Both the position numbers and the translations under genes were made by a program. Shown here piece by piece: positions 1-46,147 of a stretch of 46,147 bases of DNA; positions within the stretch are counted from its first letter, which is position 1; every line of letters begins with the position of its first letter. The stretch spans positions 1-46,147 of the forward strand of contig CAMCQE010000016.1 of the NCBI GenBank assembly GCA_945876945.1, read 5' to 3'. The notes under the pieces were generated by a model. It made no database searches. It had not been told where the DNA came from and was given only the letters and a program-made list of their open reading frames with translations. The DNA comes from Klebsiella pneumoniae (GTDB lineage: Bacteria > Pseudomonadota > Gammaproteobacteria > Ga0077536).

Positions 1-957
1 TCCGACGTGCGCGGACAGAACCACGTCAAGCGCGCCATCGAGATCGCCGCGAGCGGCGGACACGGCCTGCTGCTCATCGGCCCGCCCGGCTCCGGCAAAA
101 GCATGATCAGCAAGCGCGTCCCCACCATCCTCCCGCCGATGACGATGGAGGAGGCCATCGAGACCACAAAAATCCACAGCATCTGCGGGCTGTTGCTCGA
201 CAAATCATTCGTCGCCACGCGCCCATTCCGTTCGCCGCACCACACCGTCTCCGATGTCGGCCTGCTCGGCGGCGGCATGAATCCCAGCCCCGGCGAAATC
301 AGCATCGCGCACCACGGCGTGCTCTTTCTCGACGAACTCCCGGAGTTCGGGCGGCGGGTGCTTGATGTGCTGCGAGAGCCTCTCGAGACCGGTCACGTGA
401 CCATCGCGCGCGCGAGCAGGACGCTGGATTTTCCCGCACAGTTCCAGCTCGTCGCGGCGATGAACCCCTGTCCCTGCGGCTTCTTCGGCGACCCTGCAGG
501 GACTTGCCGCTGTACCCCGGAGATCGTCCGCCACTACCGGTCAAAAATATCCGGGCCATTGTTGGACCGCATCGACCTGCAGATTGAGATTGCGCGCGAG
601 AGAAATTGGTTAAGCGCCGCATCGACCACCCCTCCCGAGTCGTCCGCGGCAGTGCGTACACGGGCGCTCGCCGCCCGGCAGCGACAACAAGCACGGCAGC
701 ACAAGCTCAATCATTTTCTGAGCGCGCCGGAACTGAAGCGATATGTCGGCTTGAAACCCCAGGCGGAAGCTTTCCTGCGCCAGGCGTTTGACCATTTCAA
801 ACTGAATCCGCGCAGCTACCACCGTTTGCTGAAACTGGCGCGGACCATCGCTGACCTCGCGGCGCGAGATGACGTGGCCGAAGAAGACCTGAGCGAAGCG
901 CTCGCCTTGCGGCGCATGGACCTGTCCGGGGCGCATGGGCTTGGCCGCGCCAGTTGA
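1..957 (+). CDS. comM: ComM/YifB-family Mg-chelatase-like AAA+ ATPase (5' truncated)
   Basis: This is the C-terminal 318 residues of a ComM-type AAA+ protein; the reading frame is open to the first base of the window, so roughly the first 190 residues lie outside. Visible motifs are Walker A (GPPGSGKS), Walker B (VLFLDELPEF), the sensor segment ELVAAMNPCPCG with its cysteine-rich continuation, and the Mg_chelatase_C region near the end. In naturally competent bacteria ComM is a hexameric helicase that promotes branch migration during integration of transformed DNA. It is widespread in non-competent species too, so its presence does not prove competence. It ends 45 bp before apaG on the same strand. 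Family call is firm. Confidence 0.95.
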   Translation, partial: SDVRGQNHVKRAIEIAASGGHGLLLIGPPGSGKSMISKRVPTILPPMTMEEAIETTKIHSICGLLLDKSFVATRPFRSPHHTVSDVGLLGGGMNPSPGEISIAHHGVLFLDELPEFGRRVLDVLREPLETGHVTIARASRTLDFPAQFQLVAAMNPCPCGFFGDPAGTCRCTPEIVRHYRSKISGPLLDRIDLQIEIARERNWLSAASTTPPESSAAVRTRALAARQRQQARQHKLNHFLSAPELKRYVGLKPQAEAFLRQAFDHFKLNPRSYHRLLKLARTIADLAARDDVAEEDLSEALALRRMDLSGAHGLGRAS

Positions 958-1002
958 TCTGCCTTTACGCCGATCGCCGGATTCTCTACAGTCCGACCCC
1001 GA

Positions 1003-1407
1003 TTGAAAATCACGGACGACCCTAGCGTGCCACCAAACTCTCACGCCATTAGCGTAAGCGCGCAAAGCACCTATCTGGCGGAGCAGTCAGATCCGGCGCG
1101 GTCACGCTTTGTTTTCGGGTACACGATTAGGATCGAAAACACCGGCCGAGTCACCGCGCAACTCATCTCCCGCCACTGGATCATCACCGATGCCCTCGGC
1201 AAGGTGCAGGAAGTGCGTGGCGAAGGCGTTGTCGGCGAGCAACCGGTGCTTATGCCAGGCGCAGTGTTTGAGTATTCCAGCGGCGCAGTGCTGGAAACTC
1301 CGCTGGGGAAGATGGAAGGCAGCTACCAGATGATTGGCGAAGACGGACTCCCGTTTGAAGCGCCCATTGAGACCTTCCGTCTCGCCGTTCCCAACGTCCT
1401 GAATTGA
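1003..1407 (+). CDS. apaG: ApaG domain protein
   Basis: A 134-residue single-domain ApaG protein (fibronectin-III-like beta fold), slightly longer than the usual 125 or so. Typical family segments are FVFGYTIRIENTG near the N-terminus, SRHWIITDALGKVQEVRGEG in the middle and a conserved PLGKMEGSYQM segment towards the end. The start is taken as TTG at 1003; the residues that follow fit the family N-terminus. The gene lies 23 bp upstream of apaH, the classic apaG-apaH pairing of gammaproteobacteria. The molecular role of ApaG is not settled; some homologues are linked to Co2+ resistance or Mg2+ efflux phenotypes. Confidence 0.93.
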   Translation: MKITDDPSVPPNSHAISVSAQSTYLAEQSDPARSRFVFGYTIRIENTGRVTAQLISRHWIITDALGKVQEVRGEGVVGEQPVLMPGAVFEYSSGAVLETPLGKMEGSYQMIGEDGLPFEAPIETFRLAVPNVLN

Positions 1408-1430
1408 TTACCCCTCGGGAAGCTTGATCG

Positions 1431-2273
1431 TTGAGTACCTACGTCATTGGCGACGTACAGGGCTGTTACGCCGATTTAATCGCACTGCTCGACAAAGTCG
1501 GCTTCGACCCGTCGCGCGATAGCCTCTGGCTCACCGGCGACCTTGTGAACCGCGGGCCGCAATCGCTCGCCGTGCTGCGCTATGTCCGGCAGCTGGGAAA
1601 GTCTGCCGTAGTGGTGCTGGGCAATCACGACCTCCATCTTCTGGCCTGTCGCATGGTGCCGGCCATCAAACCGCGTAAGCGCGACACCCTGGACGAGATC
1701 CTGCGTGCGCCAGACTGCGATGAACTGCTGGATTGGCTCCGCAGCCAACCCCTGCTTCATCACGATGCGCGGCTAGGTCTCACCATGGTTCACGCCGGAC
1801 TGCCACCGCAATGGCGGCTCGATGAAGCGATCGGCTATGCCGCCGAAGTCGAGATCCTGCTCCGGAACAACACCTGCAGCGCGTTCCTGGGCGCGATGTA
1901 CGGCGACCAGCCCAGCCGCTGGCGGAACGATTTAGCCGGAATGGAGCGCAGTCGATTTATCGTCAACTGCCTGACGCGAATGCGCTTCCTGACCCGTGAC
2001 GGCGAGCTCGAGTTACGCGCAAAAGGCACACCCGACCGCAAGAACAGTCACTTGCTGCCCTGGTTCGCAGTGCCCATGCGGCATAACCTCGAAGAAAAGA
2101 TTGTCTTTGGCCACTGGTCGACCCTACGACTCAGCGCCGAAGATGAAGCGAAGTACAACGTGCTTGCGCTAGATACCGGCGCAGTCTGGGGCGGCGAGCT
2201 CACCGCCTGGTGTGTGGAGACCAACGAACGGTTTCAGGTCTCAGGCAGCACGCCGGTAGCACTGGACGAATAA
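1431..2273 (+). CDS. apaH: Symmetrical bis(5'-nucleosyl)-tetraphosphatase
   Basis: A 280-residue calcineurin-like metallophosphatase that hydrolyses diadenosine tetraphosphate to two ADP. The three metal-site motifs are all present: GDVQGCYADL (GDxxG), GDLVNRGP (GDxVxRGP) and VVLGNHDLHLL (GNH). Length matches the family. The start is TTG at 1431, giving MSTYVIGDVQG, which matches the usual ApaH N-terminus. In gammaproteobacteria ApaH also decaps Np4-capped RNA. The last 40 bp overlap the 3' end of folA, which runs the opposite way. apaG and apaH are probably co-transcribed. Confidence 0.96.
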   Translation: MSTYVIGDVQGCYADLIALLDKVGFDPSRDSLWLTGDLVNRGPQSLAVLRYVRQLGKSAVVVLGNHDLHLLACRMVPAIKPRKRDTLDEILRAPDCDELLDWLRSQPLLHHDARLGLTMVHAGLPPQWRLDEAIGYAAEVEILLRNNTCSAFLGAMYGDQPSRWRNDLAGMERSRFIVNCLTRMRFLTRDGELELRAKGTPDRKNSHLLPWFAVPMRHNLEEKIVFGHWSTLRLSAEDEAKYNVLALDTGAVWGGELTAWCVETNERFQVSGSTPVALDE

Positions 2274-2767
2274 GCCGCGGCCTCGCGCCGCTCCAGCACC
2301 ACAAAGTCACAGGCATATTCGTTTTTATCGTCGGCCGCCTGCGACGTCCGACTCACCTCCAGCCACTCGTCGCGCGCGAAGTCAGGAAAGCGCACGTCGC
2401 CGGGCGTCGCCGCATCCACCTCGGTAAGGAACAGGCGCGAGGTCAGCGGTAAGGCCGCAGCGTAAACGCGCGCGCCTCCCACCACCATCACTTCATCCAC
2501 TTCGCTACACATGCCGAAGGCGGCTTCCAGCGAGGGCACGACCACGCAACCCGGGGCGTGGAAGTCGGGGTCTGTCGTGAGGACAATATTCAGGCGATCG
2601 GGCAAGGGGCGCCCAATCGACTCATGCGTACGCCGCCCCATGATGATGGGGTGTCCGGTGGTGATGTCGCGAAAGCGGCGCAGGTCGGCCGGCAAGCGCC
2701 ACGGCAAGGCACCTTCCCGGCCAATGGTGCCCAGCCGATCCAGCGCTACTACGAGATTGATTCGCAT
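2234..2767 (-). CDS. folA: Dihydrofolate reductase
   Basis: A 177-residue type I dihydrofolate reductase that makes tetrahydrofolate using NADPH. It shows the N-terminal INLVVALDRLGTIG segment, the LPWRLPADLRRF motif with the catalytic acid D28, the NADPH-binding GRRTHESIGRPLP segment, and VMVVGGARVY. It is longer than the 159-residue E. coli enzyme; the extra residues are a C-terminal tail after FVVLERRE that overlaps the 3' end of apaH. It follows thyA by 9 bp on the same strand. Pairing with thyA makes sense because thymidylate synthase produces the dihydrofolate that this enzyme recycles. Confidence 0.96.
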   Translation of the reverse strand: MRINLVVALDRLGTIGREGALPWRLPADLRRFRDITTGHPIIMGRRTHESIGRPLPDRLNIVLTTDPDFHAPGCVVVPSLEAAFGMCSEVDEVMVVGGARVYAAALPLTSRLFLTEVDAATPGDVRFPDFARDEWLEVSRTSQAADDKNEYACDFVVLERREAAAYSSSATGVLPET

Positions 2768-2776
2768 CGCCCTGGC

Positions 2777-3571
2777 TCACACCGCAATGGGCGCCGGAAT
2801 TCCCGGCAGCGGGTCGTAGCCCACCAGTTCAAAGTCTTCGAAGCGGAAATCAAACACCGAACGCACCGCCGGATTCAGCCGCATTTGCGGCAGCGTGCGG
2901 GGGCTGCGCGTGAGCTGCAGATCGGCCTGATCGAGATGGTTCAAGTACAGGTGGGCGTCACCCAGCGTATGCACAAAATCACCCGGCGCGAGATCGCAGA
3001 CCTGCGCCAGCATCATCGTCAGCAGCGCGTAGGACGCAATATTGAACGGCACGCCCAGAAAAATATCCGCGCTGCGCTGATACATCTGGCAGGACAGGCG
3101 CCCTTCCGCCACGTAGAACTGGCACATGACGTGGCAGGGCGCGAGCGCCATCGCCGGTAGTTCGGCCACATTCCAGGCGCTGAAAATATGCCGCCGCGAC
3201 TCCGGATCGCGCTTGATGCCCGCTACAAGCTCGCTGATTTGGTCGATTGCCCGGCCGTCGGCGGACTGCCAGCGCCGCCACTGCACGCCGTAGACTGGCC
3301 CGAGTTCGCCGCTTTCATCTGCCCACTCGTCCCAGATGCTCACGCCATGCTCGCGCAAGTAGGCCACGTTCGATTCGCCGCGGAGGAACCACAGCAACTC
3401 GTGGATGATGGACTTCAAATGCAGTTTTTTGGTGGTGAGCAGCGGAAAGCCGGCGCCAAGGTCGAAACGCATCTGATAGCCGAACACGCTCAGCGTGCCG
3501 GTGCCGGTGCGGTCGCCACGACGCACACCGTGGTGACGAACATGACGCATCAAGTCGAGATACTGCTGCAT
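2777..3571 (-). CDS. thyA: Thymidylate synthase
   Basis: A 264-residue thymidylate synthase, the same length as the E. coli enzyme. It methylates dUMP to dTMP using methylene-tetrahydrofolate. The catalytic cysteine is C146 in [12 protein letters not shown]. Other landmarks are [13 protein letters not shown], the folate and phosphate segments around [26 protein letters not shown], and the short C-terminal IPAPIAV tail that closes over the active site. It sits 6 bp downstream of lgt and 9 bp upstream of folA, all on the minus strand, so lgt-thyA-folA is likely one transcript. The lgt-thyA order is common in gammaproteobacteria. Confidence 0.97.
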
Positions 3572-3577
3572 GCTGGC

Positions 3578-4387
3578 TCAGTTCCTGTCTGCGGGCGGCA
3601 CTACCGCGCCGCGTGACCAGATAAAAATCCCTACGCCGACCGCAATCATGGGCAGGCACAGCACCTGCCCCATGGTCAGCCAGCCCCCCCACAGGTAGCC
3701 CAGTTGGGGATCGGGTTCGCGGACAATCTCCACCGCAATCCGGAACACCGCATAAGCCACCAAAAAACTCGCCGACACCACGCCGGCCCGCGAACTCCGC
3801 CGCCGCACCCAGGCCAGCACGAGGAACAGCACCAGCCCTTCCAGCACGGCTTCATAGAGCTGGGACGGATGTCGCGGCACGCCGCCGGCAGCCGGATTGG
3901 TGAACAGCACGCCCCACGGCAACAGCGTTGGCGCGCCCCACAGTTCCTGATTAATGAAATTGGCAATGCGTCCAAACCCGAGCCCGATGGGCACCACGGG
4001 CACCAGAAAATCACAGCACATAAAGAACCCGCGTCCGGTGCGTCGGGCAAACCACAGCATGCCGGCCACAAACCCCAGCACGCCGCCGTGGAAAGACATG
4101 CCACCGCGCCACAAGGCCAACATATCTGCAGGATTGTTGAGATAACTGGCCAAATCGTAGAACAGCACGTAGCCCACGCGTCCGCCCAGCACCGCCCCCA
4201 TTGCGGCATAGAACACGAGGTCGGCCACCGCATCGTTGTTCCATTCGGCGCCCGCCGCGCGGCTCGCCCGCCGCGTCAGCAAAAACCATCCCAGCGCGAT
4301 GCCCACCAGATACGCAAGCCCGTACCAACGCACGGGCAAGGGCCCAATCTCGAAGGCAATGGGGCTGATGTCTGGGAACTGAATCAT
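3578..4387 (-). CDS. lgt: Prolipoprotein diacylglyceryl transferase
   Basis: A 269-residue inner-membrane enzyme with about seven membrane segments. It transfers diacylglycerol from phosphatidylglycerol to the lipobox cysteine of prolipoproteins. The Lgt signature GFGRIANFINQELWG is intact and the SFHGGVLG motif precedes it. An in-frame upstream extension to 4447 is possible, but the ATG at 4387 gives the canonical start MIQFPDISPIAFEIG, so the extension is rejected. It is the first gene of the lgt-thyA-folA run. The 154 bp upstream separate it from a divergent secreted-protein gene and should hold promoters for both. Confidence 0.96.
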   Translation of the reverse strand: MIQFPDISPIAFEIGPLPVRWYGLAYLVGIALGWFLLTRRASRAAGAEWNNDAVADLVFYAAMGAVLGGRVGYVLFYDLASYLNNPADMLALWRGGMSFHGGVLGFVAGMLWFARRTGRGFFMCCDFLVPVVPIGLGFGRIANFINQELWGAPTLLPWGVLFTNPAAGGVPRHPSQLYEAVLEGLVLFLVLAWVRRRSSRAGVVSASFLVAYAVFRIAVEIVREPDPQLGYLWGGWLTMGQVLCLPMIAVGVGIFIWSRGAVVPPADRN

Positions 4388-4527
4388 GGCCGGGATTCTA
4401 GCATGCAGGTTTCGAGTGGCCGCCCCGCGCGAGTTCGCTCGCGGCACGCTGCGCGGAGTCCCGTCTCAGGAATCGACGTGACTGGAATGGCCCGCTCGCG
4501 GAGTGTCGGAATAGGCGCCCGCCGCAG

Positions 4528-4533
4528 TATAGT
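4528..4533 (+). promoter_or_regulatory. Candidate -10 box directly before an ATG (possible leaderless start)
   Basis: TATAGT is followed by only eight bases, GCGGCCCC, before the ATG at 4542. Transcription from it would begin at or next to the A of the start codon. No Shine-Dalgarno sequence is visible upstream of this ATG. The -35 region is poor (TGTCGG-like). The same geometry precedes yheS at 12362. Inferred from sequence only. Confidence 0.4.
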
Positions 4534-4541
4534 GCGGCCCC

Positions 4542-5348
4542 ATGAAGCCCTCTGCACACTCCGGCCGGCGCAGCGACTCCCTGGTCTGCTGGCTAGCCCT
4601 AGCGCTCTGCGCCTGCAGCCCGGCATTCGCCGACGAATCAGCAGCCGTCACCAACGCCCACATCGCCAAAAAACTCGACCCCTCCGACTTTCGCTCCCGC
4701 TTCGAACTGCGAAACCGATTGCAGGAACCGCAAACGGGCGGTCTGCGCAACACGCTGGTGCCGCGTATGGAGTTTGCGTTCAGCAAGCGCTTGGTGATGC
4801 GCATCGAAACCCCGGTGATGGTCTACGACGCCGATCGCCCGGGCTTTGCCACGCAGGGCGGCATGGGGGATTTGCTCGTCCGCGCCAACGTACGCCTGTT
4901 CCGCACGGCCCACACGGCGCTGGTCGCGGGATACGAATTTACCTTCGATACCGCGAGCGAAAAATTTCTCGGCACCGGGCACCACGCGGGCGGGCCTCTG
5001 GTGTTTGTATCAATCGATGAACCCCGCCTGCACACCACGTTCTTTCCGCTCATCCAGCACATGCAGTCATTTGCCGGCGACCCCTCCCGTGAGGAGGTCA
5101 ACTACACCATGACGCGGATGTTCGCCTTGACCCGCTGGCCCGATCGCTTTTACTCGGCCGCCGAAATTTCGATTTATTTCGACCACGTCCGTAACAAGGA
5201 AGGCGCGACATTGGAACTTGAAGGCGGACGTTTCATCAATTCACATGTCGCGCTGTGGGCGCGCCCGGGGTTCGGCAACTGGGGCGACAACCTGCCCCAA
5301 GTCTATAACTGGAACATCGAATTCGGGATGCGCTATCTGTTTGACTGA
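4542..5348 (+). CDS. Secreted protein, possible outer-membrane beta-barrel
   Basis: A 268-residue protein of no firmly recognised family. Residues 1-31 form a signal peptide: basic start, the hydrophobic stretch LVCWLALALCAC, and a likely cleavage after AFA. The mature part has no hydrophobic helices. It alternates polar and aromatic or hydrophobic residues in strand-like stretches (RLVMRIETPVMVYD, TALVAGYEFTFDT) and ends in RYLFD, near an aromatic residue. This fits a small outer-membrane barrel of the kind sometimes annotated as phenol-degradation MetA-like, but that link is weak. It lies 91 bp before the P450 operon on the same strand and could have a transport role for it; that is speculation. 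Confidence 0.75.
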   Translation: MKPSAHSGRRSDSLVCWLALALCACSPAFADESAAVTNAHIAKKLDPSDFRSRFELRNRLQEPQTGGLRNTLVPRMEFAFSKRLVMRIETPVMVYDADRPGFATQGGMGDLLVRANVRLFRTAHTALVAGYEFTFDTASEKFLGTGHHAGGPLVFVSIDEPRLHTTFFPLIQHMQSFAGDPSREEVNYTMTRMFALTRWPDRFYSAAEISIYFDHVRNKEGATLELEGGRFINSHVALWARPGFGNWGDNLPQVYNWNIEFGMRYLFD

Positions 5349-5439
5349 ATGGCCACCGACCTGCCCTTGCGGCGGCGGCAACAACCCTTGATCACACATT
5401 ACTGGCCGGGCTGAGAGCAGCCCTTTGAGCGAGGTCTTT

Positions 5440-6810
5440 ATGAACGAGCGAGTCAGTCCACCCGCAATCTCTCCGCCGCCGGCCACACCCTGGCTCCATG
5501 GTTTGCGTTCAAATCCGGACGACCGTCCGCAGTTCTTTCAGAGCCTCATTCAGCGTTACGGCGACGTGGTGCGCTGGCGCTTTCTGTTCGACATCTTTCT
5601 GCTGAATCACCCGGACGACATCAAACGCGTGCTCAGCGCGCCGTCCGAGAAATTCTCCAAGGGCACGCTCGACTACCGCATCCTCGCGCTGTCGCTCGGC
5701 AATGGGCTGGTGACGAACGACGGTCCGCACTGGGTGTATCAGCGCAAGCTCATGCAACCGCTGTTTCATAACCGCTCGATCAATCCTTTCGACGAACCCA
5801 TCAACCGGCTCACCAACGCGCTGGCCGAGCGCTGGGCCAGCCTGCCGGCCGGGCAGTCGGTGCTGATGGAGCGCGAAATGGGCAAGCTCACTTTCGAAGC
5901 GGTGGGCACCACCCTCTTTGGGGTCGACATCGAGCAACACGCCGACGAGATCTCGAAAGTGCTGGAAGTGGTGAACGTCTCCACTCAGGAACTGCGCTCC
6001 ATCCTGTTACTGCTCCTGCCCTGGCTGCCGCTCAAACATACCCGCGCCTCACGCGACGCCGTCGCCCGACTGGATCGCATCGTGTTCGGCATGATTAACG
6101 CCCGCCGCGCCAGCAGCGAACGCCGCGACGATATTCTCGACCGGCTACTGGCGGCCCGCGATGAAGACACCGGCGCCGGGATGGACGAACAACAAATCCG
6201 CGATGAAGTGGTCACGCTGCTGCTCGCTGGCCACGAAACCTCATCGAACGGCCTGGCGTGGACCTTCTGGATGCTCACCCAGCATCGGGATGTCGAAGCG
6301 CGCCTGCTGGAAGAACTCTCCAGCGTGCTGAACGATCGCCCGGCGCTGAGCAGCGATTTGGCGCAACTGCCCTATCTCAAACAGGTTGTGCAGGAATCGA
6401 TGCGCCTCCTGCCGCCGGTGTGGGCGATTGCGCGAAGGTCGCATCAGGACGAAGTCTTTCAGGGCCATCTCGTGCCCGCCGGGGCCTACATCACGATCCC
6501 CATCTACGCGCTGCACCGGCATCCGGAATTCTGGCCCGATCCGGAGCGCTTCGATCCCGAACGCTTCAACCCCAATCGCACCGATCCCCGCCATTCCTAC
6601 TGCTACATTCCGTTTGCAGCGGGGCCGCGCACCTGCATCGGCGCCGGCATGGCGATGCTCGAAATCCAGCTAGTGATTGCCAATCTCCTGCCGCGCTTCC
6701 GCATGGACGTCGCGCCCGGCGCCCGCATTGAACCGGCCGCCAAAGTCACCCTCACGCCCAAATTCGGCATGCCGATGACCGTCACGCCGCGCCACGCGGC
6801 ATCTAACTGA
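5440..6810 (+). CDS. Cytochrome P450 (first of a pair)
   Basis: A 456-residue soluble bacterial P450 monooxygenase. The I-helix oxygen-activation motif AGHETSS begins at A263, the K-helix ExxR motif is E319-R322 (ESMR), a PERF-like segment follows (PERFDPERFNP), and the heme loop FAAGPRTCIGAG carries the cysteine ligand C399. There is no N-terminal membrane anchor and no fused reductase. ATG at 5440 is preferred over TTG at 5425 because GAGG lies about six bases before it. The gene is followed after 10 bp by an LLM gene. It is a clear paralogue of the P450 at 8487. No ferredoxin or reductase gene is seen in the window, so its electron donor is unknown, as is its substrate. Confidence 0.95.
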   Translation: MNERVSPPAISPPPATPWLHGLRSNPDDRPQFFQSLIQRYGDVVRWRFLFDIFLLNHPDDIKRVLSAPSEKFSKGTLDYRILALSLGNGLVTNDGPHWVYQRKLMQPLFHNRSINPFDEPINRLTNALAERWASLPAGQSVLMEREMGKLTFEAVGTTLFGVDIEQHADEISKVLEVVNVSTQELRSILLLLLPWLPLKHTRASRDAVARLDRIVFGMINARRASSERRDDILDRLLAARDEDTGAGMDEQQIRDEVVTLLLAGHETSSNGLAWTFWMLTQHRDVEARLLEELSSVLNDRPALSSDLAQLPYLKQVVQESMRLLPPVWAIARRSHQDEVFQGHLVPAGAYITIPIYALHRHPEFWPDPERFDPERFNPNRTDPRHSYCYIPFAAGPRTCIGAGMAMLEIQLVIANLLPRFRMDVAPGARIEPAAKVTLTPKFGMPMTVTPRHAASN

Positions 6811-6820
6811 GGAACCCCGC

Positions 6821-7831
6821 ATGAGCACTTCCCGTCTTGGCTTCGGACTTTGGTATTCGCTGCGCAATCCGGCGCAATGGTCGCGGCCTTATCCCGAGAT
6901 TTACGCCGAAACGATCAAGCAAATCGCCTGGGCCGAGACCATCGGCTACGACGATGTGTGGCTGACCGAGCATCACTTCTGCGAGGACGGCCACGCACCG
7001 TCGATCCTGCCGCTCTGTGCCGCGGTGGCCGCACGCACGACGCGCATCCGCATTGGCACCAGCGTGCTGCTGCTGCCGCTCTACCACCCGGTGCGCGTGG
7101 CGGAAGACGCGGCCACCATCGACATCATCTCCAACGGCCGCTTTGAGCTTGGCGTGGGCGTGGGCTACCGGCCGCAGGAGTTCAAGGGACTCGGCTTGCG
7201 CGCGCAGGATCGCGGCGCGCGCATGGACGAAGGCCTGGAAATCATTCGCGCGCTGTGGCGCGGCGAAACCGTGGACTATCGCGGCAAGCATTTTCAGGTG
7301 GAGGGCGCGAAGCTCGCGCCTATGCCGGTACAAACGCCACCGCCGCTGTGGATTGGCGGCTTCGCACCCGCGTCGGCCAAACGCGCGGCGCGCATCGGTG
7401 ACGGCTATCTCGGCACGGGCGAGATGGGCGAGCTGCTGAAGGTCTATCGCGAGGAGCGCGCACGCCTCGGCCACAGCGGTCCGGGGCGCGCCATCGGCGG
7501 TCACTTCTGGCTGGTCGTGTCGAAAGACCCTAAAGCCACGCTGGCCGAACTCGGGCCGCACGTGCTGTATCAAATCGAGATGTACAACAAATGGCTGGGC
7601 GAAGCCGGTCAGGCGCTGTTCCCACCAATCGATTCGCCGGCGCAGCTGGTCGAGATGGGCATCCTGCAAATCCTCACGCCGCAGGCCGCGGTCGATGCCA
7701 TCGGCGCCTACGTGGAAGCCACCGGCATCGAGCGTTACTACACATGGACCGTGCCGCCGGGGTATCCCGAAGCCAAAATGAACGAGCATCTGCAGCTGTT
7801 TGCCGAAGAAGTCATGCCCGCGTTTCGTTAA
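6821..7831 (+). CDS. LLM-class flavin/F420-dependent oxidoreductase
   Basis: A 336-residue single-domain luciferase-like monooxygenase (bacterial luciferase TIM-barrel superfamily). Typical segments are WLTEHHFCEDG near residue 50, RIRIGTSVLLLPLYHPVRVA, the GRFELGVGVGYRPQEF loop and PPLWIGGFAPASAKRAAR. Members use FMNH2 or F420 to oxidise small organic substrates. Which cofactor is used here cannot be decided from sequence; many proteobacterial members are probably FMN-dependent. GAGGAA stands before the ATG. The gene is 10 bp after a P450 and 18 bp before a GST, so it belongs to the same operon. Confidence 0.9.
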   Translation: MSTSRLGFGLWYSLRNPAQWSRPYPEIYAETIKQIAWAETIGYDDVWLTEHHFCEDGHAPSILPLCAAVAARTTRIRIGTSVLLLPLYHPVRVAEDAATIDIISNGRFELGVGVGYRPQEFKGLGLRAQDRGARMDEGLEIIRALWRGETVDYRGKHFQVEGAKLAPMPVQTPPPLWIGGFAPASAKRAARIGDGYLGTGEMGELLKVYREERARLGHSGPGRAIGGHFWLVVSKDPKATLAELGPHVLYQIEMYNKWLGEAGQALFPPIDSPAQLVEMGILQILTPQAAVDAIGAYVEATGIERYYTWTVPPGYPEAKMNEHLQLFAEEVMPAFR

Positions 7832-7849
7832 TTCAGGAAGGACCGAGCG

Positions 7850-8485
7850 ATGAAACTCTACGACTGTGCGATGGCGCCCAATCCCCGCCGCCTGCGAATT
7901 TTTCTGGCCGAGAAGAACATCGACATCCCGAAAATCGAGGTCAATATCCTCGACGGCGAAAACACCCAGCCGGCGTTTCTGGCGGTCAACCCCCGCGGGC
8001 TCCTGCCCACGCTGAAGCTCGACGACGGCACCTGCTTCGACGAAGTGATGGCGATCTGCCGTTACCTCGAGGCGCTCTATCCCTGGCAGCCCATGCTGGG
8101 CCGCACGCCGCTGGAACAAGGGCTGGTGGAAAGCCTGCAACGCAAGGCGGAGTTCGAGGGCATGATTGCCGGCTCCGAAGTCTTTCGTAACCAGCACCCC
8201 AAGTTTGCCGAGCGGAGCATTCCGGGCGGCGGCGGGCAACTTATTCCGGCGATCCCTGCGCTGGTGGCGCGCGGTCGGCAAACCATTGAACGCTTCTACG
8301 ACTGGCTGGAAGCACAACTCCAGCGTTCGCCCTATCTGGCGGGCGAGCAGATGACGATGGCCGACGTCACCGCGTTTTGCGCCATCGGCTTTCACGCGTG
8401 GATCGACATCAGCATTCCGGCCGGCAACAGCGCCACGTTGGCGTGGTACGCCGCACTCAATGCCCGCCCCAGCGCGGCAGCCTGA
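7850..8485 (+). CDS. Glutathione S-transferase family protein
   Basis: A 211-residue cytosolic GST. The N-terminal thioredoxin fold starts MKLYDCAMAPNPRRLRIFL, with the glutathione-contacting cis-proline at P53 (RGLLPTL) and a DEVMAICRYLE segment in the position of the usual glutathione-binding ES motif. The helical C-terminal domain carries YLAGEQMTMADVTAF, the N-capping and hydrophobic-staple motif of GSTs. An AGGAAGG ribosome site precedes the start. It lies between the two P450 modules. A detoxifying role, or a lyase or isomerase step on an electrophilic P450 product, is plausible but inferred. Confidence 0.92.
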   Translation: MKLYDCAMAPNPRRLRIFLAEKNIDIPKIEVNILDGENTQPAFLAVNPRGLLPTLKLDDGTCFDEVMAICRYLEALYPWQPMLGRTPLEQGLVESLQRKAEFEGMIAGSEVFRNQHPKFAERSIPGGGGQLIPAIPALVARGRQTIERFYDWLEAQLQRSPYLAGEQMTMADVTAFCAIGFHAWIDISIPAGNSATLAWYAALNARPSAAA

Positions 8486-8486
8486 A

Positions 8487-9821
8487 ATGACTCCCCAGAC
8501 GCCGCTGCCGCCGGGCCCTGGACTGGTTGCCAGCTGCGAGGCCTACGGCCGCGATCCGGCGGTGTATTTCCAGAAGCTGTTTGCCGAATACGGTCCCGTC
8601 GTGCGCTGGCGCGGCTACATGAACATGTTCCTGCTGAACAACCCGGACGACGTGCGTACCGTGCTCACGCAGGCCTGGCCGCGCTACACCAAGCGCAACA
8701 TCGACTACCGCGTGCTGCGGCAAACGATGGGCGAAGGCCTGGTCACCAGCGACGGCGAGTTCTGGGCGCGGCAACGGCGCCTGATGCAGCCGATGTTTCA
8801 TGCGCGAGTGGTAAATGGTTTCGACGCGGCGATCAATCAGGCGACTGCCGACCTCGCCGCCCGCTGGCGGGCGCACCCGGCCAATGTGCCGCTCGCGCTT
8901 GACCGCGAGATGAGCCGGCTGACCTTCCGCATTGTGGGCGAGACGCTGTTCGGTGCCGGCATCGAACAACACGCCGAAGCCGTGGCCAAGCTGCTGGATG
9001 AAACCAACGTCAATCCCAAAACGCTCTCCGCGCTGCTCACGCTGTGGCCCTGGCTGCCGGTGCCGAGCAACCTTCGCTTCAAGCGCCATATGCAGCTGCT
9101 GGACGACATCGTCTACGGCATGATTCGCGACCGCCGCGCGAACGCCGAAACGCGACAGGACTTGCTCGGGCTGCTCCTCGCCGCGCGCGACGAACAGGAC
9201 GCACCGCTGCCGGACAAACAAATCAGGGACGAAGCCATCACCCTGCTGCTGGCCGGTCATGAGACCTCGGCTACCGCGCTCGACTGGACCTTCCACCTGC
9301 TCTCACAGCACGCGGAAGTTGAAGCCGAACTGCTCAACGAGCTCCACACGGTGCTGAACGGGCAGCCGGCAACGGCCGCAGATCTCCCCCGCCTGCCCTA
9401 TCTCAAACAGGTCGTGCAGGAATCCATGCGGCTGTATCCGCCGGTGTGGGGGATCTCGCGGCGCGCCGAGCTAGATGCCGAATTTGGCGGCTATCGCATT
9501 CCCAAAGACGCCTACGTGGTGATCCTGCCCTACACCCTGCATCGGCATCCGGACTGGTGGCAGGAACCGGAACGCTTCGACCCCGCGCGTTTCAGCCCGG
9601 CGCGCAGCGAGGGCCGGCATTCGTATGCCTATATTCCGTTCTCGGCCGGATCGCGCGCCTGCATCGGCATCGGGATGTCGATGCTCGAAGTCCAGCTGGT
9701 GCTGGCCCAGTTACTCCCGCAGTTCAAGGTACGCACCGTGCCCGGCCATCCTGTAATTCCCCAACCCTCGGTGACCTATCGGCCCCGGTTTGGCGTGCAG
9801 GTCACGATCGCGCCGCGTTAA
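8487..9821 (+). CDS. Cytochrome P450 (second of a pair)
   Basis: A 444-residue soluble P450. The I-helix AGHETSA begins at A256, the ExxR motif is E312-R315, and the heme loop FSAGSRACIGIG carries the cysteine ligand C392. It shares long similar stretches with the P450 at 5440, such as LPYLKQVVQESMRL-PPVW, ending the K helix, and GLVTxDG near the N-terminus. The two look like diverged duplicates. ATG at 8487 is chosen although the frame is open to 8460; it starts one base after the GST stop, so translation is probably coupled. No ribosome site is obvious. Confidence 0.95.
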   Translation: MTPQTPLPPGPGLVASCEAYGRDPAVYFQKLFAEYGPVVRWRGYMNMFLLNNPDDVRTVLTQAWPRYTKRNIDYRVLRQTMGEGLVTSDGEFWARQRRLMQPMFHARVVNGFDAAINQATADLAARWRAHPANVPLALDREMSRLTFRIVGETLFGAGIEQHAEAVAKLLDETNVNPKTLSALLTLWPWLPVPSNLRFKRHMQLLDDIVYGMIRDRRANAETRQDLLGLLLAARDEQDAPLPDKQIRDEAITLLLAGHETSATALDWTFHLLSQHAEVEAELLNELHTVLNGQPATAADLPRLPYLKQVVQESMRLYPPVWGISRRAELDAEFGGYRIPKDAYVVILPYTLHRHPDWWQEPERFDPARFSPARSEGRHSYAYIPFSAGSRACIGIGMSMLEVQLVLAQLLPQFKVRTVPGHPVIPQPSVTYRPRFGVQVTIAPR

Positions 9822-9863
9822 CCCGGCGCCCACTCTCACCAGCGTGTGTTTAAAGGCGAGCCC

Positions 9864-10709
9864 ATGAAATTCGGATTTTTCGGCATCAACATGAACGCCT
9901 GCAGCGAGCCCGACACGGCGCGGCGCGTGGCGCAGGCGGCCGAAGCCGCCGGCTTTGAATCTTTGTGGACCGGTGAGCACGTGGTGCTGCCCGACCCGCA
10001 GGTGGCGCCCTCGCCGCTGCCGCCGCACTACCCCATTCTCGACCCGGCGATCGCGCTCAGCTTCCTGGCCGCGCACACTCACACCATCAAGCTCGGCACC
10101 GGCATCATCATCCTGCCGCAGCGGAATCCGCTGGTGCTGGCGAAAGAACTCGCCAGTCTGGATGTGGTGTCCAAAGGCCGACTGATTTTTGGGCTGGGCG
10201 TGGGCTATCTCAAACCGGAGTTCGACGCCCTTGGCGTGTCGTTCGATCACAAGGGCGCGCGCGCCATCGATTACCTGCAAGCCATGCAGGCGGTGTGGAC
10301 GCAAGCCGCGCCGGCGTACCCGGGACGCTTCGTGAACTTCGGCGGCATTCAGGCCAAACCACAGCCCATCCAGCAGCCGCTGCCGATTGTGATTGGCGGC
10401 CACACCAAAGCGGCCTACGAGCGCGCCGTGCGCCACGCCCACGGCTGGTATGGCTTCGCGCTGGATGTAGCGGCCACCGAGCGCTGCCTCGCCGGCTTGC
10501 ACGAAGCGGCGCAAACCGTAGAGCGCCCCCCCGCGCTGGGCCCGCTGGAAATCAGCATCACGCCGGCCGCCAGGCTCACGCCCGAACTCGTGGATAGCTA
10601 CGCCGCCATCGGCGTGCAGCGGCTGATCCCGTTTCCACGGATGAAAACTGCTGAGGAGTTACTAGACTTCGTGGAGGAGACGGGGCGCTTGCTGGCGACT
10701 GTCGGCTGA
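9864..10709 (+). CDS. LLM-class oxidoreductase, Rv2161c-like
   Basis: A 281-residue luciferase-like protein. It begins MKFGFFGINMN and has the family segments SLWTGEHVVLPDP, IKLGTGIIILPQRNPLVLAK, GRLIFGLGVGYLKPEF and IVIGGHTKAAYERA. The short length and pattern resemble the actinobacterial Rv2161c-type subfamily, whose members are assigned F420 by homology. It is not a simple copy of the LLM at 6821. ATG at 9864 is preferred over GTG at 9846 because AAAGGCGAG precedes it. It closes the P450 operon and is followed by the repeat-rich region. Confidence 0.9.
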   Translation: MKFGFFGINMNACSEPDTARRVAQAAEAAGFESLWTGEHVVLPDPQVAPSPLPPHYPILDPAIALSFLAAHTHTIKLGTGIIILPQRNPLVLAKELASLDVVSKGRLIFGLGVGYLKPEFDALGVSFDHKGARAIDYLQAMQAVWTQAAPAYPGRFVNFGGIQAKPQPIQQPLPIVIGGHTKAAYERAVRHAHGWYGFALDVAATERCLAGLHEAAQTVERPPALGPLEISITPAARLTPELVDSYAAIGVQRLIPFPRMKTAEELLDFVEETGRLLATVG

Positions 10710-10746
10710 GTGCGGGCTAGCGGTACCTCACTGCATGCGTGAGCGG

Positions 10747-10781
10747 CCCGTTCATGCTTCGACAAGCTCAGCACGAACGGG
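10747..10781. repeat. REP-like hairpin element
   Basis: An imperfect inverted repeat with arms CCCGTTC and GAACGGG around a core containing TTCGACAAGCTCAGC. The same core, in reverse complement, is the building block of the tandem array starting at 10861 and of the hairpins at 45742 and 45938. Elements with this GCTGAGC-TGTCGAAGC core are common intergenic repeats in proteobacteria. It sits just downstream of the P450-LLM operon and may protect or terminate its mRNA. Confidence 0.75.
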
Positions 10782-10860
10782 GTTTCGCGCTGGGTGGGCA
10801 CCTTCGGAACCTTAGGCTTCGCGACACCCTTTCCGCTGGTTGAGGTGGAACATTCGATCC

Positions 10861-11270
10861 TGTCGAAGCGCAGCCCCCGCGCCACCGTTCGCGCTGAGCC
10901 TGTCGAAGCGCAGCCCCCGCGCCACCGTTCGCGCTGAGCCTGTCGAAGCGCAGCCCCCGCGTCATCGTTCGCGCTGAGCCTGTCGAAGCGCAGCCCCCGC
11001 GTTACCGTTCGCGCTGAGCCTGTCGAAGCGCAGCCCCCGCGCCACCGTTCGCGCTGAGCCTGTCGAAGCGCAGCCCCCGCGCCACCGTTCGCGCTGAGCC
11101 CGTCGAAGCGCGGCCCCCGCGCCACCGTTCGCGCTGAGCCCGTCGAAGCGCAGCCTTCGCGTTACCGTTCGCGCTGAGCCTGTCGAAGCGCAGCCCCCGC
11201 GCCACCGTTCGCGCTGAGCCTGTCGCAGCGCAGCCCCCGCGTTACCGTTCGCGCTGAGCCTGTCGAAGCG
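10861..11270. repeat. 40-bp tandem repeat built from a REP-like core
   Basis: The decamer TGTCGAAGCG, or a one-base variant, recurs at exact 40-base steps eleven times, at 10861 and every 40 bases to 11261. Between these lie CAGCCCCCGC, then G(CCA/TTA/TCA)(C/T)CGTTC, then GCGCTGAGCC. The unit is half of the REP-like hairpin at 10747, so a dispersed element has been amplified head to tail. Because 40 is not a multiple of three, all frames of the minus strand stay open and give false proteins of 40-residue periodicity. It occupies the space between the convergent LLM genes ending at 10709 and 11301; no gene is seen in 10710-11300. Confidence 0.93.
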
Positions 11271-11300
11271 CGAGGCGTGGCGTCTGCGTGAAATCCCCTA

Positions 11301-12224
11301 TCAGGAAAAATCGCCCCGCACCTCGGCCAGAAAATCAAACGTCCGGTCGAACGCGCCCGGATCGATCTCGGCAATGGACGCATTGAAATCGGTCACGCCG
11401 GCATCGCGCAGCCGCGCCAATGCGTCGCGCAACGTGGCCTCGTCACCCACCAGCGCCGCATCGCCCGGGCCGGCAAAACCTTCGCGGTCGAGCATCGCGC
11501 GGTAGCTCGGCAACTGGCCGTAAATGGCGAGCGAACGCGCGATTTTCTCGCGCGCCGCGGCGACATCGGTGGTCAGCACGATCGGCAGCCCAGCGATGAC
11601 GCGCGGTGCCGGACGGCCGGCGGCCGCGGCGGCTTTGCTGAGCAGCGGCTGGATGTGGGTGGCGATGGTTTGCGGACCGGTCATCCAGGTGCTGGTGCCG
11701 TCCGCCACACGCCCGGCCAGGCGCAGCATGTGCTCGCCCAGCGCGGCCACGATCACCGACACATCGGAGACGCCCGGCACGTCGATCTGCAGATTGGCGA
11801 AGCGGTAGATCTCCCCTTCAAAATTTACCATCTCGCCGCGTAACAGGGGCCGCAGGACCGACAGGTATTCCCGCATGTGGCGCACCGGCCGGGCATAAGA
11901 CAGGCCGAGCATGCCCTCCACCACCCGCTGGTGCGAAAGCCCAATGCCCAGCACAAAACGGTTGCCGCTGAGCTGCGCGGTGGTCAGCGCCTGCTGGGCC
12001 ATGGCCATGGGATGACGCGGATAGGTGGGCGTCACCGCCGTGCCGAGTTCAATGCGGGTCGTCTCGCGCCCCGCCACGCCCAGCGCCGCAATCGCATCGA
12101 TGCTCCGGATATGCGCCATCCAGAGCGAGGCGAAGCCCGCGGCCTCGGCGCGCTTGGCGAGCGCCACAATGCTGTCAACGGTAACGCCGCTCATGCTGGC
12201 GCCGCTCATGAGACCAAATCGCAT
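11301..12224 (-). CDS. LLM-class oxidoreductase (third copy type)
   Basis: A 307-residue luciferase-like protein. Landmarks are the N-terminal MRFGLMSGASMSG, AEAAGFASLWMAHI, TRIELGTAVTPTYPRHPMAMA and GNRFVLGIGLSHQ. The pattern recalls mycobacterial F420-dependent MSMEG_4879-like members, but an FMN enzyme is not excluded. The frame is open to 12443; ATG at 12224 is chosen because homologous similarity begins there and the upstream residues look non-coding. It stands alone on the minus strand, convergent with the P450 operon and divergent from yheS, with 151 bp shared upstream. Confidence 0.88.
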   Translation of the reverse strand: MRFGLMSGASMSGVTVDSIVALAKRAEAAGFASLWMAHIRSIDAIAALGVAGRETTRIELGTAVTPTYPRHPMAMAQQALTTAQLSGNRFVLGIGLSHQRVVEGMLGLSYARPVRHMREYLSVLRPLLRGEMVNFEGEIYRFANLQIDVPGVSDVSVIVAALGEHMLRLAGRVADGTSTWMTGPQTIATHIQPLLSKAAAAAGRPAPRVIAGLPIVLTTDVAAAREKIARSLAIYGQLPSYRAMLDREGFAGPGDAALVGDEATLRDALARLRDAGVTDFNASIAEIDPGAFDRTFDFLAEVRGDFS

Positions 12225-12361
12225 GGGGTGATTCCTGTGGGTTGATAAGCCTTGAACACGCGGCGCGACCGCCGACAATGCGGCAGAAGTGTGGCGACCC
12301 GCACCTCGCCACACAAGCCAGCGGCGCGCATTTGCCGCCGGCAATTCTCGCGGCCTTCCAC

Positions 12362-12367
12362 TACACT
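12362..12367 (+). promoter_or_regulatory. Candidate -10 box directly before the yheS ATG
   Basis: TACACT is followed by the eight bases CCTGCCCC and then the ATG at 12376, the same spacing as at 4528. No ribosome site is visible, so a leaderless mRNA is possible. TTGCCG at 12332 is too far upstream for a normal -35 spacer. Sequence-based inference only. Confidence 0.35.
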
Positions 12368-12375
12368 CCTGCCCC

Positions 12376-14298
12376 ATGTTGTCCTTCCGAGATGTCGCGC
12401 TCCGCCGCGGCGGTAAAGTGCTGTTCTCCGCGGTGTCGTTCACCGTTCATGCGGGGCAGAAAGTAGGCCTGACCGGCGCCAACGGTGCGGGCAAATCAAG
12501 CCTGTTCGCGATGATTCGGGGCGAGCTGGGCGCCGACAGCGGCGAGCTTGAAATCCCCACCCATCTCACCCTCGCCCATGTGGCGCAGGAAACGCCGCCC
12601 GACCCGCGCCCGGCGCTGGAATACGCGCTCGACGGCGACGTGGAACTGCGCGAAATCGAAGCCGCCATCGCCATCGAGGAGAAATCCGGCGGCGCGCGCC
12701 TCGGCGAACTGCACGAGCGCATGGCGACCATCGACGGCTACGCGGCTCCCGCCCGCGCGGCCAAACTCCTGAATGGCCTCGGCTTCGCGCCGGGCACGGA
12801 AACACGGCCGGTCAACGCCTTCTCCGGCGGTTGGCGCATGCGGCTTAACCTCGCCCGTGCGCTGATGTGCCGGTCGGATTTACTCCTGCTCGACGAACCC
12901 ACCAACCATCTGGATTTGGACGCCGTGATCTGGCTCGAAGGCTGGCTGCTGGCCTATCCGGGCACGCTGATCCTGATTTCGCACGACCGCGATTTCCTCG
13001 ACCGCGTGGTGGGTGTGATTGCGCACATGGAGCAAGGCGGCCTGCGGCTCTACACCGGCAACTACACGGCCTTCGAGCGTGCTCGCGCCGAACATCTGGC
13101 CGGCCAGCAGGCGGCGTTTGAGAAACAGCAGCGCGAAGTCGCGCATATGCAGTCGTTTGTGGAGCGATTTCGCTACAAGGCGACCAAAGCGCGCCAGGCG
13201 CAAAGCCGCCTCAAGGCGCTGGAGCGACTGGAACTCATCGCGCCGGCGCACATCGATTCGCCCTTCAGCTTTGAATTCCAGAAGCCGCGCAAGCTGCCCC
13301 AGCCGCTGCTCACGCTGGACCGCATTTCGGTGGGCTACGGCGAACGCCTGATCCTGAATAACGTAAAGCTCTCGATCGCGCCCGGCGACCGCATCGCACT
13401 GCTGGGCGCCAACGGCGCGGGTAAATCCACATTCATCAAACTGCTGGCCGGCGAACTCACGCCGCAGGCGGGGGAGATTCACGGCGCGCAGGATTTGGCG
13501 GTGGGCTACTTCGCCCAGCATCAGCTCGAGCAACTCGAGCCCACCGATACGCCATTGGCGCATATGGCGCGGCTCGCCCCGCAGGCGCGCGAGCAGGAAC
13601 TGCGTAATTTCCTCGGCGGCTTCAATTTCCGCGACGACATGGTGCTGCGGCACGTCGGCAGTTTCTCCGGCGGTGAGAAAGCCCGCCTCGTGCTCGCCAT
13701 GCTCATGTACGCCCGGCCCAATCTGCTCTTGCTCGACGAACCCACCAACCATCTCGATCTGGACATGCGCCACGCGCTCACGCTCGCCCTGCAGGACTTT
13801 GAAGGCGCGCTGGTGGTGGTGGCCCACGACCGGCATTTGCTCCGCACCACCGCCGACACGCTCTTGCTGGTGAACGACGGCCGCGTCACCGATTGGGAGG
13901 GCGATTTGGACGACTACGCCAAATGGCTGGGCGGCGGTCGGCGTGAATTGCCCTGGGAGACGCCCGCGACGCCGGCGCCCGCTGCCACTGCGACCGCAGG
14001 CGATCGCGGCAACGACAAAGCCCGCCGGCAGCAGGGCGCGCAGCTGCGGGCCCAGCTGAAGCCGCTGCGCGATGCGGTCAAACAGGCCGAGTCGGTGATG
14101 GAACGCGTGCAGAAAAAACGCAGCGAACTCGAAGCCAGGCTGGCCGACGCCAGCCTCTATGAGCCTGCCCGACGCGACGAACTGAAAGGCCTGTTGCTCG
14201 ACAAGGCGCGGCTTGAATCACAGCTGGAAGATGCCGAAAACGACTGGCTCACCCACAGCGAAGCGCTGGAAGTGGCAGAGCGCGAGGCGCTCGCCTAG
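12376..14298 (+). CDS. yheS: ABC-F family ATPase, YheS type
   Basis: A 640-residue soluble protein with two ABC ATPase domains and no membrane segments. Both Walker A sites (GANGAGKS), both signatures (FSGGWRMRL and FSGGEKARL) and both Walker B stretches (LLLDEPTNHLDLD) are intact. The linker between the domains is the basic helical arm (FRYKATKARQAQSRLKALER). A C-terminal coiled coil rich in Arg, Glu and Lys covers the last 100 residues. Sequence and length match gammaproteobacterial YheS closely. ABC-F proteins bind the ribosomal E site and relieve stalled translation. The frame is open upstream to 12289, but the ATG at 12376 matches the family start. Confidence 0.95.
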   Translation: MLSFRDVALRRGGKVLFSAVSFTVHAGQKVGLTGANGAGKSSLFAMIRGELGADSGELEIPTHLTLAHVAQETPPDPRPALEYALDGDVELREIEAAIAIEEKSGGARLGELHERMATIDGYAAPARAAKLLNGLGFAPGTETRPVNAFSGGWRMRLNLARALMCRSDLLLLDEPTNHLDLDAVIWLEGWLLAYPGTLILISHDRDFLDRVVGVIAHMEQGGLRLYTGNYTAFERARAEHLAGQQAAFEKQQREVAHMQSFVERFRYKATKARQAQSRLKALERLELIAPAHIDSPFSFEFQKPRKLPQPLLTLDRISVGYGERLILNNVKLSIAPGDRIALLGANGAGKSTFIKLLAGELTPQAGEIHGAQDLAVGYFAQHQLEQLEPTDTPLAHMARLAPQAREQELRNFLGGFNFRDDMVLRHVGSFSGGEKARLVLAMLMYARPNLLLLDEPTNHLDLDMRHALTLALQDFEGALVVVAHDRHLLRTTADTLLLVNDGRVTDWEGDLDDYAKWLGGGRRELPWETPATPAPAATATAGDRGNDKARRQQGAQLRAQLKPLRDAVKQAESVMERVQKKRSELEARLADASLYEPARRDELKGLLLDKARLESQLEDAENDWLTHSEALEVAEREALA

Positions 14299-14308
14299 TC
14301 CGCGACGC

Positions 14309-14968
14309 TCAGGTCTCGGCCCACATCCGCAGCAGATTGGCGCGCACGCGCCGCAGTCGAATCACTTCCTCGCCATCGTTATCACGCTGGCCGGCCTGCC
14401 AGATCGCCAGCCCCAGATCCCGCAGCACGTCGCGCGCCTGCGGGGAGCGCACGGTGCTTTCGATCCAGCCCACCAGCGCCAGGCGCTCGCCCGCGCTCAC
14501 CGTATTAACGCGATGCATCAGCCCTGTCTCATACAGCACCAGCGTGCCGGCGACGGGTTTGACCGGCACCTCGCCCACTGCCGTTTCCAGCACCAGCTCG
14601 CCCCCGGAACAACTGGCCGGCGGCGAGAGAAACAGCGTGAACGACACATCGGCGCGCCCGGGCGGCGTGCCGGTGAGCGCCGCATCGTTGTGGCTGTGGT
14701 AGTACATGCCCTGCGTGTAGCGCGAGAACATCAGGCGCGGGATCCGCTTCGGCTCGGCCCAGGCTTTCACGGCGGGATGTTGCATCAGCCGGGTGCCCAA
14801 GGCCGCGAGCAGCGGCTGCACCGCCCCACCTGAAAGCTGAAGATTGTGCTTGCGCCGTGCGGCGGCGCCAGCCGAGACGGCGCCGTCTTCCCAGACCTGC
14901 CCGGCCAGTTGTGCGCGGACTTCCGCAAGCTCGCCTTCGTTTAACACCGCCGGGATCTGCATCAACAT
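14309..14968 (-). CDS. PKHD-type 2OG-Fe(II) hydroxylase, PiuC/YbiX type
   Basis: A 219-residue non-heme iron, 2-oxoglutarate-dependent oxygenase. The metal triad is readable as H93 and D95 (HSHNDA) and H152 (GLMHRVNTV), with R162 (GERLALVGW) as the likely 2-oxoglutarate anchor. Length agrees with YbiX. Homologues near siderophore-receptor genes are called PiuC and respond to iron, but no receptor gene is adjacent here. ATG at 14968 is chosen because AGGAG lies seven bases upstream; the open frame to 15109 lacks family similarity. It is convergent with yheS, 10 bp apart, and divergent from the HAD gene. Confidence 0.93.
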   Translation of the reverse strand: MLMQIPAVLNEGELAEVRAQLAGQVWEDGAVSAGAAARRKHNLQLSGGAVQPLLAALGTRLMQHPAVKAWAEPKRIPRLMFSRYTQGMYYHSHNDAALTGTPPGRADVSFTLFLSPPASCSGGELVLETAVGEVPVKPVAGTLVLYETGLMHRVNTVSAGERLALVGWIESTVRSPQARDVLRDLGLAIWQAGQRDNDGEEVIRLRRVRANLLRMWAET

Positions 14969-15136
14969 CCTGCTGCTCCTGACGCCGGATTGCGCCGCGC
15001 TTTTCGCGCATTGTCGCGACGAACTCTGGTGGCCGCCACCCGCCTGCTCAGACCACTCGCGACACCCCGCCGAGACTGCTAGCGTGTGACTGCTTTTCCC
15101 TGCACCCAATCCCCCAATGACGAGAGGCCTTCACAT

Positions 15137-15856
15137 ATGAGTCTCAGCGCCATCAAAGCCCTGACCTTCGACACCGGCGGCACTATCCTCGACTGGCATA
15201 CCGGCTTGCGCACGGCGCTGGCCGCCGCCGGTGGCCAACATGACATGAGCCGCGACTGGGCGGCGCTGGCGAACGAGTTTCGACGGCGCGCGCTGCAGGG
15301 CATGCTCAATCACGGCGAGCACGCGCCGGCCAGTAAAAACTTCGACGACGTGCACCGCGAGACGCTGGATCTGGTATTGGCCGACGCGGGCCTTGAAGCC
15401 TTCACGGCGGCCGAGCGCCGCGCGATTTGCTGGGACGCCTGGCACAGCCTCGACTGCTGGCCGGACTTTCCGCCGGCGCTCGTCGCGCTGCGGCAGCGCT
15501 ATGTCTGCGTGTCGTTCTCGATGCTTAGCTATCGCATCATCATCGACACCGCCAGGCGCAATAGCTTGCACTGGGACGCGGTGATTTCCTGCGAGGGGAT
15601 TGGCAAATACAAGCTGCTGCCCGAGGCCTATTACGCCTGCGCCAATTACCTGCAACTCGATCCCGCCGACTGCCTGATGGTGGCCTGTCATAACTTTGAT
15701 TTGAACGCGGCCCGCGCCTGCGGCTTCAAGACGGCTTTTGTGCGTCGTCCCAATGAGTGGGGCGCGGGCGGTCCGCCCGACCCCGTCCCGGATCCGCACC
15801 ACGATGTGGTGGTGGACACATTCCCCGAACTTGCCCGCGCCCTCGGCTGCGCGTAA
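15137..15856 (+). CDS. HAD hydrolase, haloacid dehalogenase type II-like
   Basis: A 239-residue HAD-superfamily hydrolase. The nucleophile is D12 in LTFDTGGTILDW; the second position of the loop is Gly instead of Asp, as in L-2-haloacid dehalogenases rather than phosphatases. Motif II is VCVSFSMLSY, the lysine is in GIGKYKLLPEAY and the final acidic motif is in MVACHNFDLNAARACGF. It could remove halide from a haloacid, but many members have other substrates. GAGAGG precedes the ATG. It is the first gene of a HAD-crotonase-GNAT run, with a 40-bp gap to the next gene. Confidence 0.87.
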   Translation: MSLSAIKALTFDTGGTILDWHTGLRTALAAAGGQHDMSRDWAALANEFRRRALQGMLNHGEHAPASKNFDDVHRETLDLVLADAGLEAFTAAERRAICWDAWHSLDCWPDFPPALVALRQRYVCVSFSMLSYRIIIDTARRNSLHWDAVISCEGIGKYKLLPEAYYACANYLQLDPADCLMVACHNFDLNAARACGFKTAFVRRPNEWGAGGPPDPVPDPHHDVVVDTFPELARALGCA

Positions 15857-15896
15857 CACGCCGTCCCCGCCATTCAAACCGCAGGAGTTGCTTTTC

Positions 15897-16697
15897 ATGA
15901 CCGTTCGCGTCGAAAAATCCGGCCCCGTCACCACCGTCATTCACAGCCGTCCCGAAGCCCGCAACGCGATGGACCCGGAAAGTGCCGACGCGCTTAACGC
16001 CGCATTTCTGGCTTTCGATGCCGATCCGGAGGCCAGCGTCGCGGTGTTCTGGGGGGAAGGCGGGGCGTTTTGCGCGGGCTGGGATTTAAAGCATGCGAGC
16101 GCGCTGGTGGGTCAGGACCAACCGCTGGCGGCGCTCGATTTCACACCCGAAGACGCCCACATCCCGCGCGGCCCGATGGGTCCTAGCCGCCTGCAACTTT
16201 CCAAGCCGGTGATCGCGGCGGTAGCGGGTCCGGCGGTGGCCGGCGGCTTTGAACTTGCGCTCTGGTGCGACTTGCGCGTAATGGAAGAAAGCGCTTATTT
16301 CGGCGTGTATTGCCGGCGCTGGGGGATTCCGCTGATCGACGGCGGCACGGTACGGCTACCGCGTCTGGTAGGCCAGGGCCGCGCGCTCGACATCATCCTC
16401 ACGGGCCGCAAGGTCACCAGCGCCGAGGCCCTGCAGATTGGCGCCTGCGAGCGGGTGGTGCCCGACGGCCAGGCCCGCGCGGCGGCCGAAGCATTGGCCC
16501 ATGAGATTGCGCGGTTCCCGCAAGGCTGCCTGCGCGCCGACCGGCAATCGGTCTACGCTCAGCATGATCTGCCGCTGCGCGAGGCGCTGCATGCAGAGTG
16601 GACGATCAGCGCCGCGATGGTGGCCGCAGAAGGCGTGGCCGGCGCGCAGCGCTTCAGCGCCGGGCGCGGCCGTCACGGCGATTTCGACGCGATTTAA
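15897..16697 (+). CDS. Crotonase / enoyl-CoA hydratase family protein
   Basis: A 266-residue crotonase-fold protein. The oxyanion-hole segments AFCAGWDLKHA and AGPAVAGGFELALWCDLRV are present, the latter with the first catalytic glutamate. In the segment that normally supplies the second glutamate (FGxPE...GGTxRL) this protein reads FGVYCRRWGIPLIDGGT, so Cys or Arg replaces it. Classical hydratase activity is therefore doubtful; the enzyme may act as an isomerase, hydrolase or lyase on an acyl-CoA. GCAGGAG stands upstream of the ATG. It lies between the HAD and GNAT genes in one operon. Confidence 0.88.
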   Translation: MTVRVEKSGPVTTVIHSRPEARNAMDPESADALNAAFLAFDADPEASVAVFWGEGGAFCAGWDLKHASALVGQDQPLAALDFTPEDAHIPRGPMGPSRLQLSKPVIAAVAGPAVAGGFELALWCDLRVMEESAYFGVYCRRWGIPLIDGGTVRLPRLVGQGRALDIILTGRKVTSAEALQIGACERVVPDGQARAAAEALAHEIARFPQGCLRADRQSVYAQHDLPLREALHAEWTISAAMVAAEGVAGAQRFSAGRGRHGDFDAI

Positions 16698-16708
16698 GAG
16701 ACCGCCGC

Positions 16709-17152
16709 GTGCCCGTGAACCTGAAATTGAATCTGGGTGACGAGGCTGATCCGGCCGTGCGACGCGCGATCGCCGCACCGCTGAATGCCTTCAACGATGC
16801 CAAGGCCGGCATCGATCCCTGGCGGCCGCTGGTCATTACGATCACCGACGAGGCCGGCGCCATTGTGGGCGGCCTGTGGGGCTCCACCGGCTACACCTGG
16901 CTCTATGTTGAACTGCTGGTGGTACCCGAAGCACAACGCGGCAGCGGCATGGGCACCCGCCTGCTGGCGCTGGCCGAAAGTGAGGCGAGAGCGCGTGGCT
17001 GCACCAGCGCCTGGCTCGATACCTTCGAATTTCAGGCGCGCGGGTTTTATGAACGGCTGGGCTATGAATGCTTTGGCGAGCTCAAGGAGTATCCGCCCGG
17101 ATTTGCGCGCTTCTTCATGCGCAAGAATCTGCTGGCCGGCGCGCCCCCGTAG
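16709..17152 (+). CDS. GNAT family N-acetyltransferase
   Basis: A 147-residue single-domain GNAT protein. Motif A, which binds the acetyl-CoA pyrophosphate, is ELLVVPEAQRGSGMGTRLL; motif B is QARGFYERLGYECFGEL near the C-terminus. The start is set at GTG 16709, 11 bp after the crotonase stop; GTG at 16715 is an alternative. It probably modifies a small molecule or a protein amino group, but the substrate cannot be read. It ends the HAD-crotonase-GNAT operon and faces a convergent hydrolase gene across a terminator. Confidence 0.88.
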   Translation: MPVNLKLNLGDEADPAVRRAIAAPLNAFNDAKAGIDPWRPLVITITDEAGAIVGGLWGSTGYTWLYVELLVVPEAQRGSGMGTRLLALAESEARARGCTSAWLDTFEFQARGFYERLGYECFGELKEYPPGFARFFMRKNLLAGAPP

Positions 17153-17157
17153 CCCTT

Positions 17158-17186
17158 AAAAAAAACGCCCGCACAGGGCGGGCGTT
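17158..17186 (-). terminator. Rho-independent terminator of the minus-strand hydrolase/ligase operon
   Basis: A perfect 9-bp stem, AACGCCCGC at 17164-17172 and GCGGGCGTT at 17178-17186, encloses a five-base loop. On the minus strand it is followed by a run of eight U residues (the A run at 17158-17165, partly in the stem). It lies 51 bp past the stop of the hydrolase at 17237. On the plus strand no T run follows, so it is directional, though it may also slow transcripts leaving the GNAT gene. Confidence 0.88.
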
Positions 17187-17236
17187 CTCGCTGTCACTTG
17201 CCGGGGGAGTAAGACCACCCCGGCGAGCGTTGCGCT

Positions 17237-18130
17237 TTAGAGATGTTTCACAAACCAGTCGCGCGCGGCGGCGCTGGTTTCATCAAACTTCTCGATGTAG
17301 GCCGCGTAGTGATCGGACTTGATCACATGCAGCTCCTTCGGACCCTGCACCTTGGCGTAGCAAGACAGCGCGATGTCGGTCGGGGTGGTGGTGTCGACCT
17401 CGGCCACGATCATCAGCAAGGGCGTGGGGCTGATGTATTCCATGTAGCCCATCACGTCGTACTCGCCCATGTACTCGATGGAACGCAGGGTGACGCGGTT
17501 TTCCCAAGTGGATTTGGGGTCTTTGTCGGTGTAGTGGTGGATGAAGTTGTAGGTCGCGCTGCCCGGGAACACATGGGGTTCGTTCGGGTCGAGCGAGCAC
17601 ATCTTCATGTACATCGAAGGCTCGCCCCGCACGCGGCGGGCGCGGTCTTCGTCCAGCATCTTCTGGAAGCCTTCCACGGCGCCGATGGGCAGGAACTGCT
17701 GCAGGTTGTGGTGACCGCGCATGAACGGCACCTGGCTGACCACGCACTTCACGCGGCGATCGAGCGCGGCGACCGCGCAAACCGTGCCGCCGGTATAGCT
17801 CGTGCCCCAGATCCCGATGCGGTTCGGATCTACTTCTTTCTGCATCTGGGCGAAGGTAATGGCCGAGCGATAGTCGCGGCGCTGCCAGGTAGGATCGATT
17901 TCCGCACGCGGCTCGCCGTCGGAAGCGCCGAGGCAGCGGTTGTCGTACACCAGCACGCACATGCCGGCGGCGGAGAAGACTTCGGCGAATTTATCCAGCG
18001 ACATTTCCTTCACGCCGGAAAATCCGTGGGCCATCACGACGCAGGGAAACGGGCCTTTGCCTTTTTTGGGCTTGTAGAACCAGCCGCGCAGCGTGACGCC
18101 GTCGGCGTTGAACTCGATATCTTTACGCAT
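17237..18130 (-). CDS. Alpha/beta hydrolase, S15 / dienelactone-hydrolase-like
   Basis: A 297-residue alpha/beta hydrolase without a signal peptide. The nucleophile elbow is GTSYTGG with S111; the acid is probably the Asp of AEVDTTTPTD and the base the His of IKSDHYAAY. The oxyanion region is VVMAHGFSGVKE. The pattern VYDNRCLGASDGEPR resembles X-Pro dipeptidyl-peptidase (S15)-like and DUF1100-type esterases. GAGGGGAG precedes the ATG. It lies 85 bp downstream of the AMP-ligase gene on the same strand and is followed by a strong terminator, so the two probably share a transcript. The substrate is unknown. Confidence 0.88.
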   Translation of the reverse strand: MRKDIEFNADGVTLRGWFYKPKKGKGPFPCVVMAHGFSGVKEMSLDKFAEVFSAAGMCVLVYDNRCLGASDGEPRAEIDPTWQRRDYRSAITFAQMQKEVDPNRIGIWGTSYTGGTVCAVAALDRRVKCVVSQVPFMRGHHNLQQFLPIGAVEGFQKMLDEDRARRVRGEPSMYMKMCSLDPNEPHVFPGSATYNFIHHYTDKDPKSTWENRVTLRSIEYMGEYDVMGYMEYISPTPLLMIVAEVDTTTPTDIALSCYAKVQGPKELHVIKSDHYAAYIEKFDETSAAARDWFVKHL

Positions 18131-18215
18131 TGAAATCTCCCCTCTCGTTGTTAGCTTCGATGGCCATGAAGTGACGGCTATGGTCTAGGTTCCGACCCCA
18201 CACTGGCAAGCCGCA

Positions 18216-19790
18216 CTACGCGGTATTGTTGATTGCGAGTTCGCGCAGTTTGGCGCGCTGGATTTTGGTGCCGTTAGCGCTTTGTGTCGTGGGAAATGCC
18301 TCGACGCAAAAAATTCGTTTGGGCTGCTTGTAGCCGGCGAGACGCGCCTTGCACCAGGCGCGCAAGGCTTCTTCATCGAATGCACTACCCGCCTGCAGAG
18401 TCACAAAGCCAATCGCCACCGGCTCGCGATGAAGCGTAATCCCCACCACCTGCGCGCCGCTCACCGTGGGATGAGTTTCGAGCACGGCTTCGATTTCCTG
18501 CGGGCTGGTGAGAAAACCACCGAGCCGCAGCACATCACCCATCCGCGTGACGTAACAGAAACGCCCGTCGGCTTCGAGGTAGCCCAGATCGCCGGTGCGG
18601 AACCAGCCGTCGGCGGTAAACGCCTCGCGGGTAGCTTCCGGATTGCCAAAGTATTCGCAGAGCAGACTCGGACCGCGCAGTTCGATTTCCCCGTGTTCGC
18701 CCACCGGCAACACGCGACCGGTTTCCGGATCGCGAATGCGCACCGCGGCCTGCGGCGAAATCAGCGCGCCGCCGCCCTTGGCGCGTTCAGCGGCCGGCAG
18801 ATCGCGCGGTTGCAGCGCGTAGAGCGCGTGGCATTCGCTCATGCCATACAGGCCCACGGCGGTGACGCCGCGCGCGTCGGCGATGCTTACCAAATCATCC
18901 AGCGCGGGATTGAATTTAGCGTAGCCAAAGAACTTGAGCGCCGGAAACGGCTGCGGCTCGGGGCGGATTGCGAGCAGGCGCTCGAGCATGTCGTCGCCGC
19001 CGTTCATGTGGGTGATGTGTTCGTCGTGCAGTAAGGCCGCCACACGCTCCGCTTCGAACACCGGCAGCATGCGCATCGGCGCGCCGGCGGCGAGTGCGGC
19101 CAAGGCTTGGGTAAAGCCAAACACGCCACACAGCGGCAAGGCCTGCATCACCCGCGAACCCGGCGCCTCGAAACCAAAACCCACCGCCACATCGCGCGCG
19201 TGTTGCACCACCCCGCCCTGCTGGTGGCAGACAAATTTCGGCGCTTTGGTGGTGCCTGAAGTCGTGAAGATCACGCAGCGCGCATCGGCGCTCGCGCCAG
19301 GCGTCGCGTCGGGCTCGCTAGCCACCAGCGTCGCGTAAGGCGTGACGCGGCAGTTCGCATAGGCAAACGGCGCGGGCGACGGCGCTTCGCTGTAGGTGAC
19401 GATGTCGGTGAGGGCGCTCAGCGCGGTTGGCGCCACGCCCTGCAGAATCCCGAGAAAATCGATGGCTTTGAAGTCCGGCCACAGCACCAGCAGCTTGCAG
19501 CCGCTGCGGCCCACGATGTCTTCGACTTCCTGCGACCGAAACCGCGTGTTCACCGACACCGCAATCGCGCCAATCCGCGCACAGGCAAAAAAGCCGCACA
19601 GCCAGGCCGGGATATTGGGCAACCAGAGCGCCACGCGGTCGCCGGCTTGCACCCCGAGTTCGCGCAAGCCCTGCGCGAGCCGCAGGCTTTCCTGCTGCAG
19701 TTCGCCGGTAGTCCAGGTGCGCCCTTCGTAATCGATCGCGGTGCGCGCGCCGGGCAGGCCCTGCAGGAAGTCAGTCAAGCTATCGGTCAA
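18216..19790 (-). CDS. AMP-dependent acyl-CoA synthetase/ligase
   Basis: A 524-residue ANL-superfamily adenylating enzyme. Core motifs are the P-loop-like VIFTTSGTTKAPK, the A5 motif YGMSECHALY, GWFRTGDLGYLEADGRF, the hinge RMGDVLRLGGF and the C-terminal catalytic lysine in SANGTKIQR. It should activate a carboxylic acid as an acyl-adenylate and pass it to CoA. The start is uncertain: TTG at 19790 gives LTDSLTDFLQGLP and fits the family, while the frame stays open to 19877. It precedes the S15-like hydrolase on the minus strand and is divergent from the MgtC/DUF4010 gene. Confidence 0.88.
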   Translation of the reverse strand: MTDSLTDFLQGLPGARTAIDYEGRTWTTGELQQESLRLAQGLRELGVQAGDRVALWLPNIPAWLCGFFACARIGAIAVSVNTRFRSQEVEDIVGRSGCKLLVLWPDFKAIDFLGILQGVAPTALSALTDIVTYSEAPSPAPFAYANCRVTPYATLVASEPDATPGASADARCVIFTTSGTTKAPKFVCHQQGGVVQHARDVAVGFGFEAPGSRVMQALPLCGVFGFTQALAALAAGAPMRMLPVFEAERVAALLHDEHITHMNGGDDMLERLLAIRPEPQPFPALKFFGYAKFNPALDDLVSIADARGVTAVGLYGMSECHALYALQPRDLPAAERAKGGGALISPQAAVRIRDPETGRVLPVGEHGEIELRGPSLLCEYFGNPEATREAFTADGWFRTGDLGYLEADGRFCYVTRMGDVLRLGGFLTSPQEIEAVLETHPTVSGAQVVGITLHREPVAIGFVTLQAGSAFDEEALRAWCKARLAGYKQPKRIFCVEAFPTTQSANGTKIQRAKLRELAINNTA

Positions 19791-19905
19791 GCCAACCCCC
19801 GCGGGATGATGAAAGCGAGACGCGACTCTAACAGCGCACGCGATCGGATCAAACGCGGCGCAGATCGCGCGCGACATCCCGCTACCCGGCTTCTAGAGTT
19901 TGCGC

Positions 19906-21150
19906 ATGAATGGCCTGCATCCGGCGGACACCGCCTTAGTGCTGTCGTGTGCGGTCGCGCTCGGCGCCGGACTGTTGATTGGCATCGAACGCGAGCGGCG
20001 CAAAGGCGAAGGCCCTGAGCGCGACTTCGCCGGCGTACGCACCTTCGCCATGGCGGCGTTAATGGGCACCGTCACCCAGGCGCTGAACCACCCCTTGCTG
20101 GTGGTCGTCGCGGGGCTGTTGCTGCTTGCCTTATGTGGGGTGCATTACGCCCGTGAACGCAGCGCCGACCCGGGCATCACCACCGAACTCGCGCTGTTCA
20201 GCACTTTTCTGCTCGGCGTGCATGCCGTTGAGCGCCCGCGGTTTACCGCCGCCGCGGCGGTCGTGGTCGCCGCGCTGCTGTTAGGGCGCCGCGCGCTGCA
20301 TCGCTTTTCCACCGAACTCCTCACGCCGGTCGAGCTGCGCGATGCGCTGATTCTGGCCGGCGCGGCGCTCATCGTGCTGCCACTGCTCCCCGCCCGCGCC
20401 TCGCCCTGGCTAGGCGGGCTGGATCCGCAACGCCTGTGGGCGCTGGCGGTCTTGTTTATGGCGATTCAGGCCGCGGGGCACGTGGGCTTGCGGGTGCTGG
20501 GCGCAAAGCTTGGCATTGCGTTCGGCGCGCTGGTGGGCGGCTTCATTTCCAGCGCCGCGACCATTGCCGCGCTGGGCGCCAAAGTGCGGCAGACCCCGGA
20601 CCTGCTGCGCCTCGCGGTCGCGGGGGCCTGGTGTTCGACGGTCGCCACCGTCTGCCAGTTAGGACTGGTCACCCTCACGCTGAACCCGGCGGCGCTGCCT
20701 CTGGTGTTGCCCTGTCTGCTCAGCATGATCACCGCCGCCGTGCTGCTCGCTGGCATTGGCTTGCACACGGGGAAGCACGTGCCCGCGATGCCGCCGCCGG
20801 CGCATGCTTTTCATGTGCCGGGATCGCTCGGCTTCGCCGCGTTGCTGGCCTCCGTCACCGCGGGCGTGAGCTTTATCGCCCAGCACTTCGGCCACGACAG
20901 CGTGATGTGGAGCGTGGCGCTCTCCGGTTTTGCCGATGCGCATGCCGCCACCGCCTCGGCGCTGTCGCTCGCGGCCAGCGGCAGGCTGGACGAGCGCAGC
21001 GTGGTGCACGCCATGCTGTTCGCCATTTCCACCAACAGCCTGAGCAAGATGGGGCTGGCTTTCGCCAGCGGCGGGCGCGTGTACGGCGCGATCACCAGCG
21101 CCGGCCTTGGTCTGATCCTGCTGGCGGCCTGGGTGCCCGCCCTGCTGTAA
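19906..21150 (+). CDS. MgtC/DUF4010 family integral membrane protein
   Basis: A 414-residue membrane protein with about a dozen hydrophobic helices. The N-terminal part has the MgtC/SapB pattern GAGLLIGIERERR and FAGVRTFAMAALMG; the C-terminal part is a DUF4010 domain (FGALVGGFISSAATIAALG, SGFADAHAATASALSLA, FAISTNSLSKMGLAFASG). The function of this class is unknown; MgtC itself affects intracellular Mg2+ and ATP synthase, which should not be carried over. The start is ATG 19906, with TTG 19900 as an alternative. It is convergent with the hupE-like gene, only 5 bp apart. Confidence 0.88.
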   Translation: MNGLHPADTALVLSCAVALGAGLLIGIERERRKGEGPERDFAGVRTFAMAALMGTVTQALNHPLLVVVAGLLLLALCGVHYARERSADPGITTELALFSTFLLGVHAVERPRFTAAAAVVVAALLLGRRALHRFSTELLTPVELRDALILAGAALIVLPLLPARASPWLGGLDPQRLWALAVLFMAIQAAGHVGLRVLGAKLGIAFGALVGGFISSAATIAALGAKVRQTPDLLRLAVAGAWCSTVATVCQLGLVTLTLNPAALPLVLPCLLSMITAAVLLAGIGLHTGKHVPAMPPPAHAFHVPGSLGFAALLASVTAGVSFIAQHFGHDSVMWSVALSGFADAHAATASALSLAASGRLDERSVVHAMLFAISTNSLSKMGLAFASGGRVYGAITSAGLGLILLAAWVPALL

Positions 21151-21155
21151 AGCGC

Positions 21156-22220
21156 TCAGGCCGGGCTGAGGACGCGCATCACCACGAGCACCAGACCCGC
21201 GCCACACAGCAGCGCGGAAATCCCGCGGGTCGTGCGCTGCCCGAAACGCTGACGCCACAGCCAGCGGAGCAAGGGCAGCAGCGGCAAGACAATCAACAGC
21301 TGGCCGGCCTCCACGCCGAGATTAAATCCCAGCAGTGCTTCCAGCAGATGCCCTCGAGGCAGACCGACCTCGACGAGAATGTCGGCGAAACCGCAGCCGT
21401 GAATCAGCCCGAACAGGCCAGTGATCCAGACCCGATGCGACGCGGCCGCCCCCCGCCGCAGATTCTCGCCGGCCACCCAGGCAATGGAGCCGGCAATCGC
21501 GGTTTCGATCAGGGCCGGCGGGAGATGCAGGAGATCCAGCGCGGTCAAGCCGAGCGTGAGGCTGTGCGCCACCGTGAAGGCGGTGATCACCCGCACCACG
21601 CCCCAGCCCGAGGCCGGCACCAGCAACAGCGCGAGCAAAAATATGAGATGGTCGTAGCCGCCCAGAATGTGCAGCAGGCCGAGCTGAAAAAAACTCCCCA
21701 GGCCCTGTGTGCGCGGCGCGGCCGTCGCCACCTGCAGGCTCAAGGCGCGGGATTCCGCCGAGAACGCAAACTGACTGCTGCCGTCCGGCCAGTCGATGCG
21801 CGCCAGCGTGTGCAAGTCCGTCCCCAGCACGTCAAAGGTATCGTCCTTGATGCCAAGCGTGGTGATGGCGTCGCGACACACCACCTCCAGCACCACGCCC
21901 ACGCCCTGCTGCTCGGCGCTGGCGCCAGCAAGCCGGGCGTTGGCCACTGCGCAGGGCTCGGTCGCATTGCTGAAATGGAGCTGCGCGGCGATGGCCGGTG
22001 GGAGGCGCGTCCGCGCCGTGTCGAGATTGCCGCCCAGCGGCGTGAGGAAAGCCGCCGGCCATTGCGAGAGCGTGAGCTCATAGCGCAGCGCGTTACCGGC
22101 AATAGAGACCGCCGCGTAACCGGTGGTGCCGCCCTGATGCGCCAGCGTTGGCCACGCCAGACACAGGCCCAGCGCGCACAGCAGCCGCGCTAGTGCAGCC
22201 CGGCCCACACGGCCTCCCAT
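21156..22220 (-). CDS. HupE/UreJ-like membrane protein
   Basis: A 354-residue protein: a signal peptide (ALGLCLAWPTLAHQ), an extracytoplasmic region of about 150 residues, then about six membrane helices. The membrane part carries HupE/UreJ_2 hallmarks: HILGGYDHLIFLLALLL, VAHSLTLGL, GLIHGCGFA and NLGVEAGQL. HupE and UreJ proteins are linked to nickel or cobalt uptake for hydrogenase or urease, but neither enzyme is seen here, and this large periplasmic-domain form is common without them. ATG at 22220 overlaps the upstream DUF4340-like gene by 31 bp, so it is part of the Gld-like ABC run. Confidence 0.86.
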   Translation of the reverse strand: MGGRVGRAALARLLCALGLCLAWPTLAHQGGTTGYAAVSIAGNALRYELTLSQWPAAFLTPLGGNLDTARTRLPPAIAAQLHFSNATEPCAVANARLAGASAEQQGVGVVLEVVCRDAITTLGIKDDTFDVLGTDLHTLARIDWPDGSSQFAFSAESRALSLQVATAAPRTQGLGSFFQLGLLHILGGYDHLIFLLALLLVPASGWGVVRVITAFTVAHSLTLGLTALDLLHLPPALIETAIAGSIAWVAGENLRRGAAASHRVWITGLFGLIHGCGFADILVEVGLPRGHLLEALLGFNLGVEAGQLLIVLPLLPLLRWLWRQRFGQRTTRGISALLCGAGLVLVVMRVLSPA

Positions 22221-22714
22221 TCTTCGCCCACGAAGCGGGACATCAGATACACCTTGTCCTCCCCGTCCACCCGCAGATATTGCAGCGAGCCTTCGGGCGT
22301 CGGCTTACCAAAGCTGAGCGTGAGTTCGGCGCGCTCGCTCTGCACGCTCACGCTGAGCGATTGATCGTCAAAGCCCAGCGCGGCGGTGTCTACCTCCTGC
22401 AAATCAGCGCCTTCCAGCACGCGAACGGGCTTGGCCGTATGCAGAAACTTCACTGCCAGATTGACCCCTGGCAGCAGCGCCGGCGGCAGCGGCTTACCCT
22501 CCACACTCCAACCCTCGCCCACCCGCTGCAATGCCAGCCCTTGCGCGCCGAGGCGCAGCGTCAGCGCCTGCACCGCAGCGGGCTCCGCCGCGAGCACGCC
22601 CTCGGCTGCAAAGGCCACAAACTGCGCCTGCTGCATCGGCCCGCCGACAGCCGCCATCACCAGCAGATAGACGAAGCCGAGCGCGGCCAACAGCGCGGAC
22701 AGCTTGCCCCTCAT
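22190..22714 (-). CDS. DUF4340-like membrane-anchored protein
   Basis: A 174-residue protein with one N-terminal membrane helix (LSALLAALGFVYLLVMAAV) and a soluble remainder predicted to lie outside the cytoplasm. The pattern of VQALTLRLGAQGLALQRVG, the AALGFDD segment and GSLQYLRVDGEDKVYLM fits DUF4340 domains, which are often encoded after GldG-like genes. It is short for that family. The ATG at 22714 overlaps the stop of the GldG-like gene (ATGA), indicating translational coupling. It is probably an accessory part of the ABC system. The domain assignment is from memory of the pattern. Confidence 0.75.
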   Translation of the reverse strand: MRGKLSALLAALGFVYLLVMAAVGGPMQQAQFVAFAAEGVLAAEPAAVQALTLRLGAQGLALQRVGEGWSVEGKPLPPALLPGVNLAVKFLHTAKPVRVLEGADLQEVDTAALGFDDQSLSVSVQSERAELTLSFGKPTPEGSLQYLRVDGEDKVYLMSRFVGEEWEAVWAGLH

Positions 22715-24237
22715 CGGCGTCGCCACCACACGACGACGCCGCCGAAGACCGCCAGCAGCGGCAGCCCAACGGCGGTCAACAAATACACCGCTTTCAGCTG
22801 CGACTCGGTCAGCAGCACCATCGGCGGCACCGGCACGCGCGGATTCACTGCCGCCAGCCCTTCTTCGCGCACCAGCCAGCGAATCATGGCCAGCACCAGA
22901 TCGCTGTTCGCCATGTAGGGATAAAACGAATTGCTGGCGAAGTCCGCGTCGCCCACCACTACCGCGCGCATCGCCTTGCCGCCGGCCGTCAGCGTGCCCT
23001 CGCTGGCGCTGGCAAGGGTGCGCGACTGCGGCGTGTCGTCACTGGCGGGCGCGTTGCCGGCGGGCGCCACGTCGCGACGATCGGCGGCCGCCACCGCACG
23101 CGTGGTGCTGGTGTTGCCGCTGCGAATCAGCGCCGTGGTGGTCACGCCGGCCGTTGGCGCGGCCAGCGCCAGCGGGCGCACACCGGGGTAAAACGAATAG
23201 GCCACGTGACGGGTGATCGGGTGCGGGTCGTAGCCGGTGACCGCCACCATTTCTTCATCCGTGCCGTAGTGGCTCAGGCGATCGACCACGACAGACTGCG
23301 TCATGCGCACGCCGAGCGTGCCCAGGAGTTCCTGCAAGCCGGGCTCCAGCGAAAAGCCCAAATCGAACATCAGCAGCGCCGCGCCGCCCTGCTCGAGATA
23401 ACTTTTAAGCGCCAGACTCTCGCCCGGCAGCCAGGTGGTGCGGGGATTGGCGTCGATCACCACCGCGCAGTCAGAAGGAATTTCGGTCACGGTGGCCAGC
23501 GGCAGGCGCCGCACGTCATAGCCCACCGACTCCAGCGTGCGCCGCAGGCGACCTATGCCGTGGCCGGTGGTTTCGATGACCTTAGAGGCGGCATCGTCGT
23601 GGCTGTGCGAGCTACCACTGTCCATGTGGGTGTGGAATTCCTCGTTATCGATTGCGTATTCGTTGTGTCCTTCCACAAAACACAGCTGCACCTGCCGCTC
23701 CCGCAGCGCGCGCTGAATTCCGATCGCAAACTCCGCTTCGTCGGTGCCCTGCACGATGACCCGCCGGTCGGCCACTTCGATCAGCGCCGCGTTGTACATT
23801 TTTACGCCGTGGGTGGCGGCCAGGCTGGGCTGCTTGTCGGGGTCGATGGCGGCCACTGTCAGCAAGGCATTCTCACGCGCCATTAGCGTCAGCATGTCGC
23901 GGGCCCGCTGCGCGTTGGGATCCTGGCCCTGATAGAAATAGGTCACCGACACCGGCACCCGCAGCCCTCGCGCCACGGCGAGCGCGGTGGGCGCCGGGGT
24001 GTAGAGTTTTTCGCGCGTGAGATCGACGTGGCTGTCGTGGCGGGTCAGCGCGCTCAATGCCAGCACAAAGACCGCCGCGCCGCCGAGCAGAATCAGCGCG
24101 CTGCGCCCTCTTCGTCGCCACGCGCCACCCGTTTGCGCCAGCGGCAAGCGAATGCCCCACCAGAACAGCGCCAGCACGGCGGGCAACCAGCCAAGGGCCC
24201 ACGCCAGCGCCTGCCAGTTGATCGCGTGTTCCGCCAT
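22711..24237 (-). CDS. GldG-like ABC transporter auxiliary protein
   Basis: A 508-residue protein with two N-terminal membrane helices (residues about 10-30 and 47-64), a large extracytoplasmic domain and one C-terminal helix (KAVYLLTAVGLPLLAVFGGVVVWW). The soluble part has the GldG/ABC_transp_aux features: DLTREKLYTPAPTA, VSVTYFYQGQDPNAQRARDML, and DCAVVIDANPRTTWLPGES. A histidine-rich insert sits near residues 202-214 (FHTHMDSGSSHSHDD), where relatives usually have a short loop after a GHGE-like motif. ATG at 24237 starts one base after the permease stop. Such proteins pair with ABC-2 permeases; their cargo outside gliding bacteria is unknown. Confidence 0.87.
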   Translation of the reverse strand: MAEHAINWQALAWALGWLPAVLALFWWGIRLPLAQTGGAWRRRGRSALILLGGAAVFVLALSALTRHDSHVDLTREKLYTPAPTALAVARGLRVPVSVTYFYQGQDPNAQRARDMLTLMARENALLTVAAIDPDKQPSLAATHGVKMYNAALIEVADRRVIVQGTDEAEFAIGIQRALRERQVQLCFVEGHNEYAIDNEEFHTHMDSGSSHSHDDAASKVIETTGHGIGRLRRTLESVGYDVRRLPLATVTEIPSDCAVVIDANPRTTWLPGESLALKSYLEQGGAALLMFDLGFSLEPGLQELLGTLGVRMTQSVVVDRLSHYGTDEEMVAVTGYDPHPITRHVAYSFYPGVRPLALAAPTAGVTTTALIRSGNTSTTRAVAAADRRDVAPAGNAPASDDTPQSRTLASASEGTLTAGGKAMRAVVVGDADFASNSFYPYMANSDLVLAMIRWLVREEGLAAVNPRVPVPPMVLLTESQLKAVYLLTAVGLPLLAVFGGVVVWWRRR

Positions 24238-24238
24238 C

Positions 24239-24946
24239 TCAGCGTCTGGCCAGCGCGCGCACGGCGCAGAACAAGGCGAACAAGGTGCCGCCGATGAAGA
24301 AGCCCGCGTCCGAGAGATACATCGCACCGGTCGCGAACGGTGTGAAGTGCGCCAGCAGCGAGGCCTGCAGCAGCAGGTCGTCCCAGGGCGGCGGCAGCAC
24401 CGCGGCAAGCGAATCGATCATCCACAGCAAGAGCGAGAGGCCGAGCGTGAGGGTGGCGGCCACGACTTGGTTAGCGGTGAGCGCAGACAGCGCGAGCCCC
24501 AGGGCGTTGAAGAATCCGGCCAGTAGCAAAAGCCCCAGATAACCGCTGTAAATCGGCCCCCATTCGGGCTGTCCAAACCAGGCGAGCACCACGGGGTATA
24601 CCAAGGTCGGCGCGAGCATCGCCGCGATGAGCGTCATGCTGGCGACGAATTTGGCCAGCACGATTTGATATTCCCGCACCGGCGTCGCCAAGAGCATTTC
24701 GAGCGTGCCGTGGCGGCGCTCTTCGGCCAGCAGCCGCATGCTGATGAGCGGCACCAGCAACAGCAGCACCGTTGAGGCCTGGAAAATGACCTGCGACAGC
24801 GCAGCCGTTTTGGTCAGCGCGAGGCTGGTGGCGAAGGTGTAACCCACCACCAGCAGAAACACCGCCATCAAGACCCAGGCGATGGGCTGCAGAAAGAGGC
24901 CCCGCAGCTCTTTGTCGTAGAGCGCCGCAAAGGTGTTCAAACGCAA
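24239..24946 (-). CDS. ABC-2 type permease, GldF-like
   Basis: A 235-residue integral membrane permease with six hydrophobic helices. It shows the ABC-2 pattern MRLLAEERRHGTLEMLLATPV after the second helix, the coupling segment seen in GldF, NosY and CcmB-like permeases. It overlaps the 3' end of the ATPase gene by 10 bp and is followed after one base by the GldG-like gene. It is expected to form the membrane channel half of the ABC complex with the 24937 ATPase. Confidence 0.9.
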   Translation of the reverse strand: MRLNTFAALYDKELRGLFLQPIAWVLMAVFLLVVGYTFATSLALTKTAALSQVIFQASTVLLLLVPLISMRLLAEERRHGTLEMLLATPVREYQIVLAKFVASMTLIAAMLAPTLVYPVVLAWFGQPEWGPIYSGYLGLLLLAGFFNALGLALSALTANQVVAATLTLGLSLLLWMIDSLAAVLPPPWDDLLLQASLLAHFTPFATGAMYLSDAGFFIGGTLFALFCAVRALARR

Positions 24947-25689
24947 GACCTCGTCATGGCAAGAAACTGGCGTTCGAGTTCGCCGGGCTGGTCGCGGGCA
25001 ATGACGTAGCTCCCGAGCAGGCGCCCTTCGCGCAGAAACAGCGCGCGATGCGCCACGCGTTCAATTTCAGACAACACGTGCGAGGTCACGATGATCGCGT
25101 GCTCGGCGGCCAGCTGCTGAATGAGTTCGCGCAGTTCGATCACCTGCCAGGGGTCGAGGCCATTGGTGGGCTCATCCAGAATCAAAAGCTCCGGGGCGCC
25201 CAGCAAGGCCAGCGCAATCGCCACGCGTTGCCGAAAGCCGCGCGAGAGCTTGCCGGCGGCGCGCTTGCGCACTTCGTTGAGCGCCAGCCGCGTCGCCACG
25301 CGATCGCACTCGTCGTGAATCGTCGATGAGGGACATGCTTTGAGCCGCGCAAACAGGCGCAACAGCTCGTCGACCGTGAGATGCGGATAGAGCAGCGGGT
25401 CTTCCGGCACATAGCCGAGATGCCGCCGCGCGGCCGGGCCGTCTTGGGTGACGTCGAAGCCCGCCAGCGTGGCGTAGCCCCGGGTCGGCGTTAAGTAACC
25501 GGTGAGCAGGCGCAGGCAGGTGCTTTTGCCGGCGCCGTTGGGGCCCAGCAAACCGAGCACCTCGCCGCGCGCGAGTTCAAAACTTAAGTCAGACAGCGCG
25601 CGATGGCGGCCGTAGTCGTAGGTCAGGTCGTGGGCTAAAAGCACCGGCCCGGACAAGCCGGGCCGGTCGTCAGAGACTGGAGCAATCAC
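24937..25689 (-). CDS. ABC transporter ATP-binding protein, GldA-like
   Basis: A 250-residue ATPase of the drug/gliding (DRA-like) class. Walker A is GLLGPNGAGKST, the Q-loop region is LGYVPEDPLLYP, the signature is LSRGFRQRV (a variant with R replacing the second Gly), and Walker B is LLILDEPTNGLDP, followed by the switch His in VTSHVLSE. The start is uncertain: GTG at 25689 gives a 15-residue leader encoded over a strong hairpin, while GTG at 25644 would begin just inside the conserved domain and after most of that hairpin. It follows the lactonase-like gene on the same strand by 51 bp. Confidence 0.92.
   Translation of the reverse strand: MIAPVSDDRPGLSGPVLLAHDLTYDYGRHRALSDLSFELARGEVLGLLGPNGAGKSTCLRLLTGYLTPTRGYATLAGFDVTQDGPAARRHLGYVPEDPLLYPHLTVDELLRLFARLKACPSSTIHDECDRVATRLALNEVRKRAAGKLSRGFRQRVAIALALLGAPELLILDEPTNGLDPWQVIELRELIQQLAAEHAIIVTSHVLSEIERVAHRALFLREGRLLGSYVIARDQPGELERQFLAMTRSCV
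25643..25667 (-). terminator. Strong hairpin at the 5' end of the ABC ATPase gene (terminator-like)
   Basis: ACCGGCCCGG at 25643-25652 and CCGGGCCGGT at 25658-25667 form a perfect 10-bp GC-rich stem with a five-base loop. On the minus strand it is followed by GCTTTTAG. It could end or attenuate transcription coming from the lactonase-like gene, or be part of the ATPase mRNA leader. The T run is short, so termination is uncertain. Confidence 0.45.
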
Positions 25690-25740
25690 CGGGCTCGAAG
25701 CGTGTAGCAGAGCAACAAGTCGGGCCCGGTTCGTCAGGCT

Positions 25741-26631
25741 TTATTCGTAGAATTCCGGCGCTTTCTTCATCGCCTTGAAGGCATCCGGGTCGTGCGCCGT
25801 GAAGTAGTTGGCGTTTTCGGTCGCCTTCATGCGGCGGACCCAGTCGTAGCCTTTCACAATGCCGACCGGATCGTAGGCCAGCGCGATGTTGGGAATGAGA
25901 TTCTTCTCAATGTTCTCGCGGAAGTAGACGGCGTCACCGGTAAGAATGGTGGAGCCGGTCTTCGGCAAACGCACCATCAGCATCTGGCTGCCCTTGGTGT
26001 GACCGCGCGAGCGATGCACCACGACGCTGCCGTCGCCAAAAAGGTCGTAGTCGCCTTCAAGCCGCACCATGTCCATCAGGCTCGGCTTGGAGGTGCCCAC
26101 CGGTGAGCGCAGCACCTGCGCGTCACCCGGAATGTAGCCTCCGGCAAACGGTTCATCCGGGAACATGGCGAAGCTCAGTTCGTCGTCCTGGATAATGAGC
26201 GTGGAGTTGGGGAACTTGCCGACGTTGCCGCCGTGGTCAAGATGCATGTGGCTGACGACCACGTATTTGATGTCGTCCGGCTTCAGGCCAATTTTGGCGA
26301 GCTGCGCGTCGATGGCGTCTTCCGGCGTCATCTTGACTTCAAACACGCTGGCGAGCTTGCCCCAGTAGGTGCTGTCGGTGATGAGCTTGTCGTTATTCCC
26401 GGTGTCGAACAGCACGTTGCCTTTGGGGTGCTTGATCACGAAGAAACCAATCGGGACCTGAATCTTTGGTTCCATCGGGGCCAGATTCTGCAGGAAGCCT
26501 TTGCCCAGCATCATCGAGCCTGAGGAGAACACATACAGCTTCATGCCGGCCGGTGATACGGCATGGGCGGTAGTCATTGCGCCGAGACCGAGCACCGCGA
26601 CGGCGGCCAGTCTGGAAATCCACTTTTTCAT
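25741..26631 (-). CDS. Exported metallo-beta-lactamase-fold hydrolase, N-acyl-homoserine-lactonase-like
   Basis: A 296-residue MBL-fold protein with a Sec signal peptide (MKKWISRLAAVAVLGLGAM, cleavage near AHA). The dinuclear metal motif is SHMHLDHGGN with H128, H130, D132 and H133; further ligands are the His of RSRGHTKGSQ, the Asp of LTGDAVYF and the His of TAHDPDAF. The pattern FDTGNND before the motif and the spacing resemble AHL lactonases (AiiA-like). Export to the periplasm is less usual for that group. Lactone, ester or other substrates are possible. GGAGGAG precedes the ATG at 26631. It is divergent from the EmrA-like gene. Confidence 0.88.
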   Translation of the reverse strand: MKKWISRLAAVAVLGLGAMTTAHAVSPAGMKLYVFSSGSMMLGKGFLQNLAPMEPKIQVPIGFFVIKHPKGNVLFDTGNNDKLITDSTYWGKLASVFEVKMTPEDAIDAQLAKIGLKPDDIKYVVVSHMHLDHGGNVGKFPNSTLIIQDDELSFAMFPDEPFAGGYIPGDAQVLRSPVGTSKPSLMDMVRLEGDYDLFGDGSVVVHRSRGHTKGSQMLMVRLPKTGSTILTGDAVYFRENIEKNLIPNIALAYDPVGIVKGYDWVRRMKATENANYFTAHDPDAFKAMKKAPEFYE

Positions 26632-26812
26632 TGCTTGCTCCTCCGGGAGTTGATGTACGAGCGTCCGCAGACGTCGTTGCATTATGGCCACAAAGCACCA
26701 CCTCGCACAGGGGCTGGCTCCCGGTGCGTGGCGGGCCCGTGTACCATGCGCCAGCCCCGAAACAACCTGCTGCTGCGGCGTGCGAGCTTGCGCCGCCTCG
26801 AGGTGTCCGCGT

Positions 26813-27808
26813 TTGAAACTGCTCCGCGCTGTGCTTGCCTTCACCCTGATCGCGGGATCTGTCGCCGGGTTCTACGTGTACTGGCAGCATCGCGGCCTGC
26901 ATCCCTCAACCGAAGACGCTTACCTCGAAGCCCATATCGTGCGGGTGTCTTCGCGGGTCACGGCGCCGGCCAAGTTCATCCATGTTGTGGACAACCAATA
27001 CGTACGAGCCGGTGAGCCCTTGTTTGATTTGGGCCCCGCCACGTTTGAACAGAAACTCGCCCGCGCCCAGGCCCGGCTCGCGCTCGCCGCCCAGGACACC
27101 GGTGCCAGCGGCGCGGAAATCAAAGCCGCCAGCGCCACCTTGCGCGAGCGCGAAGTCACCGCCGACAACGCGCGGCGCACGGTCAATCGCGTGCAGGCGC
27201 TGGCACAGAAAAAGCTCGTGCCGGCGCAGCAACTCGACGATGCGCTGGCGACCTATGCCGAAGCCGAGGCCGCCGTAGGTGCGGCCCGCGCCGGCCTTGA
27301 ACGCGCGCGCAACGCCTTGGGCGACAGCGGTCCGCAGAACGCACGCCTGCGCGCAGCCGCCGCCGATCTCGCGCTGGCGGAACTCGAACTCTCGTTCACC
27401 CACATCAAGGCCAGCGCCGCCGGCTGGGTGACCAATCTCACGCTGCGGCCCGGCACCATGGTGCACATGGGGCAAACCCAGTTCGGCCTGGTGGAGGAAA
27501 AAGAATGGTGGGTGGAAGCCAATTTCCGCGAAACCGATCTCACGCGCATCAAGCCCGGACAGCCGGCCAGCATCACCCTCGATATGTATCCGGACCTGCG
27601 TTTGAACGGCCGGGTCGAAAGCCTGAGCGCGGGCTCCGGCGCCACGTTCTCGCTGCTGCCGCCGGAGAACGCCACGGGTAACTGGGTGAAAGTCACACAG
27701 CGTTTTCCAGTGCGGATCGCGCTGGATGCCCTACCTGCCGACAGCGCCACACCGCTGCGCGTCGGTGCCAGCGCGTCGGTTGAGGTCGACACCACCGGCG
27801 CGCCATGA
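26813..27808 (+). CDS. HlyD/EmrA-family membrane fusion protein
   Basis: A 331-residue periplasmic adaptor with one N-terminal membrane helix (LRAVLAFTLIAGSVAGFYVYW), then the biotinyl-lipoyl half segment STEDAYLEAHIVRVSSRV, a long alpha-helical hairpin rich in Ala, Glu and Arg, the second lipoyl half and a beta-barrel domain (WWVEANFRETDLTRIKPGQ). It joins an inner-membrane exporter to an outer-membrane channel. TTG at 26813 is chosen because it sits right before the helix and follows GAGG; the frame is open to 26684. The stop overlaps the start of the DHA2 pump (ATGA). No TolC-type gene is nearby. Confidence 0.9.
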   Translation: MKLLRAVLAFTLIAGSVAGFYVYWQHRGLHPSTEDAYLEAHIVRVSSRVTAPAKFIHVVDNQYVRAGEPLFDLGPATFEQKLARAQARLALAAQDTGASGAEIKAASATLREREVTADNARRTVNRVQALAQKKLVPAQQLDDALATYAEAEAAVGAARAGLERARNALGDSGPQNARLRAAAADLALAELELSFTHIKASAAGWVTNLTLRPGTMVHMGQTQFGLVEEKEWWVEANFRETDLTRIKPGQPASITLDMYPDLRLNGRVESLSAGSGATFSLLPPENATGNWVKVTQRFPVRIALDALPADSATPLRVGASASVEVDTTGAP

Positions 27809-29307
27809 GCGAGCGGGCGCCAGACTCGCCAAGCTGGGCGGTGATCACCGCCGTCATGCTGACCACGCTGCTCGAAGTGCTGGACCTCACGGTGGTGAAT
27901 GTCTCGCTGCCGCACATGATGGGCAGCTTCGGCGCCACGCCGGACCAGATCACCTGGATCGTCACCTCCTACATGATTTCCACCATCGTGGTGATGCCGC
28001 TCACCGGCTTTCTGTCGGCGCGCTTCGGCCGGCGCGAAGTCTTGCTGTGGTCGATTTTTGGTTTCGTGGTCGCGTCCGCCCTGTGCGGCGCGGCCTGGAG
28101 TCTGGAATCGATGGTGCTGTTCCGGCTGCTGCAGGGCGGCTTCGGGGCGACGCTGATTCCGCTTTCGCAAACCGTGCTGTTCGACGCCTTTCCCCGTGCG
28201 CAACGCGCCAAGGCGATGGCCATCTGGAGCATCGCGATCATGGTGGCGCCCATCGTGGGTCCGACCATCGGCGGCATCATCACGGAACATTTTGAGTGGC
28301 GCTGGGTGTTTTACGTGAACGTGCCGATTGGCCTGTTCGCGCTCTTGCTCGCGCTGAGTGAAATTCCCACCACGCCGCGCCGCCCCACCGCGGACATCGA
28401 CTGGCTGGGGCTGCTGCTGATGTCGCTGATGCTCGGCAGCCTGCAGGCGGTGCTCGATCTTGGCCACCACCACGAATGGTTTGCCTCCAAACTCATCATG
28501 GGGCTGGCGATTACGGCTGCCGTGACCGCGATGCTGTTTGTCGTACGCGGCCTGCGGGTCGCCAATCACATCGTGGATCTACGACTGTTCGGCAATCGCA
28601 ATTTCACGCTGGGCTGCCTGCTGGTGGCGGGCTACTGCCTCACGATGTACGCCACCATTACGCTCCTGCCGCTGCTCACCCAGCGTCTGCTGGGCTATCC
28701 ACCGGACACGGCCGGACTGCTGTTTCTCCCGCGCGGCACCACCAGCGCGCTGCTGCTCATTATCGTGGGCAGTTACCTCGCGCATCGGGTGGATGCCCGC
28801 TGGCTGATAGCCATTGGGCTATGTTTCATGACGGTGGCCTGCGCCTTCATGGCGGGCTACACCTTGCAGATCGATCCCTGGGGCCTGATTTGGCCGGGCA
28901 TGATTCAGGGCATTGGCATGGCACTCATTTTTGGCCAGTTGCCGCTGGTGACCTTTGAGACGATTCCGCGCGATCGCGCCGATGAGGCGGCCGGCTTGTA
29001 CAGCGTGATGCGCACGCTGGGCTCGGCGTTTGGGGTCGCGCTATCGGGCACGCTGTATGTGCGGCAGGAGCAGGTGCACTGGCACACCTTGGGCGGACAT
29101 CTGGCCGATACCAATCCGGATTTTCAGGACTGGCTGCTGCGCGGCGGGGTCAGCTTGCAGGACGCCGCAGCGCCGGCGAAGCTCGCAGGTCTCATCAGCA
29201 AGCAGGCGTCCATGCAGGCGTTCTCGGATATCTACGCCGCGATCGCGGTGAGTTTCCTGTTTTTGCTGCCCTTGGTGGCGATGTTAAGAAAACCCCCTCG
29301 CCCGTGA
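27805..29307 (+). CDS. DHA2-family MFS drug efflux pump, EmrB-like
   Basis: A 500-residue major facilitator with about 14 membrane helices. The DHA2 signature is clear: LEVLDLTVVNVSLPHMMGSF in helix 1, the GRREVLLWS loop, RLLQGGFGATLIPLSQT and the motif C segment IMVAPIVGPTIGGIIT. Such pumps use the proton gradient to export hydrophobic compounds. It starts inside the stop of the EmrA-like gene, forming the usual tripartite pair. Its position near catabolic genes suggests solvent or xenobiotic tolerance, but no specific substrate can be named. Confidence 0.95.
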   Translation: MSERAPDSPSWAVITAVMLTTLLEVLDLTVVNVSLPHMMGSFGATPDQITWIVTSYMISTIVVMPLTGFLSARFGRREVLLWSIFGFVVASALCGAAWSLESMVLFRLLQGGFGATLIPLSQTVLFDAFPRAQRAKAMAIWSIAIMVAPIVGPTIGGIITEHFEWRWVFYVNVPIGLFALLLALSEIPTTPRRPTADIDWLGLLLMSLMLGSLQAVLDLGHHHEWFASKLIMGLAITAAVTAMLFVVRGLRVANHIVDLRLFGNRNFTLGCLLVAGYCLTMYATITLLPLLTQRLLGYPPDTAGLLFLPRGTTSALLLIIVGSYLAHRVDARWLIAIGLCFMTVACAFMAGYTLQIDPWGLIWPGMIQGIGMALIFGQLPLVTFETIPRDRADEAAGLYSVMRTLGSAFGVALSGTLYVRQEQVHWHTLGGHLADTNPDFQDWLLRGGVSLQDAAAPAKLAGLISKQASMQAFSDIYAAIAVSFLFLLPLVAMLRKPPRP

Positions 29308-29334
29308 TGCGCCACGCCGGCACCTGAGTTCGCC

Positions 29335-29787
29335 TTACTTCACGCGCGCCTTGGCCAGCACCTTGTCGAGCTGATTGGCAAAATCCCGGCGGTCGGTGGT
29401 GGTCAGCGGCGGCGGCCCGCCGCCGGCAATCCCGAGCCCGCGCAGTTCATCCATCAGGTTGCGCCTGGAGAGATGGTCGGCCACGTTGTTGGTCGAATAG
29501 AGCTCGCCCCGTGGATTCAGCGCCAGCGCGCCGCGGGCCACCACGCCGGCGGCCAGCGGGATATCGGCGGTGATCACGAGGTCGCCGGGCTCAACGGCGT
29601 CTTCGATATAGCGATCCGCCACATCAAACCCGGCCGGCACGCGCTGGCTGCGAATAAAGGCTGAAGGCGGGGCCTTCAGCAGACGATTGGCGACGAGGAT
29701 CAGTTCGACCTCTACCCGCATCGCCGCGCGGTAGAGGATTTCCTTGATCACTACCGGACAGGCGTCCGCATCGACCCAGATCCGCAT
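29335..29787 (-). CDS. yaiI: YaiI/UPF0178 family protein
   Basis: A 150-residue DUF188 protein of unknown biochemical role. The N-terminal [18 protein letters not shown] is the family hallmark, with an Asp-rich PIN-like site, followed by [16 protein letters not shown] and the C-terminal FANQLDKVL. The fold is thought to be PIN-related, so a nuclease activity is possible but unproven. The start ATG shares its A with the TGA stop of the upstream VOC gene (TGATG), so the two are coupled. It is convergent with the EmrB-like gene. Confidence 0.94.
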
Positions 29788-30752
29788 CAGTCTTGCAGCA
29801 CTCCGAGTTGCGCCACCAGCGCTTCGCGGCTGTCCCGGAACTGCGGCGACACGATCACCTGCCGGCCCAACTGTTCCGCCGGCTCGTCGCAGGTAAACGA
29901 CGGGTCATGCGAGACGGTGGCTTCAAACAAGGCGCCGCCCGGGGTACGCACATAGATGGAATCGAAGTAGCCGCGGTCTTTCACATCAGAGGTATCGGTG
30001 AGGCCCATCGATTCCAGCCGCGCCTTGATCGCGTTCTGCTCGGCGTGCGTGCCCACCTGAAAAGCCATGTGATGCACGTAGCCTTCGCCCAGATTCCAGC
30101 TGCCCTGGGCCTTGTCGGGCTCCACCAAAAAGTCCACCAGCGCGCCGCTGTGGCCCGCGCCCAGCGCATAGCGCACCAGCGCGCCGTCTTCGGCCACGCG
30201 GCGCCCGCCCCAACCGAGGTGCATGAATTCATCCATCAGTTCGAGGTCGCGCACCGACACGCAGATGCTGTGCGTGCCGCGAATCATCATCTCCGCCGGC
30301 ACCGGGCCCTGCGAGTGCGGCGCGCGGGTGTCGTCGCTGACGCCCACCAGCGAGTAATCAATGCCGCAGGGATGCTGGAAGTCGAGACAGCGCTCGCCGA
30401 GGCGCTCGGTGGCCTGCACCGCAAAGCCCTGCGCCTGCAGGCGCTCGGCCCAGTAGCCGAGTCCGGATTCCGGCACCGACAGGCTGAAGGACGCAATTTG
30501 GCCCGAGCCCCGCCGCGCCTTGGCGCCGGTGTGGCGCACCGGGAAGCTGGTCACGAGGCTGCTCTCCTCGCCCGTGTCGTTGCCGTAGTACAGGTGATAG
30601 ATGGGCACGTTGCCGTCGTAGAGCAGCGTTTTTTTGACGCTTTTTAGCCCCAGCACGCGGGTGTGGAAGGCATAGTCTTCCTGCGCATCGCCGGTACACA
30701 GCGTGATGTGGTGATGACGGAAAATTGCAGCGCCGGGGTTCGCAAGGGTCAT
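29787..30752 (-). CDS. Ring-cleaving dioxygenase-like VOC protein
   Basis: A 321-residue protein of two vicinal-oxygen-chelate (glyoxalase/bleomycin-resistance) modules. Metal-ligand candidates are the His cluster in [11 protein letters not shown], the His in [12 protein letters not shown], the His pair in [11 protein letters not shown] and the Glu in [12 protein letters not shown]. The closest recalled group is the MhqO/YkcA type of ring-cleaving dioxygenase, used for hydroquinone-type substrates in Firmicutes. It is translationally coupled to yaiI downstream. An upstream MFS gene on the same strand lies past its start, separated by 83 bp. Confidence 0.88.
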
Positions 30753-30835
30753 GACATTGCTCCAGCAACGGAAGGGCCTTGCACGCTAGCACGGCAAGCG
30801 CGTGGGCGGCGAGGTGCTCGGCGCAAGCAATCGTC

Positions 30836-31990
30836 TCAGCGCCGCATCAACAGACACAACGCGGCGCTGGCCGCGAACCCGGCCCCAGCGAGGAAGGTTT
30901 GCGCGGGCCCCATGGTTTCCCACAGCACGCCGGCCAGGGTGCTGGCCAGCAGCAGGGCCAGCCCGGTCAGGAGATTGAAAATGCCGAAGGCGGTGCCCAT
31001 CAATGCGGTGGGCGCGGTGTCGGCCACCAGCTTCGCGAACAGGCCCTGCGTGAGCCCCATATGAATCCCCCACAGCGCGGCGCCGGCAAACACCATGAGC
31101 GGGGAATCGGCGACGGCGAGCAGCAGGTCGGCCGCCACCAGCACGCCCAGACCGCCAATCAGGAGACCGCGTGAGCCGTCACTATCCGCCAGCCGGCCGG
31201 CGGGGTAGGACACCAGCGCATAAACGGCGCTCATCACCACCATCACCAGCGGCGCGTAAGTCATGACAAGTCCGCAGTCGCTCGCCCGCAAAATCAGAAA
31301 CGCCTCGCTGAAACGGGCGAGGGTGAACAGCGTGCCAATGCCCGCCACCAGATAGAACGGGCGCGGCAGCGTGCGCCAGGCGCGCCACACCACGGTCTTC
31401 GCGAGTGTCGGCCCGACCTCCGCCGGTTCCTCCACGCCGATCGCCAGCACCACCACCGCCAGCAGGGCCGGCACCACGGCCAGCCACAGCGCAGCGCGCA
31501 CGTCGTTGGCGAACAGCATCATCAGCGCCACCGCCAGCAGCGGGCCGATGAAGGCGCCCACTGAGTCCAGCGACTGGCGCAGGCCAAAGGCGGCCCCGCG
31601 TTGTGCCGGCGGGGTCACGGCGGCGATCAGCGCGTCGCGCGGCGCGCCACGAATGCCTTTGCCGAGTCGATCAATCAGGCGCGCGGTGAAGACCAATCCC
31701 ACGGTCTGCGCCAATGGAAAGCACGGCTTGGTGAGCGCCGCGAGTCCGTAACCCAGCAACACCAGAGGTTTTCGCCGCCCGAGGTAATCACTGAGGGCGC
31801 CGGAGAATAGTTTGACGATCGCTGCCGTGGCCTCGGCCAGACCTTCCAGCACGCCCAGCGTCGCGGCCCCGGCGCCCAGAACCACGGTGACGTAAAACGG
31901 CAGCAGCGCATGCACCCACTCGGACGACGCATCCATCAGCAGTGAGACGATGCCCAGCGCCCACACGCTGCGCGGCAAGGGCTGGTGCAT
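30836..31990 (-). CDS. MFS transporter
   Basis: A 384-residue major facilitator with about 12 helices. The loop 2-3 motif is GALSDYLGRRKPLVLLGYG, and there is a motif RLIDRLGKGIRGAPRDALIA that is typical of a group of uncharacterised MFS proteins often annotated as heavy-metal or drug exporters. The substrate is unknown. The start ATG follows directly on the TAA stop of the channel-like gene (TAAATG), which suggests coupled translation. Confidence 0.9.
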   Translation of the reverse strand: MHQPLPRSVWALGIVSLLMDASSEWVHALLPFYVTVVLGAGAATLGVLEGLAEATAAIVKLFSGALSDYLGRRKPLVLLGYGLAALTKPCFPLAQTVGLVFTARLIDRLGKGIRGAPRDALIAAVTPPAQRGAAFGLRQSLDSVGAFIGPLLAVALMMLFANDVRAALWLAVVPALLAVVVLAIGVEEPAEVGPTLAKTVVWRAWRTLPRPFYLVAGIGTLFTLARFSEAFLILRASDCGLVMTYAPLVMVVMSAVYALVSYPAGRLADSDGSRGLLIGGLGVLVAADLLLAVADSPLMVFAGAALWGIHMGLTQGLFAKLVADTAPTALMGTAFGIFNLLTGLALLLASTLAGVLWETMGPAQTFLAGAGFAASAALCLLMRR

Positions 31991-32443
31991 TTAGCCGTCG
32001 TCCTCGTGCTCGGGCCAGAATCTTTCCATCATGAGATAGGTAAACGAGGCGCTCCAGCCGATCATCAGCAAGCCCACCAAAGCCTCCACCCCGGCAATCA
32101 ATCGCACATGCGCCACGGGCTGAATGTCGCCAAAGCCTAGCGAGGTGTAGACCACGACGGAGAAGTAGGCGAATTCAAAAATCGAGTTCTGGCTGCCACC
32201 GCTCAACACGCCGAGTTCCCAGTGAGCGATCATCAACCAGTACGCCATGGCGAATACCCACACTTCCACCGTATGTGCGGCAAACACGCCCAGAATGACC
32301 ACCAGAATTCGTTGTCGGGGTCTGACCTTCAAATGCGGCAACCAGCGCGAAATGCCGCGCAGGGCCTCGTAGTGAATCAGCACCGTGAGGCACACCAGCA
32401 GCGCGGCGACCGCGGCGGACATCAGAAAATTGGCGAGCGGCAT
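31991..32443 (-). CDS. Small K+-channel-like membrane protein
   Basis: A 150-residue protein with about three membrane helices (residues about 8-27, 48-70 and 115-140) and a re-entrant pore segment that ends T100-S-L-G-F-G-D106. TxxGFGD is the selectivity-filter pattern of ion-channel-2 (PF07885-like) potassium channels. No cytoplasmic RCK domain is present. ATG at 32443 has GGAG upstream; the frame stays open to 32566. It is the first gene of the channel-MFS run and divergent from dmfA1, with a 149-bp shared upstream region. Confidence 0.85.
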   Translation of the reverse strand: MPLANFLMSAAVAALLVCLTVLIHYEALRGISRWLPHLKVRPRQRILVVILGVFAAHTVEVWVFAMAYWLMIAHWELGVLSGGSQNSIFEFAYFSVVVYTSLGFGDIQPVAHVRLIAGVEALVGLLMIGWSASFTYLMMERFWPEHEDDG

Positions 32444-32533
32444 GGCGCTACTCCGTAAGTCACTCGTCCGCATGATGCCTCTGCGCGATCGCAGGTGCAC
32501 GCAAGAAACGCGGCGCAGCAATGCACAAGCCGG

Positions 32534-32563
32534 CTGACCGGCGCGGATACGCCTCGTTATACT
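32534..32563 (+). promoter_or_regulatory. Candidate sigma-70 promoter for the dmfA1A2 genes
   Basis: CTGACC at 32534-32539 and TATACT at 32558-32563 are separated by 18 bp and lie 29 bp before the dmfA1-like ATG. Both hexamers are reasonable sigma-70 matches. No operator is obvious. The region also holds the leader of the divergent channel gene. Confidence 0.5.
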
Positions 32564-32592
32564 CAAGCTATTCCCGCCACAGAGTGTCAGCC

Positions 32593-32940
32593 ATGAACGC
32601 GACTGCGAGCCCTGATCGTCAGCATCAGACCTACGCCATTTTCAACGCGCGGCTGCGCGCTGAAATTCGGGGCCTCATCACCCCCGCCCTGATCGAAGAA
32701 CATCGCAGCAACCCGCTGGGCCGTCACAGCGATGCGCTGGCGCGGGTGGTGAACTTCCTGCGGCGGCCGCCGCACTACGCGCTGTATTCCGCCAAGCCCA
32801 TGCGCGAATGGCAGCTGATTGCGCTCCCCATCGCCGCCGGCCAGCCGCCACAGCCGCTGGACGACGTGGTCTATACCAGCGAAGAAGCCGCCATTCACGC
32901 CGTGTTCCTGCGGCATATCGCCGACCTGCAGGCGGAGTAA
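32593..32940 (+). CDS. dmfA1: N,N-dimethylformamidase small (alpha) subunit-like protein
   Basis: A 115-residue protein that matches the recalled small subunit of DMFase (about 132 residues) over most of its length. Shared features are EEHxxNPxG near the middle, an RVxNFxRxxP segment, REWxxxxI and the C-terminal EEAxHAVFLRxIxDxxAE. The small subunit has no catalytic site of its own; it packs against the large subunit in an alpha2beta2 unit. ATG at 32593 is chosen over an open frame to 32521. It is followed after 7 bp by the large-subunit gene, as in known dmfA1A2 pairs. True substrate is unproven. Confidence 0.85.
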   Translation: MNATASPDRQHQTYAIFNARLRAEIRGLITPALIEEHRSNPLGRHSDALARVVNFLRRPPHYALYSAKPMREWQLIALPIAAGQPPQPLDDVVYTSEEAAIHAVFLRHIADLQAE

Positions 32941-32947
32941 GACCCTG

Positions 32948-35218
32948 ATGAACAAACCGCTGATTACCGGCTACTGCGATCGCCTGAGCGTGAAACCCGG
33001 CGACACCCTGCGCTTCATGCTGAGCGCGGAAGGCACCACCACCGCTGAGGCGCAACTGGTGCGCCTGATTCATGGCGATGAAAACCCCATCGGCCCGGGT
33101 TTTCTGGAAGAAGAAATTGCCGCCAGCTGCAACGGCCCTGTCACGCTCGCGCAGCAGTACAGCCAGATGGGCAGCTTCATCGAAATCCCCGACCCGGAAG
33201 GCCGCGCGCTGCCCGAGGGTAGCTTCACGCTGCACGCGCTGATTTGTCCGACGCTGCCGGGCAAAGGCCGACAGGCCATCCTCACGCAGTCCTCATCGCT
33301 CGAGGCGACAGGCTTTGCGCTGCTCATTAACGAACAGGGCTACCTCACGCTGTGGCTGGGCGACGGCGAGCGCACGGCGGAAGTGACCGCCGACAAGCGC
33401 TTGATGGCGCGCAACTGGTATCTGGTGGCGGCCAGCGTTAACCCGCAAAGCGGTAAGGTCGCGCTCTATCAGCAACCGGTGCTGGGGGCCTACAACAACC
33501 TGCACTCGGTGGTGGTGCCGCGCGACGATGGCGTGTTCCTCACCCGCGAGTTGAGTCTCACCCCGAAAGCCTGTGCGCGGCCGATCCTGCTGGCCGGCGA
33601 ACATGCCCGCCATCACGCGCTGGGCGATGTCGTCGGCGCGCTTTACAACGGCAAGATCGATCGCTGCGGGATTGCGCGCGGCGAATTGAGCCGCACCGAT
33701 CTCAACATCATCCGCGACGGCGGCGTCCCCCCCGCCGAGGCCGTGCAAACCTACTGGGACACCACCGCCGGCTATACCGACCACGGCATCGACGACCGCC
33801 TCATCGACACCGGGCCGCTCGCCCTGCACGGCTTGGGCCGCAATCGTCCGGTGCGCGCCATGACCGGCTATAACTGGAGCGGGCGCGACGACTGCTTCCG
33901 GCTGAATCCCGCGCAGTACGGCGGCATCGAGTTTCACGAAGACGCCATCATCGACAGCGGCTGGTGTCCGTCTCTGGAGTGGCAGGTGCCGGAGGGTTTG
34001 AAGAGCGGGGTTTATGCGCTGCGTCTGCGCTCGGGCGAAACAGAGGATCACGTGGTGTTCTTCCTGCGCCCCACCACGCCGCAGGCGGCGGTCGCCATGT
34101 TGATGCCCACCGCGAGCTATCTCGCCTACGCCAACGAGCGCTTTGTGATTGAAGCCCCGGCGGTGGAAGTCGTGACGGGTCATCCGCTGGTGCTCTACGA
34201 CTGGGACTACGCGCTGGCGGCCCATCCCGAGTGGGGTCGTTCGAGCTACGACCATTATCGCGACGGCGCGGGCGTGAGCTATTCGTCCTACCTGCGGCCG
34301 ATCATGGGGCTGCGGCCCAAACACCGCATGGCGGCCACCAATGTGCCCTGGCAGTTCGCCGCCGACCTTTCGATCGTTTGCTGGCTGGAACAGCAGGGTT
34401 TTGCCTACGACGTCATCACCGACGAAGACCTGCACCGCGAAGGTGTGAGCTGTCTGGCGCCGTACGCGGCGGTGCTGAACGGCACCCACTCCGAGTACTA
34501 CTCGGAACGCATGCTGGACGCCACCGAGCAATACGTTGCGGCCGGTGGGCGGGTGATGTATCTCGGCGCCAACGGCTATTACTGGGTGGTGGCCTTCCGT
34601 GAAGAAGAGCCCTGGTGCATGGAAATTCGCAAGCTCGATGCCGGCTCCCGCGCCTGGCAGGCGGCGCCCGGCGAGTACTACATGGCGACAACTGGCGAGA
34701 AAGGCGGCATCTGGCGGAATCGCGGCCGCGCGCCGCAAAAACTCACCGGCGTTGGCTTTGCCAGCGAGGGCATGGATCAGTCCCGCCCCTATCAGCGCCT
34801 GCCCGACAGCCATGACCCGGCTGTGAGCTGGGTGTTTGAGGGCGTCAATCAAACCCGCTTCGGCGATTTTGGCCTCGGCCAGAACGGCGCGGCGGGGCTG
34901 GAAATCGACCGTTATGATTTAAGCCTTGGCACCCCGCCCGGCACCTATCTGCTGGCCACCTCTGAACCGTTCTCCGACGCCTATCCGCACGTGGTGGAAG
35001 AGATCATGTTCAACTACCCGGGTCTCGGCGGGACGCAGGATTTTCAGGTGCGAGCGGACGTCACGCTGTTTGCGGCGATTAACGGCGGCGCCATGTTCTC
35101 CACCGGCAGCATTGCCTGGGGGCAGGCGCTGCCCTGTAATGGCGGCGATAACGAGGTCTCGAAAATCACCGCCAATGTCCTGCGGCGGTTTGTGAATCAG
35201 GGTCCGATAACGGACTAA
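32948..35218 (+). CDS. dmfA2: N,N-dimethylformamidase large (beta) subunit-like protein
   Basis: A 756-residue protein, close to the 762 residues of known DMFase large subunits. It has an N-terminal beta-rich and lectin-like region (LLINEQGYLTLWLGDGERT) and a C-terminal DMFA2_C catalytic domain. DMFase hydrolyses dimethylformamide to dimethylamine and formate at a mononuclear iron held by two Tyr and one Glu. Candidate ligands here are Y394 (ASYLAYAN), Y434 (SYDHY) and E516 (THSEYY); their spacing agrees within one residue with the ligands I recall for the Paracoccus enzyme. Many family members have untested substrates, so DMF is a hypothesis. The downstream neighbour is an LLM gene. Confidence 0.88.
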   Translation: MNKPLITGYCDRLSVKPGDTLRFMLSAEGTTTAEAQLVRLIHGDENPIGPGFLEEEIAASCNGPVTLAQQYSQMGSFIEIPDPEGRALPEGSFTLHALICPTLPGKGRQAILTQSSSLEATGFALLINEQGYLTLWLGDGERTAEVTADKRLMARNWYLVAASVNPQSGKVALYQQPVLGAYNNLHSVVVPRDDGVFLTRELSLTPKACARPILLAGEHARHHALGDVVGALYNGKIDRCGIARGELSRTDLNIIRDGGVPPAEAVQTYWDTTAGYTDHGIDDRLIDTGPLALHGLGRNRPVRAMTGYNWSGRDDCFRLNPAQYGGIEFHEDAIIDSGWCPSLEWQVPEGLKSGVYALRLRSGETEDHVVFFLRPTTPQAAVAMLMPTASYLAYANERFVIEAPAVEVVTGHPLVLYDWDYALAAHPEWGRSSYDHYRDGAGVSYSSYLRPIMGLRPKHRMAATNVPWQFAADLSIVCWLEQQGFAYDVITDEDLHREGVSCLAPYAAVLNGTHSEYYSERMLDATEQYVAAGGRVMYLGANGYYWVVAFREEEPWCMEIRKLDAGSRAWQAAPGEYYMATTGEKGGIWRNRGRAPQKLTGVGFASEGMDQSRPYQRLPDSHDPAVSWVFEGVNQTRFGDFGLGQNGAAGLEIDRYDLSLGTPPGTYLLATSEPFSDAYPHVVEEIMFNYPGLGGTQDFQVRADVTLFAAINGGAMFSTGSIAWGQALPCNGGDNEVSKITANVLRRFVNQGPITD

Positions 35219-35268
35219 CGCGGTCGTGCCGGGCTGCGCACGAACTCAACGGCAATATCGGAAAAAAC

Positions 35269-35282
35269 GACCGGGCCCGGTC
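35269..35282. promoter_or_regulatory. Perfect palindrome between dmfA2 and the LLM gene
   Basis: GACCGGGCCCGGTC is a perfect 14-bp palindrome, 35 bp before the LLM start at 35318, next to AAAAAAC on its left. It could be a protein-binding operator. On the minus strand it is followed by CG and six T residues and would look like a short terminator, but no minus-strand gene ends there. Confidence 0.35.
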
Positions 35283-35317
35283 TTGGGCTCTAGCACTACA
35301 GAGCGAGGAGAACAGCA

Positions 35318-36445
35318 ATGCACGTCGGAATGGCCACTATTTTCCAGAATCCTGATCGCGCCGGCGGTCAGAGCGATTATTCGGTTTATCAGAAAGACAT
35401 GAAGCTCGCGCTGATGGCGGAGTCGCAGGGCTTCGAATCGGTGTGGGGCATCGAACACCATTTCACCGACTACACCATGATGCCGGACGTGGTCGACTTC
35501 CTGAGCTTCATCGGCGGCGCCTGCCGCAAGGTCAAGCTCGGCACGATGGTGGTGGTGCTGCCGTGGAACGACCCGATGCGCGTGGCCGAGAAAATGTCGA
35601 TGCTCGACTGCATGAGCGACGGGCGCGCCATTTTCGGCATTGGCCGCGGCCTGGCCCGCGTCGAATTTGAAGGCTTCCGACTGGATATGGGCGAGTCGCG
35701 CGAGCGCTTCGTGGAATCCGCCGAGATGATTCTGGCCGGTCTTGAACAGGGCTACTGCGAATACAACGGCAAGCACATCAAGCAGCCGAAAGCGCGCATC
35801 CGTCCGGAGCCTTTCAAGTCATTCAAGAACCGCACCTACGCGGCGGCCGTGTCGGCCGAGTCATCCATGATCATGGCCAAGCTCGGCATCGGCGTGCTGG
35901 TCATTCCGCAGAAACCCTGGGCCGTGCACGCGCAGGAACTGAGCGACTACAACGATCTCTTCATGCAGATCCACGGCCGCGCCGCGCCGAATCCCTATGT
36001 GGCCGGCTGGGTGGTGTGCGACAAGGATGCCGGCCGCGCCGAAGAACTCGCCCGTGAGTACATCGTGGGCTACTGGCGCTCGGTGGTGCAGCACTACGAA
36101 ATGAGCAGCAACCACTTCGAAACCACCAAGGGCTACGAGTACTACACCAATCTCAACAAGACCATCGAACAGATGGGCGTGGACGGCATGGCGAAGTTCT
36201 TCATGGACCTGCAGGTGTGGGGCACGCCGGAAATGTGTTTCGAGAAAATCAAAGACATTCAGGCCCGCACCAATGCCTGCGGCTTCAACGGCATCTTCAG
36301 CTACGCCGGCATGCCGCTCGAAATTGGCCGCGCTAACCAGAGCCTGTTCGCCAAAGAAGTGCTGCCGGAACTGAAGAAAATCGGGCCGCGTCCGGCTTTC
36401 GACATCGACGAAGACACCGCGCCGGCGTTCCTGCGCGCCGTCTAG
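35318..36445 (+). CDS. LLM-class flavin/F420-dependent oxidoreductase (fourth)
   Basis: A 375-residue luciferase-like monooxygenase, longer than the other three in the window. Features are GFESVWGIEHHFTDY, VKLGTMVVVLPWNDPMRVAE, GRAIFGIGRGLARVEF and a long C-terminal part that includes YVAGWVVCDKDAGRAEELA. The active-site EHHF motif is the bacterial-luciferase pattern. GCGAGGAGAA precedes the ATG. It lies 99 bp after dmfA2 and before the Lys-tailed cupin, so it may act in the same pathway, possibly by removing a methyl or alkyl group, but this is inference. Confidence 0.9.
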   Translation: MHVGMATIFQNPDRAGGQSDYSVYQKDMKLALMAESQGFESVWGIEHHFTDYTMMPDVVDFLSFIGGACRKVKLGTMVVVLPWNDPMRVAEKMSMLDCMSDGRAIFGIGRGLARVEFEGFRLDMGESRERFVESAEMILAGLEQGYCEYNGKHIKQPKARIRPEPFKSFKNRTYAAAVSAESSMIMAKLGIGVLVIPQKPWAVHAQELSDYNDLFMQIHGRAAPNPYVAGWVVCDKDAGRAEELAREYIVGYWRSVVQHYEMSSNHFETTKGYEYYTNLNKTIEQMGVDGMAKFFMDLQVWGTPEMCFEKIKDIQARTNACGFNGIFSYAGMPLEIGRANQSLFAKEVLPELKKIGPRPAFDIDEDTAPAFLRAV

Positions 36446-36455
36446 GGCCACCCTA

Positions 36456-36488
36456 CGAGCCCCGCGGCAGCCTGTGCTGCGGGGCTCG
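36456..36488 (+). terminator. GC-rich hairpin downstream of the LLM gene
   Basis: CGAGCCCC at 36456-36463 pairs with GGGGCTCG at 36481-36488, and the inner bases extend the stem with a bulge. It lies just after the LLM stop. ATTCATC follows, not a T run, so it is more likely an mRNA-stabilising or processing hairpin than a strong terminator. Confidence 0.4.
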
Positions 36489-36529
36489 ATTCATCCGCAT
36501 CATCAGTCAATTTCCCTGGAGATCTCTCG

Positions 36530-37108
36530 ATGGCTTTGCCGCAAAACATTTCGCCTATCAACCCAGAACTCATGGACACGCTGGTCAAGGCCAGCAACGC
36601 AGACTGGATCCCGCAGCCGATGGATCCTGAAAAAGCTTTTATCCGCGTGCTTTACACCGGCGCCGAAAGCGGTCGGTGGGCGGTGCACTTCCGCTGGTTG
36701 AAAGGCTTCGTCGCGCCGCCGCACAAGCACCTGTCGGCCTCGCACACGTTCATCCTGTCGGGCAAATTGCAGGTGCGTGATGGCACGCTCGACGCCGGCG
36801 ATTACGTCTACGAACCGAACGGCATGATTCACGGCGCCACCACCGCGCTGGAAGACACCGAGTACCTCTTCATCTGCGACGGCCCGGTGCTGTTCTTCGA
36901 CGACAACGGCTTCACCGCTTATCTGGGCTGGGAAGAACTGCGTCGCATGCAGCAAGGTCATGCTGCCCGCAAGGCGTCGGCCAAAGCCAAACCCAGTGCC
37001 AAAACTGCGGCGGCCAAGGCCAAACCCGCCGCCAAGGCCACTGCCAGCGCCAAGCCTGCGGCGAAGGCGAAAGCCAAACCGGCGGCGCGTAAAGCCAAGG
37101 CGGCCTAA
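36530..37108 (+). CDS. Cupin with histone-like Lys/Ala C-terminal tail
   Basis: A 192-residue protein. Residues 1-145 are a single cupin with metal-ligand candidates H65, H67, H72 and H101 (PPHKHLSASHTF and GMIHGATT); a His stands near the position where cupins usually have Glu. The pattern resembles ChrR-like or 2,4'-dihydroxyacetophenone-dioxygenase-like cupins. Residues about 146-192 are almost only Ala, Lys and Pro in AKAKP-type repeats, like the tails of AlgP, PhaF and histone H1-like proteins, and likely bind nucleic acid or other polyanions. TGGAG precedes the ATG. The next gene starts 4 bp after the stop. Confidence 0.83.
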   Translation: MALPQNISPINPELMDTLVKASNADWIPQPMDPEKAFIRVLYTGAESGRWAVHFRWLKGFVAPPHKHLSASHTFILSGKLQVRDGTLDAGDYVYEPNGMIHGATTALEDTEYLFICDGPVLFFDDNGFTAYLGWEELRRMQQGHAARKASAKAKPSAKTAAAKAKPAAKATASAKPAAKAKAKPAARKAKAA

Positions 37109-37112
37109 GCCC

Positions 37113-38273
37113 ATGCTGTCGGCGCCGGAAGATCTTTTTCATCCGGCGCCGGCCGCGTTCGCCAGCGACACCTGGCAACTGCTGGGCGCAGACTGCTCGT
37201 ACTACACCGCCAAGATTTCTGCGTTTTTGCGCTACAAGCGCATTCCGCATCAGAACATCCTCGCCACCCGCGAGATTTTTGCCGAGCACATCCTGCCGCG
37301 CGTGGGCTGGCCGGTGATTCCGGTGCTGCTGGGCCCCAACGCGACCACCCTGCAGGACACCAGCGAGATGGTCGACGCGCTGGAACTCGCGTATCCGCAG
37401 GTGCCCACCTTGCCGGCCGACGCCGCCGGGCGGTTCCTCGTCTATCTGATGGAACTGCTATTCGACGAATGGGTAAAAGTGCCGGCGCTGCACTATCGCT
37501 GGAACCACGACAACGACTTCGCGATCAGCGAATTTGGCCGGAATAACGACCCCACGCTGCCGCTGGAACGGCAGCTCGCCATTGGCGCCAAAATCGCCAC
37601 GCGCTTTCGCGGCTGGCTGGGCGCGCTGGGCGTGAACGAGGTCGCAGCGCCGGCCATCGAGACCGAATATCACCTCCTGCTCGCCGGTCTCGAGGCACAC
37701 TTCACCCAGCACGATTTTTTGCTGGGGAGCACACCCAGCCTCGCCGACTGCGCGCTCTACGGCCCGTTTCACGCGCATCTTTTTCGCGATCCCAATTCCG
37801 GCGCGCTGATGAAAGCCCTCGCCCCGCAGGTCGTGGCCTGGGTGTGTCGGATGGGCGCGGTGCCGGCGGTCGGCGAGCAGCTCACGCGCACCCAAATCCC
37901 GGACACGCTGCGGCCGGTGCTCCGCCAACTGTGCCGCGACTATGTGCCGGTGCTGCTGGCGCAAGCGGCGGCCTTACAGGCGTGGCTGGCAGATCACACA
38001 GAGACGGAAATTCCGCGCGAACTTGGGCGTCACACGGTCACGCTTGGGCGCGGGACCACGCATGAAGTCGGCACCGAGCGGGCCATTTTCAGCTACGACT
38101 ATTGGATGCTGCAGCGGGCGCTGGCGGTCTATGCCGCAGCCGACGCCCGGACGCGCGAAACGATCACAATGCTGGCGGAAGATATTGGCGCAGCGGAACT
38201 GCTGGCACTCCCTGAAACGCCGCTCGTCGCCCGGCGCGGGTTCAAACTGGTCCGGACTCAAGAAGCGGTCTAA
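37113..38273 (+). CDS. Large GST-like protein
   Basis: A 386-residue protein. Residues about 20-100 look like a GST thioredoxin-fold domain (DCSYYTAKISAFLRYKRIPH, then GWPVIPVLLGP with its cis-Pro and TLQDTSEMVDALE). Residues about 110-280 are a GST C-terminal helical domain with LLGSTPSLADCALYGPFHAHLF. A further 100 residues at the end, beyond the normal GST length, are helical and without a recalled domain; HTVTLGRGTTHEVGTERAI is one conserved-looking piece. C28 or S29 may be the thiol site. It starts 4 bp after the cupin stop and is likely co-translated. Confidence 0.8.
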   Translation: MLSAPEDLFHPAPAAFASDTWQLLGADCSYYTAKISAFLRYKRIPHQNILATREIFAEHILPRVGWPVIPVLLGPNATTLQDTSEMVDALELAYPQVPTLPADAAGRFLVYLMELLFDEWVKVPALHYRWNHDNDFAISEFGRNNDPTLPLERQLAIGAKIATRFRGWLGALGVNEVAAPAIETEYHLLLAGLEAHFTQHDFLLGSTPSLADCALYGPFHAHLFRDPNSGALMKALAPQVVAWVCRMGAVPAVGEQLTRTQIPDTLRPVLRQLCRDYVPVLLAQAAALQAWLADHTETEIPRELGRHTVTLGRGTTHEVGTERAIFSYDYWMLQRALAVYAAADARTRETITMLAEDIGAAELLALPETPLVARRGFKLVRTQEAV

Positions 38274-38321
38274 GCGCGCCGAAACAGCGGGCGAGCCCCG
38301 CCTGTAACAGGAATTCCCGAC

Positions 38322-39215
38322 GTGACTCCTCTCGCCCCCGCGTATCCCGACGATCTCCTCGCCAACCGTATCGCCGCCGCGCTGGTGACGGACATGTCCG
38401 TTATCGCCTCACCGCCGGACGTCTGCCTGAAAGTGAATGCCTTGATGAGCGACCCGCGTGCGAGCGCCGACGACCTCGCAAGGGTCTTGTTGCGCGACCC
38501 GGCGCTGGCCGCTCGTGTGCTAAGGCTGGCGAACAGTTCGTTTTATCGCCTGGCCAACCGCGTCGACACCGTCTCCCGCGCCATCAACGTGCTGGGCTTT
38601 GCCGAACTGCAAAAACTGGTGCTGGCGCTGAGCGCGGTGGAAACCTTCTCCCGCCTCTCCAGCGACGTGACCAATATGAACGCCTTCTGGCGCCACGGGG
38701 TGTACACCGGGCTGTTGGCGCAGGCGATTGCGCGCCGCTGCGGCGTGTTACGGCCCGAGCGCCTGTTCGTGGCCGGCGTGATGCACGACATCGGCACGCT
38801 GATTATCAACCACCGCTATCCGGAACTCGCCGAAGAGATGATTCGCGAGGCCAACGGCGATGAAGCTGCCCTGCATCGGATTGAACGCCGCGAACTCGGC
38901 TTTGAGCATGCGCAACTGGGCAGCCTGATGCTGGAGCACTGGCAGTTGCCCGCGAGCATCTCGGAAGCCGTTAACTGGCATCACGAGCCGCATCTGGCCC
39001 GCCACGCCCCGGTCGAAGCTGCTGTCGTTTATGTCGCCGAATTAATTGCCAATGCGTCCGGCACCGGCAGTTTCAGCGAACTGCCGGGGCCCGCGCTGCA
39101 CTGGGACCCTGCCCCCCTCACGCGCCTTGGCCTGCCGGTAAATTTCACCCCGGACCAGCTCATGGACGACGTCGACCAGGAGTACGTGGAAACCCTCTGT
39201 CTCTTTCTGGCCTGA
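38322..39215 (+). CDS. HDOD domain protein
   Basis: A 297-residue HDOD (HD-related output domain) protein. Characteristic stretches are LARVLLRDPALAARVLRLANSS, the INVLGFAELQKLVLAL helix and RLFVAGVMHDIGTLIIN. HDOD domains lack hydrolase activity and act in signalling; many regulate motility, cell cycle or nitrogen responses. No partner domain (GGDEF, EAL or receiver) is fused, so the partner is unknown. The start is taken as GTG 38322. It is convergent with the sulfurtransferase gene, 6 bp apart. Confidence 0.88.
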   Translation: MTPLAPAYPDDLLANRIAAALVTDMSVIASPPDVCLKVNALMSDPRASADDLARVLLRDPALAARVLRLANSSFYRLANRVDTVSRAINVLGFAELQKLVLALSAVETFSRLSSDVTNMNAFWRHGVYTGLLAQAIARRCGVLRPERLFVAGVMHDIGTLIINHRYPELAEEMIREANGDEAALHRIERRELGFEHAQLGSLMLEHWQLPASISEAVNWHHEPHLARHAPVEAAVVYVAELIANASGTGSFSELPGPALHWDPAPLTRLGLPVNFTPDQLMDDVDQEYVETLCLFLA

Positions 39216-39221
39216 GTCGCC

Positions 39222-40094
39222 TCAGGCCTCAGCGCCCAGCGTGAGCGGCAGCGCCGGGTCGGCCACCCATTCCATCATCGAGCCGTCATAGACCGCGATT
39301 TGCGGATGACCCGTTAACACCAGCGCCAAGGCATCCATGGTGGCGGAGATGCCGCCACCGCAGTAGCAAATCACCTTCGGGCGCGCGAACGCGCCCACCC
39401 CCTCAAACAGCGGCCGCAGCGCCTCCGGCGCACGCCAGGTGCCATCCTCGGGATTGATCAAACTGTCGTAGAACACGTTGCGGCTGCCTGGAATATGCCC
39501 CGGGCGGCCATACATGTTTTTCTCCCCGCTGTAGACCTGCGGCGAAAGCGCATTGATGGTGCAGACTTCGCCGTCGTTGATGGCCGCCAGCACGTCGGCC
39601 TGATTGGCCCACAGCGCCGGCCGCGGCCGCGGGGTGAGCTGTGCCGGCGCATAGTCCCGGGTGGTGGCGGTCACCGGCAGATTGAGCTGGCTCCAGCGCG
39701 CGAAACCGCCGTCCAGCACCGCGCAGGCATCAAAGCCCACCGAGCGGAACATCCACCACAAACGGGTGGCCCACATCGGACTGCCCGTGCTGTAAATCAC
39801 CACCGTGCTGTTATCGCCAATCCCCAGCGCAGCCGCGCGGGCGCAAAATTCGGCGGGCGACGGCATAGTGAAACGCACTTTCGAGTTCGAATCCGAAAAC
39901 GCGTCGATGAGGTCCACAAACTGCGCGCCCTCGATATGCGAGGCCTGCCAGCGGGCCAGCCCGCTCTCAGGGATATAGCCGGCGCCGTCCGGATTGGGAT
40001 GCAGGAAAACCGTGGCGTCGAGCACGCGAAGCTCAGGGTCGTGCAAATGCGCGGCCAGCCATTCGGTGCTGACCAGGGGAGAGGGAACAGACAT
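39222..40094 (-). CDS. sseA: 3-mercaptopyruvate/thiosulfate sulfurtransferase, SseA-type
   Basis: A 290-residue protein of two tandem rhodanese domains. The catalytic cysteine is C245 in the C-terminal loop CGGGISA, which resembles the CGSGVTA loop of mercaptopyruvate sulfurtransferases more than the CRKGVT loop of thiosulfate rhodaneses. The N-terminal domain is inactive, as usual. The start is ATG 40094, with AAGGAG upstream. It moves sulfur from mercaptopyruvate to thiols or cyanide. It is divergent from the amidase gene, sharing 152 bp upstream. Confidence 0.93.
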   Translation of the reverse strand: MSVPSPLVSTEWLAAHLHDPELRVLDATVFLHPNPDGAGYIPESGLARWQASHIEGAQFVDLIDAFSDSNSKVRFTMPSPAEFCARAAALGIGDNSTVVIYSTGSPMWATRLWWMFRSVGFDACAVLDGGFARWSQLNLPVTATTRDYAPAQLTPRPRPALWANQADVLAAINDGEVCTINALSPQVYSGEKNMYGRPGHIPGSRNVFYDSLINPEDGTWRAPEALRPLFEGVGAFARPKVICYCGGGISATMDALALVLTGHPQIAVYDGSMMEWVADPALPLTLGAEA

Positions 40095-40246
40095 CGGGAA
40101 CTCCTTTCAGATGGGGGCGCCAGGCAGTCGGCGCCAGTCGGGCTTGATGGTAGTGTGGCGAGGCGATGCGCGCGCTGACAAGCCGCACTGCATGCTGGTT
40201 TATCCCCAATCTGCCGGGCGCTCACGTCCGGCCTACAGGAGCCCCT

Positions 40247-41749
40247 ATGAGCAGTGACGCCCACCCCGCCGGCTTTGCCCTCGAAGAAACCACCATCAGC
40301 ACCATCCACGACGCCATCCAGCGTCGGGCACTGACGGTGCGCGAACTGGTAACGGGCTATCTGCACCGCATCGAGCAGCACGATCAGGCCGGCGCCACAC
40401 TCAACGCCGTGGTCAGCCTCAACGAGCAGGCGCTGCTGGAAGCCGACGCGCTGGACGCCGCGTTTCACAGCAGCCAGCAGCTGCAGGGCGCGCTCCACGG
40501 CATCCCCGTCCTGCTGAAAGACAACATCGATACGGTGGACATTCCCACCAGCTACGGCAGCGCGCCCTTCGCCACGCACTACCCGCCGGCCGACGCGACC
40601 GTGGTGACCAAACTCCGCGCGGCGGGCGCGGTCATTCTTGGCAAAACCACCCTGCCCGACTTCGCCACATCATGGTGGGCGTATTCCTCGCGCAGCGGCG
40701 AGACCCGCAATCCTTACGACACGACTCGCGACCCCGGCGGCTCCAGCGCCGGAACGGGTGCTGCTATCGCGGCCAACTTCGCCACCGTCGGGCTGGGCAC
40801 CGACTGCGGCGGCTCGATTCGCGTGCCGTCCTCGCATTGCGGGCTGGTGGGGATTCGCTCCACGCCCGGCGTGGTGAGCCGCGCCGGCTCCTCGCCGCTG
40901 GTGTTTTTTCAGGACACCGTGGGCCCCATGGCGCGCAGCGTGGCGGATGCCGTCGCGGTGTTCGATGTGATTGCCGGCTACGACCCTGTCGATACGCTGA
41001 GCGTGAACTACTCCATCGCCCGCCGCACGCGCCCCTACGCCGCTGAACTGGATGCCGATGGCCTGCGCGGTGCGCGGCTGGGCTTGGTCACCAACGCGCT
41101 CGGCGACGACGCCGACCCGCACGCCGGCCCTGTGAATCGGGTGGTGCGCGAAGCCTGCGGTTCGCTGCGCGAGGCCGGCGCGCTGGTGCTGCCGGTGACT
41201 ATCGCCGATCTCGCCCGCCAGCTGGTGGAGACCTCGCTGTACGTGAATTGCTCGAAGAGCGATCTGAATGCGTTTCTGGCGGCGCGTCCCGGCGCCCCGC
41301 TGCGCCGGCTCCAGCAGATTTTCGACGCGCGCGACTATCACCCCATGCTGGACCTGCTCGAAGCCTGCGTGGTGGGGCCAGACTTAGCCGAATACGACCC
41401 GCTGTATTTCCGGCGCCTCGCGGCCCGCGAAGCCTTCCAGCGCCAGCTCACCAACCTGATGGCGGCCAACGGGCTGGATGCGCTGATTTTCCCGGACGTG
41501 CAGGTGGCGGCGCCCACCCGCGAGCAGCTCAACACCTGTGTGTGGACCACGCTGACCTATCCCACCAATACGCTCATTGCCTCGCAAAGCTGGCTGCCGG
41601 CGATCACCGTGCCGGCCGGCTTTGCCGACGGTCAGCTACCGGTGGGACTGGAATTCATGGGGCGCCCCTACGACGAGGGCACGCTGTTCCGGCTGGCCTA
41701 CGGCTTTGAACAGGCCACCCGGCACCGGCGCGCGCCGGTGCTCGGTTAA
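40247..41749 (+). CDS. Amidase (amidase-signature family)
   Basis: A 500-residue amidase-signature (AS) enzyme with the full Ser-cisSer-Lys triad: K91 (LLKDNID), S166 (DPGGSSAGTGAA) and S190 (DCGGSIRVPSS). The spacings of 75 and 24 residues are those of known AS enzymes such as FAAH. The C-terminal part is usual for the family. The most likely role is hydrolysis of a small or bulky amide. It resembles catabolic amidases rather than GatA, as no gatC or gatB is present. CAGGAG precedes the ATG. It lies near the DMFase set but not in the same operon. Confidence 0.92.
   Translation: MSSDAHPAGFALEETTISTIHDAIQRRALTVRELVTGYLHRIEQHDQAGATLNAVVSLNEQALLEADALDAAFHSSQQLQGALHGIPVLLKDNIDTVDIPTSYGSAPFATHYPPADATVVTKLRAAGAVILGKTTLPDFATSWWAYSSRSGETRNPYDTTRDPGGSSAGTGAAIAANFATVGLGTDCGGSIRVPSSHCGLVGIRSTPGVVSRAGSSPLVFFQDTVGPMARSVADAVAVFDVIAGYDPVDTLSVNYSIARRTRPYAAELDADGLRGARLGLVTNALGDDADPHAGPVNRVVREACGSLREAGALVLPVTIADLARQLVETSLYVNCSKSDLNAFLAARPGAPLRRLQQIFDARDYHPMLDLLEACVVGPDLAEYDPLYFRRLAAREAFQRQLTNLMAANGLDALIFPDVQVAAPTREQLNTCVWTTLTYPTNTLIASQSWLPAITVPAGFADGQLPVGLEFMGRPYDEGTLFRLAYGFEQATRHRRAPVLG
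41722..41741. repeat. Perfect 20-bp palindrome at the amidase 3' end
   Basis: GCACCGGCGCGCGCCGGTGC is a perfect 20-bp palindrome within the last coding codons of the amidase. In RNA it would form a strong GC hairpin just before the stop. TCGG, not a T run, follows it, so it is not a standard terminator. Confidence 0.6.
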
Positions 41750-41763
41750 AGGTCGACGAGGAC

Positions 41764-42243
41764 TCAGGCGCCGATGACGTCCGGCATGGGCACGCCGTGG
41801 GCTTCGCACTCGCGCCGGTAGATTTTGAGAATCTTGCCGGCGTCGGTCACGCTTTCCACTTTGCCGTCGGGCGTCAGATTGAGATTGGCGCCGCGAATCG
41901 CAAAGAAGACGTCGGCCGGTTCGTTGTTGTCGGCCAGCGCGTGCAGGGTATGGATGGAGCCGGCGGGTTCGTAGAGGTAGGAACCGGCGCGGTTGATTTC
42001 CGGGTATTCAAGATACTTCCAGGCGCCGCTGACGGTGAAGGCGTAAACCTCACCCGTATGCCGATGGCGCTGCACGGTGAGGCCGGGCGCGAAACGCGTG
42101 CGGAGCACCCACAGGCCGGCTTCCACATTCACCTGCAAAAGCTGAAAGCTCACGCCTTCGTTGAGCGGCATCCAGGGCAGGTCGTCGGTGCCGCGATGGA
42201 GGGCGGCGGGCACGCCGGGCACGGCGAGGGTCGGTTGATTCAT
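41764..42243 (-). CDS. Cupin, 2,4'-dihydroxyacetophenone-dioxygenase-like
   Basis: A 159-residue single cupin. The metal site is H60-R-H62-T-G-E65 (HxHxxE) plus H98 in PAGSIHTLHA. This HRHTGE-YAF arrangement, with WKYLEYPE after it, is typical of the DAD family (2,4'-dihydroxyacetophenone dioxygenase and relatives). These iron enzymes cleave C-C bonds next to carbonyls, but many members are uncharacterised. It is distinct from the Lys-tailed cupin at 36530. It is followed upstream by the Rap1a/Tai-like gene on the same strand, 47 bp away, and is convergent with the amidase. Confidence 0.88.
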   Translation of the reverse strand: MNQPTLAVPGVPAALHRGTDDLPWMPLNEGVSFQLLQVNVEAGLWVLRTRFAPGLTVQRHRHTGEVYAFTVSGAWKYLEYPEINRAGSYLYEPAGSIHTLHALADNNEPADVFFAIRGANLNLTPDGKVESVTDAGKILKIYRRECEAHGVPMPDVIGA

Positions 42244-42290
42244 GGGGCAAACTCCTTGGGACAGATTCAGGATACGGTTCGGACGCCGGA

Positions 42291-42644
42291 TCAGGGCTGG
42301 GCGGCGCAGGGATAACGGGCTTTCAAAACCGCTTCGACGGCGGTCGGCGCCGGCGCTGCGGCGAGCTGCGGGGCCGCGCGCAGGGCGTCGACCACGGTGC
42401 GGGCCAGCGCCGCCCCGGTGAGTTCAGGCGGCAGACACCAGTCGGGTTGGGGCGGGCCCTCCTTGCCACACACGCCGCAGGGCGCGACGTACCAGTCGCA
42501 CATCGCGGCATCCACGGTTTTGTAATCCGCCGCGAGCGCGGCTTCACAGGTGCGAATGAGGTCTTGCGCGGTCGGTGAGGCCAGCGCGCTGCTCGCCCAC
42601 AGGCTGCAGGTCAGCATCGAAAGGAATCGAGTAAAGCGGCGCAT
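42291..42644 (-). CDS. Small secreted protein, Rap1a/Tai-like
   Basis: A 117-residue protein with a signal peptide (FLSMLTCSLWASSALA) and six cysteines in the mature part (C33, C49, C56, C59, C70, C113). The layout, with C near a DWYVAP segment, WCLPPELTG, ARTVVDALRAAPQ and a final YPC, fits the Rap1a/Tai immunity-protein fold, which is disulfide-bonded and neutralises type VI amidase effectors in some bacteria. No effector or type VI gene is adjacent, and the family has many members of unknown role, so immunity is only a possibility. It lies 2 bp from the crotonase gene. Confidence 0.75.
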   Translation of the reverse strand: MRRFTRFLSMLTCSLWASSALASPTAQDLIRTCEAALAADYKTVDAAMCDWYVAPCGVCGKEGPPQPDWCLPPELTGAALARTVVDALRAAPQLAAAPAPTAVEAVLKARYPCAAQP

Positions 42645-42646
42645 GG

Positions 42647-43411
42647 TTAGTCGTAGCGCGCGCGGTCGGGGGCGCGTTTCTCCAGAAAAGCCCCCATGAT
42701 TTCGCGCGCCGCGTCCCCGCCCAGCAGGGCGGTGAAGTCGACAATCTCGGCCTCGACCCGTGCGGCCAGCGGCTCTTCCGGTCGCCGTAACAGGGCTTTG
42801 GAAATCCGCATCGCGGCGCGCGGCTTGGCCGCCAGTTTGGCGGCTACCGCCTGCGCATGAGCTAGCAGCGCGTCGCCGTCCAGCACCTCGCCCACCAGTC
42901 CGATCGACTGCGCCGTCTGCACGTCAAAGGTCTCGCCTAATAGCAGCAATTCGGCGGCCTTCTGGTAGCCGGCGAGGCGCGTTAGCAAGAGGCTGGAACC
43001 CGCCTCCGGGCACAGTCCGAGATTGATAAACGACAGCGCAAATTTGGCCGCGTTCGAGGCATACACAAAATCACAGTGCAGCAGCATGGTGGTGCCAATC
43101 CCCACCGCCACGCCGTCGACGGCGGCCACCAGCGGCAAGGTGGTGTTGGTGAGCGCGCGGATCAACAAGTGAGCGGGACGCGCCTCGCGAACCTCCCCCG
43201 CGCTCAGAAAATCCTGCAGGTCGTTGCCCGCCGAGAACGCGCCCGGCACCCCGCAAATGAGCACCGCGCGCACCGCCGGATCATGCTCGGCCGCCTCCAG
43301 CGCGCCCGCGAAGCGCTCGTACATGGCGCCGGTGAGCGCGTTTTTGCGCGCGGGTCGATTCATCGTAATGGTGAGCACGCCGTCGGCGAGCGAGGTCAGC
43401 AGTTCTTCCAC
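42647..43411 (-). CDS. Enoyl-CoA hydratase/isomerase family protein
   Basis: A 254-residue crotonase-fold protein. Oxyanion-hole segments are AFSAGNDLQDF and AAVDGVAVGIGTTMLLHCDFVY. The active-site segment reads LCPEAGSSLLL, with one Glu placed like that of delta3,delta2-enoyl-CoA isomerases rather than the two Glu of hydratases, so isomerase activity is the better guess. The start is GTG 43411, with GAGAGA upstream. It is upstream of the Rap1a/Tai-like gene and the cupin on the same strand, and divergent from the secreted protein at 43579. Confidence 0.9.
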   Translation of the reverse strand: MEELLTSLADGVLTITMNRPARKNALTGAMYERFAGALEAAEHDPAVRAVLICGVPGAFSAGNDLQDFLSAGEVREARPAHLLIRALTNTTLPLVAAVDGVAVGIGTTMLLHCDFVYASNAAKFALSFINLGLCPEAGSSLLLTRLAGYQKAAELLLLGETFDVQTAQSIGLVGEVLDGDALLAHAQAVAAKLAAKPRAAMRISKALLRRPEEPLAARVEAEIVDFTALLGGDAAREIMGAFLEKRAPDRARYD

Positions 43412-43578
43412 AGGGATCTCTCGAAGAGCGGGGCGGGATTGCGCGAACGCATGCTACCGCGCACGCGCGGCGCGACGGAAGCGGCCCTCAGGTGGTCGGG
43501 TCGATCGTCGGGCGGCTATAGTGTGGGTTCGGCAGCCACCTACGCCGCCATGTCGTCTAACTCAGGATGGGAGCGCTT

Positions 43579-44388
43579 ATGACTATTGCGAGGCAGCTTG
43601 CCACCAGCGTGTTGCTGCTGGCGCTGAGCGCCCCAACGCTGGCGGCTGAAGCGCCCTGGTCCAGCTTTGACGCGGCGACGATCGAAAAAATTGGACGCGA
43701 GCTTTTTGAGCAGGACCGCCGGGTGGCGATTGCCTCCGAGCTGGTGCACGACAACTACGACGTGGAGGCCGAGCACATCGTGGGCTACGTCACCGAGGGC
43801 GACCCCAAGCACTTCACCGTGCGTTATCTACGACCCGCCGGCGAGAGCCTGGCGGCGGTGGTGGATGCGGTGTTCGAAGACCTCCTGCTGCCGGCGCTCG
43901 TCCCGCCGGCCAAACCCGAGATTTCGCATCGCGAAATGGCGCAGGCCAACGCCAGAAGACGTGCCGCGGAAGACCTCAGCACGCGCTGCGACGGGCGCTA
44001 CAACACGCTCGCGGTGGCGGATCCCAGCGGCGCCGGACTACTGGTGTACGGCATTGCCGCCAGCACCAACCCCGACCAGCTCATGGTCGGCGGACACATG
44101 CGCTATCGCTTCAGCGCGGATGGCACGCAAATCCGCGCCACCGAGCCGCTGTCCACCTCCTGCGCCACCACCTCGCGCGAAGCGCTGGGCGCGGCGGCGG
44201 ACAGCAATGGCACTAAAGGCCTCGGCGTGCGTAATACCCTCAGCAAGACGCCGCTCGAATCCCATGTGCTGATGAGCTTGCTCTACGACGTGCCGCTGTT
44301 TGTGGTGACGTCAGATTTGAAAATGTGGAAAGTCGCCAACGGCAAAATGACCGTGGTGCGCAATGAACCCGGTGAGGCCGCCAAGTGA
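43579..44388 (+). CDS. Secreted protein of unknown family
   Basis: A 269-residue protein with a Sec signal peptide ([19 protein letters not shown]). I recognise no domain. The mature part has a long soluble body with mixed charge. Two segments look conserved: [21 protein letters not shown] and a [12 protein letters not shown] strand. Two cysteines (in STRCDGRY and LSTSCATT) may form a disulfide. ATG at 43579 has GGGAG six bases upstream; an ATG at 43567 is an alternative. A TATAGT box lies at 43517. Its stop overlaps the start of the HisC-like gene (GTGA), so the two are co-translated, although the reason is not clear. Confidence 0.8.
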
Positions 44389-45443
44389 ATCGTTACTGGA
44401 CCGATGTCGTTCGCACCCTGCAACCCTATGTGCCGGGTGAGCAGCCGAAGATCGACAACCTGATCAAACTCAACACCAACGAGAACCCGTATCCACCGTC
44501 GCCGCAGGTGCTGGCCGCGATAACGGCTGAGGCCAACGGGCTGCTGCGTCGCTATCCCGATCCCAACGCCGAGCGCCTGAAGCGCACGATTGCCGCGCAT
44601 TTCGGACTTGAGATCGGCAACGTGTTCGTGGGCAACGGCTCCGACGAAGTGCTCGCGCACACCTTCCTGGCCTTGCTCAAACACCCCGCGCCGCTGCTCT
44701 TTCCCGACATCACCTATAGCTTCTATCCGGTGTACTGCCGGCTCTACGGCATTGAATTCGAGACCGTGCCGCTGAGGGACGATTTCAGCATCGCCGTGGA
44801 CGACTACGCGCGTCCCGCCGGCGGCATCATCCTGCCGAACCCCAATGCGCCAACCGGTCGCGCGATGGCGCTCGGTGAAGTGCGACGCTTGCTCGATGCG
44901 CATCGCGACATCGCGGTGGTGATCGACGAAGCCTATGTCGACTTCGGCACCGATAGCGCCGTTGGGCTGGTGCGGGAATATCCCAATCTGCTGGTCACGC
45001 ACACGCTCTCGAAGTCGCGTTCACTGGCCGGCCTGCGCGTGGGCTACGCGCTGGGCGATGCCGGGCTGATTGAAGGCCTTGAGCGGGTGAAGAACAGTTT
45101 CAATTCCTACCCGCTCGACCGCCTGGCGATCGCCGGCGCGGTCGCCGCGTTTGAAGATCAGGCCTACTTTGAGCAAACGCGGCAGGCGGTAATTGCGAGC
45201 CGCGATGCGCTGGACGCCGCGCTGAGCGCGCTCGGCTTTGAAGTGCTGCCTTCCGGCGCGAACTTTGTGTTCGCCCGCCACCCGCAGCGCGACGCCGCCG
45301 CGCTCCAGCTCGCGCTCCGCGAACGCAAAATTATCGTGCGGCACTTCAACGCGCCACGCATCGACCAGTTCCTGCGCATCAGCATTGGCACCGAAGCGGA
45401 ATGCGCGGCGCTGGTGACCGCCTTGCAGGAAATTCTGGGCTAA
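44385..45443 (+). CDS. hisC: Histidinol-phosphate aminotransferase-like protein
   Basis: A 352-residue fold-type I PLP aminotransferase. The PLP lysine is K210 in [20 protein letters not shown]. Other markers are [12 protein letters not shown] near the N-terminus, [18 protein letters not shown] and the C-terminal [11 protein letters not shown]. It probably makes histidinol phosphate from imidazole acetol phosphate, but related enzymes act on phenylalanine or tyrosine precursors, and no other his gene is near. GTG at 44385 overlaps the upstream stop by 4 bp. It ends beside the composite repeats. Confidence 0.88.
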
Positions 45444-45445
45444 GC

Positions 45446-45590
45446 GGAGAGTTTGGGGACAGCGTAAAAACTCGAAGAGAGTTCTGGGTCACCGTAAATC
45501 CGGGTAATTTTTACCCTGTCCCCAAATGCGCGCCTTCGCACTCGCCCTTCGACGGGCTCAGGGCGAACGGTATCTCGCGCCGACACACCT
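45446..45590. repeat. Composite repeat, copy 1 (MITE-like hairpin plus REP-like segment)
   Basis: First of three related units. A 75-bp hairpin at 45452-45526 has near-inverted ends TTTGGGGACAG-GTAAAAA and TTTTTAC-CTGTCCCCAAA. A second segment follows, with CCCTTCGACGGGCTCAGGG and GCGAACGG and ending CCGACACACCT. It starts just 2 bp after the hisC stop. It lacks the third segment found in copies 2 and 3. Confidence 0.85.
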
Positions 45591-45792
45591 GGAGAGTTTG
45601 GGGTCAGAGTAAAAACTCGAAGGGAGTTCTAGGTCACCGTAAATCACGGTAATTTTTACCCTGTCCCCAAATGTGCGGCTTCGCACTCGCCCTTCGACGG
45701 GCGGAGGCGCGAACGGCATCTCGAGCCGACACACTATAAACCCCGTTCGGGCTGAGCCTGTCGAAGCCTGAACGGGCTGGCACTGCCTCCAT
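45591..45792. repeat. Composite repeat, copy 2
   Basis: Same order as copy 1: a 75-bp hairpin element (45597-45671), then the CCCTTCGACGGG-GCGAACGG segment, then an added REP-like hairpin (45742-45776). It is 145 bp downstream of copy 1. Differences from copy 1 are single-base changes such as GGGGTCAG for GGGGACAG. Confidence 0.85.
45742..45776. repeat. REP-like hairpin
   Basis: Arms CCCGTTC and GAACGGG enclose the core GGGCTGAGCCTGTCGAAGCCT. It is the same family as the 10747 element and the 40-bp array, but in opposite orientation to the former. Confidence 0.8.
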
Positions 45793-45988
45793 GGGAGTTT
45801 GGGGTCAGCAACGCCATTCCGGATAATTTTTACCCTGACCCCAAATGCGCAAATGCGCTGTCCCCAAATGCGCGCCTTCGCACTCGCCCTTCGACGGGCG
45901 GCGGCGCGAACGGCATCTCGAGCCGACACACTTAAACCCCGTTCGGGCTGAGCTTGTCGAAGCCTGAACGGGTTGGCACTGCCGCCAT
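45793..45988. repeat. Composite repeat, copy 3 (first element truncated)
   Basis: The hairpin element is shortened to about 48 bp (45798-45845) and a fragment, CTGTCCCCAAATGCG, is repeated after it near 45858. The CCCTTCGACGGG-GCGAACGG segment and the REP-like hairpin (45938-45972) follow as in copy 2. It reaches to 17 bp of the stop of the EthD-like gene. No gene is seen in 45444-46004. Confidence 0.85.
45938..45972. repeat. REP-like hairpin
   Basis: Same as the element at 45742 with a C-to-T change in the core (GAGCTTGTCGAAG). Arms CCCGTTC and GAACGGG are intact. Confidence 0.8.
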
Positions 45989-46004
45989 CAAAACGCGGAG
46001 CGCG

Positions 46005-46147
46005 CTACCAGCGCACCCGATGCTCCTGCGCCAGAAACGCCGTGCAGCCGGCGCCGAGAAAGCGCGGCGCGTCGTCGCCGAAAATTTTCTGGATGCGTGG
46101 GCTGTTCCAATAGGCCATGAAGCTGTCCAGATTCTCGAACCACAGCT
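46005..46147 (-). CDS. EthD-like / dimeric alpha-beta barrel protein (C-terminal fragment)
   Basis: The last 46 codons of a gene that begins beyond the window edge; the stop is TAG at 46005-46007. The fragment reads LWFENLDSFMAYWNSPR, then a helix and loop with FGDDAPRFL, and ends EHRVRW. The E-x-x-VRW-like end and the F-x-x-x-xxW pattern resemble EthD-type proteins of the dimeric alpha-beta barrel superfamily. EthD is a helper of P450 EthB in alkyl-ether degradation, but the superfamily is wide and the call is tentative. It is convergent with hisC. Confidence 0.6.
   Translation of the reverse strand, partial: LWFENLDSFMAYWNSPRIQKIFGDDAPRFLGAGCTAFLAQEHRVRW

Follow-up and report, generated by a model that had tools for sequence, protein, structure and literature searches.

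The window analysed here (46,147 nt of contig CAMCQE010000016.1, with 45 genes called) carries five intact same-strand genes in the order P450a, LLMa, GST, P450b and LLMb, encoding two cytochromes P450, two luciferase-like (LLM) oxidoreductases and a glutathione S-transferase (GST) (Table 1). Open reading frames and an exact check of the gaps (10, 18, 1 and 42 bp) confirmed the compact layout given in a preliminary description of this DNA. Its remark that no regulator is included also held: none lies inside the operon, and a Pfam survey of the 45 window genes recognised none. Conserved short or overlapping gaps fit an operon, and the five genes are probably co-transcribed. The + strand showed no promoter-like site, which we count against our main explanation, and no RNA family was found in the window. 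The chromosomal setting is a housekeeping stretch with lgt, thyA, dihydrofolate reductase, apaH and ABC-F genes. The tandem array directly beyond the operon is taken as a boundary mark and is not thought to have a role in its function.

Table 1. Features of the window discussed in the text
Feature	Position	Strand	Remarks
Upstream gene	4542-5348	+	268-aa protein, signal-peptide-like start (by eye); 91 bp upstream of P450a
P450a	5440-6810	+	Cytochrome P450, 456 aa; ATG start, in-frame TTG at 5425 possible; PF00067 E 1e-89
LLMa	6821-7831	+	Luciferase-like F420-class oxidoreductase, 336 aa; Bac_luciferase PF00296 E 9e-65
GST	7850-8485	+	Glutathione S-transferase, 211 aa; GST N and C domains (Pfam)
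P450b	8487-9821	+	Cytochrome P450, 444 aa, paralogue of P450a; ATG at 8460 overlapping GST possible; PF00067 E 5e-90
LLMb	9864-10709	+	Luciferase-like F420-class oxidoreductase, 281 aa; GTG at 9846 possible; Bac_luciferase E 2e-50
Tandem array	10859-11271	.	40-bp unit, 10.3 copies (Tandem Repeats Finder)
Alpha/beta hydrolase	17237-18130	-	6.5 kb from operon; possible pathway neighbour
Acyl-CoA synthetase	18216-19790	-	AMP-binding, PF00501; adjoins hydrolase; possible pathway neighbour
HlyD-type and MFS transporter pair	26831-29307		16 kb from operon

The encoded enzymes

Both P450s retain the I-helix AGHET, ExxR and haem FxxGxRxCxG motifs, which together with their PF00067 matches place them among the cytochromes P450. 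They share 52% identity; in the P450 tree, P450a forms a separate clade (support 100/100) and P450b groups as sister (support 94/98) to the one P450 that genus g2 has. For both, the top NCBIfam matches were albaflavenone monooxygenase and pentalenene oxygenase, at 212-264 bits against cut-offs of 700/800. The best solved relative is 7wzl, and a literature search found no paper naming it. The second solved relative of P450b is 3dbg, whose record title reads only "Putative cytochrome P450" and which we take to be a Streptomyces CYP170 enzyme. No CYP125 or CYP142 appears by name in the listed solved matches, 10 for P450a and the best 60 for P450b, and the best P450 match in plasmid records reached about 40% identity.

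LLMa and LLMb both belong to TIGR03619, with scores of 179.3 and 231.9 bits (cut-off 166.9). They are about 35% identical and represent different subfamilies. Of the mirrored module seen in the preliminary description, the P450 half stands, as these are paralogues; the LLM half does not. Since the LLMs are so far apart and separate counterparts of each occur elsewhere, the second is a recruitment and not a copy. The LLMa model is a TIM-barrel (pLDDT 75) whose best Foldseek matches include both F420-dependent enzymes (Mer and Fgd) and FMN enzymes. LLMa had the lowest dN among the genes compared (0.019-0.084); relative to genome G010 its dN was 0.019, whereas the GST and the P450s had values of 0.090-0.157. 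The GST has N- and C-terminal domains above cut-off, and its nearest solved relative is yeast Gtt2 (3erf), matched over its full length (E 4e-30).

Matches above cut-off were found for cofD in 30 of 36 family genomes versus 3 of 14 control genomes, and for cofG in 33 of 36 versus 3 of 14. Only these were counted, because a weak threshold was also passed in the controls (cofD in 6 of 14, cofG in 11 of 14). The operon's own genome has cofD and cofG above cut-off and cofC by Pfam, and holds cofD, cofC and a fused cofGH on one contig with three LLMs. Given F420 biosynthesis genes in both genome and family, we favour F420 over flavin as the LLM cofactor, a choice that the preliminary description had left open, and the operon probably contains F420-dependent steps. 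The same genome has 52 LLM genes in 3.8 Mb, or one per 73 kb, four of them in the window. By a rough Poisson estimate, the P450-LLM pairing within this genome alone is only modestly unlikely (about 0.05 for two of six loci), which weighs against our main explanation.

Conservation in the genus and in genus g2

The genus consists of uncultured bacteria, and the full five-gene order was found in five of its nine genomes, our own included. Two of the remaining four reach contig ends, one (G007) lacks LLMb, and G009 retains only P450b, without P450a, LLMa or GST. P450-LLMa-GST was present in eight of the nine, with the GST cut by a contig end in one. G007 differs from the others in its chromosomal place on the upstream side. 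The sister genus g2 has a P450-LLMa-GST core adjoining lgt-thyA-apaH in four of six genomes. In G003 and G004 the GST is located elsewhere, its position in G003 coming from a homology search as the gene caller had missed it. In seven genomes the reading frames of the P450 and LLMa share 4 or 1 bases. Among the order-keeping genus genomes, dS of the operon genes was 0.54-1.53 and dN far lower; the P450b entries of loci L048 and L051 were left out, as P450b was lost at a contig end there and P450a matched instead. Because the order is kept in other genus genomes despite this much synonymous change, we regard it, on sequence evidence, as beyond chance.

The gene at 4542-5348 is a candidate first gene of the unit. 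It stands on the same strand ahead of the P450 in six relatives (G014, G010, G011, G008, G002 and G001); a 38% fragment was seen in G012, and it was not found in G013, G007 or G003-G006. Its protein has no Pfam or NCBIfam family, even at a wider Pfam threshold, and an AlphaFold pLDDT of 32 makes an outer-membrane beta-barrel only a guess. A counterpart of the alpha/beta hydrolase lies directly downstream of the GST, convergently, in G001, G002, G005 and G006. A different acyl-CoA ligase occurs near the P450 in G010, G011, G001, G003 and G004 (71-100% identity to the G004 protein). Further away in the window, the HlyD-type and MFS transporter pair could serve in efflux. Seven AT-rich loci without gene-caller output were supplemented by further calling; several neighbour names were given by eye, and the ones that the argument relies on were verified, one example each.

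LLM and racemase neighbours of the P450 clade

A same-strand LLM adjoins the P450 clade in 24 of 30 genomes, being of the LLMa type in 14 and of another type in 10. We considered whether the LLM that adjoins the P450 in genera g3, g7, g9 and g10, at 35% identity, might be LLMa and rejected this; among the matches listed, closer LLMa counterparts (61-71%) exist elsewhere in g3, g9 and g10, so the LLM beside the P450 is a different one. The family thus has two separate P450-LLM pairings.

At 8 of the 10 loci with the other LLM type, the P450 has an alpha-methylacyl-CoA racemase homologue at a distance of 0.5-7.4 kb; the other two loci are cut by contig ends. When one such homologue was compared with solved structures, it matched racemases at E 2e-113 and the first protein of another kind at 7e-35. 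Across five other genera the racemase homologue lies 0.5-8.3 kb from the P450 clade, at 7-8 kb in two of them, and four of the five also have another LLM adjoining. The largest distance, 8.3 kb, is that in G019 of genus g5, where G019 and G020 also carry a methylmalonyl-CoA mutase nearby. No class III CoA-transferase/racemase domain was found by Pfam among the 45 window genes; the case for an isoprenoid substrate therefore runs via sister genera, which have one P450 and a different LLM.

Dispersed counterparts and distant taxa

In other genera, counterparts of LLMa (61-75%, among the matches listed), GST (61-73%) and LLMb (56-77%, seven other genomes) stand at separate loci. "Counterpart" here means identity gaps plus trees for LLMa and the P450s, and identity gaps alone for GST and LLMb. 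Among the matches listed, genera g7 and g9 had no GST homologue above 49%, and g3, g4, g7, g8 and g9 no LLMb homologue above 46%. LLMa was found without the P450 clade in G026 and G033 (among the matches listed), and it also stands in different surroundings, close to feoB and DAHP synthase; it must therefore have a further role as well. Co-occurrence of the operon genes across genomes is loose, a point against our main explanation. As the counterparts of LLMa, GST and LLMb stand apart in sister genera, the operon was probably assembled stepwise, with a direction suggested by these distributions. The basal nodes of both gene trees (P450 and LLMa) are unresolved, so scattering instead of assembly could, less probably, account for the pattern.

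The preliminary description had proposed that recurrence of the ordered set in distant taxa would support a functional unit. No recognisable LLM or GST was found in the flanks of any of 47 P450 loci outside the family (44 genomes; one search gave matches in 28 genomes, with 26 loci read, and another in 18 genomes, with 21 loci read, the latter including two pairs each from one genome, overlapping or doubled). About 1.5 kb was read on each side, or a shorter stretch where a contig ended, and neighbours were sought by tblastn with family proteins at E 1e-3, a setting that could overlook distant LLMs or GSTs; in the wide searches a small number of candidates was scored in each genome. With no recognisable LLM or GST at any of the 47 loci, no distant taxon is known to have the gene set, and we rejected the idea of a P450 clade spread across Proteobacteria with LLM neighbours. 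The proposal of an oxidative, probably catabolic functional unit thus keeps the support of genus-wide order, a core in a second genus and frame overlaps, and loses that of distant recurrence. Full-text searches of open-licence PubMed Central found no paper joining the operon's terms, and we found none joining racemase, P450 and Gammaproteobacteria.

Discussion

At the level of sequence, the genomes give the enzyme classes, the P450 motifs, an operon-like layout, conservation, dispersed counterparts, F420 genes, and the racemase, CoA-ligase and mutase neighbours of the counterparts. Our leading reading, held tentatively and at slightly less than even confidence, is an oxidative catabolic operon of five genes, assembled stepwise in one gammaproteobacterial lineage. 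A P450 would oxygenate a hydrophobic substrate, perhaps a methyl-branched, isoprenoid-like lipid, and the adjoining LLM with F420 would shift a hydride on the P450 product, turning an alcohol into a carbonyl or reducing an enone. The GST may take up or isomerise a reactive intermediate, and the second P450/LLM pair could carry out the same oxidation once more, at a different position or a different oxidation level. The resulting acid would pass through a CoA ligase to beta-oxidation. We infer the LLM cofactor, the substrate class, the order of the steps and the GST reaction.

Actinobacterial cholesterol side-chain degradation involves CYP125/CYP142 and alpha-methylacyl-CoA racemase. The proposed path broadly resembles it, with activation by a P450, ligation to CoA and, among the sister genera, a racemase, but the operon does not belong to that system, as no CYP125/142 is among the listed solved matches and no racemase domain is in the window. 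To our knowledge, the LLMs and the GST have no counterpart there. A study of SAR202 proposes that expanded FMN/F420 monooxygenases oxidise recalcitrant alicyclic and sterol-like compounds (PMC5395668). Like the SAR202 genomes as portrayed in that study, ours combines numerous LLM paralogues with P450s and CoA enzymes; SAR202 is described there as having a genome-wide expansion, Baeyer-Villiger LLMs and CYP125, whereas here a fixed GST-bearing operon with another P450 clade is found in a gammaproteobacterium, and the word "glutathione" is absent from the main text of that study (PMC5395668). Fgd, Mer and Adf, treated as F420-dependent LLM hydride transferases in a review (PMC8498797), share with our LLMs the fold, TIGR03619 membership and F420 genes in the genome, but the LLMs here differ in adjoining P450s in one operon. 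The GST resembles Gtt2-type transferases along its full length and differs in its operon setting.

Part of the evidence can be read otherwise. P450 and GST are a textbook pair for foreign-compound handling, and broad detoxification, in which the P450s (phase I), together with the GST (phase II) and the LLMs, would clear assorted toxic organics without a defined pathway, would also suit the general, Gtt2-like type of the GST, the large genomic LLM set and the possible efflux pair 16 kb away. LLMa, however, is the most constrained gene compared, unlike a loose scavenger, and neither a regulator nor an efflux gene adjoins the operon; we consider this reading unlikely. Rather unlikely, too, is a tailoring operon whose P450s and LLMs decorate a self-made terpenoid or other secondary product, with the GST handling a reactive form. 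The top NCBIfam matches and 3dbg point that way, although the former fall far under their cut-offs; no domain of a terpene synthase or of a polyketide or peptide synthetase occurs among the 45 window genes, the sister-genus counterparts stand with acyl-CoA catabolism, and the operon lies in a housekeeping stretch. Chance neighbourhood in so LLM-rich a genome, with four LLM genes in this window, is highly improbable: five genomes retain the order at dS 0.5-1.5, reading frames overlap, and the family pairs a P450 with an LLM in two separate ways.

The catabolic reading has a broader form, which we consider unlikely as a whole: a dedicated couple of P450 and F420-hydride-transferase, built twice with different LLMs in one gammaproteobacterial order, would be a core route for methyl-branched lipids and a reason for keeping F420, and in the genus of the window it would have been doubled and joined with a GST into one operon from scattered genes. 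The operon and its kin offer named, testable enzyme pairs. They also provide a case of probable operon assembly that may be traced across living genera, from P450 and LLMa, through the addition of the GST, to the second P450 and LLMb.

Layout and conservation of the operon

The five genes proposed in the preliminary description are present on the forward strand at 5440-10709, in the order P450a-LLMa-GST-P450b-LLMb and with gaps of 10, 18, 1, and 42 bp. Pfam and NCBIfam bore out their enzyme classes as two P450s, two luciferase-like flavin/F420 oxidoreductases (LLMs), and one GST, and the motifs of both P450s are intact. A Pfam scan of every one of the window's 45 called genes found no transcription regulator domain, in line with that description; domains of terpene synthases, of polyketide or peptide synthetases, and of class III CoA-transferases/racemases were likewise not found. 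No promoter-like site was found on the forward strand, and no known RNA family in the window. A tandem array closes the unit, between LLMb and an antisense LLM gene; related single copies, with 2-3 mismatches to a 19-base core, occur at 10755, 45545, 45750, and 45946. This third LLM, just beyond the operon, occupies the same position in genomes G010 and G011 and is absent there in G008 and G013.

Features of the window, with substitution rates relative to genome G010
Feature	Coordinates	Strand	dN	dS	Remark
P450a	5440-6810	+	0.157	1.02	
LLMa	6821-7831	+	0.019	0.58	
GST	7850-8485	+	0.143	0.86	
P450b	8487-9821	+	0.090	0.70	
LLMb	9864-10709	+	0.082	0.54	
Tandem array	10859-11271				40-bp unit, 10.3 copies, 94% match
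Third LLM	11301-12224	-			TIGR03564, 333 bits
Three-gene row	32593-36445				small protein, dimethylformamidase beta-like protein (PF20254), LLM
thyA			0.099	1.11	
ABC-F			0.043	0.70	

The window is one entire contig (C16) of a 3.8-Mb source genome (G000) in 219 contigs. We searched 36 genomes of its family in 10 genera, of which g1 is the window's genus and g2 a sister genus; the P450 clade is present in 30 (E <= 1e-70). The complete order is found in five of the nine g1 genomes (G000, G008, G010, G011, and G013). The contig ends within the operon in G014 and G012, G007 has the first four genes followed by an ABC-F gene, and G009 retains P450b alone. The genes lgt, thyA, and apaH adjoin the operon in G000, G008, G010, G012, G013, and G014; different genes lie upstream in G007, and the G011 contig is too short to judge chromosomal place. 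All six g2 genomes carry a single P450, nearer P450b than P450a, followed by LLMa and with lgt close by. GST comes next in four (G001, G002, G005, and G006), and G003 and G004 have its counterpart on a separate contig. Reading frames of the P450 and LLMa share 4 bases in G008, G012, and G013 and a single base in G003-G006. LLMa had the lowest dN among the compared genes in 5/5 comparisons.

Recurrence in distant taxa, which the preliminary description took as support for a functional unit, was not seen. Among 369 genomes of the class, 28 outside the family had a P450 match, and 0 of the 26 loci examined (28-39% identity) had a recognizable LLM or GST adjoining; the same held for 0 of 21 loci examined from 18 outside-family genomes in a phylum sample of 398. 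LLMa had a match at E <= 1e-75 in one outside genome among the 369, at 41% identity. A different recurring pair was observed in other gammaproteobacterial families, an AMP-binding enzyme lying downstream of the distant P450 (28-39%) in 12/26 loci (L165-L170, L172, L174-L177, and L180).

Origin of the parts

In a 36-row tree, the family P450s form one clade (support 100/100) and P450a a separate clade within the P450 tree (100/100); the g2 P450 is sister to P450b (94/98), the base being without resolution. Counterparts of LLMa, GST, and LLMb also lie beyond g1 and g2, at separate places. Those of LLMa (61-75%) occur outside the P450 locus in at least 13 genomes of g3, g4, g5, g8, g9, and g10, as fragments in G018; in g3, g5, g9, and g10 their neighbors include feoB and DAHP synthase genes (named by eye, one example checked), and in g4 and g8 the contexts are different. 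GST counterparts (61-73%) are at separate loci in G017, G026, G015, G016, G019, G020, and G035, with no homologue above 49% in g7 or g9. LLMb counterparts (56-77%) were found in G005, G001, G006, G018, G019, G020, and G035, and no homologue above 46% in g3, g4, g7, g8, or g9. In G005 the copy stands ~25 kb away from the core genes of g2, and a class III CoA-transferase adjoins it or is one gene off; an acyl-CoA ligase is adjacent or one gene away in 4/7 genomes. By parsimony, this distribution suggests that the operon was probably gathered stepwise; scattering of an ancestral cluster is less likely, and we retain it because the gene trees leave the family root without resolution.

Cofactor and substrate

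Above curated cut-offs, cofD was found in 30/36 family genomes versus 3/14 controls, and cofG in 33/36 versus 3/14; at a weak threshold the family counts were 35/36 and 36/36, and 6/14 and 11/14 controls also matched. On contig C66 of the window's own genome (L209), an F420 biosynthesis cluster of cofD, cofC (Pfam), and a fused cofGH occurs together with three LLMs, one an LLMa paralogue (48%), and a class III CoA-transferase. Because of these cof genes, and because LLMa and LLMb both score above the TIGR03619 cut-off, the operon LLMs likely use F420. A structural model of LLMa (pLDDT 75) resembles FMN enzymes about as closely as it does F420 enzymes (Mer, Fgd). According to a review (PMC8498797), what F420 does in Proteobacteria is still an open question.

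A same-strand LLM adjoins the P450 clade in 24/30 genomes, being of the LLMa type in 14 (g1, g2) and of another type, upstream, in 10 (g3, g7, g9, and g10; 68-70% between genera), with 1.4 kb between the two genes in g10. G009, G017, G018, G019, G020, and G027 have none adjoining; the G020 contig begins inside the P450. An alpha-methylacyl-CoA racemase homologue lies near the P450 at 8/10 other-type loci, the remaining two being cut by contig ends. The distance is 0.5-1.4 kb for g7 and g9, 3.3 kb for g10, and 7.4 kb for g3; in G019 (g5) a homologue is 8.3 kb away. Against solved structures, the g7 homologue gives E 2e-113 to 5e-104 with racemases and 7e-35 at best with other kinds, and the remaining homologues are 69-98% identical to it. 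In g5, a methylmalonyl-CoA mutase is close by in G019 and G020. Enzymes of these two kinds act on methyl-branched acyl chains and on the propionyl units that such chains release. Solved relatives of P450a include, among the matches listed, lutein-pathway and carotene P450s, CYP4B1, cholesterol 24-hydroxylase, and P450 120. Taken together, these neighbors and relatives favor a methyl-branched, isoprenoid-like substrate, a tentative assignment that we hold as somewhat doubtful.

The g3, g7, g9, and g10 loci (L063, L067, and L069-L076) form a recurring cluster of LLM, P450, racemase, a 266-aa family without a Pfam match, a MauG-like dihaem cytochrome, and a class III aminotransferase, with a redoxin in some and a flavin monooxygenase-like protein (PF00743) in some; g7 also has a GST of different type (32-35% identity). 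Counterparts of the three-gene row lie directly downstream of a P450-clade gene in G017 (g4; L056, L132). A further P450-LLM pairing occurs in the window's own genome (C91, 2333-6916; L210), in which a P450 heads a same-strand row that continues with a 252-aa protein, then an LLM, then an amidase (PF01425).

Proposed mechanism

No paper joining the operon's terms was found in the open-licence literature. The nearest published idea found appears in the SAR202 work (PMC5395668), and a word search of the main text of a gammaproteobacterial P450 survey gave zero occurrences of luciferase, LLM, F420, or glutathione. Beyond the enzyme classes, gene order, and context seen here, we propose that the five genes are co-transcribed and that a P450 would hydroxylate the substrate, after which the adjoining LLM would transfer hydride with F420. 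Glutathione chemistry may then act on a reactive intermediate before P450b and LLMb perform a second round, and the product would pass through CoA activation to beta-oxidation.
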